Source: an uncultured Bacteroidales bacterium | GTDB lineage: Bacteria > Bacteroidota > Bacteroidia > Bacteroidales > UBA932 | Direction of reading: 5' to 3' | NCBI GenBank assembly: GCA_905233655.1 | Contig: CAJOCS010000003.1 | Span: forward strand, 1 to 64,000 | DNA length: 64,000 nucleotides | Shown: one piece after another, positions 1-64,000 of the stretch | Layout of the letters: each line of letters opens with the position of its first letter | How positions within the stretch are numbered: the stretch's first letter is position 1 | Program-made: the position numbers and the translations under genes | The notes under the pieces: model-generated | Told to the model about the DNA's origin: nothing | The model's input: only the letters and a program-made list of their open reading frames with translations | Databases searched by the model: none

Positions 1-171
1 TCCGAGGGCTCGTCCCGAGGACATACTAGCCCGGGAGCCGCAGGGGGTATTTATGGGGGCAGCGCCCCCAACAAACCGGGATGCCCACGTCGCACCATCC
101 CCATTCCTTCGCCTATCCGTCCTCCATGGCGAAGCCCTCCTCCGACGAGAGACCCCGGCAAAAAAGGTGAA

Positions 172-1077
172 CTATAAGCAGATTCCGGCGATGAGGTTGA
201 GGAAGGCGGCGTCGGTGGCGTCGAATGTGGAGAGCTCGGTGCTATCGATGTCCAGAACCGCCGCCACGGAACCATTTCGGAAAATGGGAACGACTATTTC
301 GCTGCGGGAGAGGGCGCTGCAGGCGATGTGACCGGGGAAGGCCTCCACGTCGGGGACTACGATGGTGCGGGCCTCTTTCCAGGCTGTACCGCAGACTCCC
401 CGGCCGAACTTGATCCGGAAGCAGGCCGACGGCCCCTGGAAGGGCCCCAGGACCAGTTCTTCACCCCTGACAATATAAAAACCTGTCCAGAAGAAACCCA
501 TACGCTCATGGATAAGGGCCGCAGTGTTGGCCATTCTGGCCACGGCATCCGGCTCGTCGCCGAGATAGAGGCGAATGTCCTGATACAGTCTCAGATAGCG
601 GAATGCCTTCAGCGGCAGGTGGCAGTAACCCTCGGGATTCTTGTCGAGATAGTCCTGATGATATTCCTCTGCAGGATAGAAACAGCAGAGTGGTCCCAGC
701 TCGGTGACGGGAGCCTGGCCGAGTTCCTTGGCAACGGCGGCGAAGGCGGCTTCGAGGACGGGCCTGTCGGCCTCGTTTTCGTAGAATATGCCTGTGCGGT
801 AGCGGGTGCCTTCATCGTGTCCCTGACGGTTCAGGGAAAACGGGTCGATGATGGCAAAAAACAGCTTGCAAAGCTCTGCAAGGGAGACTCGGCCAGGATT
901 ATAGCGCACGCGGACGGTCTCGGCGAAGCCGGTGGTGTCGGTGTAGACTTCCTGGTATGTGGGATTCTCCGTATTGCCGTTGGCGTAGCCCGGGCAGGCA
1001 TCGGCAACACCGTCGACGCCCTTGAAAAAATGCTCCACGCCCCAGAAACAACCTCCGGCGAAATAAATGGTTTCCAT
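172..1077 (-). CDS. msrA: Fused peptide methionine sulfoxide reductase MsrA + GAF-type free methionine-(R)-sulfoxide reductase (fRMsr)
   Basis: N-terminal METIYFAGGCFWG catalytic motif, then a C-terminal GAF domain with GPFQGPSACF, GRGVCGTAWKEA and GHIACSALSRSEIVVP (the three fRMsr cysteines). Start trimmed from the ORF at 1215 to ATG at 1077, which overlaps the manA stop. Confidence 0.9.
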   Translation of the reverse strand: METIYFAGGCFWGVEHFFKGVDGVADACPGYANGNTENPTYQEVYTDTTGFAETVRVRYNPGRVSLAELCKLFFAIIDPFSLNRQGHDEGTRYRTGIFYENEADRPVLEAAFAAVAKELGQAPVTELGPLCCFYPAEEYHQDYLDKNPEGYCHLPLKAFRYLRLYQDIRLYLGDEPDAVARMANTAALIHERMGFFWTGFYIVRGEELVLGPFQGPSACFRIKFGRGVCGTAWKEARTIVVPDVEAFPGHIACSALSRSEIVVPIFRNGSVAAVLDIDSTELSTFDATDAAFLNLIAGICL

Positions 1078-2042
1078 TACTTTATGCAACTGGTAAGAAG
1101 CTTTAATTCTCCTCCGTCCGGAGCGAACTCCACCTTCCGGGCCGATGCCGGGACAAGCACGGTTTCGCCGCGATGGACGGGGACGTCGTCGATAAAGCCT
1201 TTGCCGTCGAGACACATCACCACCAGGAAGGAATCGAGGCCGCTCAGGTCTTTTGTGAAGGCCCCTGTGAGCTGGAATATGGATGTGGTGAAATACTTGC
1301 AGCTCACCACTTCCACTTCCCGGTCCGGAAGCATCTCATAGTCGGTGCGGTATGTGGGATAGACGGTGTAGTCGATGGCTTTCTTGGCGAGCTCGGTATG
1401 GAGAGCGCGGGGCTTGCCGTCGAGACCAACGCGGCCGTAGTCGTAGATACGGTAGGTCAAATCCGAAGTCTGCTGTATCTCGGCGATGAAGCAGCCGCTG
1501 CAGATGGCGTGGATTCGGCCGGCAGGAAGGAAGAAAACGTCGCCGGCACGCACCTCGTAGCGGGTGAGCAAATCTGTAATGGAACCGTCCTCGACGCTTG
1601 CCGCATACTCCTCGGGAGTAATGGATTTTTTGAGTCCGGTCAAAAGGGCTGCGCCGGGGTCGGCGGCAACTACGTACCACATTTCCGTCTTTCCATTCTG
1701 GCCGGGATGCTCGCGGGCGGCCATTTCGTCGCCCGGATGCACCTGGATGGAAAGGTCGGTGAGGGCGTCGATGAACTTTATGAGCAGCGGGAACTCGTCG
1801 CCGGTATTGGCATATACCTTATTCCCCACCAACTCCCCTTTGTACTCCTTTACCAGGGAATCGATTCCGCGCCCTTTGAGCGGGCCGTTGGAAACGATGG
1901 ATTCGTCGCCTTTGTAGGCCGAGAGTTCCCAGCTTTCGCCAATCTTGTGAATGTCGGTTTCTATGCCCTTGTACGGAGCTATCTTTTCACCTCCCCAGAC
2001 TTTTTCCTTGAGGATAGGTTCGAATTTTAGCGGATACAGCAT
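1077..2042 (-). CDS. manA: Class I mannose-6-phosphate isomerase, Bacteroidetes type
   Basis: MLYPLKFEPILKEKVWGG..., IQVHPGDEMA, GKTEMWYVVAADPGA, FFLPAGRIHAICSGC; start trimmed to MLYPLKF. Confidence 0.9.
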   Translation of the reverse strand: MLYPLKFEPILKEKVWGGEKIAPYKGIETDIHKIGESWELSAYKGDESIVSNGPLKGRGIDSLVKEYKGELVGNKVYANTGDEFPLLIKFIDALTDLSIQVHPGDEMAAREHPGQNGKTEMWYVVAADPGAALLTGLKKSITPEEYAASVEDGSITDLLTRYEVRAGDVFFLPAGRIHAICSGCFIAEIQQTSDLTYRIYDYGRVGLDGKPRALHTELAKKAIDYTVYPTYRTDYEMLPDREVEVVSCKYFTTSIFQLTGAFTKDLSGLDSFLVVMCLDGKGFIDDVPVHRGETVLVPASARKVEFAPDGGELKLLTSCIK

Positions 2043-2049
2043 TGCAGTA

Positions 2050-4266
2050 TTATTTTCCCATTGTGAATTCAAGTGTGCCGCCGGCCACCACGTCGTGCCA
2101 GTCGATGTAAGGCAGCTCGTACGGCTCCCCGTTGAGCTTCACGCTCTTGATGTAAGGATGCGACGGGCTCAGGCCCTTTGTGGTGATGGTGAATTCGCCT
2201 CCAGCTACCTTCACCACAGCCTTTTTCCACAGGGGAGCGCCGAACCAGAGACGGGTGGAGGCGGGCTCGACCTGGTAGAAACCAAGAGTAGACATCACAT
2301 ACCAGGCGCTCATCTGCCCCACATCCTCGTTGCCGGCAAGACCTTTGACGCTGTTGGAATACATCTCGTCGTAGACCTGGCGAAGACGTTCGGCAGCCTT
2401 TCTGGACTCACCCAGCATGGAATAGAGGTAAATGGTGTGGTGCCCCGGCTCATTGCCGTGGGCATACTGGCCGATGAGGCCGGAGATATCAGGGCTGGCG
2501 TTTTCGCCCTCGATATGGTCGGGAGCGATGAAAAGGCTGTCGAGCTTTGCCAAACAGGCTTCCCTGGAACCGAAGAGCTCCACGAGCCCGTCCACGTCCT
2601 GGGGGACCAGCCACAGATACTGCCAGCCGGTACCTTCGCAGTAGTCGGAAGTCTCATGACGGGAGTAGATGGGGTTGAAAGGCTCGGTGAAACTGCCGTC
2701 GGTCTTTCGACCGCGGAAGAAGCGGAGCTCAGGGTCCCAGAAATGGCGGTAGGAGTGGCTCCATTCGCGGAATTCGGCTTCATAGTCGGGAAAACCGAGG
2801 TAGGCGGCGGCATTTGCGAGGGCACCGTCGGCAATGGCATATTCCATGTCGTTGGCAACGCTCTCGCGGTAGAGGTCGGCGGGAATGTAGCCCCACTGGC
2901 GGCGAAGGTCAAGGCCGCGGTCGCTCTGCTCCGAGGTGATAACCATAGCCATCAGGAGCTCTTCCTGGTTGATTCCGGCGGTGTAGCCCTTTACGATATT
3001 GTCGGCAAAGGCGATGGTGCCGGGATTGCCCACCATGCAGTCGGTCTCGTTACCCATCAGGTGCCACACCGGGAGGTCTCCCTGGTCCTCGAAGATATGG
3101 TAGAAGGTGGCGGTGATGTCGTCGCACTTTTCCGGATGGATTATGGTCATAAGGGGCATTGCGGCCCTGTAGGTGTCCCAGAGGGAGAATGTGGTGTAGT
3201 TCTGGAAGTCTCCCCTGCAAACCACATCGTCTGAGCCGCGGTATGTGCCGTCGACGTCGCTGTACACCGAAGGGGCGATCATCGTGTGATAGAGGGCCGT
3301 GTAGAAGACAGTCCTGCGGTCCGGATCCTTTTCGCTGATGTCTATCTTGCCGAGTTCATTGTTCCAAGCCTCGCGGGCGGCGGCCCGGGTGGCGTCGAAA
3401 TCCCAGCCGGGAAGTTCGGCGGCCATGTTCTCCTTAGCGCCTTCAATGGAAACCGGCGACAGTGCTACCTTCACCAGAAGCTGCTCTCCGGCATCCGTAT
3501 GGCCAACTTTGTAGTATCCGTAAACGGGCTTGCGCGAAACGCTGCGCTCGCTGTCGTTATGGATGTTTTCCATGGCGTAGAACTGCTCCGAAGGGCGGGA
3601 GAATTCAGCCCAGAAGAATATTTTCTGATTCTTTGCCCAGCCGGTGGAATAACGGTAACCGCCGATGGCCTTCACGTGCCCCTCGTCGTTGCGGACTATC
3701 TGGAATCCGGCGTCGGTAACGTCGTCCCAGCAGCCGCCGTTCTCAAGGTCGAAAACCAGAATGGCGTCTTCCGAGGCAGGAAAAGTATAGCGGTGAAAAC
3801 CCACCCGTGCAGTAGCCGTGAGCTCGGCCCTGATTCCGAAACGGGTGAGCGGAACGCTGTAATAACCCGGTTCGCAGATTTCCTGCGTACGGTCGGCATA
3901 GCTCCAGGCGGCCCTTCCGGGCTCATCCTCGCTTCCGCGTTCCGGCATGGTGGGGCCGATAACGGGCATTACCGTTACGTCGAAGAGGTCACCTATGCCT
4001 GTGCCCGAAAGATGGGTATGGCTGAAGCCTATGACGGTGGAATCCGAGGCGTGGTAGCCGGAGCACCAGTCCCATTCCTGAGGGATGCTGGTGGGGCCCA
4101 GCTGAACAAGGCCGAAAGGCACATTCGCGCCCACGAACACGTGGCCGTGGCCGCCGGAGCCAATCCTGAGATTCACCCATGATGCATAATCTTTGTCTGT
4201 ACTTGTTCCGCAGGCTGCGGCGAGGACGGCCGCGGCGGAGAGAATAAGGTAGCGGAAGCGTTTCAT
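2050..4266 (-). CDS. GH92 family alpha-mannosidase (lipoprotein)
   Basis: VNLRIGSGGHGHVFVGANVPFGLVQLGP, WDTYRAAMPLMTIIHPE, GNEPGHHTIYLY, GNEDVGQMSAWYVMSTLGFYQVEP; lipobox AAAC. Start moved to MKRFRYL. Confidence 0.95.
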   Translation of the reverse strand: MKRFRYLILSAAAVLAAACGTSTDKDYASWVNLRIGSGGHGHVFVGANVPFGLVQLGPTSIPQEWDWCSGYHASDSTVIGFSHTHLSGTGIGDLFDVTVMPVIGPTMPERGSEDEPGRAAWSYADRTQEICEPGYYSVPLTRFGIRAELTATARVGFHRYTFPASEDAILVFDLENGGCWDDVTDAGFQIVRNDEGHVKAIGGYRYSTGWAKNQKIFFWAEFSRPSEQFYAMENIHNDSERSVSRKPVYGYYKVGHTDAGEQLLVKVALSPVSIEGAKENMAAELPGWDFDATRAAAREAWNNELGKIDISEKDPDRRTVFYTALYHTMIAPSVYSDVDGTYRGSDDVVCRGDFQNYTTFSLWDTYRAAMPLMTIIHPEKCDDITATFYHIFEDQGDLPVWHLMGNETDCMVGNPGTIAFADNIVKGYTAGINQEELLMAMVITSEQSDRGLDLRRQWGYIPADLYRESVANDMEYAIADGALANAAAYLGFPDYEAEFREWSHSYRHFWDPELRFFRGRKTDGSFTEPFNPIYSRHETSDYCEGTGWQYLWLVPQDVDGLVELFGSREACLAKLDSLFIAPDHIEGENASPDISGLIGQYAHGNEPGHHTIYLYSMLGESRKAAERLRQVYDEMYSNSVKGLAGNEDVGQMSAWYVMSTLGFYQVEPASTRLWFGAPLWKKAVVKVAGGEFTITTKGLSPSHPYIKSVKLNGEPYELPYIDWHDVVAGGTLEFTMGK

Positions 4267-4319
4267 TGCGCAGGTTTTATATTTATGTAAAGATAGCGTT
4301 TTTTTCGTATATTTGAGGA

Positions 4320-6533
4320 ATGAAAGCAAAAATCCTTCTGCTGGCTACCCTGATTCTCACCTTGTTCTCGTGCAAGCGTGAAAGCGGGCCGGAACCCGTG
4401 GATTACGTCAATCCCCTCGTGGGCACTCTCTCCACATACAATCTCTCGACCGGGAACACCTACCCCGCAGTGGCCGTGCCCTGGGGCATGCACTTCTGGA
4501 CTCCCCAGACCGGGGCCGACGGCGACGGATGGACATACCGCTACGACGCCACCCACATCCGCGGATTCAAGCAGACACACCAGCCCTCCCCCTGGATAAA
4601 CGACTACGGCGCTTTCAGCATAATGCCCGTCACCGGGGAGCCGGAGGCCGATGAAAACCGGCGCGCCAGCTGGTTCTCGCACAAGGCCGAAAAAGCCACC
4701 CCGTACTATTACAGCGTGTATCTGGCCGACCATGACGTCTCCCTGGAAATGACGCCTTCCTCCCATGCGGCGGCCTTCCGCATAAGTTATCCCGCCGGCA
4801 CGAGGGCCTTCCTTGCGGTGGATTCCTATGGCGGCAGCGCCACCCTCACAGACGTCAATACCGTCTGCGGCTGGAGCAGCCAGAACCACGGAGGCGTGGC
4901 CGAAGGTTTCCGCAATTTCTTTGTACTTAACTCGGACATTGCTTTCACCGAAATCTCGTCGGAAGGCGGAACGCTTCTGCTGGAGCTTCCAGAGGGGCAG
5001 ACGGCGAACATAAGCATAGCATCGTCCTTCATTTCGCCCGAACAGGCCCTTCAGAACCTCGAAGAAGTGAGCGGAGGATTCGACGCCGCCTGCGCAGCCG
5101 CACGGGCGGAATGGAACCGCATTCTCGGCCGCTTCGAAATCGAGGATAGCAATCTTGACCACCTCCGCACCTTCTACTCCTGCCTCTACCGCAGCGTACT
5201 CTTCCCCCGGGACCTTTCCGAAGTTGGGGCCGACGGCATTCGCCGCCATTACAGCCCGCACACGGGAACGGTGGAAGAGGGTTATCTCTTCTCCGATACC
5301 GGCTTCTGGGACACCTTCCGCAGCCTCTTTCCTCTTCTGAACCTGGTGTATCCGGAAGTGTCGGCAAGAATCCAGGAGGGCCTGGTGAACCACTGGAAAG
5401 AAAGCGGTTTCCTGCCAGAATGGGGCTCTCCCGGGCACCGTGGATGCATGGTGGGAAACAACAGCGCCTCGGTTGTGGCCGACGCATGGCTTAGCGGCAT
5501 CCGCGGCTACGACATCGACGCCCTCTGGGAGGCGGTCACTCACGGAGCGCACAGCGTGCACCCCACGGTTTCCTCCACCGGGCGGCTTGGCTGGCAGGAA
5601 TATGATTCACTGGGATATGTACCCTGCGACGCGGGCATAAACGAAAGTGCGGCGAGAACGCTCGAATATGCCTACGACGACTGGTGCATCCTCCGGCTCG
5701 GAGAAGCCCTCGGAAAAGATGAAAACGAGCTTGCACCATACCGCAGGGCTGCTCTAAATTACCGGAATCTCTTCGACCCCGAATACCGTCTTATGAACGG
5801 CAGGGCTGCCGACGGCAGTTTCCGCCGCCCCTTCTCTCCGCTTAAGTGGGGCGGGGATTTCACCGAGGGCAATTCCCTCCATTACAGCTGGAGCGTATTC
5901 CACGATGTCGCCGGTCTTGCCGAACTTATGGGCGGAGACGAAGCCATGGAGGCGGCGCTCGACAGCGTCTTTCTCATGCCTCCCCGCTACGATGATTCAT
6001 ACTATGGCTTCCCCATCCACGAAATTGTGGAAATGACCGTTATGGGCATGGGAAACTACGCCCACGGCAACCAGCCCATACAGCACATGCTCTATCTCTA
6101 CGACTGGTGCGGCAAGCCGTGGAAAGCCCAGGCCCGAATTCGTGAGGTGATGGAGAAATTCTACACCCCCTGGGCCGACGGCTACTGCGGCGACGAAGAC
6201 AACGGCCAGACGTCGGCCTGGTATGTTTTCTCGGGCATGGGCTTCTATCCTGTGTGCCCGGGAAGCGGGGAATACGCCCTGGGGACGCCTCTGTTCCGGA
6301 AACTTACGGTCCATCTTCCAGGAGGGGACCTGCGCATCGAGGCTCCGGCGAACAGCCGGGACAATTGCTATGTGGGCACTCTCCGCCTGAACGGACGGGA
6401 ATGGGGCCACAACTTCCTGCGTCAGGAAGATATCCTTAATGGCGCCTCGCTGCGCTTCGACATGGTTTCCGCGCCTAATAAAGGCAGGGGAAGCGAAGAA
6501 CAAGACAAACCATATTCATTCTCAAGGCCATGA
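4320..6533 (+). CDS. GH92 family alpha-mannosidase (lipoprotein)
   Basis: VDYVNPLVGTLSTYNLSTGNTYPAVAVPWGMHFWTPQT, WDTFRSLFPLLNLVYPE, GDEDNGQTSAWYVFSGMGFYPVCPGS; lipobox LFSC. Confidence 0.95.
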   Translation: MKAKILLLATLILTLFSCKRESGPEPVDYVNPLVGTLSTYNLSTGNTYPAVAVPWGMHFWTPQTGADGDGWTYRYDATHIRGFKQTHQPSPWINDYGAFSIMPVTGEPEADENRRASWFSHKAEKATPYYYSVYLADHDVSLEMTPSSHAAAFRISYPAGTRAFLAVDSYGGSATLTDVNTVCGWSSQNHGGVAEGFRNFFVLNSDIAFTEISSEGGTLLLELPEGQTANISIASSFISPEQALQNLEEVSGGFDAACAAARAEWNRILGRFEIEDSNLDHLRTFYSCLYRSVLFPRDLSEVGADGIRRHYSPHTGTVEEGYLFSDTGFWDTFRSLFPLLNLVYPEVSARIQEGLVNHWKESGFLPEWGSPGHRGCMVGNNSASVVADAWLSGIRGYDIDALWEAVTHGAHSVHPTVSSTGRLGWQEYDSLGYVPCDAGINESAARTLEYAYDDWCILRLGEALGKDENELAPYRRAALNYRNLFDPEYRLMNGRAADGSFRRPFSPLKWGGDFTEGNSLHYSWSVFHDVAGLAELMGGDEAMEAALDSVFLMPPRYDDSYYGFPIHEIVEMTVMGMGNYAHGNQPIQHMLYLYDWCGKPWKAQARIREVMEKFYTPWADGYCGDEDNGQTSAWYVFSGMGFYPVCPGSGEYALGTPLFRKLTVHLPGGDLRIEAPANSRDNCYVGTLRLNGREWGHNFLRQEDILNGASLRFDMVSAPNKGRGSEEQDKPYSFSRP

Positions 6534-7933
6534 AAAGACTTCTGACCGCTATTTGCGCCACTGTGGCGTTGTATTCAAGCCTTCAGGGGCAGACCTACCG
6601 CAGCCAGCGTCCGTACCCGATGGAACGGGTTTTCTACTCCGAGTACGTAGAAAGCACCATCTCGCAGGTGTGCGCACAGCTTATGAATCCCAAGCTCCGC
6701 TGGATGTTCACGAACTGCTACCCGAACACCCTCGACACCACGGTCAACTACAATGAATTCGAAGGTGTTACTTTCGTCTATACCGGCGACATCCACGCCA
6801 TGTGGCTCAGGGACTCCGCCTGCCAGGTCTGGCCATACCTGATTATGTGCGAGGGGGATCCACAGGTGAGCGACATGATTGCGGGAGTGCTGCGCCAGCA
6901 GTTCCGCTTCATAAACACGGACCGTTATGCCAACGCCTTCAACCCCTACGACAGCGGCTATGGCTGGAGCAGCGACAATACCGGCGTGCAGCAGAGTCCG
7001 GACGTATATGAGCGCAAATGGGAAGTGGACTCCCACTGCCATGTCCTGAGGCTTGCCTACGGCTACTGGCAGACCACGGGAAAGACGGAAGTGTTTGACA
7101 GCGAATGGATTCAAGCCATTGAAAATATACTTCTCACCTTCACCGAGCAGCAGCGCAAAGACGGCGACGGCCCCTATTATTTCCTTCGAAACACAGACCG
7201 TCAGCTGGACACCAAGGCTCGCTGCGGCTATGGCAATCCGGTGAATCCCGTGGGGCTCATCGCATCGGCCTTCCGCCCGTCCGACGACGCCACCCAGTTT
7301 GAATTCCTTGTCCCGTCGAACATATTCGCGGTTGACGTGCTCCGGAAGGCCGCCGAAATCCTCACCACCGTTAATCACCGCAACGACCTCGCCGCCCGCT
7401 GCAACAGCCTTGCGAGCGAAGTTGCGGCGGCCCTGCGCCAGTATGCAGTGGTGAGCCATCCCTCCTTCGGCCCCATTTACGCTTATGAAGTGGACGGCTT
7501 CGGCAACTGCTATCTGATGGACGATGCCAATGTGCCTTCGCTCCTCTCTCTCGCCTACCTTATTCCCAACATGGCCGACGACCCCGTATACAAGAACACA
7601 AGGCGCTTCGTGTGGTCCGATTCCAATCCTTATTTCTGGAGAGGGACGGCCGCGGAAGGCATTGGAGGGCCGCATATCGGCACCGAGAACATCTGGCCCA
7701 TGAGCATTATGATGAAGGCGTTCACCGCCACCGACGACGCCGAAATCAAATGGTGCATCCAGACTCTCATGGACACCGACGCCGGGAAGGGCTTCATCCA
7801 CGAGAGTTTCAACCGCAACGACGCCTCCGACTATACCCGCGACTGGTTCGCATGGCAGAATTCCCTCTTCGGGGAACTTATCCTCAAACTCATTGCCGAC
7901 GGAAAACTTGAACTTCTAAACAGCATACGATGA
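6530..7933 (+). CDS. GH125 family exo-alpha-1,6-mannosidase
   Basis: FEGVTFVYTGDIHAMWLRDSACQVWPYL, GYGWSSDNTG, YERKWEVDSHCHVLRLAYGYW, MDDANVPSLLSLAYL; ATGA overlap with the upstream GH92. Confidence 0.93.
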   Translation: MKRLLTAICATVALYSSLQGQTYRSQRPYPMERVFYSEYVESTISQVCAQLMNPKLRWMFTNCYPNTLDTTVNYNEFEGVTFVYTGDIHAMWLRDSACQVWPYLIMCEGDPQVSDMIAGVLRQQFRFINTDRYANAFNPYDSGYGWSSDNTGVQQSPDVYERKWEVDSHCHVLRLAYGYWQTTGKTEVFDSEWIQAIENILLTFTEQQRKDGDGPYYFLRNTDRQLDTKARCGYGNPVNPVGLIASAFRPSDDATQFEFLVPSNIFAVDVLRKAAEILTTVNHRNDLAARCNSLASEVAAALRQYAVVSHPSFGPIYAYEVDGFGNCYLMDDANVPSLLSLAYLIPNMADDPVYKNTRRFVWSDSNPYFWRGTAAEGIGGPHIGTENIWPMSIMMKAFTATDDAEIKWCIQTLMDTDAGKGFIHESFNRNDASDYTRDWFAWQNSLFGELILKLIADGKLELLNSIR

Positions 7934-8805
7934 AACGTCTTCTCTTTGTTTTAGCCCTTGCTGCTACCCTCTGCGCCTGCTCAGAGAAAGACAACAGCCT
8001 GAAAATAGGGACATACAATATCCGTCTTATCAATAGCGGCGACCGTTCCGCCGGAAACGGATGGGAACAGCGCAGCCCATATCTCCTGGCCCTGCTCCGC
8101 TATGAGGCGCCGGATATATTCGGAGCTCAGGAAGTCCGTCCCGAACAGATTCCGGACATGACCGAAGCTCTCCCGGAATACGACTGGGTGGGCGTGGGAC
8201 GCGACGACGGTGCGGATAAAGGCGAATTCGTTCCCGTGTTCTGGCTTCGCGAACGCTTCGAAGCGCTCGACAAAGGCTGGTTCTGGCTAAGCGAAACTCC
8301 AGACGTTCCAGGAAAGGGCTGGGACGCCGCCTGCAACAGGGTATGTACCTGGGTGCACCTGAAAGACAGGAAATCCGGGAAAAAGATCTGGTTTTTCAAT
8401 CTTCACATGGACCACGTGGGCGTTGTGGCAAGGGAAGAAAGCGCGAAACTAATTGTGAGCAAAATAGAGCAGATGTGCCATGACGACGAGGTGGTTTTCG
8501 TCACCGGCGACTACAATGTCGACCAGAACGACAGCATCTTCAACATCTTTGAAGAGTCTTCCGTCCTGACCGATTCTTATGCCAAGGCAGCCGACCGTTT
8601 CATTCCCAACGGCACTTACAATGCCTTTGACGTAGGGAGATACACCGAGCTCAGGATAGACCATATTTTCGTCTCTCCTGCAGTGGACGTGGAGTTTTTC
8701 GCGGTCAGGACCGACATGTACTGGAGTGAGAATGAAGACGGGAGCTTCACTCCCAGAACGCCTTCAGACCACTATCCGGTGTTCATCAAGGCCAGGCTGG
8801 ACTAA
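7930..8805 (+). CDS. Endonuclease/exonuclease/phosphatase (EEP) family lipoprotein
   Basis: LKIGTYNIRLINSGD, FGAQEVRPEQI, FVTGDYNVDQND, RIDHIFVSP, PSDHYPVFI; lipobox LCAC; ATGA overlap with GH125. Confidence 0.9.
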   Translation: MKRLLFVLALAATLCACSEKDNSLKIGTYNIRLINSGDRSAGNGWEQRSPYLLALLRYEAPDIFGAQEVRPEQIPDMTEALPEYDWVGVGRDDGADKGEFVPVFWLRERFEALDKGWFWLSETPDVPGKGWDAACNRVCTWVHLKDRKSGKKIWFFNLHMDHVGVVAREESAKLIVSKIEQMCHDDEVVFVTGDYNVDQNDSIFNIFEESSVLTDSYAKAADRFIPNGTYNAFDVGRYTELRIDHIFVSPAVDVEFFAVRTDMYWSENEDGSFTPRTPSDHYPVFIKARLD

Positions 8806-11096
8806 CGCCACTGGATGGTACCGGCATTCACCAGCTCCTGGTGAGAGATTCTGTAACCCTTGTTTTTGCCTCCGACCTTTGCCTTGGAGGCATTTTCTTT
8901 ATTGCGCGTAATAGTTAGCGTACTGCCGTCAGGAAGGGTTATTACAGCTTTGGAGAAACTGGGACGGGTAAGGGTAAAATAGGGCTCTCCGGGGCAGTCG
9001 GGATAGAAGCCCAGCATGGAGAACACCGCCCAGGCGCTCATCGTACCGGTGTCGTCATTACCCGGAATGCCGTCGGGGGCGTTGCGGTAGTAGGTGGAAA
9101 GGATGCGATCTACCTGCTCCCAGGTGCGCTTTTCGTAGCCCTTGAAACGGGAGAAAAGGTAGGGATATACGATATCCGGCTCGTTTGCGGGGTCATACAG
9201 CCCTTCGTCGAACACTTTCTGGAGTTGCTTCACATACTTTTTCTTTCCGCCCATAAGGCTCGCATAACCCTCCACGTCGTGGGGAACGGCGAAAGTGTAA
9301 TTCCAGGCACTGCCTTCGTGGAAGCCGGGAGCGTTGGAAAAGTCAGCGCCGTCGGCGGGATTGAAGGGTGTGAGGAAGCTGCCGTCGGCATTCAGCGGAC
9401 GCAGGGAGCCGTCTTCCTTGCTGAAATAGTGGCGGTAGCCGAGGGAGCGCTCGCGGAAGCGGGCCGCATCGTCGGCATGTCCGAGGTCGGCGGCAAGGCG
9501 CGAAAGAGCGTAGTCGGCGACATAGTATTCAAGGGCGTGGGAGACGGAGTTGTCTCCGGAGAAATCGGCCGCGAAATAGCCCAGGGGGATATAGCCGAGA
9601 GCCACGTAAGGGTCGTTGTCCGGACGCATGAGGTTGGTGGCGCCGGGAGTATCGGCACTCTTGAGGAAGGCCTGATAGGCGGTTTCTATCTCGAAGGAAC
9701 GGAGTCCGCGCAGCCAGGTGTCGGCGATTACGCAGATTGCAGGGTCGCCCTCCATGGTCCAGGTTTCGCGTCCGTAGAGCTCCCATTTGGGCATCCAGCC
9801 CCATTCGCGGTACATCTCTATCATGGAATTCACCATGTCTGTCTGCTTTTCCGGATAGAGGAGGGTCAGAAGCTGATGGAGATTGCGGTAGGTATCCCAG
9901 AGGGAGAATACTGTGTAGCGGTTTCCACCGTCCACAACACCCACGCCCCTGTCTCGGAGGCGTCTCTGAGCCTGGCCGTTACGGCCTGTAGCTATGCGGT
10001 AGCTGTCCAGGCTGAGCGGGTTTCCGAATTCCATCAGGGGATACTGCCCATTGACGTCGTTCACTATATTGGGATGGATGAGGGCGTGATAGAGGGCCGT
10101 ATAGAAGACGGTCTCGCGCTCCTCGCCGCCGCCTTCAACCCTTACTCTTCCAAGATGCTGCTCCCACATTGCGTCCGCCGCCGCCGCAACCGACTCGAAA
10201 TTGAAGCCGTCCTGCTCCGCTTCAAGATTCTCGCGGGCATTCTCGATGCTCACGAAGGAAACGCCCATCTGGACCATTATCTGCTCTCCGGGCCGGAGGC
10301 CGTCGAAATGGAACCAGTAGCCGATGTCGTCACCGCTCATTTCACGGCTGTAGGAGGTGTAAATCTTGTACTTTCCCGCATCCTGGTCCCAGGCGGCTTC
10401 AGCACCCATCGGCCTCTGTTTCTTCCAATATCCGGCACTTGAGGGAAGCTTGTTGACGCGGAGGACGAAGTATATGGGAAATACGGCCTCACGGTTATAG
10501 CAGAAGGTTCCCATCAGCTTGCTCCCTTCAATTTCTGTGGCCGATACGCGGCGCACCATGGCTCCGCTCTCGTTGGTGAGGCCCTCGCCCAGATTCAGCA
10601 GTATGCTGGCTTCCCCGCCGGGGAAGGTATAGCGTTCGAGGGAGGTCCTGGGGGTGGCGGTAACTTCGGTGAGAATGCCGCTCGCAAGGCGGTTGGAATA
10701 ATAACCGGGACGGGCTGTTTCTTCGGTGTATTCGCTGCCGTACTGGTGATAGTCCACCTGAAGCGGGCCCTGCACCGGCATCGTCAGGAGCGAGGCCAGT
10801 TCGGGGCAGCCCACGCCCGAGAGATTCACATGGGAATAACCGGTAAAGTAGCTGTTCTCCTCAACATAGGGAGTGCTCCACCACCGGCTGTCCTTGTCCC
10901 AGCAGTTAAGCTGGGAGCCCATGACATTGAACGGCGAAACGCTCATCATTCCGTTCGGAGTGACGGCGCCGGGGTTGCAGGCCCCGAAATTGGTGGTGCC
11001 GATAAAGGGGTTGACCCTGGAGGTGACGCCCTGCGCTCCCGCCCCGAAAGGCATGAGCCAAAGGACGAGAAGGAGGAGGAGAGCTCTCTTACCCAT
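8802..11096 (-). CDS. GH92 family alpha-mannosidase (signal peptide)
   Basis: VNPFIGTTNFGACNPGAVTPNGMMSVSPFN, FSLWDTYRNLHQLLTLLYPE, GNDDTGTMSAWAVFSMLGFYPDCPGEP. Confidence 0.95.
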   Translation of the reverse strand: MGKRALLLLLVLWLMPFGAGAQGVTSRVNPFIGTTNFGACNPGAVTPNGMMSVSPFNVMGSQLNCWDKDSRWWSTPYVEENSYFTGYSHVNLSGVGCPELASLLTMPVQGPLQVDYHQYGSEYTEETARPGYYSNRLASGILTEVTATPRTSLERYTFPGGEASILLNLGEGLTNESGAMVRRVSATEIEGSKLMGTFCYNREAVFPIYFVLRVNKLPSSAGYWKKQRPMGAEAAWDQDAGKYKIYTSYSREMSGDDIGYWFHFDGLRPGEQIMVQMGVSFVSIENARENLEAEQDGFNFESVAAAADAMWEQHLGRVRVEGGGEERETVFYTALYHALIHPNIVNDVNGQYPLMEFGNPLSLDSYRIATGRNGQAQRRLRDRGVGVVDGGNRYTVFSLWDTYRNLHQLLTLLYPEKQTDMVNSMIEMYREWGWMPKWELYGRETWTMEGDPAICVIADTWLRGLRSFEIETAYQAFLKSADTPGATNLMRPDNDPYVALGYIPLGYFAADFSGDNSVSHALEYYVADYALSRLAADLGHADDAARFRERSLGYRHYFSKEDGSLRPLNADGSFLTPFNPADGADFSNAPGFHEGSAWNYTFAVPHDVEGYASLMGGKKKYVKQLQKVFDEGLYDPANEPDIVYPYLFSRFKGYEKRTWEQVDRILSTYYRNAPDGIPGNDDTGTMSAWAVFSMLGFYPDCPGEPYFTLTRPSFSKAVITLPDGSTLTITRNKENASKAKVGGKNKGYRISHQELVNAGTIQWR

Positions 11097-12097
11097 TATT
11101 TTTCGATATTGGTGTTTCTGGTGAAATCAATAATCTCGCTCACGCGGCCGAAAGCAAGGGATGTAACGGTGTCGGCACATCCATAATAGATTGCGAGACG
11201 GCCTGTGGCGCTGTCGCAGAGGGCTGCGCAGGGAAAGGCCACATTGGGTACGTCTCCCACGCATTCGTAGGGAGTCTGGGGAGAAATCAGGTACGGGCCG
11301 CTGCGGGCGATTACCTTCCAGGGCTCGTCGAGGTCCAGGAGGGCGCTGCCGAAACTGTAGACATAGCCGTTGCAGCTGCGAAGCACTCCGTGATGGAAGA
11401 GGAGCCAGCCTTCGGATGTCTCGATAGGTATGGGACCTGCACCAATCTTCATGCACTGCCAGGCGCTCACTTCAAACGGAGCGGGCTGCATCACATGACG
11501 GTGGCGGCCCCAGAACTCCATGTCCGGAGATTCGCTGTAGAAAATGTCGCCGAATGCGGTGTGGCCGGTGTCGGAAGGACGGCTGAGCATGGCATAGCGG
11601 CCGCCTATCTTTCGCGGGAAGAGCACGCCGTTGCGGTTGTAGGGAAGGAAAGCGTTTTCCACCTGATGGAAGCTCTCGAAATCCTTCGTCCACGCCAGGC
11701 CGATGGTGGGGCCGTGATAGCCGTTGCACCATGACACCCAGTAGCGGTCTTCGATAAAGGTCACGCGGGGGTCGTAGCCATAGACCCACTGCCCAATTTC
11801 AGTGTCGTCGCAACTGAAACGGAGCACCTCGGGCTTGATATCCCAGTTGATACCGTCTTTGGAAAAGCCCACGTGAAGGGCCATGCGACGGTTACGGTCG
11901 TCACAGCGGAACACGCCGGCAAAACCGCCGCGGAACGGGACCACGGCGCTGTTGAATATGCTGTTGGAGTCCGGGAGCTGATTCCTTTTTATTATGGGAT
12001 TGGCGCTGTAACGCCACATTACCTCATTGCTTCCCGCGGGCCTTTCTTCCCAGGGGATGTTCGGGAGGGCTGCTCCCACTATCTTGAGTTCACTCAT
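11096..12097 (-). CDS. GH130 family beta-mannoside phosphorylase-like protein
   Basis: [105 protein letters not shown]. Confidence 0.92.
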
Positions 12098-13101
12098 CTG
12101 AGACTTGCTTTGAGTATTATCTTGTCCTTGTGTCCGGAAATGTCCTCCCCGGCGGCCTTCGCTTCGATGAGCTTCACCAGATACTCGGCCGCAGTGCTGG
12201 AAATGGCGGCGAGGGGCTGCTGCACGTGGGGAATGGGCGGACTGAACACATCGAATACGTTGGAATAGTCGAAGGAGACCAGCTTCACGTCCTGCTGGAT
12301 GCGCACGCCGCGGTTGAACAGAGCCTTTATAAGGGCCACGGAAGGAACGTTGGAGGCGGTAATAAGCCCGTCGATACCCATCTGGATAATCTTGTCGGCA
12401 AGGCGCTCGGCCTCTTCGTCAACCCTGTCGAAGGGCATTTTCCAGATAATGGCATCTTCACCCATGATGCGGCGGAAGGTCTCTTCACGGTCGGTCATGG
12501 AGGAGATTCTCATGGCATAGGAGACAAAGGCAATTTTGTTTACCCCCTGCTCCTTGAGGGCCTTTACGGCCTGCTCGGTGGCGTCGATGTTGTCCGTCAG
12601 GACGGAAGGAACGTCGAAATCCGGATGATGCCGGTCGATTACCACCAGCGGACGTCCGCTCTCCATGAGCTGCTTCACGCAGGGGCCGCTGCCGACGCAG
12701 GGAACCACTATGAAACCCTCAACATCCTTGTTGAGGAACGACTGCACAAGCTTGGAGAACTTCTCGGGATCTTCGTCGGAAGAGCCGAACAGCATGGTGT
12801 AACCGTGCTGGAAAGCCCAATTCTCAAGCTCACGGGCAATAATTCCGTAAAAGATGTTGGCCGTGTCGGACAGAATGACGCCGATGTCCCTTGTCCTTCC
12901 CTTGCGAAGCATCCTGGCGGCGCTGGAGGGGCGGTAGTTGAGCCTATTGGCCACTTCCAGAATGCGTTTCTTAGTATCCTCGCTCACGCGGTATTTCTGT
13001 TTTCCGTCGGCCCCTATCCTGTTGTTCATGACAAACGACACCAGGGCGATGGAAACACCGGCTTCACGAGCGATATCCTTGATGGTAATGTGCTTTGTCA
13101 T
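12094..13101 (-). CDS. LacI family transcriptional regulator
   Basis: N-terminal [23 protein letters not shown] helix-turn-helix, [32 protein letters not shown] overlap with GH130. Confidence 0.95.
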
Positions 13102-13105
13102 GGTG

Positions 13106-13154
13106 CAAATATAAGAAAAATCGCTTAACGTGTTAAAACTTTTTAGCGATTTTT
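13106..13154 (-). promoter_or_regulatory. lacI promoter with a palindrome that could act as operator and/or upstream terminator
   Basis: -7 box TATATTTG (plus-strand caaatata, 13106-13113). Perfect 10-bp inverted arms AAAAATCGCT (13116-13125) and AGCGATTTTT (13145-13154). Nested TTAAC-GT-GTTAA at 13125-13136. Confidence 0.6.
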
Positions 13155-13184
13155 CAAAAATGTTTGTTTCAACTGTTTCCGTCC

Positions 13185-15161
13185 CTATTCGAGACCCCTT
13201 GCACGAAGCAGTGCGGAAGGATTGGGAGTAGAACCGCGGAAACTCTCGTAAAGTACCATGGGCTCTTCGCTGCCGCCTCTTTCAAGGAAGGTGCTGCGGA
13301 ATGCGTTGGCCACGTCGGGATTGAAGATGCCGTCCTCCTTGAACTTCTCCCAGGCGTCCACGGCGAGCACTTCGCTCCACAGATAGCTGTAGTAGCCGGC
13401 GCTGTATCCGCTGTTGAAGATGTGGTTGAAATAGGTGGTGCGGTAACGCGGGATAATCTCGTCGATAAGGCCCATCTCGGCGCAGACGCGGGCTTCGAAG
13501 TCGCGGATGCTCTGGGCGTCGGTCATCTGGTTGAGCTCATCCAGCGAAAGCTCGTGCCAGCGCATATCCAGGATGGATGCGGCGCAGAGTTCACCGGTAG
13601 TGAAGCCCTGGTTGAACTTGAGGGCGCTGGAAATCTTCTCCACGAGCTCGGGGCTGATAGGAGTGCCGTCGCGGTAATCGTTGGCGTAGAGTGCGAGTAT
13701 CTCCGGAACGAAAGCAAAATTCTCGTTGAACTGGGAGAACATCTCCACGAAATCGCGGGCCACAGAGGTGCCGCTAACGGTTTCGTAGGTGCACTGGCTC
13801 AGGAAGCCGTGAAGGGCATGGCCGAATTCATGGAAAGCGGTCTGCACATTGTCCACGGTGAGCAGCGAGGGCTGGTCGGCCGTAGGATAAGGGAAGTTGC
13901 AGACATTCACTATTACGGGGCGCACGCCGGCCTTCTGCTCGCGGAAGTTGTTCATCCACGCACCTCCCCTCTTGGTGGGACGCACATAGTAGTCGCGGTA
14001 GAAAATGCCGATGAGGGAGCCGTCGGCGTCGGTGAGCTTGTAGGCCTTGACGTCGGGGTTGTAGACCGCCACATCGGGAGCCTCCTCAATGTGGATGCCG
14101 TAGATGAGCTCAGCTGCGCAGAACACGCCCTTCAGCACGCTGTCGGCCTGGAAATAGGGCTTGGTGAGCGATTCGTCGAGGGCATAGCGCTGAGCGCGGA
14201 CCTTCTCGGCATAGTAGGAATAATCCCAGGGCTCGATGGGGTGGCCGGCGATTGCTTCCATGTCGGCAATCTCCTCGCGGGCCTTGGCCATCGCGGCGTC
14301 CATGATGGGCTGCAGAAAGGCGTCTACCCTGTCGGGGGTTTCGGCCATCTTGTCGTCCAGCTGATATGCGGCGAAGGAAGGGAAACCGAGGAGCTGTGCC
14401 TGCTCGGCCTTCAGACGGAGAATCTCCAGGACGATGGCGTTATTGTCGTATTCGTTGCCGTTGTTGCAGCGGGAAGAATAGGTACGGAACACCTGTTCGC
14501 GTTTTGCACGGTCGTCGCAGCTGGACATGAAGTCGTAGTACTCGGAGACGGTGATGCCGGTGAGGTCCTTGAAGGCATTGTTTTCTGCCAGGAGGTTCTG
14601 TCCGAATTTCTGCTGGAGGGTGGCCAGACGGGAGTTGATTTCGGAGAAACGGGCCTTCTTGTCGGGCTCGAGGTTTACACCGTTGCGGACAAAGCGCTGG
14701 TATATCTTCTTCACCACCATCTGCTGCTCGCGGGTAAGGGGTTCGTCGCCCTCATAGACCGCCTTAACGCGTTCGAAGAAGGCTTCGTTCATGAAGATGG
14801 CGTCCTCGGCCGCGGAAAGCATCGGCAGCACTTCTTCTTCGATGGCCTGCATCTCGGGAGTGGAATCGCTCTCGGAAAGGTTGAAGAACACTCCGCTCAC
14901 CTTTGCGAGAAGCTCGCCGGAATTTTCATACGCGGCGATGGTATTCTCGAAGGTGGGGGCATCGGGATTGTCGATTATGGCCTGGATTTCAGCACTCTGC
15001 TGTTCGATGCCGGCCTTGAAGGCTGGCATGTAGTGGGAAACCTTTATCTTCCCGAAGGGGGCGGTTCCGTAGGGGGTGTCCCACTCCTCGAAGAAGGGAT
15101 TTGCAGTGTTACAGGCAGTTATCATAAACAGGGCGCCGATTGCGGCGTAAAAAGCTTTCAT
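13185..15161 (-). CDS. dcp: M3 family metallopeptidase (peptidyl-dipeptidase Dcp-like), lipoprotein
   Basis: VQTAFHEFGHALHGFLS (HEXXH), YDFMSSCDDRAKREQVFRTYSSR, GYSAGYYSYLWSEVLAVDAWEKF; lipobox ITAC. Confidence 0.92.
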   Translation of the reverse strand: MKAFYAAIGALFMITACNTANPFFEEWDTPYGTAPFGKIKVSHYMPAFKAGIEQQSAEIQAIIDNPDAPTFENTIAAYENSGELLAKVSGVFFNLSESDSTPEMQAIEEEVLPMLSAAEDAIFMNEAFFERVKAVYEGDEPLTREQQMVVKKIYQRFVRNGVNLEPDKKARFSEINSRLATLQQKFGQNLLAENNAFKDLTGITVSEYYDFMSSCDDRAKREQVFRTYSSRCNNGNEYDNNAIVLEILRLKAEQAQLLGFPSFAAYQLDDKMAETPDRVDAFLQPIMDAAMAKAREEIADMEAIAGHPIEPWDYSYYAEKVRAQRYALDESLTKPYFQADSVLKGVFCAAELIYGIHIEEAPDVAVYNPDVKAYKLTDADGSLIGIFYRDYYVRPTKRGGAWMNNFREQKAGVRPVIVNVCNFPYPTADQPSLLTVDNVQTAFHEFGHALHGFLSQCTYETVSGTSVARDFVEMFSQFNENFAFVPEILALYANDYRDGTPISPELVEKISSALKFNQGFTTGELCAASILDMRWHELSLDELNQMTDAQSIRDFEARVCAEMGLIDEIIPRYRTTYFNHIFNSGYSAGYYSYLWSEVLAVDAWEKFKEDGIFNPDVANAFRSTFLERGGSEEPMVLYESFRGSTPNPSALLRARGLE

Positions 15162-15175
15162 ATCAGCCGGAATAA

Positions 15176-16315
15176 TTATTTAACGGAAACGGACGGGACG
15201 TCTACCAGCGAGAACTGTGCGGCGCCGCTGTAGATGGTCAGGATGCCGGTAATGGAAACCGGTGAACCACCGATCACAGAGGCAGGAAGCTCCTCGTCGG
15301 CAAACTTGGCGTAGCCGCTGGTGCGCACCTGAATGTTGGTGGAGCCCACCTTGAAGTAGTGCGACACGTAGTTTGCGGTGGCATACTTTATCATGATGTC
15401 CTTGTAGGTGAGGTCCTTGTCGGGGCCGAAGCTGTCGAGCACCTTGCCGGGCGCGAGCACCTCGGCGGGAGTCTTGAGAATGGAGCCGGCACCGTAACGG
15501 GTTGCACCGGAACCCACCTCTGCGGTATCCCATACACCAGCCTGAAGGTATTCGATGAACTTGGCCTTTGAACATGCCCAGGTATTGATTCCCCAGGTTC
15601 CATTGTCGGAGAGGAAAATACGGTTCTCGGGATTGGCGCTCTTGTGAGGGAGGTTCGGATTCGGATAGAACAGGGCGAATATCTGGTTACTATAGGTCAT
15701 ATTCTCTATGGTTACCAGCTTACCCCACAGTTCTCCGGTATAGCCGGCCGTGATGGCGGCCTTTACATCGGCCTCGGTGACCACTGCCGGAGCGACCGGG
15801 GTGCCATATTCCCCCTTGAACACATGCAGGTCGATTATGGCCTGGACGTCGATGTAGGAGGTCTCGTATTCGTTGGTGGAAGTATTGTCGGGCTCAAGGC
15901 CTAGCTGCGGCATGCCGTTGTAGGCGCCGAGCTGGAGATTGTCGCAGTAGACATACACCCACTGCCCAAGGGCGAACTCGCCGTAGAGGGCCGACTTGCC
16001 TATCTTGACGTCAATGCCGCCGGTGTTGTCCTGGATGTAGAGCTCACGGTAAATGTTGCCGGTGATATCCGTGGATATGACCTGACCCTTGATCCAGACA
16101 TTGCCGCTCACGCTGATTCCTCCGGTCCTGTACATGGCCTTGAGGTCTTTGATGGAAGTGAACGTTCCCGGGAAACCGGGGAGTTCAGACTCGGTGTAAA
16201 TCTTGAAACCTTCGGGCTGGGCGGGATTGCCCATAACAGGCTGCCATTCTTCTTTCAGACTCTGGCAGGAAACGGCCGCTGCAAGGGCCAAAATTGCGAT
16301 TAAAATCTTTTTCAT
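15176..16315 (-). CDS. DUF5689-like OB-fold lipoprotein
   Basis: Lipobox AVSC; SVSGNVWIKGQVISTDITGNIYRELYIQDNTGGIDVKIGKSALYGEFALGQWVYVYC; located directly after a TonB receptor. Confidence 0.75.
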   Translation of the reverse strand: MKKILIAILALAAAVSCQSLKEEWQPVMGNPAQPEGFKIYTESELPGFPGTFTSIKDLKAMYRTGGISVSGNVWIKGQVISTDITGNIYRELYIQDNTGGIDVKIGKSALYGEFALGQWVYVYCDNLQLGAYNGMPQLGLEPDNTSTNEYETSYIDVQAIIDLHVFKGEYGTPVAPAVVTEADVKAAITAGYTGELWGKLVTIENMTYSNQIFALFYPNPNLPHKSANPENRIFLSDNGTWGINTWACSKAKFIEYLQAGVWDTAEVGSGATRYGAGSILKTPAEVLAPGKVLDSFGPDKDLTYKDIMIKYATANYVSHYFKVGSTNIQVRTSGYAKFADEELPASVIGGSPVSITGILTIYSGAAQFSLVDVPSVSVK

Positions 16316-16318
16316 GGC

Positions 16319-19204
16319 TTAGAATCTGAAATAAATGTTGAGCATGTAATTGAATCCCGGCATATAGAAATACTTGGGGTCGAAACGGTAATAACGCTCC
16401 TTGGAAACGGTGTTGTCCACCAGACGGGTCTGTTCGTAACCGCCGGTCTTGACTTCCTTGTTGTTCAGGAGGTTCTTTGCATTGAGCGAGAATCCAAGCT
16501 GATACTTGCGCTGGATGTACCAGCTCTTTCCAACGGAAACGTTCACCAGCCATGCGGGCTTGAACATTTCCTGCCCGGTCATATAGGCAATCTCGGTGTC
16601 GGTGATGTTGTTGTCCAGACCAGCCACCGCGTTGTCGGTGCGGTAGAGCGGGTTCATATCGAGGTAGCTGCGGCCGAAGTATTCGACGTCGGCATCGATG
16701 AACCAGTAGTTGTAATTGTAGGCGAGGCCGAGGCTGGCTGCGGTCTGGGGCGTCGAAGGCACATAGTGCTTCTGGACGGTGCCGTCGAGGAGTTCAGTCT
16801 GCTTCCAGTACGAGACCAGCACGTCGGACATCACCACTTCGGCGCTGTTGTCAACGGTCTGCGTCATGTAGGGATTGGAAGTGTAGACATACTCGCCGAG
16901 TGCGAGGACACCCTGTACGGAGAGGTTCGGGACCAGATAGGTGGGCATCTTGAAACCGAGTTCAATACCCATGTTCCTCTGGTCGATACCGCGGATGGCA
17001 AAGTTGGAGAAGGCGTTCTGGAGGTCGTCATAGGCGCTCATAACCTTGCTCTGGTCCTTGATGGTGGTGTAGTAGGCCGTGGCCCTCACATTGATGCCGT
17101 TGCCGCTGTACTGCCAGTTCACGTCGGTCGAGAAGGTCTTGACGGTGGTGAGGCCGTCCATCATGGTATTGCGGGTACGGGGGCTCAGGAAGGCCTGGTT
17201 GAACTTGGGAGCGTCGGCAAAGTAGCCCACATTGGCATAAACCCTCTGGTTGCCGCCAATCACGTAGTTCACATTGGCCTTGGCTGCATATGTGATGAAT
17301 TTCGCAACCTTGGAACGGCCGTAAGAAGTGGTTACTTCGCCGTCGGGATCGTAGGTGGGTTCGATGGTCTGGCCGTCGACGATGAACTTGTTGCCGTTCT
17401 TGTCAAGTCCGGGGAACAGACCCTTGCGCAGCAGACCGTCCCTCCAGAAGGATTCATAGCCGATGCGTCCGCCGATGTCGGTGCTAAGGTTGCCGAACAC
17501 GAAATGGCCGTTGAGCCAGCCACCCGCGTTGCGGACCTGGGCAAGGTAGTCGTAACCGTATTTGTCGCCCTCGTGAAGGACTTCTGCGGCACCGTTGGCC
17601 ATATAGTAGTCGAGATCGTTCTGAAGCTTGTAGGGCGTGGCAGCGAAGTCACGCTCGGCGAAGTTGTCGGTGTTCAGGAAGTACTGACCGCCGAGGAGGT
17701 CGGCAACCGTCTTGAAGTATTCCGTGCGGTTGATGCGGACGGCAAAGCCGCCGGTGAGGGTGATCATCTCGTTGAGACGTGACTTGAAATTACCTGCGAG
17801 GTTGAAATCCCGCTGGTCTACACGGCGCTCCTCCTGGATGTATTTTGAGCGGCCGTTCTGCATGATGTTCACGCTGTAGAGGCGGTCCCAGTTGATGTGG
17901 GTGAGCTCAGGATAATCCTTCGCATGGGTCCACACCTCGTTCGCCCAACCCCACTTCATGGGATTGTTGCGGTTCATGTCAGTATTGCTGTCCATGAAGT
18001 AGCTGGGAAGATTGCGGTAATAGTCCGGGCGGGGGTCCTGGGCGTCGTACCAGTCAAGGGCGGTGTAGCCGTTGCGGCCGAAGCGGTAGAGGGCTGTGAG
18101 GCTGGCTTCGAACTGGGAGGAAGGAGTGAAATTCCACTTCACGAAAGCGATCGGTTCATTCGTCTTGCGAACACGGGCGTTGCGCACGCGACCGTTCTGG
18201 TAGCCCCAGTTGGAGTTGTACATATTGTCGCCCACCAGGTCGTAGACCTCCTGGGTGGAAGCGTTCTGGGCACCCCTCTCGCCGGGAGTGGCGAAGAAGG
18301 CGAAATTGAGGCTGTTGGCGTCGTTTATCACCTTGTCGGCGGCGAAATAATAGGCCAGCGAGCGGTAATACACACCATCAATCCAGTCGTTTCCGCCGAG
18401 GCGGGCGCTCACGTTCGCCGCAAAGGCCCAGCCGTTGTCCATAAGACCGGTGGCATAGGAGCCCATGACGCGGAGGCGGTAGAGGGAGCTGTTGGTGAGG
18501 ATGCTGCCGCGAAGGCCCTTGCGCATGGCTGCGGCATTGCCGAAGATGTTGGTCACACCGTTGTAGCCGCCGAATGCATAGTCAGAAATCTCGGCTCCGT
18601 TCACCGTTTCCTTGGTGCGCATCGCCTCGTTGAGGCCGCTCCAGAGGGAGAAGGGACCGTATCCCGTGATGGCGTCGTTCATTTTCACGCCGGCAAGCAG
18701 CACATCCTGGCTCTCGGAAGAATATCCGCGGGCGCGGAAACGTACCGAAGAGAAGTTGTAGCCGGCGATGTTGTTGAACACGTCGTTCGAGCCGAAGAGG
18801 ATGGTGGGATTGTCGTTGAATCCGCTGTCGTCCATATCGAAGGCTGCGAAGGAGTCGTCGTCCACTTCGGTCACGCGCTCGGTTGCGGTGAGCGAGAGGG
18901 TGAACATGTTCTTCACATATCCGTCATTCACGGTTACCTGCACCTGCGTCTGCAGGAAATCAGGAGCGTCGATGACCAGGGTGTACATGCCGTCCTCGAG
19001 GCCGTCGATGCGGAAAGTTCCGTCCTCCGCGCTCTCTGCGGTGGCAATCTCGGCCGCACCCTGGAAGAGGGTGAGCTTCGCTTTCTCCACCGGACTGCGG
19101 TCGGTACGGTTCACGACGGTTCCCCTTACGCCGCCGGTGGGCTGGGCCAGCACCAGGACGGACGTGAGTAACGCCGCAAAGGTCAGAATCAGTCGTTTAG
19201 TCAT
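16319..19204 (-). CDS. TonB-dependent receptor with carboxypeptidase-like regulatory domain
   Basis: GGVRGTVVNRTDRSPVEKAKLTLFQG..., plug-like segment, beta-rich body, terminal FNYMLNIYFRF. Confidence 0.9.
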   Translation of the reverse strand: MTKRLILTFAALLTSVLVLAQPTGGVRGTVVNRTDRSPVEKAKLTLFQGAAEIATAESAEDGTFRIDGLEDGMYTLVIDAPDFLQTQVQVTVNDGYVKNMFTLSLTATERVTEVDDDSFAAFDMDDSGFNDNPTILFGSNDVFNNIAGYNFSSVRFRARGYSSESQDVLLAGVKMNDAITGYGPFSLWSGLNEAMRTKETVNGAEISDYAFGGYNGVTNIFGNAAAMRKGLRGSILTNSSLYRLRVMGSYATGLMDNGWAFAANVSARLGGNDWIDGVYYRSLAYYFAADKVINDANSLNFAFFATPGERGAQNASTQEVYDLVGDNMYNSNWGYQNGRVRNARVRKTNEPIAFVKWNFTPSSQFEASLTALYRFGRNGYTALDWYDAQDPRPDYYRNLPSYFMDSNTDMNRNNPMKWGWANEVWTHAKDYPELTHINWDRLYSVNIMQNGRSKYIQEERRVDQRDFNLAGNFKSRLNEMITLTGGFAVRINRTEYFKTVADLLGGQYFLNTDNFAERDFAATPYKLQNDLDYYMANGAAEVLHEGDKYGYDYLAQVRNAGGWLNGHFVFGNLSTDIGGRIGYESFWRDGLLRKGLFPGLDKNGNKFIVDGQTIEPTYDPDGEVTTSYGRSKVAKFITYAAKANVNYVIGGNQRVYANVGYFADAPKFNQAFLSPRTRNTMMDGLTTVKTFSTDVNWQYSGNGINVRATAYYTTIKDQSKVMSAYDDLQNAFSNFAIRGIDQRNMGIELGFKMPTYLVPNLSVQGVLALGEYVYTSNPYMTQTVDNSAEVVMSDVLVSYWKQTELLDGTVQKHYVPSTPQTAASLGLAYNYNYWFIDADVEYFGRSYLDMNPLYRTDNAVAGLDNNITDTEIAYMTGQEMFKPAWLVNVSVGKSWYIQRKYQLGFSLNAKNLLNNKEVKTGGYEQTRLVDNTVSKERYYRFDPKYFYMPGFNYMLNIYFRF

Positions 19205-19210
19205 GGCAGC

Positions 19211-20290
19211 TTATTTTTTTATTACGATATACGTGGGATAGTGGTCGGAATAGCCGCCTACGAACGCACCGTTGGAGAAAGTGCGGAAAGGCGTGCCTTT
19301 GTACTGACCGCTCTGGTTGGTCATGAAGGGCTTCACGAACACGCGGCCGTAGTATTTACGCTTGGTGATGCGCTGAATCTGGAAGGTGCCTTCCGCTGCG
19401 TGGGCAAGATTGTCGTTCACCAGGATGCAGTCGTAGATATTGCGCTCTCCACGGTAATAGAGGGTGCTGTATCCATTGTCTAGCATGCTCCAGAAAGGAG
19501 AGAAGAAGTCGGTGGGAGTAACGTCGTCGATATTCCTGCGGCCGTGCATGTAGACCGCCATGGAATCGTCGAAGGGATTGTCGTTCATGTCGCCCATGAT
19601 GACGCACTTTATTCCGGGATAGCGCTGCATCATCTGCATCGCGTGGTTGTAAACGATTTCACCGCCGCGGGCACGGGTGTCCTGTCCCTTGCCGCCAAGA
19701 CGGGAAGGAAGGTGGCACACATAGAAGGCGAAATGCTCTCCGTCGATGATGCCGTGGACCATGAGGATGTCGCGGGTGCGGAAATTGGCCTGTTCCTCCT
19801 CGTTCATGGAGAACACGATATCGGAAGGGCTGAAGGTGAAGGGAATGGATTCACTTCCCACCAGCTGCATCATGGAAGGGTCGTAGAGCAGTGCCACATC
19901 CACGCCTCGGCGGTCCGGACCGTCGTAGTGGACTATCTGGTAGTTGGCATCGGCAATCGAGGGCTGGGCCACCAGATCTTCAAGGACGTGGCGGTTTTCA
20001 ACCTCGGAAACGCCAAGGACAGTATGCCATACACCGTTGTCGTTGTGCATCTCGGCAATGACACGGGCCATATTGCGGAGCTTTTTCTGATACTTCTCTT
20101 CGGTCCACTGGTTGGCGCCGTCGGGGAGATACTCGTAGTCGTTCTTCCCGTCGTCGTGGTAGGTGTCGAAGAGGTTCTCCAGGTTGTAGAAACCAATCAC
20201 ATGGCTGTGATGCCGCTTCGCCTGGGCCTGTACGGGCAGCAGCGCCGCAAACAGGGCGGCGAGCATGATGGAATACAGTATTTTTTTCAT
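19211..20290 (-). CDS. Endonuclease/exonuclease/phosphatase family protein, secreted
   Basis: VIGFYNLENLFDTYHDDGKNDYEYLPDG, VLGVSEVENRHVLEDL, HLPSRLGGK, CVIMGDMNDNPFDDS, GYSDHYPTYIVI. Confidence 0.92.
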   Translation of the reverse strand: MKKILYSIMLAALFAALLPVQAQAKRHHSHVIGFYNLENLFDTYHDDGKNDYEYLPDGANQWTEEKYQKKLRNMARVIAEMHNDNGVWHTVLGVSEVENRHVLEDLVAQPSIADANYQIVHYDGPDRRGVDVALLYDPSMMQLVGSESIPFTFSPSDIVFSMNEEEQANFRTRDILMVHGIIDGEHFAFYVCHLPSRLGGKGQDTRARGGEIVYNHAMQMMQRYPGIKCVIMGDMNDNPFDDSMAVYMHGRRNIDDVTPTDFFSPFWSMLDNGYSTLYYRGERNIYDCILVNDNLAHAAEGTFQIQRITKRKYYGRVFVKPFMTNQSGQYKGTPFRTFSNGAFVGGYSDHYPTYIVIKK

Positions 20291-20311
20291 AGGAATCTGG
20301 TTATTATCGCG

Positions 20312-21499
20312 TTATTTCCACCATTTGGACGGAGCTGCGGCCTCGATGGCATCGGCCGATTCCTTTCCCACATAATCTGCAAGATGGGGGAAGAAATCTA
20401 TTCCGGTGGTCTGTTCGAGCTCGTCCACGGACATGATATAGTCAAGGAAGTCCCCATCGTGTATGGATTTGTCGTGGGGAAGGAGGTAGGCCGCCGCCAT
20501 GAAGCCTCTGGTGGCATAAGTGGATGTTCCACGGAAGAGCAGGGCCTTGAAATAATGGGTGGGAATCTTCACGGCAAAGCCCGAAGAAGTCCCGGACGTA
20601 CGGGTGGAATTCTTGTAAAGACAACCCGTAACGACATAAAGAGTGTCGGAAAGGGCGGCATAACTGCGCACCCTGCCTTCGAGGTTCCCCCAGATTTCGC
20701 CGTTGAAGTCGTAGTCCTGTGGCGTCATGTTGGTGGGGACGAAGGTGGAGGCGTTTGCCGCATAAGTTGCAAGGCGGTCGGCCGACGGCAACTGGTGGCC
20801 GCGCGTCCATCCCCCGCCGTAGGAGCCGTTGCTTATGTTCGGCTGGATGCTGGTGGGCAGGAGGGGGTCGTAACCCCAGGCGTTGGAACGCGAACCGCTG
20901 CCCTTGAGGGAGTTGTTGAGAGGGTATGCGACCCAGAGGGAGAGGTGCTCGCTGTAGTCCCAGTAGCAGGACCAGTTGCGCACGCCGCTCTGGGCTTTGG
21001 AAACGTATTTGCCGCCATCCATGGCATGGACAAGGACTTCGAGGCCGTCGCCCGCGACGGTGGCGGGAAGCTCGAGCCAGTCCATGGGGGCCACATCGAA
21101 ACCATACTGTCCGCCGCCGGGATTCACAGAACCTCCCTCTCCGGCCTGCTGTACGGTCTTGCGGACGGTGACCCCGTTCTTGGGGACAAGGACAAGTGTC
21201 AGGCTGCGGGACTCCTCACCCTCGTTGCTTTCGAAGCGGAGCCTCACGTCTCCTTTTGAACCAGTGCCCGAAGAGGGTTCCACGCTGGCCCAGGCCGATG
21301 CGCCGCCCTCGAACTCCACCGAGAGAGTCCATTCGTACTTCGCAGTCACAGAAACGAAAGTACTGCCGCCCTCCGCGGGGAGAGTGGACACCTTCAGGCC
21401 GATGGCTGTCGCGGAATCAAACTCCGCCTCGGGGGTTTTGGTGCATGCGGCCGCAATGGTTGCGGCAAGAAGCAGCAAAAGAACTCTTTTCCCTGACAT
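20312..21499 (-). CDS. DNA/RNA non-specific endonuclease (NUC1-type) with N-terminal BACON-like domain, lipoprotein
   Basis: BACON-like LPAEGGSTFVSVTAKYEWTLSVE; nuclease core GGWTRGHQLPSADR...NMTPQDYDFNGEIWGNLEGRVR; lipobox AAAC. Start moved to MSGKRVL. Confidence 0.85.
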   Translation of the reverse strand: MSGKRVLLLLLAATIAAACTKTPEAEFDSATAIGLKVSTLPAEGGSTFVSVTAKYEWTLSVEFEGGASAWASVEPSSGTGSKGDVRLRFESNEGEESRSLTLVLVPKNGVTVRKTVQQAGEGGSVNPGGGQYGFDVAPMDWLELPATVAGDGLEVLVHAMDGGKYVSKAQSGVRNWSCYWDYSEHLSLWVAYPLNNSLKGSGSRSNAWGYDPLLPTSIQPNISNGSYGGGWTRGHQLPSADRLATYAANASTFVPTNMTPQDYDFNGEIWGNLEGRVRSYAALSDTLYVVTGCLYKNSTRTSGTSSGFAVKIPTHYFKALLFRGTSTYATRGFMAAAYLLPHDKSIHDGDFLDYIMSVDELEQTTGIDFFPHLADYVGKESADAIEAAAPSKWWK

Positions 21500-21519
21500 T
21501 GTCTTTTTAATCGATAAAA

Positions 21520-21560
21520 CCCGAAAAGGGTGTCCGGCCGGAGCCGGACATCCCTTCGGG
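21520..21560 (-). terminator. Hairpin terminator downstream of the 21579-24107 gene
   Basis: Arms CCCGAAaaGGGtGTCCGGC / GCCGGACatCCCTTCGGG followed on the minus strand by TTTTATC. Confidence 0.7.
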
Positions 21561-21578
21561 ATTAAAAACAAACTGACG

Positions 21579-24107
21579 CTACTTTACGACAATGGTCATC
21601 TTGGTCACGCGGACCTGGCCATTGGTGGCCGTGCCGGAGTTGCCCACAGCGAACGTGGTGCACTGGGCGACAGACTGGCCGGATTGCACAACCGAACCGT
21701 CAGAGGCGAGGAGTACACCGGTATTCTGGCTGGCATATTCAACTGTTACGGAGACAATCTGCTTGTCGGCACAGGTGAAGCTCAGTGTTGCATTTTCGGA
21801 CTGATACAGACGCCACTGGTTTCCGGAAGTATAGTACTTGCCGCTGTTGCCACCACCGGTAACGGTAGCTGTCACGCCGTCTACGGTAACAGTCTTGTAC
21901 TGCTTGCTGTTTTCCCAGCCGTTAGCGGTAGCAACCGTTGCAATATCGATTACAACCTCGGTCTCGTCTCCTGCCTGGCTCATGTCGCGGGCTTCGAAGA
22001 AGCTCTGCTCGGGGTCGTTGGAGACGATGGGATTAACGTCAGAGCCATACATATTGATGGCGAAGTAATACTTGGTACCAGGCACAAGATCCTCATACCA
22101 TCCGGCGCCGTCAGCGCTGCCGGGATAGGTATCGATAGAAGTGGCGTCGGGAGCCAGGCGGCCCATTGCGGCATACACCACACCGTCTTCGGCCTCATCG
22201 CTTACACGATAGAGCGTCCAGGCATAGTAGACGATGTTCTCCGCACTCACATTCGTAGTCCAGGAAGCGGTGAAACCGTTCTCGGTCTGCCTGATGGAAG
22301 TGACATTGAGAACCGGAGCTGGATCGCCGCCGTCGGTTACGCCGTTAAGGCTGTAGATATAGGCCTCCTTGCTGGCGGTCTCGGGGGTACCGTTGTAGTT
22401 TGTGAGCTTGCCGCAGATGATCACCTCGTCGCCCACTTTGACCTGGGTGTCGCCCTCGGCCCATGCACGGTTGTTCAGGTAAAGCACGGCGTAAACCTGG
22501 AACTGGGTGGTTCCGCTGGCCTCTCCGCTTTCGGAGATGTTGAAGGTGGCGGTGCCGTGCTCGGCATCGAAGGTGTACTTCACGGAAGAAATCTTACCCT
22601 TCACATATACGTCGTTCGGGGTCTTTGCGCCCTTATCAAGTGAGGAAGCCAGATCCAGGGCAGCCTTCGGGTTGTAAGGATTGGCGAGGGTGCCGTCGCC
22701 CTTGGGCTCGTCCTGAGGAGCGGGAGTGCCGCCTTCGCAGGAAATTATGATAGCCTGGACGATTTCGGGCTGCTGGGTGCCGTCCGTCTTCTTGTAAAGC
22801 TGGTATTTACCGGCGAGAACAATCGTTGCGCCGTCGTTGATCTTGTTTACCCAGTCGGTCTTGTTGGCTACGCTGTAGACGTAGATGGTGCCGGTGGCGT
22901 CGGTGAGATCGAAGCTGCAGTACTGGGAATTGAAATTGGAAACGGTACCGGTGAGCTTGTAGTAGTTCTGCTCGTCGCCCTTGGCGATAAGATCCGCAAC
23001 AGTGATTGCGGGCGCGGCGTTCGGGTCGACTTCCTCGCCGCCTTCGCAGGAGAGGATAACCGCGTTCACAACCTCGTGCTGCTGGTTCTTCTCATAATAT
23101 GCATACTTACCGGCGAGGGTGACGGTTGCACCGTCCTTGATCTTGGAGGACCAGTCGGCACTGTTGTCCACGCTGTAGACGTAGATGGTGCCGGAGTCGT
23201 CGGTGAGGTCGAAGCTGCAGTACTGGGAGTTGAACCTGGAGACCTTACCGGTGAGCTTGTAGTAATTGTTCTTGTCGGCCGCAGAAATGAATTCGGCAAC
23301 GGTCTTTGCAGGGACCTTCGAGTAGTCGATTTCCTCTCCGCCGGTAGCCACGGTCTTGCCGTTGAGGGAATAGAGGTATGAACCCTTCTGGACAGTCTCG
23401 GGGGTATTGCCCTTGAAGTTCATGAGTTCGCCGTAAATGACCACGACGTCGCCGGGATTGATCTGCTCGTTGCCGTTCTGCCACTTCTTGTTCTCGAGGT
23501 AGAGCACGCGGTAGCAGGTTAACTGGGCGCCATCGGCGGAGCCGTCGTCGGAAATGACGAATTCGGCGTTGCCGTACTCTGTGGAATAGGCTTCCTTGAT
23601 GGAAACGATCTTACCCTTCACATAATAGGGACCAACCTTTTCGTAATTGGTGTTGTCCGTGTAGGAGAGGTTCTTCACCGCATCGCATGCCTGTTCGACG
23701 GAGAAGGGGCTGTCCTTGGAGCCGTCTCCTTCCTCGACGACATAAGGGCCGAGCTCACCCAGCTGCTTGACGGTGAGAGGGGCCTTCATCATGCCGATGG
23801 AAATCTCGATGACTGCCTGACGGTCGTTGCCGGGGTTTGCGGCCACCGAAACCGTGAGCGTCTGTTCCTTGGAGCTGGCCTGCCCTTCCGTTGCGCTCAT
23901 GGCGATCCATTCGGGAAGTTCTCCGACGATGAACCAGTCGCGGGTGGCGACGAAGGTTACCGTTTTGCTGTCCTCACCCTTGTCGAGAGTGATTACAGCG
24001 TCGGTGATGGAAATCCTTGCACCACCGAGGTCCTCCTCCTTGTCATCACATGAAAAGAGGGCTGCCAGAGCGGCAACTGAGAGGACGAAAAAGTGTCTGA
24101 GTTTCAT
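21579..24107 (-). CDS. Large surface lipoprotein with BACON-like domain and four OB-fold-like modules in A-B-B-A order
   Basis: Lipobox LFSC; BACON-like segment; modules GSKDSPFSVEQACDA...YLYSLNG, two tandem copies of NYYKLTGxVSxFNSQYCSFDLTDxxGTIYVYSV..., then GTLANPYNPKAA...YIYSLNG. Confidence 0.8.
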   Translation of the reverse strand: MKLRHFFVLSVAALAALFSCDDKEEDLGGARISITDAVITLDKGEDSKTVTFVATRDWFIVGELPEWIAMSATEGQASSKEQTLTVSVAANPGNDRQAVIEISIGMMKAPLTVKQLGELGPYVVEEGDGSKDSPFSVEQACDAVKNLSYTDNTNYEKVGPYYVKGKIVSIKEAYSTEYGNAEFVISDDGSADGAQLTCYRVLYLENKKWQNGNEQINPGDVVVIYGELMNFKGNTPETVQKGSYLYSLNGKTVATGGEEIDYSKVPAKTVAEFISAADKNNYYKLTGKVSRFNSQYCSFDLTDDSGTIYVYSVDNSADWSSKIKDGATVTLAGKYAYYEKNQQHEVVNAVILSCEGGEEVDPNAAPAITVADLIAKGDEQNYYKLTGTVSNFNSQYCSFDLTDATGTIYVYSVANKTDWVNKINDGATIVLAGKYQLYKKTDGTQQPEIVQAIIISCEGGTPAPQDEPKGDGTLANPYNPKAALDLASSLDKGAKTPNDVYVKGKISSVKYTFDAEHGTATFNISESGEASGTTQFQVYAVLYLNNRAWAEGDTQVKVGDEVIICGKLTNYNGTPETASKEAYIYSLNGVTDGGDPAPVLNVTSIRQTENGFTASWTTNVSAENIVYYAWTLYRVSDEAEDGVVYAAMGRLAPDATSIDTYPGSADGAGWYEDLVPGTKYYFAINMYGSDVNPIVSNDPEQSFFEARDMSQAGDETEVVIDIATVATANGWENSKQYKTVTVDGVTATVTGGGNSGKYYTSGNQWRLYQSENATLSFTCADKQIVSVTVEYASQNTGVLLASDGSVVQSGQSVAQCTTFAVGNSGTATNGQVRVTKMTIVVK
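22730..23340 (-). repeat. Intragenic tandem repeat with 300-bp (100-aa) period
   Basis: cgctgtagacgtagatggtgccgg...cggtgagRtcgaagctgcagtactggga occurs at about 22871 and again at about 23171. Confidence 0.85.
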
Positions 24108-24193
24108 TTGTTATTGGTTTTTTGATGTTTGTTCTGCGGCTTACGTTCAGTACGTCTTACAAATATAAGCTAAATCTTTAGATTTACAAAAGG

Positions 24194-25165
24194 CTACATT
24201 CCCAGCTTGACCATGTTGTGAACGGTACGGAGGAACTCCCACACGCGATGTTCATACTCCTCGGGATACTTTGCGTATGCGTTGGCATGGACGGCGCCCT
24301 CGGCAACCCACTTTTCTTTGTAGCCGTTAACCTTTGCGTCGTAGTTGAGCTGCAGGTGCGAGAAGGGTACGAAATCGTCGGCATCGCCGTGGATGAACAG
24401 CATGGGGCGGTCGCAGTTCTGCAACTGCGCCATGGATGAAGCCTCCCAGAATCCCCAGCCATATTTTTTCTTTGTGACAAGGCTGGCGCTCTGGAGCACA
24501 TCCGGAGGAACCATCGCGAAGCTCTGCTTGCGGTTGTTGTTGAACTGCATCACTACCGAGGCATAGCCGCAGTCTTCCACGAAGCAGCGGACATACTCGG
24601 GCAAGGGCTCGCCGCTGGTCATCATGACGGCGGCGGCGCCCATGGATACTCCGTGAAGCACCATGAAGTCGTCCTGGAAGATGCCGTGCGCGACGTCAAT
24701 CCATTTCACGAGGTCGTGACGGTCGTTCCATCCCATCTGGATGTGGTCGCCCTCGGAATATCCGTGATACTGCAGGTCCGGGAACAGGACGTTGTAGTTG
24801 AACTTGTCGCGGTACATGCGCACGAGATAGAGGAAAACCAGGTGGTTGTCGCCGTAGCCGTGAACCACGATGGCGGTTCCGTTGGCACGAGCAGGGTCTG
24901 CCGCAGGGACATAGCAGGCATGCACCCTGAAATTGCGGTAACCCATGATTGTGGTATCCTTCAGGGTTCCGAGAGCCCTGAGGCTGTCGTACCATGCGGT
25001 GCTTCCGGGCAGTAGGGAATCGGCCTTGTGTCGGGTGCGGGCGATGTCGTCCACGCCGTGGGGCTCCGGCGTCAGTGCGTAATTGGACATGAATTTGCCT
25101 GCCAAGCAACTGTCTATTGCGAAGGCCAGCACCAATAAAACCGTGATTTTGAGAAGATTCTTCAT
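24194..25165 (-). CDS. Alpha/beta hydrolase, secreted
   Basis: TAIVVHGYGDNHLVFLYLVRMY, VLHGVSMGAAAVMMTSGE (GxSxG), MLFIHGDADDFVPFSHL. Confidence 0.9.
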   Translation of the reverse strand: MKNLLKITVLLVLAFAIDSCLAGKFMSNYALTPEPHGVDDIARTRHKADSLLPGSTAWYDSLRALGTLKDTTIMGYRNFRVHACYVPAADPARANGTAIVVHGYGDNHLVFLYLVRMYRDKFNYNVLFPDLQYHGYSEGDHIQMGWNDRHDLVKWIDVAHGIFQDDFMVLHGVSMGAAAVMMTSGEPLPEYVRCFVEDCGYASVVMQFNNNRKQSFAMVPPDVLQSASLVTKKKYGWGFWEASSMAQLQNCDRPMLFIHGDADDFVPFSHLQLNYDAKVNGYKEKWVAEGAVHANAYAKYPEEYEHRVWEFLRTVHNMVKLGM

Positions 25166-25285
25166 TTGAGTTTTCAGTGTTATTCCGTTATTGTGATATT
25201 GTCTTCTTTACAAAAAGCAAATATAACACTTTTACGCCGATAATAAAACTCTTTTTTTCCGACAATTATGGTTATATTTGCAGAT

Positions 25286-26893
25286 ATGAACCACATAATG
25301 AGCGCAAACGAATTCGATGTCATTATCATCGGCGGAGGCATCACCGGCGCAGGCACCCAGAGGGACTGCACAATGAGGGGGCTGCGAACGCTTCTCATCG
25401 AACGCACCGACATTGCAACCGGGGCCACCGGCCGCAACCACGGCCTGCTGCACTCCGGCGCACGCTATGCAGTGAACGACGCCGAGAGCGCCCGTGAATG
25501 CATCGAAGAAAACATGATTCTCCGAAAGATTGCCTCGCACTGCATAGACGAGACCGACGGACTGTTCATTACCCTGCCGGAAGACGACCTCGGGTATCAG
25601 CAGACCTTTGTCGACGCCTGCCGCAGCGCCGGCATCGCCGCGGAAATAATCGACCCCGACCTTGCCCGTAGACTTGAGCCTTCGGTGAATCCGGCCCTCA
25701 TCGGCGCAGTGAAAGTGCCGGACGGCAGCGTGGATCCTTTCCGCCTGTGCGCGGCCAATATGCTGGACGCAAAGCTCCATGGCGGCCAGGTCCGTCTGTA
25801 CACCGAAGTCACCGGTTTCATCCGCGAGGGAGACCGAGTTAAGGGTGTCCACACCCTTAACCACCAGACCGGAGAGCAGGAGGATTACTTCGCCCCGGTG
25901 ATTGTGAACGCCTGCGGAATATGGGGCCATCACATAGCGGAAATGGCCGGAGTGAACGTGGGCATGTTCCCCGCCAAGGGTTCGCTCCTGATTTTCGCCC
26001 ACAGGGTGAACAATGTGGTAATAAACCGCTGCCGAAAGCCCTCCAATGCCGATATTCTCGTTCCCGGAGATACCGTGTGCGTGATTGGAACCACCTCCAC
26101 CCGCATACCCTTCGAGGAGTGCGACAACGTGGCCGTTACGCCCGATGAGGTGGACCTTCTGATAAACGAAGGCGCGAAACTGGCGCCCTCCCTCGCATCG
26201 ACGAGGATACTGCGCGCCTACGCCGGCGTCCGCCCCCTTGTGAGTGCCGACAACGACCCTTCGGGACGCAACATCTCCCGCGGAATAGTGTGCCTGGACC
26301 ACGAAGAGAGGGACGGGCTGAAGGGCTTTGTCACCATAACCGGCGGCAAGCTCATGACATACCGCCTTATGGCCGAAATGGCAACCGATACCGTGTGCCG
26401 CAAGCTAGGAGTGGACAAGGCCTGCGAAACCGCCGTCACTCCCCTTCCCGGCTCGGAAGAGCGCTCCTACGAAGCCGTGGCGCAGAAAATCTGGGAGTCG
26501 CCGTCGACCGCCCAGAAAGCCGCCGCATCCCGCATGGGAACGCGCGCAAGGCGTATCCGCAGCGAAAACCGCCTGGACAACGCCCTCATCTGCGAATGCG
26601 AAGAGGTGTCGGTCGGAGAGGTTAACGCCGCAATCGAAAGACTGGACGTCTCCACCCTCACAGATCTCAGGCGACGCACCCGAATCGGCATGGGAACATG
26701 TCAGGGTGAATTCTGCGCCTGCCGCGCCGCCGGGCTTCTCGCGAAGGCCCACGGATGCATCGAAAAGGAGCGGGCCGACCTCTCCGACTTCCTTCAGGAA
26801 CGATGGAAAGGCAATTTCCCCATCGGCTGGGGAGATACTCTGCGCGAAGCCGAATACACACAGTGGGTCTATAAACACGTTCTGGGGCTATGA
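25286..26893 (+). CDS. glpA: Anaerobic glycerol-3-phosphate dehydrogenase subunit A
   Basis: FDVIIIGGGITGAGTQRDCTMRGLRTLLIER, GRNHGLLHSGARYAVND, C-terminal BFD-like ICECEEVSVGEVNAAIE...GTCQGEFCACR. -7 box TATATTTG immediately upstream. Confidence 0.93.
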   Translation: MNHIMSANEFDVIIIGGGITGAGTQRDCTMRGLRTLLIERTDIATGATGRNHGLLHSGARYAVNDAESARECIEENMILRKIASHCIDETDGLFITLPEDDLGYQQTFVDACRSAGIAAEIIDPDLARRLEPSVNPALIGAVKVPDGSVDPFRLCAANMLDAKLHGGQVRLYTEVTGFIREGDRVKGVHTLNHQTGEQEDYFAPVIVNACGIWGHHIAEMAGVNVGMFPAKGSLLIFAHRVNNVVINRCRKPSNADILVPGDTVCVIGTTSTRIPFEECDNVAVTPDEVDLLINEGAKLAPSLASTRILRAYAGVRPLVSADNDPSGRNISRGIVCLDHEERDGLKGFVTITGGKLMTYRLMAEMATDTVCRKLGVDKACETAVTPLPGSEERSYEAVAQKIWESPSTAQKAAASRMGTRARRIRSENRLDNALICECEEVSVGEVNAAIERLDVSTLTDLRRRTRIGMGTCQGEFCACRAAGLLAKAHGCIEKERADLSDFLQERWKGNFPIGWGDTLREAEYTQWVYKHVLGL

Positions 26894-28017
26894 GGTTTGA
26901 TACTGTTATAATAGGCGGAGGCCTGGCCGGACTGGTTTCCGGAATAAGTCTCCAGAAAGAAGGCCGGAACTGTGCCATAATAAGCACGGGACAGAACGCC
27001 CTGCATTTTTTCTCCGGCAGCTTCGAGTCCATGGAAGAGGCTCCGGCCAGGGTTATAGAGCTTTTCGACCAGGCAGGCGTGAGGCTTCACTACCGCGAAG
27101 GAGTGAGGCTAATGCCCATGGGAACGTTTCGCCCTGCCGCCCTGTCGCTTGAAGACACCGACCTTTTCCCCGAGCACAAATTCGCCCGGAAGGTCTTGAT
27201 AGTGAACTTCCTGGGATATCACGATTTCTTCTCCTCCTTCCTTGCGGAGGGCCTGGAAAAGCAGGGCATGCAATGCCGGATACGCCTTCTCAACCTGCCC
27301 GAAATGGAGCAGCTGGAACAGAGCCCCAGCGAGATGCGCTCGGTTCAGATTGCACGCACTATGGACCGCGTGTGGGAGAAACTGGTGCAGGAAGTGAGAG
27401 TCCTTCTCAAAGACGAAGACTGCGTGATTCTCCCCCAGGTTTTCGGCCTCAGGGACACTTCGGTTCCTTCCAAAATCCGCCAGGGCATTCCGGCCCGCGT
27501 GGTATTTGCCGGGACCCTTCCGCCCTCGGTTCCCGGAGTCCGTACCCAGATGCTGCTGAAACGGCGTTTCGAACTTCTTGGCGGCACCTATCTTATGGGC
27601 GACGAAGTGATTGACGCCCACGTCCACGACGGCCTGGTGCACAGCCTGGTAACCAGAAATTTCGACAGTCACTACATAGAGGCCGAGAATTTCATCCTCG
27701 CCAGCGGGAGCTATTTCTCGAAGGGCCTCAGGTCCAATCCCACAAGTGTTTTCGAACCGGTTTTCGGGCTGGACGTGGAATTCCCCACCGACCGTAACCT
27801 CTGGTACAACCCGCTCTTCGCCGAAGACCAGCCATACATGCACTATGGGGTGAAAACGGACGAAAACCTGCATGCCGTCAAGGACGGAGTCGCCTTCAAA
27901 AACCTGTTTGCGATAGGCTCCGTACTGGGCGGCACCCGCCCCGAATTCGGTTCGGCCGCAGGTCTGGCCATCCGCAGCGCCCTTAACGTAGCAGACCAAA
28001 TACTCGGAAAACAATGA
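26890..28017 (+). CDS. glpB: Anaerobic glycerol-3-phosphate dehydrogenase subunit B
   Basis: FDTVIIGGGLAGLVSGISLQKEGRNCAIISTGQNALHFFSGS; ATGA overlap with glpA. Confidence 0.92.
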   Translation: MRFDTVIIGGGLAGLVSGISLQKEGRNCAIISTGQNALHFFSGSFESMEEAPARVIELFDQAGVRLHYREGVRLMPMGTFRPAALSLEDTDLFPEHKFARKVLIVNFLGYHDFFSSFLAEGLEKQGMQCRIRLLNLPEMEQLEQSPSEMRSVQIARTMDRVWEKLVQEVRVLLKDEDCVILPQVFGLRDTSVPSKIRQGIPARVVFAGTLPPSVPGVRTQMLLKRRFELLGGTYLMGDEVIDAHVHDGLVHSLVTRNFDSHYIEAENFILASGSYFSKGLRSNPTSVFEPVFGLDVEFPTDRNLWYNPLFAEDQPYMHYGVKTDENLHAVKDGVAFKNLFAIGSVLGGTRPEFGSAAGLAIRSALNVADQILGKQ

Positions 28018-29234
28018 TGCAGGAATTTACTGAAAGCAGGCACAATTTTGAAGAGTGCATGAAATGCACCGTGTGCACGGCCTACTGCCCCGTGCTTCAG
28101 GTGAATCCGCTGTACCCCGGCCCCAAGCAGGCCGGACCCGACGGAGAGAGGCTACGCCTGAAAGACCCCTACTTCTTCAATTACGCGCTCAAATACTGCA
28201 TGAACTGCAAGCGCTGCGAGGTGGCCTGCCCTTCCGGAGTGAGGGTGGCCGACCTCATCCAGAGCGCCCGTATTAAGTACGACAAATCGGCTCCCAAGCT
28301 TCGCGACCGCATTCTCGCATCCACCGATTTCATGGGCAGGCTGGCCCGGCCCTTCGCCCCGATAGTGAACGGAGTCACAAGCCTTGGCGTAACCAAGACC
28401 GTACTTGACGCCACCATGAAGATAGACCACCACCGCAGTTTTCCCAAATACAGCGCCCGCAGCTTCGAGCGCTGGCTGGGCAGGCGCGCGAAAGAGCAGG
28501 CGGCCTTCCCCGAACAGGTGGCATACTTCCATGGCTGTTACGTGAACTACAACTATCCCCAGCTCGGCAAAGACCTCGTGAAGGTTCTGAATGCACTCGG
28601 GGTGGGCGTGCAGCTCCTGGACAAGGAGAAATGCTGCGGGATTGCCATGATTACCAACGGTATGACAGGGCTTGCCACGCGTCATGCCCAGCATAATGTA
28701 GAGGTCCTTGGCAAGGCAGTGGACAACGGGCTCAAAGTGGTCACCACCTCTTCCACCTGCGTCTTCACCCTCCGGGACGAGTATCCCCATCTTCTGGGCG
28801 TGGACAACTCGGCGGTGAGGGAATCGCTCCTGATTGCCACCCGCTTCATTTTCGAAAAGCTGGAAAAAGGCGCGCAGCTCCATTTCCGGGACGACTTCCA
28901 CATGAAGGTCGCCTACCACACTCCCTGCCACATGGAAAGGATGGGGTGGGGCGTGTTCTCCGAAAAACTGCTCCGGATGATTCCCGGGGTGGAATTCACG
29001 CTTTTGGATTCGGCCTGCTGCGGCATTGCCGGAACCTATGGATTCAAGAAAGAGAACTACCAGGCTTCCCAGGAGATTGGCCAGGCCCTTTTCGACCAGA
29101 TTGCACGAGTGGCTCCCGACGTGGTGGCCTGCGACTGCGAGACCTGCAAGTGGCAGATTGAAATGTCCACCGGCTTCAAGGTTATGAATCCGGTATCCAT
29201 ACTTGCGGAAGCCCTGAAAACCGACGAAGATTAA
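28014..29234 (+). CDS. glpC: Anaerobic glycerol-3-phosphate dehydrogenase subunit C (Fe-S)
   Basis: CMKCTVCTAYCPV and CMNCKRCEVACPSGV ferredoxin motifs, CCxG motifs KEKCCGIAM and SACCGIAGTYG; ATGA overlap with glpB. Confidence 0.93.
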   Translation: MMQEFTESRHNFEECMKCTVCTAYCPVLQVNPLYPGPKQAGPDGERLRLKDPYFFNYALKYCMNCKRCEVACPSGVRVADLIQSARIKYDKSAPKLRDRILASTDFMGRLARPFAPIVNGVTSLGVTKTVLDATMKIDHHRSFPKYSARSFERWLGRRAKEQAAFPEQVAYFHGCYVNYNYPQLGKDLVKVLNALGVGVQLLDKEKCCGIAMITNGMTGLATRHAQHNVEVLGKAVDNGLKVVTTSSTCVFTLRDEYPHLLGVDNSAVRESLLIATRFIFEKLEKGAQLHFRDDFHMKVAYHTPCHMERMGWGVFSEKLLRMIPGVEFTLLDSACCGIAGTYGFKKENYQASQEIGQALFDQIARVAPDVVACDCETCKWQIEMSTGFKVMNPVSILAEALKTDED

Positions 29235-29246
29235 AACAAACACCAT

Positions 29247-30125
29247 ATGAAAGCACGTACATTTGTCCTTGCATCGGCCCTGATCCTGGCGGCCGGATGC
29301 GGAGATAATAAGCCTTATATCGACGTACAGGCCCATCGCGGCGGCGCCGGACTGATGCCGGAGAACACCATTACGGCCATGCGTAACGCAATCGACCTCA
29401 AGGTCAACACCCTGGAATTCGACCTGCAGCTAAGCTCCGACGGCCAGGTGGTGGTCTCGCACGACAACTACTTCCATCCCCGTTACGCCACCCGTCCAGA
29501 CGGCACCCTCATTCAGGCCGACGACCCCAAGGAATACCTCTACACCATGCCCTACGACAGCATCGCCAAATACGATGTGGGCATGCGTCCGAGCGAGGTA
29601 TGGCCAGGCCAGGCCAATATCGCCGACATTAAACCGCTTGCAAGCGATCTTATCGACTTCGCGGAGGGCTACGCCAAAAAACCGGTGAACTACAATATTG
29701 AAATCAAGTCCTGGCCCGGCGACGGCGAAGGGACTTTATGGCCGGACTATGTGACGTTCTGCGACACCTGCATCCCTCTCCTTCTGTCGAAGAACCTTGG
29801 AGACCGGCTGATTGTCCAGTGTTTCGACACCCGGGCCCTAGAATACATGCATGAGAAATGGCCGGAACTCATTCTCTCCTACCTTACCGACGAGGATGAG
29901 CCCGACATCGAGGAGATTCTCTCGAACCTCAGTTTCACACCGCGCTGGTGGAGCCCCCACTACAGCGTGGTTACGGCCGAAAACGTGGCCCGCTGCCACG
30001 AGCTCGGAATAGGCGTGGTTCCCTGGACAGTTGACGACCCGCTTGAAATGATGCGTCTCGTGCAGTGCGGAGTAGACGCCATCATCTCCAATTATCCCGA
30101 CCTCCTGATTCAAATCGTACGCTGA
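29247..30125 (+). CDS. Glycerophosphodiester phosphodiesterase family protein, lipoprotein
   Basis: VQAHRGGAGLMPENTITAMRNAIDLKVNTLEFDLQLSSDGQVVVSHDN; lipobox AAGC. Confidence 0.93.
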   Translation: MKARTFVLASALILAAGCGDNKPYIDVQAHRGGAGLMPENTITAMRNAIDLKVNTLEFDLQLSSDGQVVVSHDNYFHPRYATRPDGTLIQADDPKEYLYTMPYDSIAKYDVGMRPSEVWPGQANIADIKPLASDLIDFAEGYAKKPVNYNIEIKSWPGDGEGTLWPDYVTFCDTCIPLLLSKNLGDRLIVQCFDTRALEYMHEKWPELILSYLTDEDEPDIEEILSNLSFTPRWWSPHYSVVTAENVARCHELGIGVVPWTVDDPLEMMRLVQCGVDAIISNYPDLLIQIVR

Positions 30126-31498
30126 TGCTCGGCTTTCTCAAACAGCCGGCATACAAACCGGCCCAGACCGGCCCCGAGGCCGATGCCAAATACAAGCGCC
30201 TGCGCCTGCAGGTATTCATAGGTGCATTCATAGGCTATGCCGGATTCTATCTGGTCCGCAAGAACCTCTCCATGGCCATTCCGGCCATGGCTCCTCTTGG
30301 TTTCGAAAAGACCGAACTGGGCTTTGTGCTGGGCCTCAACGCCGCGGCCTACGCCCTGTCGAAATTCCTGATGGGCAGTGTGAGCGACCGTTCCAACGCC
30401 CGCGCCTTCCTGCCGCTGGGGCTGGTTCTGACAGCCATTTCCATGTGCTTCATGATTGTCCCGATCCAGTTTATCGGCGCGGAGCACAAGGGATTCGCGA
30501 TTCTCGTAATGGGCCTTCTGAACTTCCTGGTAGGCTGGTTCAACGGAATGGGATGGCCTCCCTGCGGCCGTGTGATGACGCACTGGTTCTCCGTGAGTGA
30601 AAGGGGTACTATGATGAGCATCTGGAACTGCGCCCACAACGTCGGGGGAGCCCTCGTGGGCCCCATGGCCACTTATGGTGCGCTCTGGTTCGGAAGCTGG
30701 TTCTACGGCGCTCAGACCAAAATGTATTTCCTGATCGGCACCTTTGCCTTCCCCGCCGCAGTGGCGCTTCTGGTGGCGCTCGTCGCATGGCTGCTCCTAA
30801 GGGACACCCCCCAGTCCTGCGGTCTGCCTTCGATTGAGGCCTGGCGCAACGACTACCCCAAGAACTACTCCGAAAAACACGAAGAGACGCTCTCCACAAA
30901 GGATATTTTCTTTAAATACGTCCTGAACAACAAGTTCCTCTGGTTCATCGCCCTGTCGAACGCCTTCGTCTATATGGTGCGCTACGGCTGCCTCGACTGG
31001 GCCCCTTCCATCCTCACGGAAAAGGGAATCGACCTCAAGAGCGCCGGCTGGGCCTACTTCGCCTATGAATTCGCCGCCATTCCGGGAACCCTCCTCTGCG
31101 GCTGGCTGTCCGACAAACTCTTCCACGGAAAGAGAGCCCTTCCCACCATCCTGTTCATGGCTTTGGTAATGGTTTTCGTCATCCTTTACTGGATGTTCAT
31201 GGACAATCTGAACGTGGTGATAATATGCCTCATCGGCATAGGATTCTTCATCTACGGACCGGTTATGCTGATTGGCGTACAGGCGCTTGACCTGGCACCT
31301 AAGAACGCTTCCGGGACGGCCGCCGGCCTCACTGGATTCTTCGGCTACTTCTTCGGCACCTTCATCCTGGCGAACACCGTGATTGGCTGGGTGGCGCAGA
31401 CCGCAGGCTGGAGCTGGACCTTCATCCTCCTCATAGCCGCCTGCCTCCTCTCCATCCTCTTCATGGGCCTCACCCTCAAGGAAGAGCGAAGCAAGTAA
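30125..31498 (+). CDS. glpT: Glycerol-3-phosphate transporter, MFS
   Basis: LQVFIGAFIGYAGFYLVRKNLSMAIPAM, NGMGWPPCGRVMTHWFSVSERGTMMSIWNCAHNVGGALVGP; start moved to 30125 (TGATG overlap). Confidence 0.92.
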   Translation: MLGFLKQPAYKPAQTGPEADAKYKRLRLQVFIGAFIGYAGFYLVRKNLSMAIPAMAPLGFEKTELGFVLGLNAAAYALSKFLMGSVSDRSNARAFLPLGLVLTAISMCFMIVPIQFIGAEHKGFAILVMGLLNFLVGWFNGMGWPPCGRVMTHWFSVSERGTMMSIWNCAHNVGGALVGPMATYGALWFGSWFYGAQTKMYFLIGTFAFPAAVALLVALVAWLLLRDTPQSCGLPSIEAWRNDYPKNYSEKHEETLSTKDIFFKYVLNNKFLWFIALSNAFVYMVRYGCLDWAPSILTEKGIDLKSAGWAYFAYEFAAIPGTLLCGWLSDKLFHGKRALPTILFMALVMVFVILYWMFMDNLNVVIICLIGIGFFIYGPVMLIGVQALDLAPKNASGTAAGLTGFFGYFFGTFILANTVIGWVAQTAGWSWTFILLIAACLLSILFMGLTLKEERSK

Positions 31499-31499
31499 T

Positions 31500-32948
31500 C
31501 TATTTCCCTTCTTTCTTCACTATTCGCCAGCCCAGGGCGGCGATGAATATAGACATCAGAGGGGAAAGGATGTTGAAGAAGCAGAACGGGGCATAGGCCA
31601 GGGTGGAAACCGAAAGGATTGTAGCCTGTGTCATACCGCAACTGGACCAAGGGAAGAGGGGCGACGTGACCGTGGCCGAATCCTCCACGCTCCGGCTCAG
31701 CAGCCACTTTTCATAGCCATCCTTTTCGAACCTTTCACGATAGATGTTCGATGTGAGAATGATGGACAGATACTGGTCCGACACCACACCGTTCAATGCC
31801 GTGCCCGTAACCACCGTAGAGGCAACCAGGCCGGTGCGGGTACGGGTAAGAGGGGTCAGGACAGCCGTGAGGCTCGCTATCATTCCGCTGGCTCTCATGC
31901 AGGCGCCGAAACACATGGCACATATAATCAGATAGACGGTATTCAGCATACCCAGCATCCCGCGCGTCGCCAGCAGCGGATTCACGTCGGCATTGCCCGT
32001 CTCCACCCCCACGGAATTGTAAACCATCTCCGCTATTCCCGCGAAAAACACCCTTGCCGACGAGCCCTCGGTAACGGCGCCGCCGATTTCACGCACAATA
32101 TGCGGCTGGAAAACGATGGCGGCAATTGCCGCAGCAAGCGTTGAAAGGGCCAGAACCAACACTGCCGGGAGCTTTTTCCAGATGAGGATAACCGTAATCA
32201 GCGGCACAAGCATAAGCCACAGGCTGATGTTGAACTTCGAAGACAGCACGTCTCCGTACATCTGCATCTGGTCGCCCATAGTACCGCTGTGGGTGAAACC
32301 GAGAACCGTGAAGATTATTAGGGTAATGACAATTGAGGGGACCGTGGTAAGAAGCATGTAGCGGATGTGGTCGAACAGCTTCACTCCGTTTATGGACGAT
32401 GCCAGCACCGTCGTATCCGAAAGCGGAGAAATCTTGTCCCCGAAATATGCTCCGGAAATAATCGCGCCGGCCGTCATGGCATCCGAGAAGCCTTCCGCCC
32501 GGCCGATCCCGAGCAACGCCACACCCACCGTTGCAATGGTGGTCCAGGACGAGCCAGTCATTACCGACACCACGGCGCAAAGCACGCATGCCGTGAGCAG
32601 AAAAACTTTGGGGCTGATGATCTTGATTCCATAGTAAATGAAAGCCGGCACCACCCCGCTCATGGTCCAGGTGCCGGAAATGGCTCCAATCATCAGAAGG
32701 ATGAGAATGGCGTTTGCGACATCGCTCACATTCCGGCTAATCGCCTCCTCAAATGCCTTCCAGGGCGTTTTCAAAAGCCATATTGAAAGCCCGACACACA
32801 CTCCTGCTGCAACCAGGAGCGAAAGCTGCGAAGCCCCCAGGATAGAATCCGCCCCAAAGATGGAAATATCCAGGGCCAGCAAGCCCACCAGCACCGCTAT
32901 CGGCACCAGCGCCAGCCATGTCTTCCCCCTGTTGCCAAGCTCTTTCAT
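31500..32948 (-). CDS. nhaC: NhaC-family Na+/H+ antiporter
   Basis: MTGSSWTTIATVGVALLGIGRAEGFSDAMTAGAIISGAYFGDKISPLSDTTVLASS; start moved to MKELGN. Confidence 0.9.
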   Translation of the reverse strand: MKELGNRGKTWLALVPIAVLVGLLALDISIFGADSILGASQLSLLVAAGVCVGLSIWLLKTPWKAFEEAISRNVSDVANAILILLMIGAISGTWTMSGVVPAFIYYGIKIISPKVFLLTACVLCAVVSVMTGSSWTTIATVGVALLGIGRAEGFSDAMTAGAIISGAYFGDKISPLSDTTVLASSINGVKLFDHIRYMLLTTVPSIVITLIIFTVLGFTHSGTMGDQMQMYGDVLSSKFNISLWLMLVPLITVILIWKKLPAVLVLALSTLAAAIAAIVFQPHIVREIGGAVTEGSSARVFFAGIAEMVYNSVGVETGNADVNPLLATRGMLGMLNTVYLIICAMCFGACMRASGMIASLTAVLTPLTRTRTGLVASTVVTGTALNGVVSDQYLSIILTSNIYRERFEKDGYEKWLLSRSVEDSATVTSPLFPWSSCGMTQATILSVSTLAYAPFCFFNILSPLMSIFIAALGWRIVKKEGK

Positions 32949-33472
32949 ATCTGTATAACAGTCTTCCCCGAAAGGTATTTTCCCAGAAGGTCCGCCGTTC
33001 TGATTTTCACAAAACAGGTGGCTGTGCCGTCGGTGCAGGCGAACCATTCACTCCCTGCCACCGCCTTGTCCATAACAAGATGAACCTGTGCCGCCTGCGG
33101 CAGTACGGCGCTCAGGATAGTTGTCGCCCCCACAAGCACCCCAGTGAGCTCCATCAGCTTTTCGGCCGATGCGAACGACACCCGTGGGATGCCGAGAGCC
33201 CCGCAGAAATCCCGAGTGACGAAGGGTTTGTCGTCGGTGGTGACATAGAGATAGAATTCCGTCTGCTGGCGGTTGCACAGAAATATGGTCTTGACAATCC
33301 GGACGCCTATCTTCTCGTCGATATGAAGGCAATCCTCCATTGTGATGCCGGGGTCCGTATCTACCCTCTCAAAAGGGATTCCGAGAGCCTCAAAAGTCTC
33401 ATAAACCTTCTTCTGAAGCTCCGAGCCGTATTCCGCCGGCGCAGTACGTATTATCTCACTAACCTTAAACAT
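32945..33472 (-). CDS. YbaK/aminoacyl-tRNA deacylase family protein
   Basis: VYETFEALGIPFERVDTD, KTIFLCNRQQTEFYLYVTTDDKPF, RVSFASAEKLMELTGVLVGATTILS; ATGA overlap with nhaC. Confidence 0.85.
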   Translation of the reverse strand: MFKVSEIIRTAPAEYGSELQKKVYETFEALGIPFERVDTDPGITMEDCLHIDEKIGVRIVKTIFLCNRQQTEFYLYVTTDDKPFVTRDFCGALGIPRVSFASAEKLMELTGVLVGATTILSAVLPQAAQVHLVMDKAVAGSEWFACTDGTATCFVKIRTADLLGKYLSGKTVIQI

Positions 33473-33475
33473 GGG

Positions 33476-33883
33476 CTATTTCACGGCTTTCACAAAACTC
33501 TCTGGAAGACATACGTTCGGAAGGCCGGCCGCATCGGCAAACAACGGGGCGATTTCCCTGTCCCTGAAACCGGCTATTCCGCATCCGATTCTGGTAACGA
33601 GGAAAAACAGCTCCGGATGCGCTGCGGCAAATGCAATGAAATCATCCACATAGGGTTTGATGGTTTCCACCCCGCCCTGCATGGTGGGAATGGCGTAACT
33701 CTGGCCACGAAGACCCACACCGCACCCCATCACGGCCCCGAACTGCCTGAAGGCCACCCAGGCGGCACCGCCGCCGTGCATTCCGGCAAGGTTGCTCCCG
33801 AAGACGAACACCTCGTCGTCCTTCAGCTCAGTTATCCAGTCCGGAGTAAATTCCGGCCGCTCGATTCCATTGTACTCTCTCAT
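33476..33883 (-). CDS. A1S_2505-like (phage non-structural/macro-domain-like) protein
   Basis: DDEVFVFGSNLAGMHGGGAAWVAFRQFGAVMGCGVGLRGQSYAIPTMQGGVETIKPYVDDFIAFAAAHPELFFLVTRIGCGIAGFRDREIAPLF; start moved to MREYNG. Confidence 0.7.
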   Translation of the reverse strand: MREYNGIERPEFTPDWITELKDDEVFVFGSNLAGMHGGGAAWVAFRQFGAVMGCGVGLRGQSYAIPTMQGGVETIKPYVDDFIAFAAAHPELFFLVTRIGCGIAGFRDREIAPLFADAAGLPNVCLPESFVKAVK

Positions 33884-33944
33884 AAGACACGTATTTGCTG
33901 CGAATATAGAAATAATTCGCGAAATGTCCCATGGAAAAGTGTGC

Positions 33945-34058
33945 TTACGGCTCAGTGACAATGTGGTCATGGCTTTCCGTGCAATAACTGACGGCACTTT
34001 TCACCAGCAAAGTAATCGCAGCCACATACAGGCCCACGGTAATTACAATCTCAATCAT
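33945..34058 (-). CDS. Candidate 37-aa small membrane protein
   Basis: ATG...TAA translating to MIEIVITVGLYVAAITLLVKSAVSYCTESHDHIVTEP, with one predicted TM-like segment. AAGGAT precedes ATG; TATCTTTG (-7-like) lies upstream. Below the supplied ORF length cutoff. Confidence 0.4.
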   Translation of the reverse strand: MIEIVITVGLYVAAITLLVKSAVSYCTESHDHIVTEP

Positions 34059-34073
34059 ATCCTTGCGTTTAAA

Positions 34074-34530
34074 TGTTTACACCCGCAAAGATACACCCCA
34101 CTTGCGCCAAACCATTGCACAAGCACAGGCATCGTGGTGCGACGGGAGGGGGAGGGTGCGACGTGGACGTCGGCCTTATAATTCGTCCGCGGAGCACCCT
34201 CCTGCTCCTTGCCATGTGCCGAAGGACTGGGGAATTGCCACGTTTACAGCCACAGCGCGTATATTGACGTTTTGATGTAAACGCGGCTGGGAAAATGGCC
34301 AAAAGTCCGGGAAATGCGGCCACGTTTACAAGAAATCATCATTCTGTGCATTCTGGGTGTAAACGCGGCAAAAAGTGACGCCGCCGGAATAGAGCACCTC
34401 CGGCGGCTCGGCTCGCCGCTGCGGGGGCCAACGCGAAAGGGGCCTCCTCGCGGCGGCCGCACTCGTGCGATGTTGTCGCCTCAGGTGCAAATATGGCATT
34501 CTGTGCATCCTGTTGTCTGAGGCGGCAAGG
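34074..34530. repeat. Structured intergenic repeat region with paired inverted motifs and hairpins
   Basis: Hairpin 34151-34202; two modules GCCACGTTTACA-N27-TGTAAACGCGGC at 34237-34287 and 34319-34369; hairpin 34381-34406 (CCGCCGGA/TCCGGCGG); diverged direct repeat cattctgtgcat...gcggcaa at 34340-34371 and 34497-34528. Confidence 0.7.
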
Positions 34531-34597
34531 TGGATATTGGAGGTGCCTGCATGCGCCCTCCCCTCCCGGAGACAAGCCCGGAGACAAGGGAAAACAA

Positions 34598-34627
34598 AAG
34601 GCCGCGCCCGGATGGGGGTGCGGCCTT
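34598..34627 (-). terminator. Rho-independent terminator of the 34648-36972 gene
   Basis: AAGGCCGCgCCC..GGGgtGCGGCCTT hairpin, followed on the minus strand by TTTGTTTT. Confidence 0.75.
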
Positions 34628-34647
34628 GTTGCGTTGTGGGGCTCCGA

Positions 34648-36972
34648 TTACTCGGTAGCTCCGTTCAGGGAGTAGATCCAGGCCTTCTTGGAGGCGGTCT
34701 CGTAGGTGCCCTTGTAGAGAGTCAGCTGACCCTTGACGATGACATTGTCACCGACGGCGGGCTTGACACTGCCTTCTGTCCAGTCGGTATTGCCGAACCA
34801 CTTCACGCTGTAGCACTCGAAGTCCTTGGTGGGCTCGGTAGTGCTCTTCTTGTCGGCGGAAACACCATAGGCGGTACCGTCGTCGGAAATCCAGAAGGTG
34901 CAGGTAGGATAGCTGGCGGAAGGATCGTACAGGACAGCGGAGATCTTACCACCCACGCAGACATCCCTGAAGGTGGGAGTGGGAGCGTCGGCTGCGGCAG
35001 CAGCGGCGATTTCAGCCTGCTGGTAGTCGATGACAGCCTCGGCACCGGCCACGTTGAACGGGAACTCAGTGCTGCCAAGGCCGACACCGGCGGTGGTCAC
35101 ATAGTTGACACTGTGGATCCAGGCCTTCTTGCTGGAAGTCTCGGTCACACCCTTGTAGACGGTGGTCTTGCCGCAGACGACGACCTCGTCGCCGACGGAG
35201 ATCTGACCGTTACCCTCGGCCCAGTCGGCATTGCCGAACCACTTCACACTGTAGCACTCGAAGTCCTTGGTGGGCTCGGTGGTGGTCTTCTTGTCGTCGG
35301 ATACGCCATAAGCGGTACCGTCGTCAGAGAGCCAGAAGGTGGTGGTGGGATAGGCGGCAGAGGCGGTGTAAAGCACTGCGGAAACAATACCCTTGATGTA
35401 GACATCCTCGTCGGGAGTGGTGCCGCCCAGAAGGAGAGCAGCAATCTCGGAAGGAGTGTAAGGGTTGGCCGCGGTGCCCTTCGGGTTGTCCACAAACTCG
35501 ACCACCTTGGTGGCGATGATGTTGATGTACTTACCCTTGCTGCTGAGACCGTTGAACCAACCGGTGACGGTGATCTTCTTGCCATTGAGAGCGGCAACGC
35601 CCAGATCCTCGACAGGATAGACGATGGAGCCCTGCTTGGAGGCGGGATCGACGTCGTCGAGAGTGAGGTTGTAGTAGTTGCCGGAAACACTCAGGGTACC
35701 GGTGAGCTTGACATACTCGGCCTTGTTGGCGGTGTACTCGGTGGCGCCGGCGGTGATGTCGGTGGGAGTGGGAACCTCGAAGGCGTTGTCGTGGGAGTAG
35801 ACAATCACCGTGTGAGTCTCGCTGCCGTCGGTGAAGACAATCTCGGGAACTCCGTTGTAGGAGGTCTTCTGGCCGATGATCTTCACATTGTCGCCAACGA
35901 GGACTTCGTCGACCTTTGCGCCGAACACATAGAGAGCGGTGGTGCCGTCCCAGATAACCACACCCTTGGTGGTCTTCGCGATGACGGTGCACTCGAGAGT
36001 CTCGATTTCAGAGCCGTCTTCCATGGCCACGATGTCGGTCACGGTAGCGCCGGTGGCGGGAATGCCAGCCTGCTTGATTTCAACGGTCTTGAGAGCGCCG
36101 TCGGGGCCCTTGATGGTGACGACGGCGGTGCGGACTGCGGTGTAGTCGTTGGCATCGGCATGGAGGACGAAGACGTTGCCGTCCTTCACGTCCACGACCT
36201 GGAGCCAGGAAGCGTCGCTGGAAACCAGCAGAGGGCTAACCTTGGACTTCACGGTCATTTCGATAGTGGTGTCCACTGCAGGGAGCATGTCGAAGTCGAA
36301 AGCCTGGACGTCGATGAGAGACTTCTCAACGGCGACGATGATGGCGTCGACAAGTTCGGGAGTGTCGCCATAGAGCTTGTAGGGGCCTTCGACGGTGACA
36401 ATGTCACCAGCCTCGATACCGAAGCTCGCCCAACCGCCGGTAGCGTCCTTAGGATACTGACCGCTGGCGTTCTTAACACCATAGATGTAGATTTCGCCGG
36501 TGTCGTCCTTGATGTAGAAGTTACCGTACTGGGTGTTGGCCACCTTGGTGATGAGACCTTTGAGACGGAAGGTACCTGCACCGGCCGCAATAGCATCTGC
36601 AATGGGCGTGACAGGCCTTTCGACCTTCTCGGTCATCTGGATTACATTGATGTTCTGTTTCTTTCCAGCACAGGCAAGGACGAGGGTAGCCTCGCGGGTC
36701 TCCTCGGCGGCTTCTGCGGAAACAGTCACCTCAACGGGACCGGCGGCACCGCTTGAGGGAGAGATGGTGAGCCATTCGGGAATGGATTCGGCATCGAATT
36801 CCCAGGCGTCCTGGGCCTCGACGTTCAGCGTAACCGAACCGCCCTCGGCGGGGATGGAAATGTAGGAGGTCGAAACCTTGATTTCGCTGAGATAGTGATC
36901 GGCCTCTTTTTCGCAGGCTGTGGCAATGCCGAGCAGCGCGATGAGGGAAGCGAAAATATATCTGAGTTTCAT
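34648..36972 (-). CDS. Surface lipoprotein with BACON-like domain and repeated OB-fold-like modules
   Basis: ITACEKE-type lipobox (IATAC), BACON-like SIPAEGGSVTLNVEAQDAWEF, repeated DVYIKGIVSAVLY...FWLSDDGTAYGVSDDKKTTTEPTKDFECYSVKWFGNADW. Confidence 0.8.
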   Translation of the reverse strand: MKLRYIFASLIALLGIATACEKEADHYLSEIKVSTSYISIPAEGGSVTLNVEAQDAWEFDAESIPEWLTISPSSGAAGPVEVTVSAEAAEETREATLVLACAGKKQNINVIQMTEKVERPVTPIADAIAAGAGTFRLKGLITKVANTQYGNFYIKDDTGEIYIYGVKNASGQYPKDATGGWASFGIEAGDIVTVEGPYKLYGDTPELVDAIIVAVEKSLIDVQAFDFDMLPAVDTTIEMTVKSKVSPLLVSSDASWLQVVDVKDGNVFVLHADANDYTAVRTAVVTIKGPDGALKTVEIKQAGIPATGATVTDIVAMEDGSEIETLECTVIAKTTKGVVIWDGTTALYVFGAKVDEVLVGDNVKIIGQKTSYNGVPEIVFTDGSETHTVIVYSHDNAFEVPTPTDITAGATEYTANKAEYVKLTGTLSVSGNYYNLTLDDVDPASKQGSIVYPVEDLGVAALNGKKITVTGWFNGLSSKGKYINIIATKVVEFVDNPKGTAANPYTPSEIAALLLGGTTPDEDVYIKGIVSAVLYTASAAYPTTTFWLSDDGTAYGVSDDKKTTTEPTKDFECYSVKWFGNADWAEGNGQISVGDEVVVCGKTTVYKGVTETSSKKAWIHSVNYVTTAGVGLGSTEFPFNVAGAEAVIDYQQAEIAAAAAADAPTPTFRDVCVGGKISAVLYDPSASYPTCTFWISDDGTAYGVSADKKSTTEPTKDFECYSVKWFGNTDWTEGSVKPAVGDNVIVKGQLTLYKGTYETASKKAWIYSLNGATE
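34781..35290 (-). repeat. Near-identical intragenic repeats with 441-bp period
   Basis: cagtcggYattgccgaaccacttcacRctgtagcactcgaagtccttggtgggctcggt occurs at about 34781 and about 35222. Confidence 0.8.
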
Positions 36973-36988
36973 AATGAGAGCGCCTTAA

Positions 36989-39900
36989 TTAGTTGAACAG
37001 GTATTTGAGGCCGATGGAGGCGTACCAGCACTGGCCGAGAGAGTGGTAAGGGACGAAGGTCTGGAGGTTACCGTCAACGGCCTTCGGAGTAGAGAAGGTG
37101 GCATAACCTTCGCCATCTACGCCCTCGAACTTGAGGATACGGGGATCTGCACCGAGAGCGGGATTCAGGTACTTGGAAACACCCCAGCTGGAGTTGAAGA
37201 GGTTAAGGACATTCTTGATATCGAAACCGAGCTGGAGAATGTTGGTGGTGTTGCCAGCACGGACCTTGAAGTCGTGCTTGTAGCTGATGTCGAAGCGGTG
37301 CACCCAGGGGCTGTAGAGGCTGTAGGGCTCTGCGTATTCACCCTGATGGGCGGAGAGGTAAGGGCTTGCGTGGACATAGTCCATGAAGCGGTCTGCGTCG
37401 TCCTGGGAGACGAAGCGGAACTCGTTGGCTGCTACCTGAGCGTCGGTGGGGATATAGAGGGCGTCGTAGTTGTAACCGTCGCCGTTCATATCGTTGGACA
37501 TCATGTAGGAGTAGTTGTAACCGCCCCTCCAGGTCTCATAGATGAGGCTGAAGTGGTTGCCGGCGCCGTCGTTGTGGGAAAGGGAAGCCACCACACGGTC
37601 CGGAGTCACATACTGGGAATTGTGCAGCTTGATGTAGTTCGGGCCCTCGGAAGTGGGAACATAGGTGAAGGCCGATTCAGCAGCGCTGCCGGGCATACCG
37701 GTGATTTCCTTGTTCACGGTGTGAGTGTAGGCGACCATGAGGTTCAGGCCGTCGATGGGCTCAGCATTGAGGGTGAGGTTGCCGGACCAGCCGTAACCTT
37801 CGCTGGTGTTCTCAAGCACGAATGCGGCGGTATTGGTACGGTAGTTGGCAGGATAGATGGGACGGTTGTCGACACCGTTGAAGCGGGCGAAACCGGACAC
37901 ATCCATCATGCTCCAGTCGGAGATGGAAACCGCATTGATGGTCTTGTTGAAGATTCCTTCAGCAGTGATGCTGAGAGGGAAGCTGGTGGGGAAGCTGTAG
38001 TCGAAAGCGATGGAAGTCTTCCAGACCTGAGGCATCTTGAAGTTGGGATCCACTGCGCTGATGGTGGAAGGAACGGTGCCGTCGGCGGGAGTCACGCTCT
38101 GGGGATAACCCATGCCGATGAGCTTCTGGTAGAGAGCGTCGATGGTGGCCTTGCCGTTGGCGTCGGTCACGAGACCGCCGGCGAACTGGCTCATGTCGAT
38201 GAAGCGGTCACCCTTGGCGTTGGTGGTGTAGGTTCCGGTGTAGTTTTCGAAACCGCTCACGGGAATGTCCTTGGTGCCGTCGTAGATCTTCTTGGTGCCG
38301 CTCAGCTGAGCCTGATACTGGACCAGACCGCCGTTGGTGGGCATGTTGGTGAAGAAAACGAGGGGCAGACGGCCGGAGAACAGGCCGGTACCGCCACGGA
38401 CCTTCAGGCTCTTGTCGCCGAACACGTCATAGCTGAAGCCGACGCGGGGAGAAATGGTGAGCTTGGAGGTGGGCCACTTGCCGGTGTCGATGTGAGTCTC
38501 CTGGAAGTTGTACTTCTTCGGATAGTAGGAAAGGCCGAGGATACCGCTGCTCTGGGTAGCGTCCACATTGCCGTTGGCGTCACGGACAAGCACGCCGTTG
38601 GTCATAAGGTCGCTGTTGTCGAAGAACAGGCCGTCCAGACGGACGCCGTAGGTGAGCTTGAAGTTGTCGGTGACACTCCATTCGTCCTGGGCATAGAAGC
38701 CGGCCTTGTAGAACTGTACGCGGGCAGCAGGGGTCTTTTCGCCGTCGTAACCGTAGGTGAGACACACCACCTGGGGAGCTGCGCCGGTGAGGAAGTCGTT
38801 CAGGCTGCTGTAGCGATAGTAACCGGTACCGTTACGCATGTACTGGTTGTCGGCCATCTGATATTCGAAGTTCAGACCGGCGGTGAACTTGTGGGAACCA
38901 AGGTAATAGGTGATGTCGTCCCTCACGTTGGCAACGGTGTTGTGAACGGCGTTATTCCAGGTGAAGAGCTCGTAACCGAGGGCCATGTAGTTGTCGGCGC
39001 CTTCGTCATCGAGGATGTCGATGAAGGGGAACTCCTCGGAGCCGGTGCCACGGATATCGTCAAGCTTGGAGTAGGTTGCAAGGAACTGGTTGGAGAGGTT
39101 GTCCGAGAGACGGCTGTTGAGGTCGACTGAAACGGTGCTCACCAGGTTCTGCATGGAATACATGGAGTTGGCGAAGGACATGGAGTACTGCGACATACGG
39201 GCATTGGGCATACGTGTGCCGCCGTCCATGGAAGTGGCGTTGGGAGAGCTCCACTTGTTGTTCAGGGTGTAGTTGTAACGGACTGCAAGGTGGTTGGCAG
39301 AGTTGATGTTCCAGTCCAGGCGGGCGAGGAGCTTGGTGTTGTCCTCGTCGGCGGGGAAGGAAGTCCAGGAACCGGTGTTGTAGCCGTAGTTCTGTGCAAC
39401 GAAATTGGAAACGGTCTCAAGGTCGGTCAGGGTGGTGCGGGACAGATACTTGTCTGCGTCGGCAACACCGTCCTCGGAGCCCTTCCAGCGGTTGGCGATG
39501 GTAGGGATCTTAGAATACTCGGCATTGACGAAGAAGAAGAGTTTGTTCTTCACGATGGGGCCGCCGAGGGTGAAACCGTAGGTGGTCTTGCGGTCGATGT
39601 CACGGGCTCCGTTGATGGTCTCGCCTTCAACTGCGTCACCTCTCATGTTCTCATTCTGATGATAGACATAAGCGGTTCCGCGGAAGGTGTTGGTACCGGA
39701 CTTGGTGATTGCGTTAACGCCGCCGCCGATGAAGTTGGTCTGGCGCACGTCGAACGGGGAAATCACAACCTGGAGCTCTTCGATGGCGTCGATGGAAATA
39801 GGATTGCCGCCGCCGGGAAGGTTGGAGCTCAGACCGAAGTTGTTGTTGAAGTTTGCACCGTCGACGGTGAAGTTCGCAAGACGTCCGTCGCTGCCGGCGA

Positions 39901-40414
39901 AGCTCATGCCGTTACCGCCGTAGGGGGAAAGACGGGTGACGTCGGAGATGGAGCGGTTCACAGTGGGGATTGCCTGGATCTGGGCGCCGGTGATGTTGGT
40001 TGCGGCACCGGTCTTCTCCACATTGAACTTGGAAGAGGGAGAAGCGATGACCACTGTGCCTTCAAGCATCTCGGTGGACTCGTTGATCTGGGCGTTGAGA
40101 CTGAAGGTCTCGGCCAGCTGGAGGGTCACTCCGGTGTAGTCAACTTCCTGATAGCCAAGGCAGGAAACATTGACCGTGTAGGGACCGCCGGTACGCATAC
40201 CCTGAATGGTATAACGACCGTCGGCGTTGGTGATAGCGCCATAGACGGTGCCGGAAGGCTCATGCTGAGCCAGGATGGCAGCGCCGATGACCGGTTCGCC
40301 GTTCTGGTCGACCACGCGGCCGGAAAGAGCCGATGTGGTCACCTGAGCAAAGGCGAGAGTGCCCGCAAACATAGTAATGAATGCGAGCAAAAGGCTTTTG
40401 AAAGCGTTTTTCAT
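36989..40414 (-). CDS. TonB-dependent receptor, Oar-like with carboxypeptidase regulatory domain
   Basis: ALSGRVVDQNGEPVIGAAILAQHEPSGTVYGAITNADGRYTIQGM, NRSISDVTRLSPYGGNGMSFAGSDGRLANFTVDGANFNNNFGL. Confidence 0.92.
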   Translation of the reverse strand: MKNAFKSLLLAFITMFAGTLAFAQVTTSALSGRVVDQNGEPVIGAAILAQHEPSGTVYGAITNADGRYTIQGMRTGGPYTVNVSCLGYQEVDYTGVTLQLAETFSLNAQINESTEMLEGTVVIASPSSKFNVEKTGAATNITGAQIQAIPTVNRSISDVTRLSPYGGNGMSFAGSDGRLANFTVDGANFNNNFGLSSNLPGGGNPISIDAIEELQVVISPFDVRQTNFIGGGVNAITKSGTNTFRGTAYVYHQNENMRGDAVEGETINGARDIDRKTTYGFTLGGPIVKNKLFFFVNAEYSKIPTIANRWKGSEDGVADADKYLSRTTLTDLETVSNFVAQNYGYNTGSWTSFPADEDNTKLLARLDWNINSANHLAVRYNYTLNNKWSSPNATSMDGGTRMPNARMSQYSMSFANSMYSMQNLVSTVSVDLNSRLSDNLSNQFLATYSKLDDIRGTGSEEFPFIDILDDEGADNYMALGYELFTWNNAVHNTVANVRDDITYYLGSHKFTAGLNFEYQMADNQYMRNGTGYYRYSSLNDFLTGAAPQVVCLTYGYDGEKTPAARVQFYKAGFYAQDEWSVTDNFKLTYGVRLDGLFFDNSDLMTNGVLVRDANGNVDATQSSGILGLSYYPKKYNFQETHIDTGKWPTSKLTISPRVGFSYDVFGDKSLKVRGGTGLFSGRLPLVFFTNMPTNGGLVQYQAQLSGTKKIYDGTKDIPVSGFENYTGTYTTNAKGDRFIDMSQFAGGLVTDANGKATIDALYQKLIGMGYPQSVTPADGTVPSTISAVDPNFKMPQVWKTSIAFDYSFPTSFPLSITAEGIFNKTINAVSISDWSMMDVSGFARFNGVDNRPIYPANYRTNTAAFVLENTSEGYGWSGNLTLNAEPIDGLNLMVAYTHTVNKEITGMPGSAAESAFTYVPTSEGPNYIKLHNSQYVTPDRVVASLSHNDGAGNHFSLIYETWRGGYNYSYMMSNDMNGDGYNYDALYIPTDAQVAANEFRFVSQDDADRFMDYVHASPYLSAHQGEYAEPYSLYSPWVHRFDISYKHDFKVRAGNTTNILQLGFDIKNVLNLFNSSWGVSKYLNPALGADPRILKFEGVDGEGYATFSTPKAVDGNLQTFVPYHSLGQCWYASIGLKYLFN

Positions 40415-40477
40415 ACGGTTGAGAAAATAAATATTGATACGGTGTTTAATATTTTCCGACGCGAATTTAACACCTTT

Positions 40478-41791
40478 TTATAAATCTTGCAAGAAAATTT
40501 CGCGTACGCGCGAAATACTGTCAAGGGCCTCCCAACCGAAGAAGGTCACTATACGTTTTTCACCCTTCACCAAAACCGCCTTTCTGAAGGGTTTACGCCC
40601 CATATGACCGTATGCTGCAGTGGGTGCGTAAATGGGATTCTTCAGGCCGAAACGTTTTATGATTCCGGCGGGACGGAGGTCCATCACCTGAGGAAGCTTT
40701 TCGGCAATCTCCCCGTCGGTGAGTCCGGAATGGGCCGTACCGTATGTGTTGACATATATACTTACGGGCTCGGCCACGCCGATTGCATAGGACAGCTGGA
40801 CGAGACACTCGTCGGCGACGCCTGCGGCCACGAGGTTCTTTGCCAGGTAGCGGGCGGCGTAAGCGGCGCTGCGGTCGACCTTGGAGGGGTCCTTTCCGGA
40901 GAATGCTCCGCCGCCGTGGGCACCCTTTCCACCGTAGGTGTCAACGATAATCTTGCGGCCGGTGAGGCCGGTATCTCCGTGGGGACCGCCGATAACGAAC
41001 TTGCCGGTGGGGTTCACATGGAGCACGAAATCGTCCTTGAATAGCGCTGCAGTGCGTTCCGGCAGGCTTTCCACCAGGCGGGGGATAAGGATATTCTTGA
41101 CGTCTTCGCGGATTTTCTCCTGCATCGCCCTGTCAACCTTCGACTGGCCGTACTGGGCCACGGCGTCGGCATAGTTCATCCGGCCCAGGCGGGCGGGGAC
41201 GAACTCGTCGTGCTGGGTGCTCAGCACAATCGTGTGGACGCGGAGCGGTTCGTTGGTTTCGCTGCTGTATTCGATGGTGAACTGGCTCTTTGCGTCAGGA
41301 CGGAGATAGGGCATCAGCTCTATTTCGTTGTGACGGATGTCGGACAGGATGCGGAGAATCCTGTGGCTCAGGTACAGGGGAAGGGGCATGTAGTCCTCGG
41401 TGTCACGGCAGGCATAGCCGAACATCATTCCCTGGTCGCCAGCACCCTGCTGCTCTTCCTTGCGCTCGACGCCGCGGTTGATGTCCGGACTCTGCTCGTG
41501 AAGGGCGCTCAGAACGCCGCAGGAGGAAGAGTCGAACTTGTATTCGGCCTTGTTGTAGCCGATGCGTTCGATGGTGTCGCGCACCGTGCCCTGGATATCC
41601 ACGTAGGCTTCGGCCTTGACCTCGCCCATCACCACCACCATTCCGGTGGAGCAGAAGGTTTCACATGCCACCTTAGCCTCGGGGTCCTGACTCAGGAACT
41701 GGTCGAGGATGGAGTCGGAAATCTGGTCGGCGACTTTGTCGGGATGTCCTTCTGACACTGATTCGGAAGTAAAAAGATATGTTTTGGCCAT
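40478..41791 (-). CDS. metK: S-adenosylmethionine synthetase
   Basis: [59 protein letters not shown]. Confidence 0.97.
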
Positions 41792-41795
41792 AATA

Positions 41796-41830
41796 CAAAA
41801 AAATTAGCCCCTGACATATGCGGAGGCTAA
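41796..41830 (-). terminator. Terminator hairpin between the riboswitch and metK
   Basis: Minus-strand TTAGCCTCC GCATATGTCA GGGGCTAA TTTTTTT, ending about 5 nt before the metK ATG. Confidence 0.75.
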
Positions 41831-41906
41831 AAAACACAAAACACTGATATGAATCATTTTAGCATTTTTTAACGTGGTTGCAAGCCTGAGCCAAATCTCT
41901 CCACAT
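41804..41906 (-). ncRNA. Probable SAM-II-type (long-loop) riboswitch upstream of metK
   Basis: Minus-strand AUGUGG-AGAGAUUUGGCUCAGGCUUGCAA-CCACGU-UAAAAAAUGCUAAA: P1, the GAUUU...UUGCAA loop and downstream GCUAAA as in the SAM-II pseudoknot. It follows a -33/-7 promoter (TTTG-N19-TACCTTTG). Confidence 0.7.
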
Positions 41907-41971
41907 ATTTTTTGGGGCTGCAAAGGTACGCCAAAAAATTCAATTTCCAAATTTTTATGCAAGAATTTTTC

Positions 41972-42427
41972 TCAATACCCGCCTTTTTCCATTTCCCGGC
42001 GCACGTCGCGCTCTTTTATGGTCTGGCGTTTGTCGTATTCGTGCTTGCCTTTCGCCAGGGCTATCACCAGCTTGGCATAGCCGTTCTCGGCAATAAAAAG
42101 CTTCACTGCAACGATTGTGAGGCCCTTCTTTTTGTCTTCGGCCTGGAGGTGGCGGAGCTCCTTTCGGGTAAGGAGCAGACGGCGGTCACGCACGGGTTCG
42201 TGCTGGCCCCAGGAGCCCCAGTGGTAAAGGGCTATGTTCATACCCCTTACGAACAGACTGCCACCGGCAAAGAAACAGTAGGCATCCTGAAGCGACACCT
42301 TTCCCGCACGGATGGATTTGATTTCCGTACCCACGAGCTGGATGCCGGCGGTATAGGTTTCCAGGAACTCGTAATCGAACGAGGCCCTGCGGTTTTTTAT
42401 CTGTATGCTGCTCTTTGCTTTAGGCAT
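41972..42427 (-). CDS. smpB: SsrA-binding protein
   Basis: IKNRRASFDYEFLETYTAGIQLVGTEIKSIRAGKVSLQDAYC, HEPVRDRRLLLTRKEL, KGKHEYDKRQTIKERDVRRE; start moved to MPKAKSS. Confidence 0.96.
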   Translation of the reverse strand: MPKAKSSIQIKNRRASFDYEFLETYTAGIQLVGTEIKSIRAGKVSLQDAYCFFAGGSLFVRGMNIALYHWGSWGQHEPVRDRRLLLTRKELRHLQAEDKKKGLTIVAVKLFIAENGYAKLVIALAKGKHEYDKRQTIKERDVRREMEKGGY

Positions 42428-42465
42428 GGGGTGCAAAGGTAGTGTTTTTTTCTTATTTTTGCTCC

Positions 42466-43266
42466 ATGAACAAGACCGAACTCCTGCCGGACCGCCCCGG
42501 AATACCGCCCATGGCCCCCATGCCCGAAGCGGAAACGATAGACACAGAAGCACTTGCCGATGCATATCGCCGCGGCGAGACAGACCTTCTGTGCGTCGTC
42601 GGCCCCACCGCGTCCGGGAAAACCCGCTACGCAGTGCAGCTTGCCCGCGCAATCGGAAACGCGGAGATCCTATCCGCCGATTCGCGCCAGGTATACCGCG
42701 GGATGGATATCGGCACCGGGAAGGATCTGTGCGAATACGGAGATGTTCCCTACCACCTCATCGACATTGTGCCGGCCGGGGAAAAATTCAATATCTACCA
42801 GTATCAGGCCGCCTTCGCCGAAGCCTATGCCGATGTCCGCCGCCGCGGGGCCGTCCCCATTCTGTGCGGAGGCTCGGGCCTGTATATCGAATCGGCGACC
42901 AGGGCCTACAAGTTCGAGCGCCAGAACGGACTGCCGGACGAGGCCCTGCCCCAAAGACCTTATTATATAGGCACACTCGTGAGCCGGGAGGAAAGGGTTG
43001 CAAGGATAGACCGCCGGCTCGACGAACGCCTGGAGGAGGGGCTGGAGGAAGAAGTGAAAGGGCTTATGGAAAGCGTCCCGGCAGAAGACCTTATCTACTA
43101 TGGCCTGGAATACAAGTTCGTAACGCTGTACCTACTCGGGGAGCTCAGCTTCGAAGATATGAAAATCGCCCTCGGAAATGCCATTCACCAGTTCGCAAAA
43201 CGCCAGATGACCTGGTTCCGCGGCATGGAGCGGGACGGAATCCGCATCCACTGGACCAGACCTTAG
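42466..43266 (+). CDS. miaA: tRNA dimethylallyltransferase (short MiaA-type paralog)
   Basis: LCVVGPTASGKTRYAVQLA, AEILSADSRQVYRGMDIGTGK, CGGSGLYIESA; C-terminal QFAKRQMTWFRGM. -7 box TATTTTTG at 42454-42461. Confidence 0.87.
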   Translation: MNKTELLPDRPGIPPMAPMPEAETIDTEALADAYRRGETDLLCVVGPTASGKTRYAVQLARAIGNAEILSADSRQVYRGMDIGTGKDLCEYGDVPYHLIDIVPAGEKFNIYQYQAAFAEAYADVRRRGAVPILCGGSGLYIESATRAYKFERQNGLPDEALPQRPYYIGTLVSREERVARIDRRLDERLEEGLEEEVKGLMESVPAEDLIYYGLEYKFVTLYLLGELSFEDMKIALGNAIHQFAKRQMTWFRGMERDGIRIHWTRP

Positions 43267-44171
43267 TCCATCGACTGGGTGGTGGCCACCGACATGTACA
43301 TTATGCGGGCGTAGTCGGCGGCGGAAACCGAGGCGAAAAGATAGTCCACAGGGTCTTCGACCTCCCCGTTGTGAAGAATTTCGAAATGCAGGTGCGCGGC
43401 TCCGAACGAGGCATGCATGCCCACTGTTCCAACCTTCTGCCCGCACTTGACTCTGCGGCCGCTCTGAACGCTCACTTCACCCAGAAGGCAATACCTTGTG
43501 ACATAACCGTTTCCGTGGTCGATTTCCACGATATTGCCGAGCCCGCGGCGGGAATTGGTAACGTTCGACACCACACCGTCGGCGGCGGCCAGCACATCCT
43601 GCCCGAGTGGGGCTATCAGGTCGAGCCCGCGATGGTAGAGCTGAAGCCCGGTTACGGGGTTGTGCTTCATCCCCACGGAGGCTCCCACCTGCACGTAGGA
43701 AACATCCATCAACGGCATGCTGAGCGGCGGAATGCTGTCCGGACGCGCCTGCAGGGCCTCGAATATTTCGCGGAACGACTCATCCACACTCCCGGCCATG
43801 AGCATAAGGCTGCCCGTCTTCGACGACGCCGCAGAGAGGTAGAAACTCTCGGAGAGCGAGTCGTTGTCGGCAATGATGTCGACGGCGGTTACGGGATCGA
43901 GCGAAGGGGCGGGTGTTTCGAAGAGATCCATGTAAATCTCGTTGTCGCGCATTTCGAGGGCTTCTATGGCGTCGGCCACGAGCTCTTCCTTGGCAACGAG
44001 TGTGGGATAGAGATTCTTGTAAAGGGTGTTTTCCCTCTGAAGGGCCTTCTCTTCGGCGGTGGAGAAGAAAAGGGCGAAGAGCACATAGAAAAGCACTGAG
44101 AGCGACACCGTCGCCACCAGATAACGGACTATCCCGCCTGCAATCCTGGATGCCTTTGACTGTTCGCTCAT
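43263..44171 (-). CDS. M23 family metallopeptidase
   Basis: [77 protein letters not shown]. Confidence 0.92.
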
Positions 44172-45121
44172 TGTCCCTCCGGTTTTCTTACCATTGCCGC
44201 ATAATCCTCAGGCGACAGCGTGAGATCCATGTAGAGAGCCGGATTCACGTAGTCTTTCCTGTAGAGGACCTCATAGTGCAGGTGCGGCCCCGTAATTCGG
44301 CCGCTGCGTCCGCTCAGGCCGATGAAATCGCCCCTGGAGACGTGCTGCCCCACCTCCACCTCGGTGGTACTCAGATGAGCGTAGCGGGTCATGTAGCCGA
44401 AGCCGTGGTCGATTTCGATATGGTTGCCGTAGCCTTTGTGTTCATGTGCCACCTTCACCACCACACCGTCGCCCGTCGCATAGACCGGATTGCCGGGAGG
44501 GCAGGCGAAGTCCATTCCGGTATGACGCTTCCCCACTCCCAGAATGGGGTCCGAACGGTAACCGAAAGGAGAAGACATACGGTAGGTGGAAGGGTCTGTG
44601 TTCATGGGCGCTATAGCCGGAATATGGGCCGCCATGTCGCCGGCGCTGAGCTGAAGCGTCCATACGTCTTCGAACGATTTGGACTGGATGTAGACCCTCT
44701 TTTCAAGGAGGTCCATCCTGCGTCCTACCCCTTCAAGGGCCGTTCCGGCAAGCGCCGCATAACGGTCCTGCCCTCCGAAACCGGAGTTGCGCACTGCCTG
44801 AGGAATCTCGTCCATGCCATAGACCGAACGGTACACCCTGTCGTCGCGGAGTTCCATCAGGCCGAGCATCTCTTCGTAGCGGTCCATACGCGCCTTCATG
44901 CGCTCTACGCGGGAAGCCCAATAGGCGTTCCGGCGTTTCAGGATGGCGGTCTTGGGAAGATCCTGCTCCAGCACATAGACGTGAAGCCACATGAACAGCA
45001 GGAACAGGACCAGCGCTCCGAGGGTTACCCACAGCGCGTTCCAACCCCAGCCGCGGGCCTCCTCCCGGAGCTCCGCAACCAGCGTTTCAGGGTTCAGTAT
45101 GAAGCGTTTTTTCCTGGACAC
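44168..45121 (-). CDS. M23 family metallopeptidase
   Basis: [60 protein letters not shown]; tandem paralog of the neighbour. Confidence 0.93.
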
Positions 45122-45181
45122 AGTTTTGCAAAGATAGCGTTTTTTGTGTATTTTTGCGAGTTATACCAAAAACGAAAGGAA

Positions 45182-47789
45182 ATGACTTCAAAAGAAATCA
45201 GACAGAAGTATCTGGAATTCTTTGCCTCCAAGGGACACACCGTGGTGCCGTCGGCCCCGATGGTAATCAAGAACGACCCCACGCTGATGTTCACCAACGC
45301 AGGCATGAACCAGTTCAAGGATATATTCCTTGGGAACAGCGCCCCCAAGTTCCCGAGGGCTGCCGATTCGCAGAAATGCCTTCGCGTGAGCGGCAAGCAC
45401 AACGACCTCGAGGCCGTGGGCCACGACGGCCGTCACCACACCATGTTCGAAATGCTCGGAAACTGGAGCTTCGGCGACTATTTCAAGACCGAAGCCATCG
45501 ACTGGGCGTGGGAGCTTCTGACCGAGGTCTACAAGATTGACCGCACGAAGCTTTACGCCACCGTTTTCGAGGGCAGCGAGGAAGACGGCACCGAACTCGA
45601 CACCGAGGCCCGCGCCGCCTGGCTCAAGCACCTGCCGGAAGACCATGTGCTCACCGGAAACAAGCACGACAATTTCTGGGAAATGGGCGATACCGGCCCC
45701 TGCGGCCCCTGCAGCGAGATTCACATCGACCTTCGCCCGGACGAGGAAATCGCAAAGATTCCCGGAAGCAAACTCGTGAACACCGACAACGACGAGGTCA
45801 TTGAAATCTGGAACCTGGTGTTCATGCAGTACAACCGTCTTGCCGACGGCCACCTGGAGCCGCTCCCCGCTAAGAACATCGACACCGGCATGGGTTTCGA
45901 GCGCCTCTGCATGATTCTCCAGAACAAGAAATCCAATTACGAGACCGACGTGTTCAGCGGCATCATCGGCAAGGTCGGGGAGTTCTCCGGCCACAAGTAT
46001 GCCGAGGGCGGCGACGTCGAGGTTGCAATGCGAGTCATTGCCGACCATATCCGCGCCATTGCCTTCTCCATTGCCGATGGCCAGCTTCCTTCCAACGTGA
46101 AAGCCGGCTATGTGATTCGCCGCATCCTGCGCCGCGCAGTGCGCTACGGTTATACCTTCCTCGGCTTCGGCGAACCCTTCCTCTGCCGCCTGGTTCCCCA
46201 GCTGGTGGAAGACATGGGCGAAGCTTATCCCGAACTCAAGGCTCAGCAGAAGCTCATTGAAAACGTTATCCGCGAAGAGGAAAACGCCTTCCTGCGCACT
46301 CTGGACAAGGGAATCAGGATGCTCGAAGACAATATGGCAAAGAACGCCGCCACGAAGACCGTCTCCGGTGTAGACGCCTTTGTGCTCTACGACACCTACG
46401 GCTTCCCCATCGACCTCACCCAGCTGATTGCGGAAGAAAAAGGACCTGGAGTCCTTCAACGTGGAGCTCGGCAAGCAGAAGGAGCGTGCCCGCAACGCCA
46501 CCGCGAACGAATTCGGCGACTGGACGGAATTCCTTCCCGGCGAATGTGAATTCACCGGTTACGACAGCTTTGAAGAAAGCAATGCACATCTTCTCCGCCA
46601 GAGGACAGTCACACAGAAGAACAAGACCTATTTCCAGCTGGTCTTCGACAAGACCCCCTTCTATGCTGAAATGGGCGGTCAGGTTGGCGACACCGGCTTC
46701 ATCGAGAACAAGACCACCGGAGAAAAGATTCGCATCATCAACACCGTAAAGGAGAACAACCTCACCGTGCACCTGGCCGAGAAATTCCCTTCGGAGCCTT
46801 CCGGGGAATTCATCATGGCAGTGGACCGTGAGCGCCGCCAGAGCATAATGAACAACCACACGGCCACCCATCTCCTTCACCAGGCCCTCCGCGAGACCCT
46901 TGGCACCCATGTGGAGCAGAAGGGTTCCTTCGTGGGCCCCGACTACTTCCGCTTCGACTTCTCCCACTTCCAGAAAGTGACGACGGAGGAGCTGCATGAG
47001 GTGGAAACGCGCGTCAACGAGCTTATCCGTGAAGACCTCGGCCTCGACGAGAAACGGGGAGTTCCCATCGACGAGGCCCGTGCGATGGGAGCCATGGCCC
47101 TGTTCGGCGAAAAGTATGGCGACAAGGTGCGTGTGGTGCGCTTCGGCGAAGGCTCCGTGGAGCTCTGCGGCGGCACCCACACAAGGGCAACCGGCACCAT
47201 CGGCCTGTTCAAGATTACCTCTGAAGGCGCCGTTGCCGCGGGTGTTCGAAGGATCGAAGCTGTGACCGGAAAGGCCGCCATGGATTACATTTATGGAGTC
47301 GAAAGCCTCCTGTACGGCGTCAGGGAACTGTTCAACAATGTCCCCGACCTCACCGGCGCAATCCAGAAGACCCTTGCCGAGAATGCCGATGCACGCAAGC
47401 AGCTCGAAGCCGTCGCAGCCGAAAAAGCCGCGGCTCTCGCCGAAAAACTCTATGCCGACGCCGAAACCGTGAACGGAAAGCGCATCGTGCGCTTCGACCG
47501 CAGCGCAGACCCCCAGCTGGTGCGCAACGTGGCCCTGCTTTTGCAGAAAAAGGCCGAGAACTTCGTGTTCGCCGGAGCATTTGCCTTTGACGGCAAGCCG
47601 AACCTCGTTCTGATGTACTCCTCCGACCTTGTGGCCAAGGGAATGAACGCCGGCAAGGACATCCGTGAAGCCGCGAAGTTCATCCAGGGCGGCGGTGGCG
47701 GACAGCCCGGCCTTGCAACCGCGGGAGGACGTTCCATAGACGGCCTTGCCCAGGCCCTTGTCAAGATGGTTGAGATTGCCTCGGCCTAA
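45182..47789 (+). CDS. alaS: Alanyl-tRNA synthetase, interrupted by a frameshift at about 46432-46450
   Basis: [51 protein letters not shown] in frame 1 to 46549; [22 protein letters not shown]...[20 protein letters not shown] continues in a second frame to 47789. Confidence 0.9.
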
Positions 47790-47792
47790 GCC

Positions 47793-50231
47793 ATGAAGAA
47801 ACTGGACCAGTTCATATTGAAATCCTTCGTAGGACCGTTCATAGCGATCCTCGGGATTGTCATATTCGTGCTGGTCCTCCAGTTCCTCTGGCTCTATATC
47901 GACGAGCTGGTGGGCAAAGGTCTGGAATTCAAGGTTATCCTGGAATTCCTCATGTGGGGAAGCTGCCAGGTGCTTCCGCTGGCCCTTCCGCTGGCTACCC
48001 TGCTGTCTTCGATGATGACGCTCGGCCAGCTCGGAGAGCAGTTCGAGCTCACGGCCATCAAAGCCTCCGGCATCTCCCTCACCCGTATCCTCACCCCGCT
48101 GGTGTTAACCAGTATCCTAATAAGCATAGCGGCGTTTTTCATCGGCGACCGGCTTGTCCCCTACTCCATCAACCAGATTTACACGATGAGGGACGACATC
48201 GGCCGCACCAAGAGTGAAATCAAGATTCCCACCGGAACCTTCTACGACGGCATCGAGGGCTATATCCTCCGTATTGACAGCCGCAACAAGGAAACCGGAA
48301 TGATGTACGGGGTGCAGGTCTACGACCACACCGGCAACAAGGGCAACACCCGCATAACGGTGGCCGACAGCGGTATAATCAAGATGTCCAAGCAGAAGGA
48401 TTACCTCACCTTCCAGCTCTACGACGGCATTAACTACCAGGAGAACAACACCAAGAAATACCGCGACACCACCCTTGCGCTTCAGCGCATCAGCTTCCAC
48501 AGGCAGGAAATGGTCATCCGGCTCGAGAATTATGCCTTCCAGCATTCCGACAGCGCACGTTACGGCGAGCAGGTACGCTCGATGAGCCTGAGATCCCTTC
48601 AGGTGGGTCACGACTCTCTGAGCAACCTTATGGTAACCGGACTGGAAAGGCATACGAACGAGATTCTGCGTCACAACGCCCTCATCTACCGCAGCCAGCT
48701 GGACACCGGCTGGAGAGATAGCGGAAAGCCCGTTCTCGAACCAATGGACGGCTTCCAGTGGAAGAGCCTGCGAGACAAGCAGAGGGCCTACGAGAATGCA
48801 TCGGCAAACGCCGCCCAGATTCAGACCATGCTCCGAAGCCAGGGGGTGGACGCCTACGACTACACCCGAATGCTCCGCCGTACCGACGTGGAAATGTGGA
48901 AAAAGTATGCCCAGGCGCTGGCCTGTCTGCTGCTGTTCTTCATAGGGGCGCCTCTGGGTGCGCTAATCAAGAAAGGCGGCCTTGGGACGCCGGCCATCAT
49001 TTCCATACTGTTCTTCGTGCTGTACTGGGTGATAGACATCTCAGGCGAGAAGCTGGCCACCAACGGCAGCACCACTCCTTTCATGGGCAAGTTCGTCTCG
49101 GCCTTCGTACTGGCGCCGATTGGAGCATGGCTCACGTGGAAGGCCATCCAGGACGCAACTCTGTTCAATACCGACGTCTTCATGACCTGGTACAGAAGGG
49201 CAAAATCCAAATTCGTACGTATGTTCAGGAAAACCCGAATCGTATATATGGGCACCCCGGAATTCTCCGTAGGACCGCTTGACACCCTCATCCGAAACGG
49301 CTACACAATAAACGCAGTGGTAACCGTTCCGGACAAACCTTCAGGGCGCGGACTGGAGATGAACCAGAGCGCCGTGAAGAAGTATGCCGTTGAGCATGGC
49401 ATCCCCGTCCTCCAGCCGGAAAAACTCCGCGACGAGAACTTCCTTGCCGAGCTCGCGGCCATCAAGGCCGACCTTTTCGTGGTGGTGGGATTCAGGATGC
49501 TGCCCGAAGTGGTATGGAGCATGCCCAAACTCGGTACCTTCAACCTGCACGCAGCCCTGCTGCCCCAGTACCGTGGCGCCGCCCCCATCAACTGGTCGCT
49601 CATAAACGGTGAAAACATCACCGGCGTGACCACCTTCATGATAGACAAGAACATAGATACGGGCGGAATCATTCTGCGCAGCGAATGCCGCGTGGAGCCC
49701 GAGGAAACCGCCGGGAGCCTTCACGACAAACTTATGGAGATGGGTTCCACTCTGGTTCTCGAGACCGTCGAAGGCCTAATCCAGCACAATGTGGAAACCC
49801 GCGTACAACGTAGCTTCATCCAGGGCAGCGAGGTCCTCAAACCCGCCCCCAAGCTCACACGCGAACTTCAGCACATAGACTGGGACGACTCCACCCGCCA
49901 AATCTACAATCTCATCCGAGGCCTGTCGCCCTACCCCTGCGCCTTCACCGAACTGGTCAGGGACGGCAAGGCCACCATGCTGAAAATCTATTTCGGCCGA
50001 AAGCGTACCGACCTCCACGCCGAAGCGGGAACCATACTCTCTGACGGCAAGACCTATTTCGCAATCGCAACCGCCGACGGAGCTATCGAAATCACCGACC
50101 TCCAGCTCGCCGGCAAGAAGAGGATGGACGTGGCGAGCTTCCTGCTCGGATTCCGGGAGCCCTGCTCGTACACCACCTCCAAAGGCACTTCCAAGGCCGA
50201 AATCCTTAAGACCAAAGCTGTAGATGAGTAG
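47793..50231 (+). CDS. fmt: In-frame fusion: LptF/LptG (YjgP/YjgQ) family permease + methionyl-tRNA formyltransferase
   Basis: N-terminal MKKLDQFILKSFVGPFIAILGIVIFVLVLQFLWLYIDEL...APIGAWLTWKAI (permease). From about 49221, MFRKTRIVYMGTPEFSVGPL, VTVPDKPSGRG, FNLHAALLPQYRGAAPINWSLINGE, DKNIDTGGIIL (Fmt). No stop codon between them. Confidence 0.9.
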   Translation: MKKLDQFILKSFVGPFIAILGIVIFVLVLQFLWLYIDELVGKGLEFKVILEFLMWGSCQVLPLALPLATLLSSMMTLGQLGEQFELTAIKASGISLTRILTPLVLTSILISIAAFFIGDRLVPYSINQIYTMRDDIGRTKSEIKIPTGTFYDGIEGYILRIDSRNKETGMMYGVQVYDHTGNKGNTRITVADSGIIKMSKQKDYLTFQLYDGINYQENNTKKYRDTTLALQRISFHRQEMVIRLENYAFQHSDSARYGEQVRSMSLRSLQVGHDSLSNLMVTGLERHTNEILRHNALIYRSQLDTGWRDSGKPVLEPMDGFQWKSLRDKQRAYENASANAAQIQTMLRSQGVDAYDYTRMLRRTDVEMWKKYAQALACLLLFFIGAPLGALIKKGGLGTPAIISILFFVLYWVIDISGEKLATNGSTTPFMGKFVSAFVLAPIGAWLTWKAIQDATLFNTDVFMTWYRRAKSKFVRMFRKTRIVYMGTPEFSVGPLDTLIRNGYTINAVVTVPDKPSGRGLEMNQSAVKKYAVEHGIPVLQPEKLRDENFLAELAAIKADLFVVVGFRMLPEVVWSMPKLGTFNLHAALLPQYRGAAPINWSLINGENITGVTTFMIDKNIDTGGIILRSECRVEPEETAGSLHDKLMEMGSTLVLETVEGLIQHNVETRVQRSFIQGSEVLKPAPKLTRELQHIDWDDSTRQIYNLIRGLSPYPCAFTELVRDGKATMLKIYFGRKRTDLHAEAGTILSDGKTYFAIATADGAIEITDLQLAGKKRMDVASFLLGFREPCSYTTSKGTSKAEILKTKAVDE

Positions 50232-50862
50232 CATAGCAATTCTATGCAACGGGACTTTCCCGCGCAAAGCCTATCCCCTGTATCTGCTGTCATCGGCCGA
50301 TACGGTCGTATGCTGCGACGGCGCGGCGGTCAAATACAGAAAGCACTTCGGAAAGTGGCCGGACGTTATAGTCGGCGACATGGATTCCCTCCCGGAGGCC
50401 TTCCGGAAGCAGTATTCAGGCACCGTCGTAAAAGAGGAAGAACAGGACTACAACGACCTCACCAAGGCCATGCGCTATGTCTTTGAGCATTATCCCGAAG
50501 CCGAAGAGATTCACATTCTTGGCGCCACGGGCATGAGGGAAGACCACACCGTTGGAAATCTCGGCCTTCTGATGGAATACACCCGGATGTTCCCTGCGGA
50601 TGGGCGCAAGGTGGATATGGTGAGCGACTACGGAACGGCCTTCGCCGTGACCGACTCTTGCGAGCTGCATCTTGGCGAAGGCCGTAAGGTTTCAATATTT
50701 TCCGCAGACAACAGTCTCAGGATTGTGTCGGAAGGGCTGCAGTGGCAGACTTCCGGAGTGGTGTTCGACGCCTGGTGGAAAGCAACGCTGAACCGCAGCA
50801 CCGCCCCGGTTGTCAAACTCAGTTTCTCACATCCTTCCGCCGCCCTCGTTATTGTTGATTGA
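50224..50862 (+). CDS. Thiamine diphosphokinase
   Basis: VVCCDGAAVKYRKHFGKWPDVIVGDMDSLP, QDYNDLTKAMRY, ILGATGMREDHTVGNLGLL. Confidence 0.9.
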   Translation: MSSIAILCNGTFPRKAYPLYLLSSADTVVCCDGAAVKYRKHFGKWPDVIVGDMDSLPEAFRKQYSGTVVKEEEQDYNDLTKAMRYVFEHYPEAEEIHILGATGMREDHTVGNLGLLMEYTRMFPADGRKVDMVSDYGTAFAVTDSCELHLGEGRKVSIFSADNSLRIVSEGLQWQTSGVVFDAWWKATLNRSTAPVVKLSFSHPSAALVIVD

Positions 50863-52216
50863 GGGCGTCGGCGCTCTTTATGAATTCCGCGAGGTCCTTG
50901 TCCGACACGTGGTAGTTCTGCATTTCCCCGGAGAAATACTGGTCGTAGGCGCTCATGTCCACGAACCCGTGTCCTGAGAGGTTGAACAGTATGGTCTTCT
51001 TCTCTCCGCTTTCCTTGCACTTGAGGGCTTCCTTGATGGTTGCCGCTATCGCGTGGCAGCTCTCCGGAGCGGGGATGATTCCCTCGGTGCGGGCGAAAAG
51101 GACGCCTGCCTTGAACGAATCCAGCTGCTCGATGTCGACCGCCTCCATCAATCCGTCCTTCATCAGCTGGGAAAGAATCACACCTGCGCCGTGATAACGC
51201 AGTCCACCGGCATGGATGGAGGCCGGCTTGAAGCTGTGGCCCAGGGTAAACATCGGCAGAAGCGGAGTCATTCCGGCCTCGTCACCGAAGTCATATTCGA
51301 ATTTTCCCTTTGTGAGCTTGGGGCAGGAATACGGTTCTGCGGCGATGAAACGGGTCTTTTTGCCATCCTGGATATTGTGCCTCATGAAGGGGAAGGCGAT
51401 GCCAGAGAAGTTGGAACCGCCGCCGAAACATGCGACCACAATGTCCGGATATTCCCCGGTAAGGGCCATCTGCTTCTCGGCCTCAAGGCCGATTACGGTC
51501 TGATGCAGGCACACATGGTTGAGGACGGAACCAAGGGCATATTTGCAGTTGGGCGTGCTCACGGCAAGCTCTATGGCCTCGGATATGGCGCAGCCGAGGG
51601 AGCCCTTGTCGTTCGGATTGCGGGTAATTATGTCCTTGCCGGCACGAGTAGACATCGACGGCGAGGGGGTAATCGCCGCTCCGAAGGTCTGCATTATGCT
51701 TCGGCGGTAGGGCTTCTGCTCGTAGCTTATCTTTACCATATATACCGCGCAGTCAATTCCGAACTTCTTTGTGGCATAGCTCAATGCTCCGCCCCACTGT
51801 CCGGCGCCCGTTTCGGTGGTGAGGTTGGTGACGCCCTGCTCCTTGGCGTAATATGCCTGGGCTATTGCAGAATTCAGTTTGTGGCTGCCGGCGGGAGAAA
51901 CGCTCTCGTTCTTGAAATAGATGTGTGCCGGGGTGCCCAGGGCCTCTTCCAGCTCGTAGGCTCTTACAAGCGGGGTGCAGCGGTAGGCGCTGTACTGTTC
52001 GCGGACCGCCTCGGGGATGGGAATCCATTCATCGGTCTGGTTGAGCTCCTGGTCGGCGCAGGCCTTGCAGAAGATGGGATAGAGGTCCTCCGGAGTAAGG
52101 GGCTTGCGGGTTGCCGGATGCAGGAAAGGCAGCGGCTTGTTGGGCATTACAGCCTGGATGTTGAAATAATGAGTGGGGATTTCGCTCTCGGGGAGCAGGA
52201 ATTTCTTTTGTCTCAT
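50849..52216 (-). CDS. trpB2: TrpB-like pyridoxal-phosphate dependent enzyme (TrpB2)
   Basis: RCTPLVRAYELEEALGTPAHIYFKNESVSPAGSHKLNSAIAQAYYA, LTTETGAGQWGGALSYATKKFG, ACFGGGSNFSGIAFPF. Confidence 0.93.
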   Translation of the reverse strand: MRQKKFLLPESEIPTHYFNIQAVMPNKPLPFLHPATRKPLTPEDLYPIFCKACADQELNQTDEWIPIPEAVREQYSAYRCTPLVRAYELEEALGTPAHIYFKNESVSPAGSHKLNSAIAQAYYAKEQGVTNLTTETGAGQWGGALSYATKKFGIDCAVYMVKISYEQKPYRRSIMQTFGAAITPSPSMSTRAGKDIITRNPNDKGSLGCAISEAIELAVSTPNCKYALGSVLNHVCLHQTVIGLEAEKQMALTGEYPDIVVACFGGGSNFSGIAFPFMRHNIQDGKKTRFIAAEPYSCPKLTKGKFEYDFGDEAGMTPLLPMFTLGHSFKPASIHAGGLRYHGAGVILSQLMKDGLMEAVDIEQLDSFKAGVLFARTEGIIPAPESCHAIAATIKEALKCKESGEKKTILFNLSGHGFVDMSAYDQYFSGEMQNYHVSDKDLAEFIKSADALNQQ

Positions 52217-52228
52217 AAAGGGTTCGTT

Positions 52229-52253
52229 TTAAAAAAACCCGCTGTTGTAAGCA
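52229..52253 (-). terminator. Hairpin terminator between sdhC and trpB2
   Basis: ACCCGCTG ttgtaag CAGCGGGT hairpin; minus strand continues into TTTTTTT. It lies within about 20 nt of the trpB2 ATG. Confidence 0.75.
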
Positions 52254-52282
52254 GCGGGTCCTATTATGGTTGATAAGATTGC

Positions 52283-53011
52283 TTACAGAATAAAGTTTGC
52301 CTGAATGTATGCATTGATGGCCGTGCTCACGAAAAGAAGTACAATGACAGCGCTCACAATGATACCGATAACCTTGAGGCGGATCTGCCACTTCTTGTTG
52401 TTCCAGCCGATGGTCTGGAACATGCTCCAGAAACCGTGCTCGAGATGCAGGAACAGCACTACGAACCATACAATGTAAAGCGCCACAAGCCACCACTTGC
52501 TGAAGGTTGCCATCAGAAGGGTGTAAGGATTGTCTTCATAATTGCCGATTCCGAACATCTCCGGAAGCTGCATCTTCGCCCAGAAGTGAGTGAGGTGGAA
52601 TGCCAGCAGACCGAGGATGAGAATTCCCAGGATGGCCATGTTCTTGGCGCTCCAGCTGTCATTCTTCGCCTTGGAGGCCACCGCATAACGCTTGATGCCG
52701 CCGCGCTTGATGTAGTTCTCGGTCTCGAGCCAGATACCGTAAAGGATATGGATTGCAAAGCCGAGGGCAAGTACGGGAACCATTATGCTGATGAAACCGG
52801 TGGACATGAAGTCGCAGCCCAGTTTGAACAGACCGTCGCCGGTAGAGAACAGAGTGTCGTCCGCAGCCACTGCGCCGAACTTCCCGGTGAAGGAGTCAAT
52901 CACAGAGAAGAAGTTGATGGTTCCGTGAAGCAGCAGGAAGATGATAAGGAAAGCACCAGAGATGCTCTGGATGAACTTCTTGCCGATTGAAGAGGTCAGG
53001 AAACAGGCCAT
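52283..53011 (-). CDS. sdhC: Succinate dehydrogenase/fumarate reductase cytochrome b subunit
   Basis: SSIGKKFIQSISGAFLIIFLLLHGTINFFSVID, GFAIHILYGIWLETENYIKRGGIKRYAV, HLEHGFWSMFQTIGWNNKKW. Confidence 0.93.
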   Translation of the reverse strand: MACFLTSSIGKKFIQSISGAFLIIFLLLHGTINFFSVIDSFTGKFGAVAADDTLFSTGDGLFKLGCDFMSTGFISIMVPVLALGFAIHILYGIWLETENYIKRGGIKRYAVASKAKNDSWSAKNMAILGILILGLLAFHLTHFWAKMQLPEMFGIGNYEDNPYTLLMATFSKWWLVALYIVWFVVLFLHLEHGFWSMFQTIGWNNKKWQIRLKVIGIIVSAVIVLLFVSTAINAYIQANFIL

Positions 53012-53110
53012 TATAGTTGGTTTAATTGTTATCTGTTGTGCAAATATAGGAATCTTTCTTGGAAGATTCCCAATATTTCAATACTTTTGTTAGACCGAAA
53101 ACGAAGAAAC

Positions 53111-53815
53111 ATGTATAAAAGAGTACTTTTGAAACTTAGCGGCGAAAGCCTTGGCGGCCCCGCGGGAAAAGGCCTTGATACGGCCATGCTGGAAAAATAC
53201 GCAAAAGAGGTTGCGGCGGCGGCGAAAGCCGGCCTGCAGATTGCAATCGTGAACGGCGGCGGAAATATCTTCCGCGGCCTGCAGGGAGCTGACAAGGGCT
53301 TCGACCGTGTGGACGGCGACAAGATGGGCATGCTGGCAACAGTTATCAATTCCCTTGCCCTGAGCATGTTCATCAAAGCCGAAGGCGTAAATGCCGTGGT
53401 GTTCACATCCACCCCCATGGAGCCCCATGCAAAGTACTATATGAGGGACGACGCCGTGGCCGTAATGGAAAAAGGCGGCGTGGCGCTCATATCCGGAGGA
53501 ACCGGGAACCCCTTCTTCACCACCGACTCCGGAGCGGCCCTCCGCGCACTTGAAATCGGCGCAGACGCCCTTCTGAAAGGCACGCGTGTGGACGGCGTGT
53601 ATACGGCGGATCCGGAAAAGGACCCCACCGCGGTCAAATACGATGAGCTGAGTTTCGACGAAGCGATTTCAAAGCATCTCAAGGTGATGGACCAGACGGC
53701 CTACGCCCTCTGCTCGGACGGAAAGATGCCCATAATCGTCTTTGACATGAACCAGACCGGGAACCTCACCCGCCTCCTCAACGGGGAAAAGGTGGGCACG
53801 CTGGTGCATCCTTAA
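53111..53815 (+). CDS. pyrH: UMP kinase
   Basis: MYKRVLLKLSGESLGGPAGKGLD, IVNGGGNIFRGL, ISGGTGNPFFTTDSGAALRALEIGADALLKGTRVDGVYTADPEKDP; start moved to MYKRV. Confidence 0.97.
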   Translation: MYKRVLLKLSGESLGGPAGKGLDTAMLEKYAKEVAAAAKAGLQIAIVNGGGNIFRGLQGADKGFDRVDGDKMGMLATVINSLALSMFIKAEGVNAVVFTSTPMEPHAKYYMRDDAVAVMEKGGVALISGGTGNPFFTTDSGAALRALEIGADALLKGTRVDGVYTADPEKDPTAVKYDELSFDEAISKHLKVMDQTAYALCSDGKMPIIVFDMNQTGNLTRLLNGEKVGTLVHP

Positions 53816-55620
53816 ACCGGACGCGTCTTCTCCCTGAGCCAGGCGGCGACAGGGGCCTGAAGACGGTCCTTCAGCGTTGTATAGACCTTCTCATTGTAGG
53901 AGTTGAGCCATTCCAGCTCGTCCTTCGTGAGGAGGTCTCTGTTTATGCATGAAGTGTCGAAATGGCACAGCGTGAGAGTCTCGAAGCCGAGCCATGAGCC
54001 GAATTCATTGTCGCCCACCCTGTGGCACAGGACAAGATTCTCGTGCCTTACCCCGTGCATGCCCTCGCGGTAGAGCCCCGGCTCGTCGGAGCAAATCATT
54101 CCGGGCAGCAGGGGCTGGCGGTTGAAATTCTGGCGGATATCCTGGGGGCCTTCGTGTACATTGAGGTAGAAGCCCACTCCGTGACCCGTTCCATGGCCGA
54201 AATTACGTTTGTAACGCCACAGCGGTTCCCTTGCAAGGGCGTCTATCTGGCAGCCGGCCGTCCCCGCAGGGAAAATGGCCATTGCAAGGTCGATATGGCC
54301 CTTCAGCACCAGGGTGTAGTCTTCCATCTCAAGCGGAGTTACAGGCCCCATGGGAACTGTGCGGGTGATGTCGGTGGTGCCGAACAGGTACTGCCCTCCG
54401 GAATCCACCAGGTAGAGACCCCTGCGTTCAATCAGGGCCGAGCCCTCCTTCGGCGTCACATAGTGCGGCAGCGCCGCTCCGGGCCCGTAGGCCGATATGG
54501 TTTCGAAGCTGTCTCCCCTGTAACCCGGTATTCCGGCCCTGAGACGCCCCAGTTCGCAGGCCGCCGTCCATTCATCCACGCTTCCGGCATTCTTTTCCAG
54601 CCAGAAGAGGAACTGCTCCATAACAAGGCCGTCCTCAAGGTGCGCCTCCCGCATTCCTTCAATCTCGGTGGCGTTTTTCACGGCTTTCCGGGCGGGGATG
54701 GGAGATGCACATTCAATTATCTCGGGAAGAAGGTCGCCGTCGTCGATTGTCTGCCGGAGCTCATGATTCAGGGCCGAGGTATCGAGACATATCCTGTCTA
54801 CGCCGTCCAGCCGCAGCGACGCAAGGGCGAATTCCACCTCGCTGTAGTCCATTATCTTCACTCCGTCGGCCTCGAGTTCCGCGAAGCTGGCGGCGGTTTC
54901 ACCGTCGGGAGTGGAGTAGGCGTCTTTCCTTACGAACCAGAAGGCATCGTCCATTGTGACCAGCAGGTAGGATATCACCACCGGGTTGTATTCCACGTCG
55001 GAGCCGCGGACATTGAGCAACCATGCAATCTCGTCAAGGGAGCTCAGGATTATGGCATCGGCCTCCCGGAGAAGGAGCCATTTGCGCAGCCAGCGGAGCC
55101 TCGATTCGCGGCTTTCGCCGGCAAGGTCGTCCCCGAGGGTGATTATGGGATTCGACGGTATTGCCGGGCGGTCTGTCCAAAGTGACGAAAGCAGGTCCGG
55201 AACGGACACTATGATTGCCGACGGCACTGCGTCCTGGAACTCCCTCACTGCGTCTACGCTCTGGCAGAGCCCGTCCACCGCGATTTGCGGTTCATCGAGG
55301 TTCAGGGAGGCGAGCCACTCGGGAATGGGAACCTGTTCCGGCACCCTCATTTTGTGGAGATCCACACCCGTGCCCTCCAGCTGCCGGCGGGCCTGGATGA
55401 AGTAGCGCGTGTCGGTCCAGAGGCCGGCATGGTCCATGGTAATCACCACATCGCCGGCTTCTCCGGTGAAGCCCGTGAGCCATTTCACCTGCTGCCAGCG
55501 GGGCGCCGGATATTCGCTGGAATGAGGGTCGCTGCCCCCGAGGATCACAATATCCCAGCCCTGCTCGCGCATGAACTCCCTCAGGGCCGCAATTCTTCCG
55601 GCGTAGATGTTTTCTTCCAT
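53812..55620 (-). CDS. Xaa-Pro aminopeptidase family (M24)
   Basis: LREFMREQGWDIVILGGSDPHSSEYPAPRWQ, YLVDSGGQYLFGTTDITRTVPMG, FGHGTGHGVGFYLNVHEGPQ. Confidence 0.93.
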   Translation of the reverse strand: MEENIYAGRIAALREFMREQGWDIVILGGSDPHSSEYPAPRWQQVKWLTGFTGEAGDVVITMDHAGLWTDTRYFIQARRQLEGTGVDLHKMRVPEQVPIPEWLASLNLDEPQIAVDGLCQSVDAVREFQDAVPSAIIVSVPDLLSSLWTDRPAIPSNPIITLGDDLAGESRESRLRWLRKWLLLREADAIILSSLDEIAWLLNVRGSDVEYNPVVISYLLVTMDDAFWFVRKDAYSTPDGETAASFAELEADGVKIMDYSEVEFALASLRLDGVDRICLDTSALNHELRQTIDDGDLLPEIIECASPIPARKAVKNATEIEGMREAHLEDGLVMEQFLFWLEKNAGSVDEWTAACELGRLRAGIPGYRGDSFETISAYGPGAALPHYVTPKEGSALIERRGLYLVDSGGQYLFGTTDITRTVPMGPVTPLEMEDYTLVLKGHIDLAMAIFPAGTAGCQIDALAREPLWRYKRNFGHGTGHGVGFYLNVHEGPQDIRQNFNRQPLLPGMICSDEPGLYREGMHGVRHENLVLCHRVGDNEFGSWLGFETLTLCHFDTSCINRDLLTKDELEWLNSYNEKVYTTLKDRLQAPVAAWLREKTRPV

Positions 55621-55678
55621 GGTGTTGTCTTTTTTCGCAAATATAGCTTATATTTGCATAAATCAAAAGAAGAAAGAA

Positions 55679-56590
55679 ATGACAGAAGATCCGCTTGAAA
55701 GAATTGAACGTGAGGAGCAGGAGAAAAAACAGAACCGCCCTCTCAAGACCCTCCTCGTGGTGCTTGCAGTAGTTGCAGTCGCACTTGCGCTTACCCTTGG
55801 ATGGATATGGAAACAGAAAAGCACCCTCGTAAACGAACTGGAAGGCGAAAAGGCCGAACTCGCCCAGCAGATGCTGGCCCTGCAGTCGGATTTCGAGAAC
55901 CTGAACTCGGACTACGAGAGCATCAACCATCAGCTGGACACTTCCCGCGAACAGGTAGCCCTGCTTATTGAGCGCCTGCGCCAGACCGAGGCCACCAACC
56001 GCCAGCAGATTCGCCAGTACGAAAGGGAGCTGGGAACCCTCCGTACCATCATGCGTGGCTACATCACCCAGATTGACTCGCTGAACACCCTCAACCGCCA
56101 GCTTACGGCCGATGCCGCCGCGGCCCGCCGCGACGCCGAAGAAAGCCGTCGCGTGAGCCAGGAACTCTCCCAGCAGGTCGAAAGCCTCACCGGCCAGGTT
56201 GCCGCCGGCAAGGTGCTGCGCGCCCGTGGAATCAGCCTCACCGGCTACAGCGGCAGCGACCGCGTGAACGACCGTCACAGCCGCGTGCGCTACATGGTGG
56301 CGAGCCTCTCCCTCGTGGAGAATTCCCTCGCGGAGCATGGCCCCGTCAGAGTGTATGTAAGGGTTAAGGATCCGTCGGGCATCCTCCTCCAGAACAACAA
56401 TTCCACCTCCTTCTCGGCCGGAGACGAAGTGCTTCAGGCAACCGCCTCCAGAGAGGTCGACTACGAAGGCCAGGAAGTGGAGCTTTCCATCTACATCAAC
56501 GATACCGGAGACTTTGTCAAGGGTATCTACACGCTTGAGGCCTATACCGAAGCCGGCCTGCTCGGCCGCGCCGAATGCATGCTGCGCTAG
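55679..56590 (+). CDS. Membrane-anchored coiled-coil protein of unknown function
   Basis: One TM segment (LLVVLAVVAVALALTLGWIW), long coiled coil, C-terminal beta-rich domain; start moved to MTEDPLER. Confidence 0.75.
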   Translation: MTEDPLERIEREEQEKKQNRPLKTLLVVLAVVAVALALTLGWIWKQKSTLVNELEGEKAELAQQMLALQSDFENLNSDYESINHQLDTSREQVALLIERLRQTEATNRQQIRQYERELGTLRTIMRGYITQIDSLNTLNRQLTADAAAARRDAEESRRVSQELSQQVESLTGQVAAGKVLRARGISLTGYSGSDRVNDRHSRVRYMVASLSLVENSLAEHGPVRVYVRVKDPSGILLQNNNSTSFSAGDEVLQATASREVDYEGQEVELSIYINDTGDFVKGIYTLEAYTEAGLLGRAECMLR

Positions 56591-56593
56591 GCC

Positions 56594-57673
56594 ATGATTT
56601 ACATCCACGTCCCTTTCTGCAGGAGTTTCTGCACCTACTGCGACTTCTATTCCGAGATCGCCGACGACCGTCTGATGGATCTCTATGTGAAGAGGCTGTG
56701 CAAGGAAATCAATGACAGGGCCGGGGAAATCGACGCATCGTCGCCAAAGACACTGTACTTTGGCGGCGGTTCGCCTTCCGTACTGTCCATTTCGCAGCTC
56801 ACAAGCATTCTCCTATGCCTGGAAGAATGCGGCCAGGGCGGCCCGTACGAGGAATTCACCCTGGAAGCCAATCCGGAAGACATAGTGGAAAAGGGACTTC
56901 CCTACCTCCACAACCTGAAAACCCTCGGAGTAAACCGCCTTAGCCTTGGCGTACAGTCGTTCGACGACGGCCTGCTCAGGTGGATGAACCGCCGGCACAA
57001 CGCCGAGAGGGCCGAGAAGGCCTTCCGCCTGGCCCGCGAGGCGGAAATGGACAACATCAGCCTGGATCTCATTTTCGGCTTCAACGAGCTTTCGGACGAG
57101 CTGTGGGAAAAGACCATCGACAAAGCGGTGGAGCTCGCTCCCGAACACATTTCCTGTTATCAACTCAGCGTGGAACCGGGCAGCCTGCTTGCCGAAATGC
57201 TGGCCGAGGGCCAGTGGAAAGAGGCGCCCGACGAGGTCTGTGAAAAGCAGTACCTCACTCTCTGCAAAAAGCTGAAAGAAGCCGGATACCGTCATTACGA
57301 GATTTCCAATTTCGCCAAGCCGGGCTACGAGGCCATCCACAACTGTGGCTACTGGAAAAGGTGCCCCTATGTTGGCTTCGGCCCCTCGGCCCACTCGTTC
57401 ACGGGACGGGGCAGGAGTTGGAATTCCAACACTCTTGACGGCTATGTAAGCAGCCAGGAATCGCTTTCCGTAGAAGACGAAAAAGTGGAAACCCTGATGC
57501 TTGCCCTTCGCACAGAAAACGGCGTGGACCAGGATTTCCTCTACGGCAACTGCCGCGAGGAAGACATCCGCGCAATGGTGGAAAACGGCTCGCTTGTAAA
57601 GGAAGGACGGCGCTACCGCATCCCGGAAGAGAAATTCTTCGTGAGCGACCGCATTATCCGTGACCTGATATAA
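56594..57673 (+). CDS. hemW: Radical SAM heme chaperone HemW
   Basis: MIYIHVPFCRSFCTYCDFYSE (CX3CX2C), GGGSPSVLSISQLTSIL, LGVQSFDDGLLRWMNRRHNAERA. Confidence 0.95.
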   Translation: MIYIHVPFCRSFCTYCDFYSEIADDRLMDLYVKRLCKEINDRAGEIDASSPKTLYFGGGSPSVLSISQLTSILLCLEECGQGGPYEEFTLEANPEDIVEKGLPYLHNLKTLGVNRLSLGVQSFDDGLLRWMNRRHNAERAEKAFRLAREAEMDNISLDLIFGFNELSDELWEKTIDKAVELAPEHISCYQLSVEPGSLLAEMLAEGQWKEAPDEVCEKQYLTLCKKLKEAGYRHYEISNFAKPGYEAIHNCGYWKRCPYVGFGPSAHSFTGRGRSWNSNTLDGYVSSQESLSVEDEKVETLMLALRTENGVDQDFLYGNCREEDIRAMVENGSLVKEGRRYRIPEEKFFVSDRIIRDLI

Positions 57674-57684
57674 AACAAACTGCC

Positions 57685-57993
57685 ATGAAAGCCAAAACCT
57701 TTATTTCCCTGCTTGCCGGCCTTGCCGCCGGTGCCGCCCTGGGCATTCTCTACGCTCCGGACAAAGGTTCCCAGACCCGCGCCAAAGTCAAGAAAGCGGC
57801 GAAAGACGGCCTGGACAATATGAATGTAAACATCGACGAGGCAACCGATACCATCAAGAGCCTCCGCGAAACCCTCCGCGAAAAGGGAGAGGAAATCATG
57901 GAAGGAACCCGCAACATTCTCCTTGAGCAGCTGGACCGTCTGGAGAAGGCTATCCGCAAGGCAGAAGAATCTGAAGAAAACGATGGGGAGTGA
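57685..57993 (+). CDS. YtxH domain-containing protein
   Basis: FISLLAGLAAGAALGILYAPDKGSQTRAKVKKAAKDGLDNM. Confidence 0.85.
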   Translation: MKAKTFISLLAGLAAGAALGILYAPDKGSQTRAKVKKAAKDGLDNMNVNIDEATDTIKSLRETLREKGEEIMEGTRNILLEQLDRLEKAIRKAEESEENDGE

Positions 57994-58474
57994 CATTAAA
58001 GAATACCTGGACCTTCGCGTAGACGAAGTCAAACTGCGCGCCGCCAAGGGCCTGTCGCTGTCTACGTCAAAGATAGTGGCGCTGCTGCTTATAGTAATTG
58101 TGGGCGGTGTGCTGCTTCTGGCGATAGCTGCAGCGGGTGTACTGCTGCTTGGCGAGCTGATGGGCTCCTACGCAGGGGCGGCCGGAATAGTGGCCGGTGT
58201 GCTGCTGCTGTTTTTCCTGGTGCTGCTTCTGCTTCGCAAGAGGCTGTTCCGAAACACCTTCGTGTCGGCCTTTACCGATGCGTTTTTCCCGGGGGAAGAC
58301 GGCCCTGCAACGATGAAACAGCTTGACAGGCGTCTAGGAAAGACCGCAAACCGCATCGCGGTTCAGGAAGAGCTGATCTCCTCGGCATTCGCGTTCAGAA
58401 ATGTGGCGCTGAATCTAATCGGTGTCGTAAGAAAAGCCTTTGAAAAGCATGAAACACCTTCGGAGAGCTCTTAA
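57983..58474 (+). CDS. Phage-holin-superfamily-like membrane protein
   Basis: Amphipathic N-terminus, two TM segments, LLRKRLFRNTFVSAFTDAFF; start moved to MGSDIKEYL. Confidence 0.65.
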   Translation: MGSDIKEYLDLRVDEVKLRAAKGLSLSTSKIVALLLIVIVGGVLLLAIAAAGVLLLGELMGSYAGAAGIVAGVLLLFFLVLLLLRKRLFRNTFVSAFTDAFFPGEDGPATMKQLDRRLGKTANRIAVQEELISSAFAFRNVALNLIGVVRKAFEKHETPSESS

Positions 58475-58916
58475 ATACTTTATTCAGGTGACCATCCTGT
58501 TCACCGTTCTCATCGGCGGGCTCATGCTCCTCGGTTTCGTTTCCAGCGACGTGAACGTAGCCTTCCGCAACGGATGGGGCTCCATCGGCCTCATTCTTGC
58601 GGCCTTTGCGGGTGTGAGCCTCGTATATCCCTTCTTCGGCTACGGGAAAAGGATGCTTCGCATCGGTGGAGACCCTGCCACGCACCGGGACGGAATAATA
58701 AAGACTATGGAAAACAGGCGCTATGTTTTCGCCGGAGAGAAGGACGGTGCAATGCTGTTCCACCTGGCCTCTCCCGTAAACCGAATCGCCAGACTATATG
58801 AAGACACAATAACTGTCAGCCCCGTACTGGGCGGATGGGAGGCCGAAGGGCTGTCCCGCGACCTCGTCCGCGTGGTTACGGCGCTGGAACATAATTTTGC
58901 AGACCATGGAGAATGA
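58449..58916 (+). CDS. Small membrane protein of unknown function
   Basis: Two TM segments; overlaps the upstream gene; in-operon position. Confidence 0.65.
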   Translation: MKHLRRALKYFIQVTILFTVLIGGLMLLGFVSSDVNVAFRNGWGSIGLILAAFAGVSLVYPFFGYGKRMLRIGGDPATHRDGIIKTMENRRYVFAGEKDGAMLFHLASPVNRIARLYEDTITVSPVLGGWEAEGLSRDLVRVVTALEHNFADHGE

Positions 58917-59133
58917 TTCCGCTAAATTCAAGACCGTAGCCACATTCCCGGACAGGAATATGGCCGAGCTGCTGGTAACCCTTCTGGACGCCAACGGCAT
59001 CCCGGCGGGTGTTTTCGGTGCAGATTCGTCCATCCCCTCTTTCGGATGGGCCAGGGAAATCGAAGTAAAAGTGAATGAAGAGGACTATGAGGCCGCAATG
59101 ACCATCATCGCGGCTGCCGACAAGGCCGAATAG
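58906..59133 (+). CDS. DUF2007-like protein
   Basis: FKTVATFPDRNMAELLVTLLDANGIPAGVFGADS...IEVKVNEEDYEAAMTII. Confidence 0.8.
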   Translation: MENDSAKFKTVATFPDRNMAELLVTLLDANGIPAGVFGADSSIPSFGWAREIEVKVNEEDYEAAMTIIAAADKAE

Positions 59134-59687
59134 AACTCTTCTCCGAATGCTTCCTCGAGGGGTCCGCGCAGAAATTCATACACGCGGACTCCTTCTTTTC
59201 TGCCCTTTTCGAAGGCCGGGGCGCATATCTTCCACCGGTGCAGATTGAGGCCGATCCGTCCGCCGCCAAGCTCCACCACGCGGATGGGATAGAGGGAGCA
59301 GGAGATGGGTTTTTTGAACTTTGAAAGCCCTCTGCAGAATTGTCTCTCGATGGCGCAGAGGCAGTTTCCCTCGGCATCGAAGTGGCAGAAGGCGCACTCT
59401 TCCCCGTCTTTTACAAGCGGAGTTACAATATCGCCGTCCCTGTCTATCTCAAAGAAGCCCTTGGCCGCAACGGTGTCGAGGCCTTTCTGAGTCATAAGAG
59501 GGGAATACGCGTCGTAGTTTTCTTCGAGTTTCTCCAGCTCTTCCTCCTTGAGCGGAGCCCCGCTTTCCCCTTCTATGCAGCAGCGTCCCCTGCACACCGG
59601 GTAGTCGCAGCAGAAAAACTCCGTGACAACTTCTCCGGAAACCAGGATGTCTCCAATCTCTATTAATGTGCTGTATTCGCTGTTCAT
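59085..59687 (-). CDS. DUF3109 family protein
   Basis: FFCCDYPVCRGRCCIEGESGAPL, CAFCHFDAEGNCLCAIERQFCRGLSKFKKPISCSLYPIRV. Confidence 0.9.
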   Translation of the reverse strand: MNSEYSTLIEIGDILVSGEVVTEFFCCDYPVCRGRCCIEGESGAPLKEEELEKLEENYDAYSPLMTQKGLDTVAAKGFFEIDRDGDIVTPLVKDGEECAFCHFDAEGNCLCAIERQFCRGLSKFKKPISCSLYPIRVVELGGGRIGLNLHRWKICAPAFEKGRKEGVRVYEFLRGPLEEAFGEEFYSALSAAAMMVIAAS

Positions 59688-60520
59688 GGCAGAGCAACAT
59701 ATTCAACCCTGGGAGCACGGGCAAGGGCCGAAAGAATTTCATGAATGCGTGAGGAATCGATTCCCGCAAGGGTTTCAGCATATCTGTTATATATGTCCTT
59801 ACCCATGGTATAGCGCATCACAACTGCATCAAGCACTCCGCCGGCGCTTGCCTGGGACGCTCTTACCTGTTCATAAACCATGTTGCGCCAGGCCCGGATA
59901 TCCGCCTGGGACAGGTTCTCGGAGGAGACATCCTCAAGGGCAAGCCTTACATTCTGAAGAACCGTGTGAGCGGGAATGGCGTACTCTCCGGCCGGAAGGC
60001 CGTCGGCACTGACCGGCTCGCAGCTAATGAACAGACGCAGACGCTCCGTGGGATAGGCCACCGGTTCAAAGCTCTCGCTCACGCTGATGCCGAGCGGCTG
60101 AAGCCGCCTCACAAGGGCGCGGTGCACCTGTTCCTTCACAATTGGAAGCGCAAGGTAATTCGCCGTACTCAAAGGAAGGGGCGCGTCTACCAGTATATGC
60201 ACTCCGGCTTCACGGGACTCTCCCGTAAGGCTTGCCGATGCGGGGGAATACGTCACCGCCTGGCGCTGGACCGTGCCTCTGTTTGTCTGGAAACCGCCCA
60301 GGTAGCGCATCAGGACCCGCTTTACGGTGAGTTCGTCAAGGTCTCCGACGAGTATCAGGACACCGTTGTTTACATGTGTGAAACGCTCGTTGAAGTAGGC
60401 CTCGGCCCTGTCCTGCAGGGCGGTGGTGAGAAGGGCCGGATTCCTGTGGAGGAAGTATGGATACGAAGGGGCGAGGGCGCTTTCAAGGCTGTCACGAAGG
60501 GGTGTGGCGGCAAGCCTCAT
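59684..60520 (-). CDS. C-terminal half of an M16-like (insulinase-family) protein
   Basis: FNERFTHVNNGVLILVGDLDELTVKRVLMRYLGGFQTNRG (M16 domain signature without a start domain); ATGA overlap with the N-terminal half. Confidence 0.75.
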   Translation of the reverse strand: MRLAATPLRDSLESALAPSYPYFLHRNPALLTTALQDRAEAYFNERFTHVNNGVLILVGDLDELTVKRVLMRYLGGFQTNRGTVQRQAVTYSPASASLTGESREAGVHILVDAPLPLSTANYLALPIVKEQVHRALVRRLQPLGISVSESFEPVAYPTERLRLFISCEPVSADGLPAGEYAIPAHTVLQNVRLALEDVSSENLSQADIRAWRNMVYEQVRASQASAGGVLDAVVMRYTMGKDIYNRYAETLAGIDSSRIHEILSALARAPRVEYVALP

Positions 60521-62205
60521 GTTTCTGGAATTATGGTCCTGTCGTTGAAGATGGAGAGAATGGACTTCAGAAGGAAGGGAAGGCCCGGTGACGGCGCCTC
60601 TCCTTCGATGAGGAGATTGTTCATATCCACATGCGCGGACATTCTCACGCCGTGAACTTCCAGAAGGTCCCGGAAAGAACGGGCGGGAAGGCCTCCGGCG
60701 TCGTAAAGGCTCAGCATATCGGCGATATAGCCGGCTTCTCCGTCCTGAAGGGCGGGAATATGCGAAAGCCCGCCATCCAGCTGGAAGGCATATTTGAAGC
60801 GGCCGAAAATGCCGTCCATTTGCTTGTACACCACTTTTACGCCGTTGGAGAAAGTCCAGAGCGTGCCGCCTGAGACAGGTTCGGTCCTGGTGCTGCGGAT
60901 TCTCACCCTGGGACAGTCGATCTCCAGACCAAGGGTGTCAGCGGCTCTCCAGCTGTAGTCTTTGTCGGTGGGGGAAAGGGAACCGTAAAGGTACGCGAGA
61001 TTGTAATAGAAAAGGGCGTCGTCCCTGTCGAGCGAGTCCTGGGGAGAGACGAAGCTGAGGGTCAGGTTGCCAAGCTGGTCAAGTACAGCGGAGGAGAAGC
61101 TGTTGAACATTGCGCACTGGTCAGACTCGGTGACATGCTTTCTGGAGAAGAGACGGAGTTCTTCCGAGAAAGGACTCATGGCCGCGCCATAGAGGAAATT
61201 GGACACGCAGCGGTCTACGTCGGCCTCCACCGGAGGGGTGGCGGCGGCGCGGGAAAGCATCGAGGGAAGCATCACCCTTCTGGCGTTGGCAAACTCCGTT
61301 TCCGGCACTCCGAAATAATCCAGCTGCGACAGCGTGGACGAAAGAAGGCGCATCGCCGGATCGAGGTGGGCGGGATCGGTAATTACCGAAACCCTGTAGA
61401 GTTCGTCGTCTCCCTGGCGGGCGCTGCTCCGGAGGTCGAATTCGATTCCGCCGCAGGGAATGCCGGCATCGGCAAACTCCCTTTCGAGACGATGCCGGAG
61501 AATAACCGTGAACTCCTTAAGGAATATGTTGGTCACCAGGGCCTGTGCCGTGTTCATCTGGTTCTGCGGAATGCGGGCCGATGCATAAGAAACGCTGACG
61601 CTCGCCCTCACCGGATCCTGGCTCCTGTAAAAGAGCACCGACGGGGCCGGAGAAGGCTCCCAGACGTAATCCGGGGTGTGGTCCTGCCGTACCAGGATGC
61701 GGGGAACCATCATGGAAAAGATGTCCAGTTTCTTCTTCAGTTCCTGGGTGTCGATGTCTCCGCAAATGATAATGGCCTGTTCAGCGCGCGATGCGGCCAC
61801 CTGGGTAAAACTGTGCAAAAGGGTGGAATCGAGAGCGCTCACATTGTAAAACGGAACGTGAGAAAAGCGGTATACCGTGGAACCGTCCCATTCCGTGATG
61901 TATCCTTCCCTTCCGGAGCCGATGCCGAAACCGGCAAGCAGGCCCGCATTCAGGCGGGAGCGCTTTTCCGGGGACGAAGGCTCGTCCCTCTGGACCACGG
62001 CCACTGAAGCGTAACCCTTCTCCGCGGGGTTCTGTACCATATAGTATTTTACTCCGCAGCCGAGGGTGCCGGTCTGGATTCGGCCGTCTAGCGGGAGGGG
62101 TGGCAGATTCTGGGCTGGCATAGTTATTGAAACCATGAGCCAGGCCGCAAGGAGAAGGATATGTTTTTTGAGCGACAACACCACTTTATCCTTTTTCTGC
62201 TGCAA
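60517..62205 (-). CDS. N-terminal part of an M16-like protein lacking a recognisable HXXEH zinc motif
   Basis: LGCGVKYYMVQNPAEKGYASVAVVQRDEPS, EQAIIICGDIDTQELKKKLDIFS. The predicted TTG start lies inside a TAATTTTG -7-like box, so the true start is probably slightly downstream. Confidence 0.75.
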   Translation of the reverse strand: MQQKKDKVVLSLKKHILLLAAWLMVSITMPAQNLPPLPLDGRIQTGTLGCGVKYYMVQNPAEKGYASVAVVQRDEPSSPEKRSRLNAGLLAGFGIGSGREGYITEWDGSTVYRFSHVPFYNVSALDSTLLHSFTQVAASRAEQAIIICGDIDTQELKKKLDIFSMMVPRILVRQDHTPDYVWEPSPAPSVLFYRSQDPVRASVSVSYASARIPQNQMNTAQALVTNIFLKEFTVILRHRLEREFADAGIPCGGIEFDLRSSARQGDDELYRVSVITDPAHLDPAMRLLSSTLSQLDYFGVPETEFANARRVMLPSMLSRAAATPPVEADVDRCVSNFLYGAAMSPFSEELRLFSRKHVTESDQCAMFNSFSSAVLDQLGNLTLSFVSPQDSLDRDDALFYYNLAYLYGSLSPTDKDYSWRAADTLGLEIDCPRVRIRSTRTEPVSGGTLWTFSNGVKVVYKQMDGIFGRFKYAFQLDGGLSHIPALQDGEAGYIADMLSLYDAGGLPARSFRDLLEVHGVRMSAHVDMNNLLIEGEAPSPGLPFLLKSILSIFNDRTIIPET

Positions 62206-62264
62206 AATTAAAACTTTATTTGCTATTTTTGCAATTCGGTTCGATTATAAACGATAAAAGATAA

Positions 62265-63200
62265 ATGAAGATGAAAAGATTTTTTGTAGCAATCGTCACT
62301 CTCGTCCTGGCAGCAGCAGGCCTGAATGCACAGGATTACAACGCAGCAGTAGACACCTTCAATTCAGCAGCAACCGCTAGCGACAAGGCCCAGGCCATCA
62401 GCCTCTTCCGCTCCGCTATGGAACAGTTCCAGGCATGCGAGGGAGACGAAGCCCTGGAAATGGTCGCACAGTGCAAAGAACAGATTACCCGTACATATCT
62501 GAACCTCGCGAAGGAACAGATCAACGCAGCCTCCTATGACGACGCCCTCGCTTCCCTTCAGGCAACAATTGAAAACGCCAACGAAATCGGCCTTGAGAGC
62601 GTAGCTACCGAAGCCGCTTCCCTCATCCCGAACACCTATTCCCGCAAGGGCGCCACCCTGCTTCAGGCAAAGGACTATGCCGGCGCCGTCCAGGCAATGG
62701 CTCAGGCCGTGGCACTCGATCCCCAGAACGGTCAGTACCAGCTCATCTACGGACAGGCACTGGTTGGCGCAGGCCAGGTTGACGAGGCAATCACCGCCCT
62801 CGGAGCCGCCTACGAACTCGGCCAGGCCGCCAAGGCCGGCAAGCTGCTCTCCAGCATCTACACCAGCAAGGGCAAGACCCTGTCGAGCAACAACCGCACC
62901 GCCGAAGCCATCGAGGCTCTCCTCCTTGCCGTGAATTACAACGACGCCAAGGCCGACGCCTGGTTCTCCCTCGCAAGGTGCTACACCAAGAGCGGCAACA
63001 ATGTAGAGGCCATCAACGCCTACAAGAAGTTCCTGGAGCTCCAGCCGAACCACCCTCAGGCAGTTGAGATTATCCTCACCGTCGCACAGACTGCAAACAG
63101 CCTCAACGACAAGGAAACCGCCATCGAGTACTACACCAAACTTCTGGGAACCAAGTACAATCAGGAAGCGACCGCCAAGCTCGCCGAGCTCAGAAGGTAG
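62265..63200 (+). CDS. Tetratricopeptide repeat protein, secreted
   Basis: Signal peptide; repeated TPR helices such as AKDYAGAVQAMAQAVALDPQNGQYQLIYGQALV and SGNNVEAINAYKKFLELQPNHPQ. Confidence 0.9.
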   Translation: MKMKRFFVAIVTLVLAAAGLNAQDYNAAVDTFNSAATASDKAQAISLFRSAMEQFQACEGDEALEMVAQCKEQITRTYLNLAKEQINAASYDDALASLQATIENANEIGLESVATEAASLIPNTYSRKGATLLQAKDYAGAVQAMAQAVALDPQNGQYQLIYGQALVGAGQVDEAITALGAAYELGQAAKAGKLLSSIYTSKGKTLSSNNRTAEAIEALLLAVNYNDAKADAWFSLARCYTKSGNNVEAINAYKKFLELQPNHPQAVEIILTVAQTANSLNDKETAIEYYTKLLGTKYNQEATAKLAELRR

Positions 63201-64000
63201 TCTTCAGCGTCATTTCACAAACGGCGCAATCGAAATCCAGCCGGAACCGCCTGCCCTGGTTTGTCAGCAGCAGCGGTTCCGCTTTTTTTGCCTTCCCCTG
63301 CCGGGGGCAAAGGCCGAGTTCGTGGCGGATGCAGTACTTCGTCCGCATGAGTTCAGCCCCCGGAACCGGCTCAAGCTCATAAGCGTGCTGGATTGTCTCC
63401 GCACCGCGGGCCTCATATATACTGCGGGAGATATCGTTCGCCACATTTTCCCTGTAAGTGAGTTCCTGAGGACAACGCACGGAGCCGTCCACCCGGCCCC
63501 TGTACATTGGAGGCACGAGGGGCTTCAATGAATCCAGCACTTCGGCGAGGCTGCGGCGCATGGCGTTCAGTTCGGACGCGGTGAAAAAAGGCATGTCCGA
63601 AAGCGCACGGAAAGAAGCGACCTTAAAGTCGTAGCAGGAACTTGTCTTCTGAAGCTGGGAATAAACGCTCTCCAGCATTTTCTCTGGGTTGCGGCATTCG
63701 CGGAATTCATAATCCCTGTCCAGACGCACGGCCCTCCCGTCTTCCGTACATGCTTCAATTAGCACATGAGCGCCATCGAGCACGACATCCAGTTTCACGT
63801 CTATTAGCCTCCGGGGATGGGATGCGTCCACTCTCTTTTCGAACTCGGCGGTACTGCTTCTGTAAAGAGTCATCCCAGTTTTTATTCCTTCCACCGGGGC
63901 ATTGCAACGAATACTTCCGGCCGTGCAGACATCTCCGCGGAAGCCGTGGACCGAGCCGTCACGGGCGATGAAGGCGAAGCCGTCGCCATTGGACAGCCTC
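63190..64000 (-). CDS. Peptidase U32 family protein, C-terminal part (runs off the window)
   Basis: The open frame continues to the window edge: LSNGDGFAFIARDGSVHGFRGDV...GIKTGMTLYR; C-terminal YCIRHELGLCPRQGKAKKAEPLLLTNQGRRFRLDFDCAVCEMT. Confidence 0.85.
   Translation of the reverse strand, partial: RLSNGDGFAFIARDGSVHGFRGDVCTAGSIRCNAPVEGIKTGMTLYRSSTAEFEKRVDASHPRRLIDVKLDVVLDGAHVLIEACTEDGRAVRLDRDYEFRECRNPEKMLESVYSQLQKTSSCYDFKVASFRALSDMPFFTASELNAMRRSLAEVLDSLKPLVPPMYRGRVDGSVRCPQELTYRENVANDISRSIYEARGAETIQHAYELEPVPGAELMRTKYCIRHELGLCPRQGKAKKAEPLLLTNQGRRFRLDFDCAVCEMTLKTTF

Follow-up and report, generated by a model that had tools for sequence, protein, structure and literature searches.

A TonB-dependent transporter operon with two predicted nucleases in an uncultured Bacteroidales bacterium: a candidate DNA importer for natural transformation

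The window, by which we mean the whole 64-kb stretch of DNA analysed here, comes from an uncultured Bacteroidales bacterium. Five consecutive ORFs lie on its minus strand, from 24107 down to 15176, at the coordinates that an earlier note on this DNA had given for them. The gaps between them are 3–21 nt (79 nt if the NUC1 nuclease begins at an internal ATG), with the DUF5689 gene starting 3 nt after the transporter gene, and from the sequence the five are predicted to form a single operon. A sixth gene in the operon, for a peptidase M3, follows 14 nt downstream of the DUF5689 gene. A predicted promoter lies 53 nt before the first gene; its pattern matches the window 4 times, against 0.26 expected, with no further match between 13 and 24 kb. 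The features are:

24160..24190, minus strand: predicted Bacteroidota-type promoter, TTTG-N19-TATATTTG, by consensus match
21579..24107, minus strand: 842-residue BACON/OB-fold surface lipoprotein (PF13004, PF01336, PF13742; lipobox)
20312..21571, minus strand: BACON and Endonuclease_NS (NUC1) lipoprotein (PF01223)
19211..20290, minus strand: predicted 359-residue exported Exo_endo_phos_3 (EEP) nuclease
16319..19204, minus strand: 961-residue TonB-dependent transporter (TBDT), by predicted fold and RS04915 orthology
15176..16315, minus strand: 379-residue DUF5689 lipoprotein (PF18942)
13185..15161, minus strand: peptidase M3 (Dcp-like) lipoprotein (PF01432, 3.7e-128)

In the 842-residue protein, domain search found BACON (5e-8) and the OB-fold families tRNA_anti-codon (PF01336, 5.2e-16) and PF13742 (1.2e-15), three stretches each, while a sequence search of the PDB gave no match. 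Its lipobox, read from the sequence as LFSC followed by DDKEED, has acidic residues after the Cys. The 379-residue protein belongs to DUF5689 (9.1e-43) and has a lipobox of its own, AVSC followed by QSLKEEW. A structural model of it (pLDDT 74) retrieved mostly OB-fold nucleic-acid-binding proteins with Foldseek, among them RPA, Asn/AspRS, HIN, MCM10 and RMI, all weakly (best E 4.4e-3).

The 419-residue NUC1 protein matches Endonuclease_NS (1.7e-36), and its matches are Anabaena NucA (6e-23), EXOG, EndoG and Serratia nuclease; the BACON match is borderline, at 26.2 bits for a cut-off of 25. Judged by the sequence, translation more likely starts at ATG 21499, which has a lipobox (AAAC) after it, than at TTG 21571. 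The motif DRGH is replaced by TRGH. Homologues show D, T, S, A or N at the first position with RGH kept, and human EXOG has Ser there, so it is plausible that NUC1 is active despite the Thr. The pneumococcal transformation nuclease EndA, a surface enzyme employed in DNA uptake, is of the same family. The window NUC1 differs from EndA, NucA, EXOG and EndoG in its BACON domain, its lipobox, its place in a Gram-negative operon and its TRGH motif. The 359-residue EEP protein (Exo_endo_phos_3, 5.9e-86) retains the catalytic motifs NLEN, EVEN, HLPS, GDMND and SDH and carries a signal peptide, with no lipobox.

For the 961-residue protein, domain search yielded CarboxypepD_reg (1.3e-11) and no Pfam Plug or TonB_dep_Rec match, and a sequence search of the PDB likewise returned the CarboxypepD_reg domain only, so that structure prediction was needed. 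The AlphaFold2 model (pLDDT 86.7, pTM 0.80) matched plugged TonB-dependent transporters in Foldseek, best PqqU (E 9.5e-33) and also FecA, FhuA and BtuB. By its modelled fold the protein is a TBDT with an N-terminal plug in the barrel. The domains that had been read from the letters in the five products, including the OB-fold repeats with BACON in the 842-residue lipoprotein and the secreted EEP enzyme, were in this way borne out, the TonB-dependent receptor by its predicted fold instead of by domain search. For NUC1 the nuclease domain and lipobox stood, the BACON domain is borderline and the start codon had to be corrected; for the DUF5689 lipoprotein the family was right, and the OB-type matches dominate, if weakly.

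The layout had also been likened to a polysaccharide utilization locus (PUL). PULs of the SusC/SusD type and the window have in common a TBDT with CarboxypepD_reg that shares its operon with surface lipoproteins and degradative enzymes. However, no SusD domain was found in any of the seven proteins, the TBDT matches no SusC-family model, and the operon's enzymes (Endonuclease_NS, Exo_endo_phos_3, peptidase M3) include two nucleases and no carbohydrate-active enzymes. A PUL was therefore rejected, there being neither SusD nor glycosidase. Nor is PUL-like foraging the best account of the layout: the conserved core matches a transformation locus of Riemerella anatipestifer.

In R. anatipestifer, natural transformation is abolished, to below detection compared with 5.4e-5, by markerless deletion of RA0C_RS04915, which encodes an outer-membrane protein with CarboxypepD_reg, or of its neighbour RA0C_RS04920, whose product has DUF5689 and DUF5017 (PMC8459023). 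ComEC, DprA, RecA and an HhH protein are also essential, and the authors proposed RS04915 as the passage of the DNA and reported its homologues in Flavobacteriaceae only (PMC8459023). Transformation is lowered in tonBA and tonBB mutants, the former of which shows no defect in taking up iron (PMC8383284). No follow-up work on RS04915 was found in the open-access papers searched. A role as adhesin was considered as a rival: an adhesion study of R. anatipestifer lists a carboxypeptidase-regulatory-like outer-membrane protein (CLR), possibly RS04915 itself, among CD46-interacting candidates.

The locus was located in a single-contig genome (G493), which we take to be Riemerella on the strength of gene spacing: from recA (RS04870) onwards, each gene was given a tag five higher than the last. 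The row reads recA-dinB-sdhB-sdhA-sdhC-comEC-orf-carboxyl transferase (accD)-EEP-TBDT-DUF5689+DUF5017, oriented comEC–…–EEP←→TBDT→DUF5689. The count places comEC at RS04895, the TBDT at RS04915 and the DUF5689 gene at RS04920, exactly matching the published tags; comF and dprA are spaced as RS05105 and RS05130 should be, and a protein with three HhH motifs lies near the expected place of RS02645.

The window TBDT is 28% identical to RS04915 end to end (E 8e-102) and is the sole match when the window genome is searched with it. In genus-mates the single TBDT orthologue is best, one genome (G013) adding a weak second TBDT of 70 bits, and within Riemerella the runner-up scores 64 bits. With a TBDT profile run on 393 Bacteroidota genomes, orthologues scored at least about 640 bits at full length and other TBDTs at most 235 bits, mostly in part; the exceptions are two orthologues with matches split in two pieces. 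In a tree of the family (SH-aLRT support only) the orthologues form one group sorted by lineage, with the paralogues apart. On these sequence comparisons the window TBDT is the RS04915 orthologue, one-to-one between genomes. The window DUF5689 protein matches RS04920 with E 5e-11, confined to about 100 residues, and lacks the C-terminal DUF5017 domain; position and sequence together mark it as the counterpart of RS04920. The EEP protein is 29% identical (E 2e-58) to the one beside RS04915, and the EEP-TBDT-DUF5689 core is judged orthologous to the Riemerella locus by position and sequence.

In both organisms a TBDT with CarboxypepD_reg is followed by a DUF5689 lipoprotein, EEP adjoins the pair, and ComEC, DprA and HhH proteins are encoded in other parts of the genome. 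The Riemerella locus differs in its divergent EEP gene, in the DUF5017 domain and in having comEC four genes away; what is more, it is without NUC1 and without the OB/BACON lipoprotein, whereas the window has all five genes in one operon. The window genome (83% complete) was searched for three competence proteins, and ComEC (1.6e-49), DprA (1.5e-64) and a double-HhH protein were found. ComEC is nearly universal in the phylum (382 of 393 genomes). Its presence in the window genome therefore speaks for capacity, not function, and TBDT-ComEC co-occurrence was rejected as support.

The order of the core is conserved across sampled Bacteroidota loci, a few genomes having entered the counts twice: in 121 of 130 the next gene after the TBDT on its strand is DUF5689, and in 95 of 123 the TBDT has EEP as its immediate upstream neighbour. 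EEP is divergent in most lineages and co-directional in the window's genus (10/10) and in two genomes of f26, a related family of Bacteroidales. The window's family, f26 and Porphyromonas are where NUC1 and the OB/BACON lipoprotein join the core. Loci with these two genes make up one clade in the tree, except for one long-branched f26 row, which is consistent with a single gain, and by this sequence evidence the pair are additions of one Bacteroidales branch. Of the conditions that the earlier note had named as refuting it, the lack of OB folds and a gene order that is not conserved were both checked and came out on its side, if weakly for the OB fold of the DUF5689 protein.

Genomes have 2–3 EEP genes, one of which was at the TBDT locus in 12 of 12 genomes checked. 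With so few copies, adjacency in 95 of 123 loci is not chance. This bears on the view that the TBDT is an ordinary TonB-dependent receptor that takes up some unrelated nutrient, the nucleases being chance neighbours and the Riemerella phenotype an indirect effect on envelope or signalling. In most cases TBDTs with surface lipoproteins do serve for glycans, peptides, cobalamin or siderophores, as the Foldseek neighbours recall; other ligands are possible for OB and BACON folds, and the passage of DNA is itself a proposal. We nevertheless hold this view to be improbable, given the EEP adjacency, a single-copy TBDT family that stands apart from other TBDTs, and a Riemerella phenotype in which deletion of either gene abolishes transformation and does not merely lower it.

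Still less credit, very little indeed, goes to the idea that the locus remodels extracellular DNA at the surface or defends the cell, removing biofilm or neutrophil-trap DNA while the TBDT imports the breakdown products. The nuclease is a surface-type lipoprotein, and secreted nucleases of the NUC1 family commonly remove such DNA, but the conserved core is without NUC1 in most lineages and none of the five proteins has a PADLOC match. On the same PADLOC result anti-phage defence was rejected.

The earlier note had proposed a cell-surface locus for harvesting nucleic acids, in which OB-fold lipoproteins accompany phosphodiesterases. The surface nucleic-acid locus itself is well supported; foraging is not the best reading of it. 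As nutritional scavenging, the parts would capture DNA or oligonucleotides, cut them and bring them in for degradation in the periplasm as a source of phosphate, nitrogen or nucleosides, and recombination would be incidental. Two nucleases with surface binders do recall the degrade-and-import layout of PULs, a surface-anchored non-specific nuclease fits feeding better than gene uptake, and the module is carried by uncultured and by gut-type Bacteroidales without known competence; feeding on imported DNA would moreover share the same import step. On the other hand, Riemerella loses transformation when either core protein is removed, which means that long DNA must pass there, and lineages that lack NUC1 still keep EEP, TBDT and DUF5689. 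A reading of the neighbourhoods, as distinct from a systematic family search, brought up no nucleotidase and no gene for nucleoside transport, and the open-access papers searched yielded no description of a nucleic-acid-utilization locus with a TBDT and a nuclease. Removal of phosphate lowers transformation of R. anatipestifer, the opposite of a phosphate-scavenging switch, in that one species (PMC8383284). Scavenging thus seems unlikely to us, though it merits more weight than the nutrient-receptor view.

Most likely, the cluster pulls DNA through the outer membrane. We consider it probable, with some reserve, that it uses TonB to import DNA across the outer membrane, in the service of natural transformation, and so feeds ComEC; its best reading is as a nuclease-equipped Bacteroidales variant of the little-known Riemerella module. 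The OB/BACON and DUF5689 lipoproteins would catch extracellular DNA at the surface, where the anchored NUC1 would cut it to give ends or shorter pieces; the TonB-gated TBDT would move the DNA into the periplasm, and the exported EEP would trim or process the duplex there. A chromosomally encoded ComEA-like HhH protein and ComEC would then carry single strands to the cytoplasm for DprA and RecA. The essentiality of the core pair and the need for TonB come from Riemerella genetics, while orthology, neighbourhood, folds and EEP motifs are contributed here. We infer passage of DNA through the window TBDT, a role for EEP and NUC1 in uptake, and natural competence of the window species.

The authors of the Riemerella work state that the dsDNA-processing nuclease of transformation is still to be assigned; EEP is not named in their paper, and no mutant of its gene was recovered in the 3,000-mutant screen (PMC8459023). 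We put EEP forward as a new conserved candidate part of the module. EEP on plasmids amounts to 13 records, all distant, which gives no sign of a plasmid-borne system. In other Gram-negatives a type IV pilus and secretin carry out the same step, in which DNA crosses the outer membrane and reaches ComEA and ComEC; in the window module a gated TonB transporter, with no sequence relation to them, would replace both. A wider proposal, to which we give slightly less than an even chance, is that EEP-TBDT-DUF5689 does in Bacteroidota what the type IV pilus does elsewhere: driven by TonB, the transporter would take duplex DNA over the outer membrane, Exo_endo_phos_3 would be the long-missing processing nuclease, and one Bacteroidales branch would have gained a surface endonuclease and OB-fold proteins that catch DNA.

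The TBDT module was present in all 120 Weeksellaceae (L110, labelled as a Chryseobacterium gleum MAG, was set aside as a representative of the family in favour of Riemerella), in 101 of 198 Bacteroidales, gut-type lineages included, and in 18 of 26 Porphyromonas (17 full-length and one fragment). The module is thereby extended beyond Flavobacteriaceae into roughly half of the Bacteroidales genomes that were sampled, and two nucleases can be named as candidate missing parts of uptake. If true, DNA import through a TonB-gated transporter would add a new way of bringing macromolecules into the cell and would give resistance genes a path by which to spread in the gut. Genome G744, which we take to be P. 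gingivalis ATCC 33277, has only a distant TBDT paralogue (144 bits), with neither DUF5689 nor EEP beside it. That strain is naturally competent and needs ComEA and ComEC, the route of DNA into the periplasm being called unclear (PMC11532111). Since it is competent without a TBDT orthologue, not all competent Bacteroidales use the module, which is widespread, yet one route among others. It also counts against the transformation reading that Flavobacterium johnsoniae has homologues but showed no competence in the conditions used (PMC8459023, PMC7965970).

The peptidase M3 gene at the end of the operon is found in several genus-mates and is absent from other lineages; it is probably a passenger, conserved within the genus only.

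The transporter of the locus, a TonB-dependent transporter (TBDT), has a paralogous sister family, which was encountered at the following places among the loci compared in other Bacteroidota genomes:

L244, 8894-11509: sister TBDT, P. gingivalis-type genome
L100, 2-2527: sister TBDT
L173, 1642-4284: sister TBDT

In P. gingivalis the sister TBDT is adjoined by neither EEP nor DUF5689, and in L173 it lies approximately 3.8 kb from the true TBDT orthologue. This family could possibly represent a second DNA transporter, or merely another receptor.

Within single Weeksellaceae genera, identity of the TBDT to the query was approximately 58% in the N-terminal part and 42% in the barrel part, while in other species of the same genus it was 74% or 48% over the whole length. 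The TBDT seems to occur as distinct allelic types.

Additional genes at or near the locus in other genomes:

L169, 7427-8008: small lipoprotein gene between TBDT and DUF5689, Flavobacterium-like genome
L171, 8041-8688: small lipoprotein gene, same position, Flavobacterium-like genome
L175, 15067-16083: second EEP gene a few kb from the locus, Bacteroidales genome G298 (family f26)

The Riemerella study describes the same arrangement, a small lipoprotein gene separating TBDT and DUF5689, in F. columnare (PMC8459023).

Other genes neighbor the Riemerella transformation genes and the locus itself:

L201, 14491-19899: type II CRISPR locus, Riemerella genome, directly after the transformation genes
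Window, 8802-13101, minus strand: immediately downstream of the locus, genes for a GH92 alpha-mannosidase, a GH130 mannooligosaccharide phosphorylase and a LacI regulator
Window, 25268-30125, plus strand: two FAD oxidoreductases and a CCG/4Fe-4S protein (GlpABC-like), with a GDPD phosphodiesterase

The GH92/GH130/LacI genes are a small cluster for mannoside use, and the plus-strand genes look like an anaerobic glycerol-3-phosphate dehydrogenase cluster. The CRISPR ORFs of L201 are Cas9-, Cas1- and Cas2-like by the appearance of their sequences.
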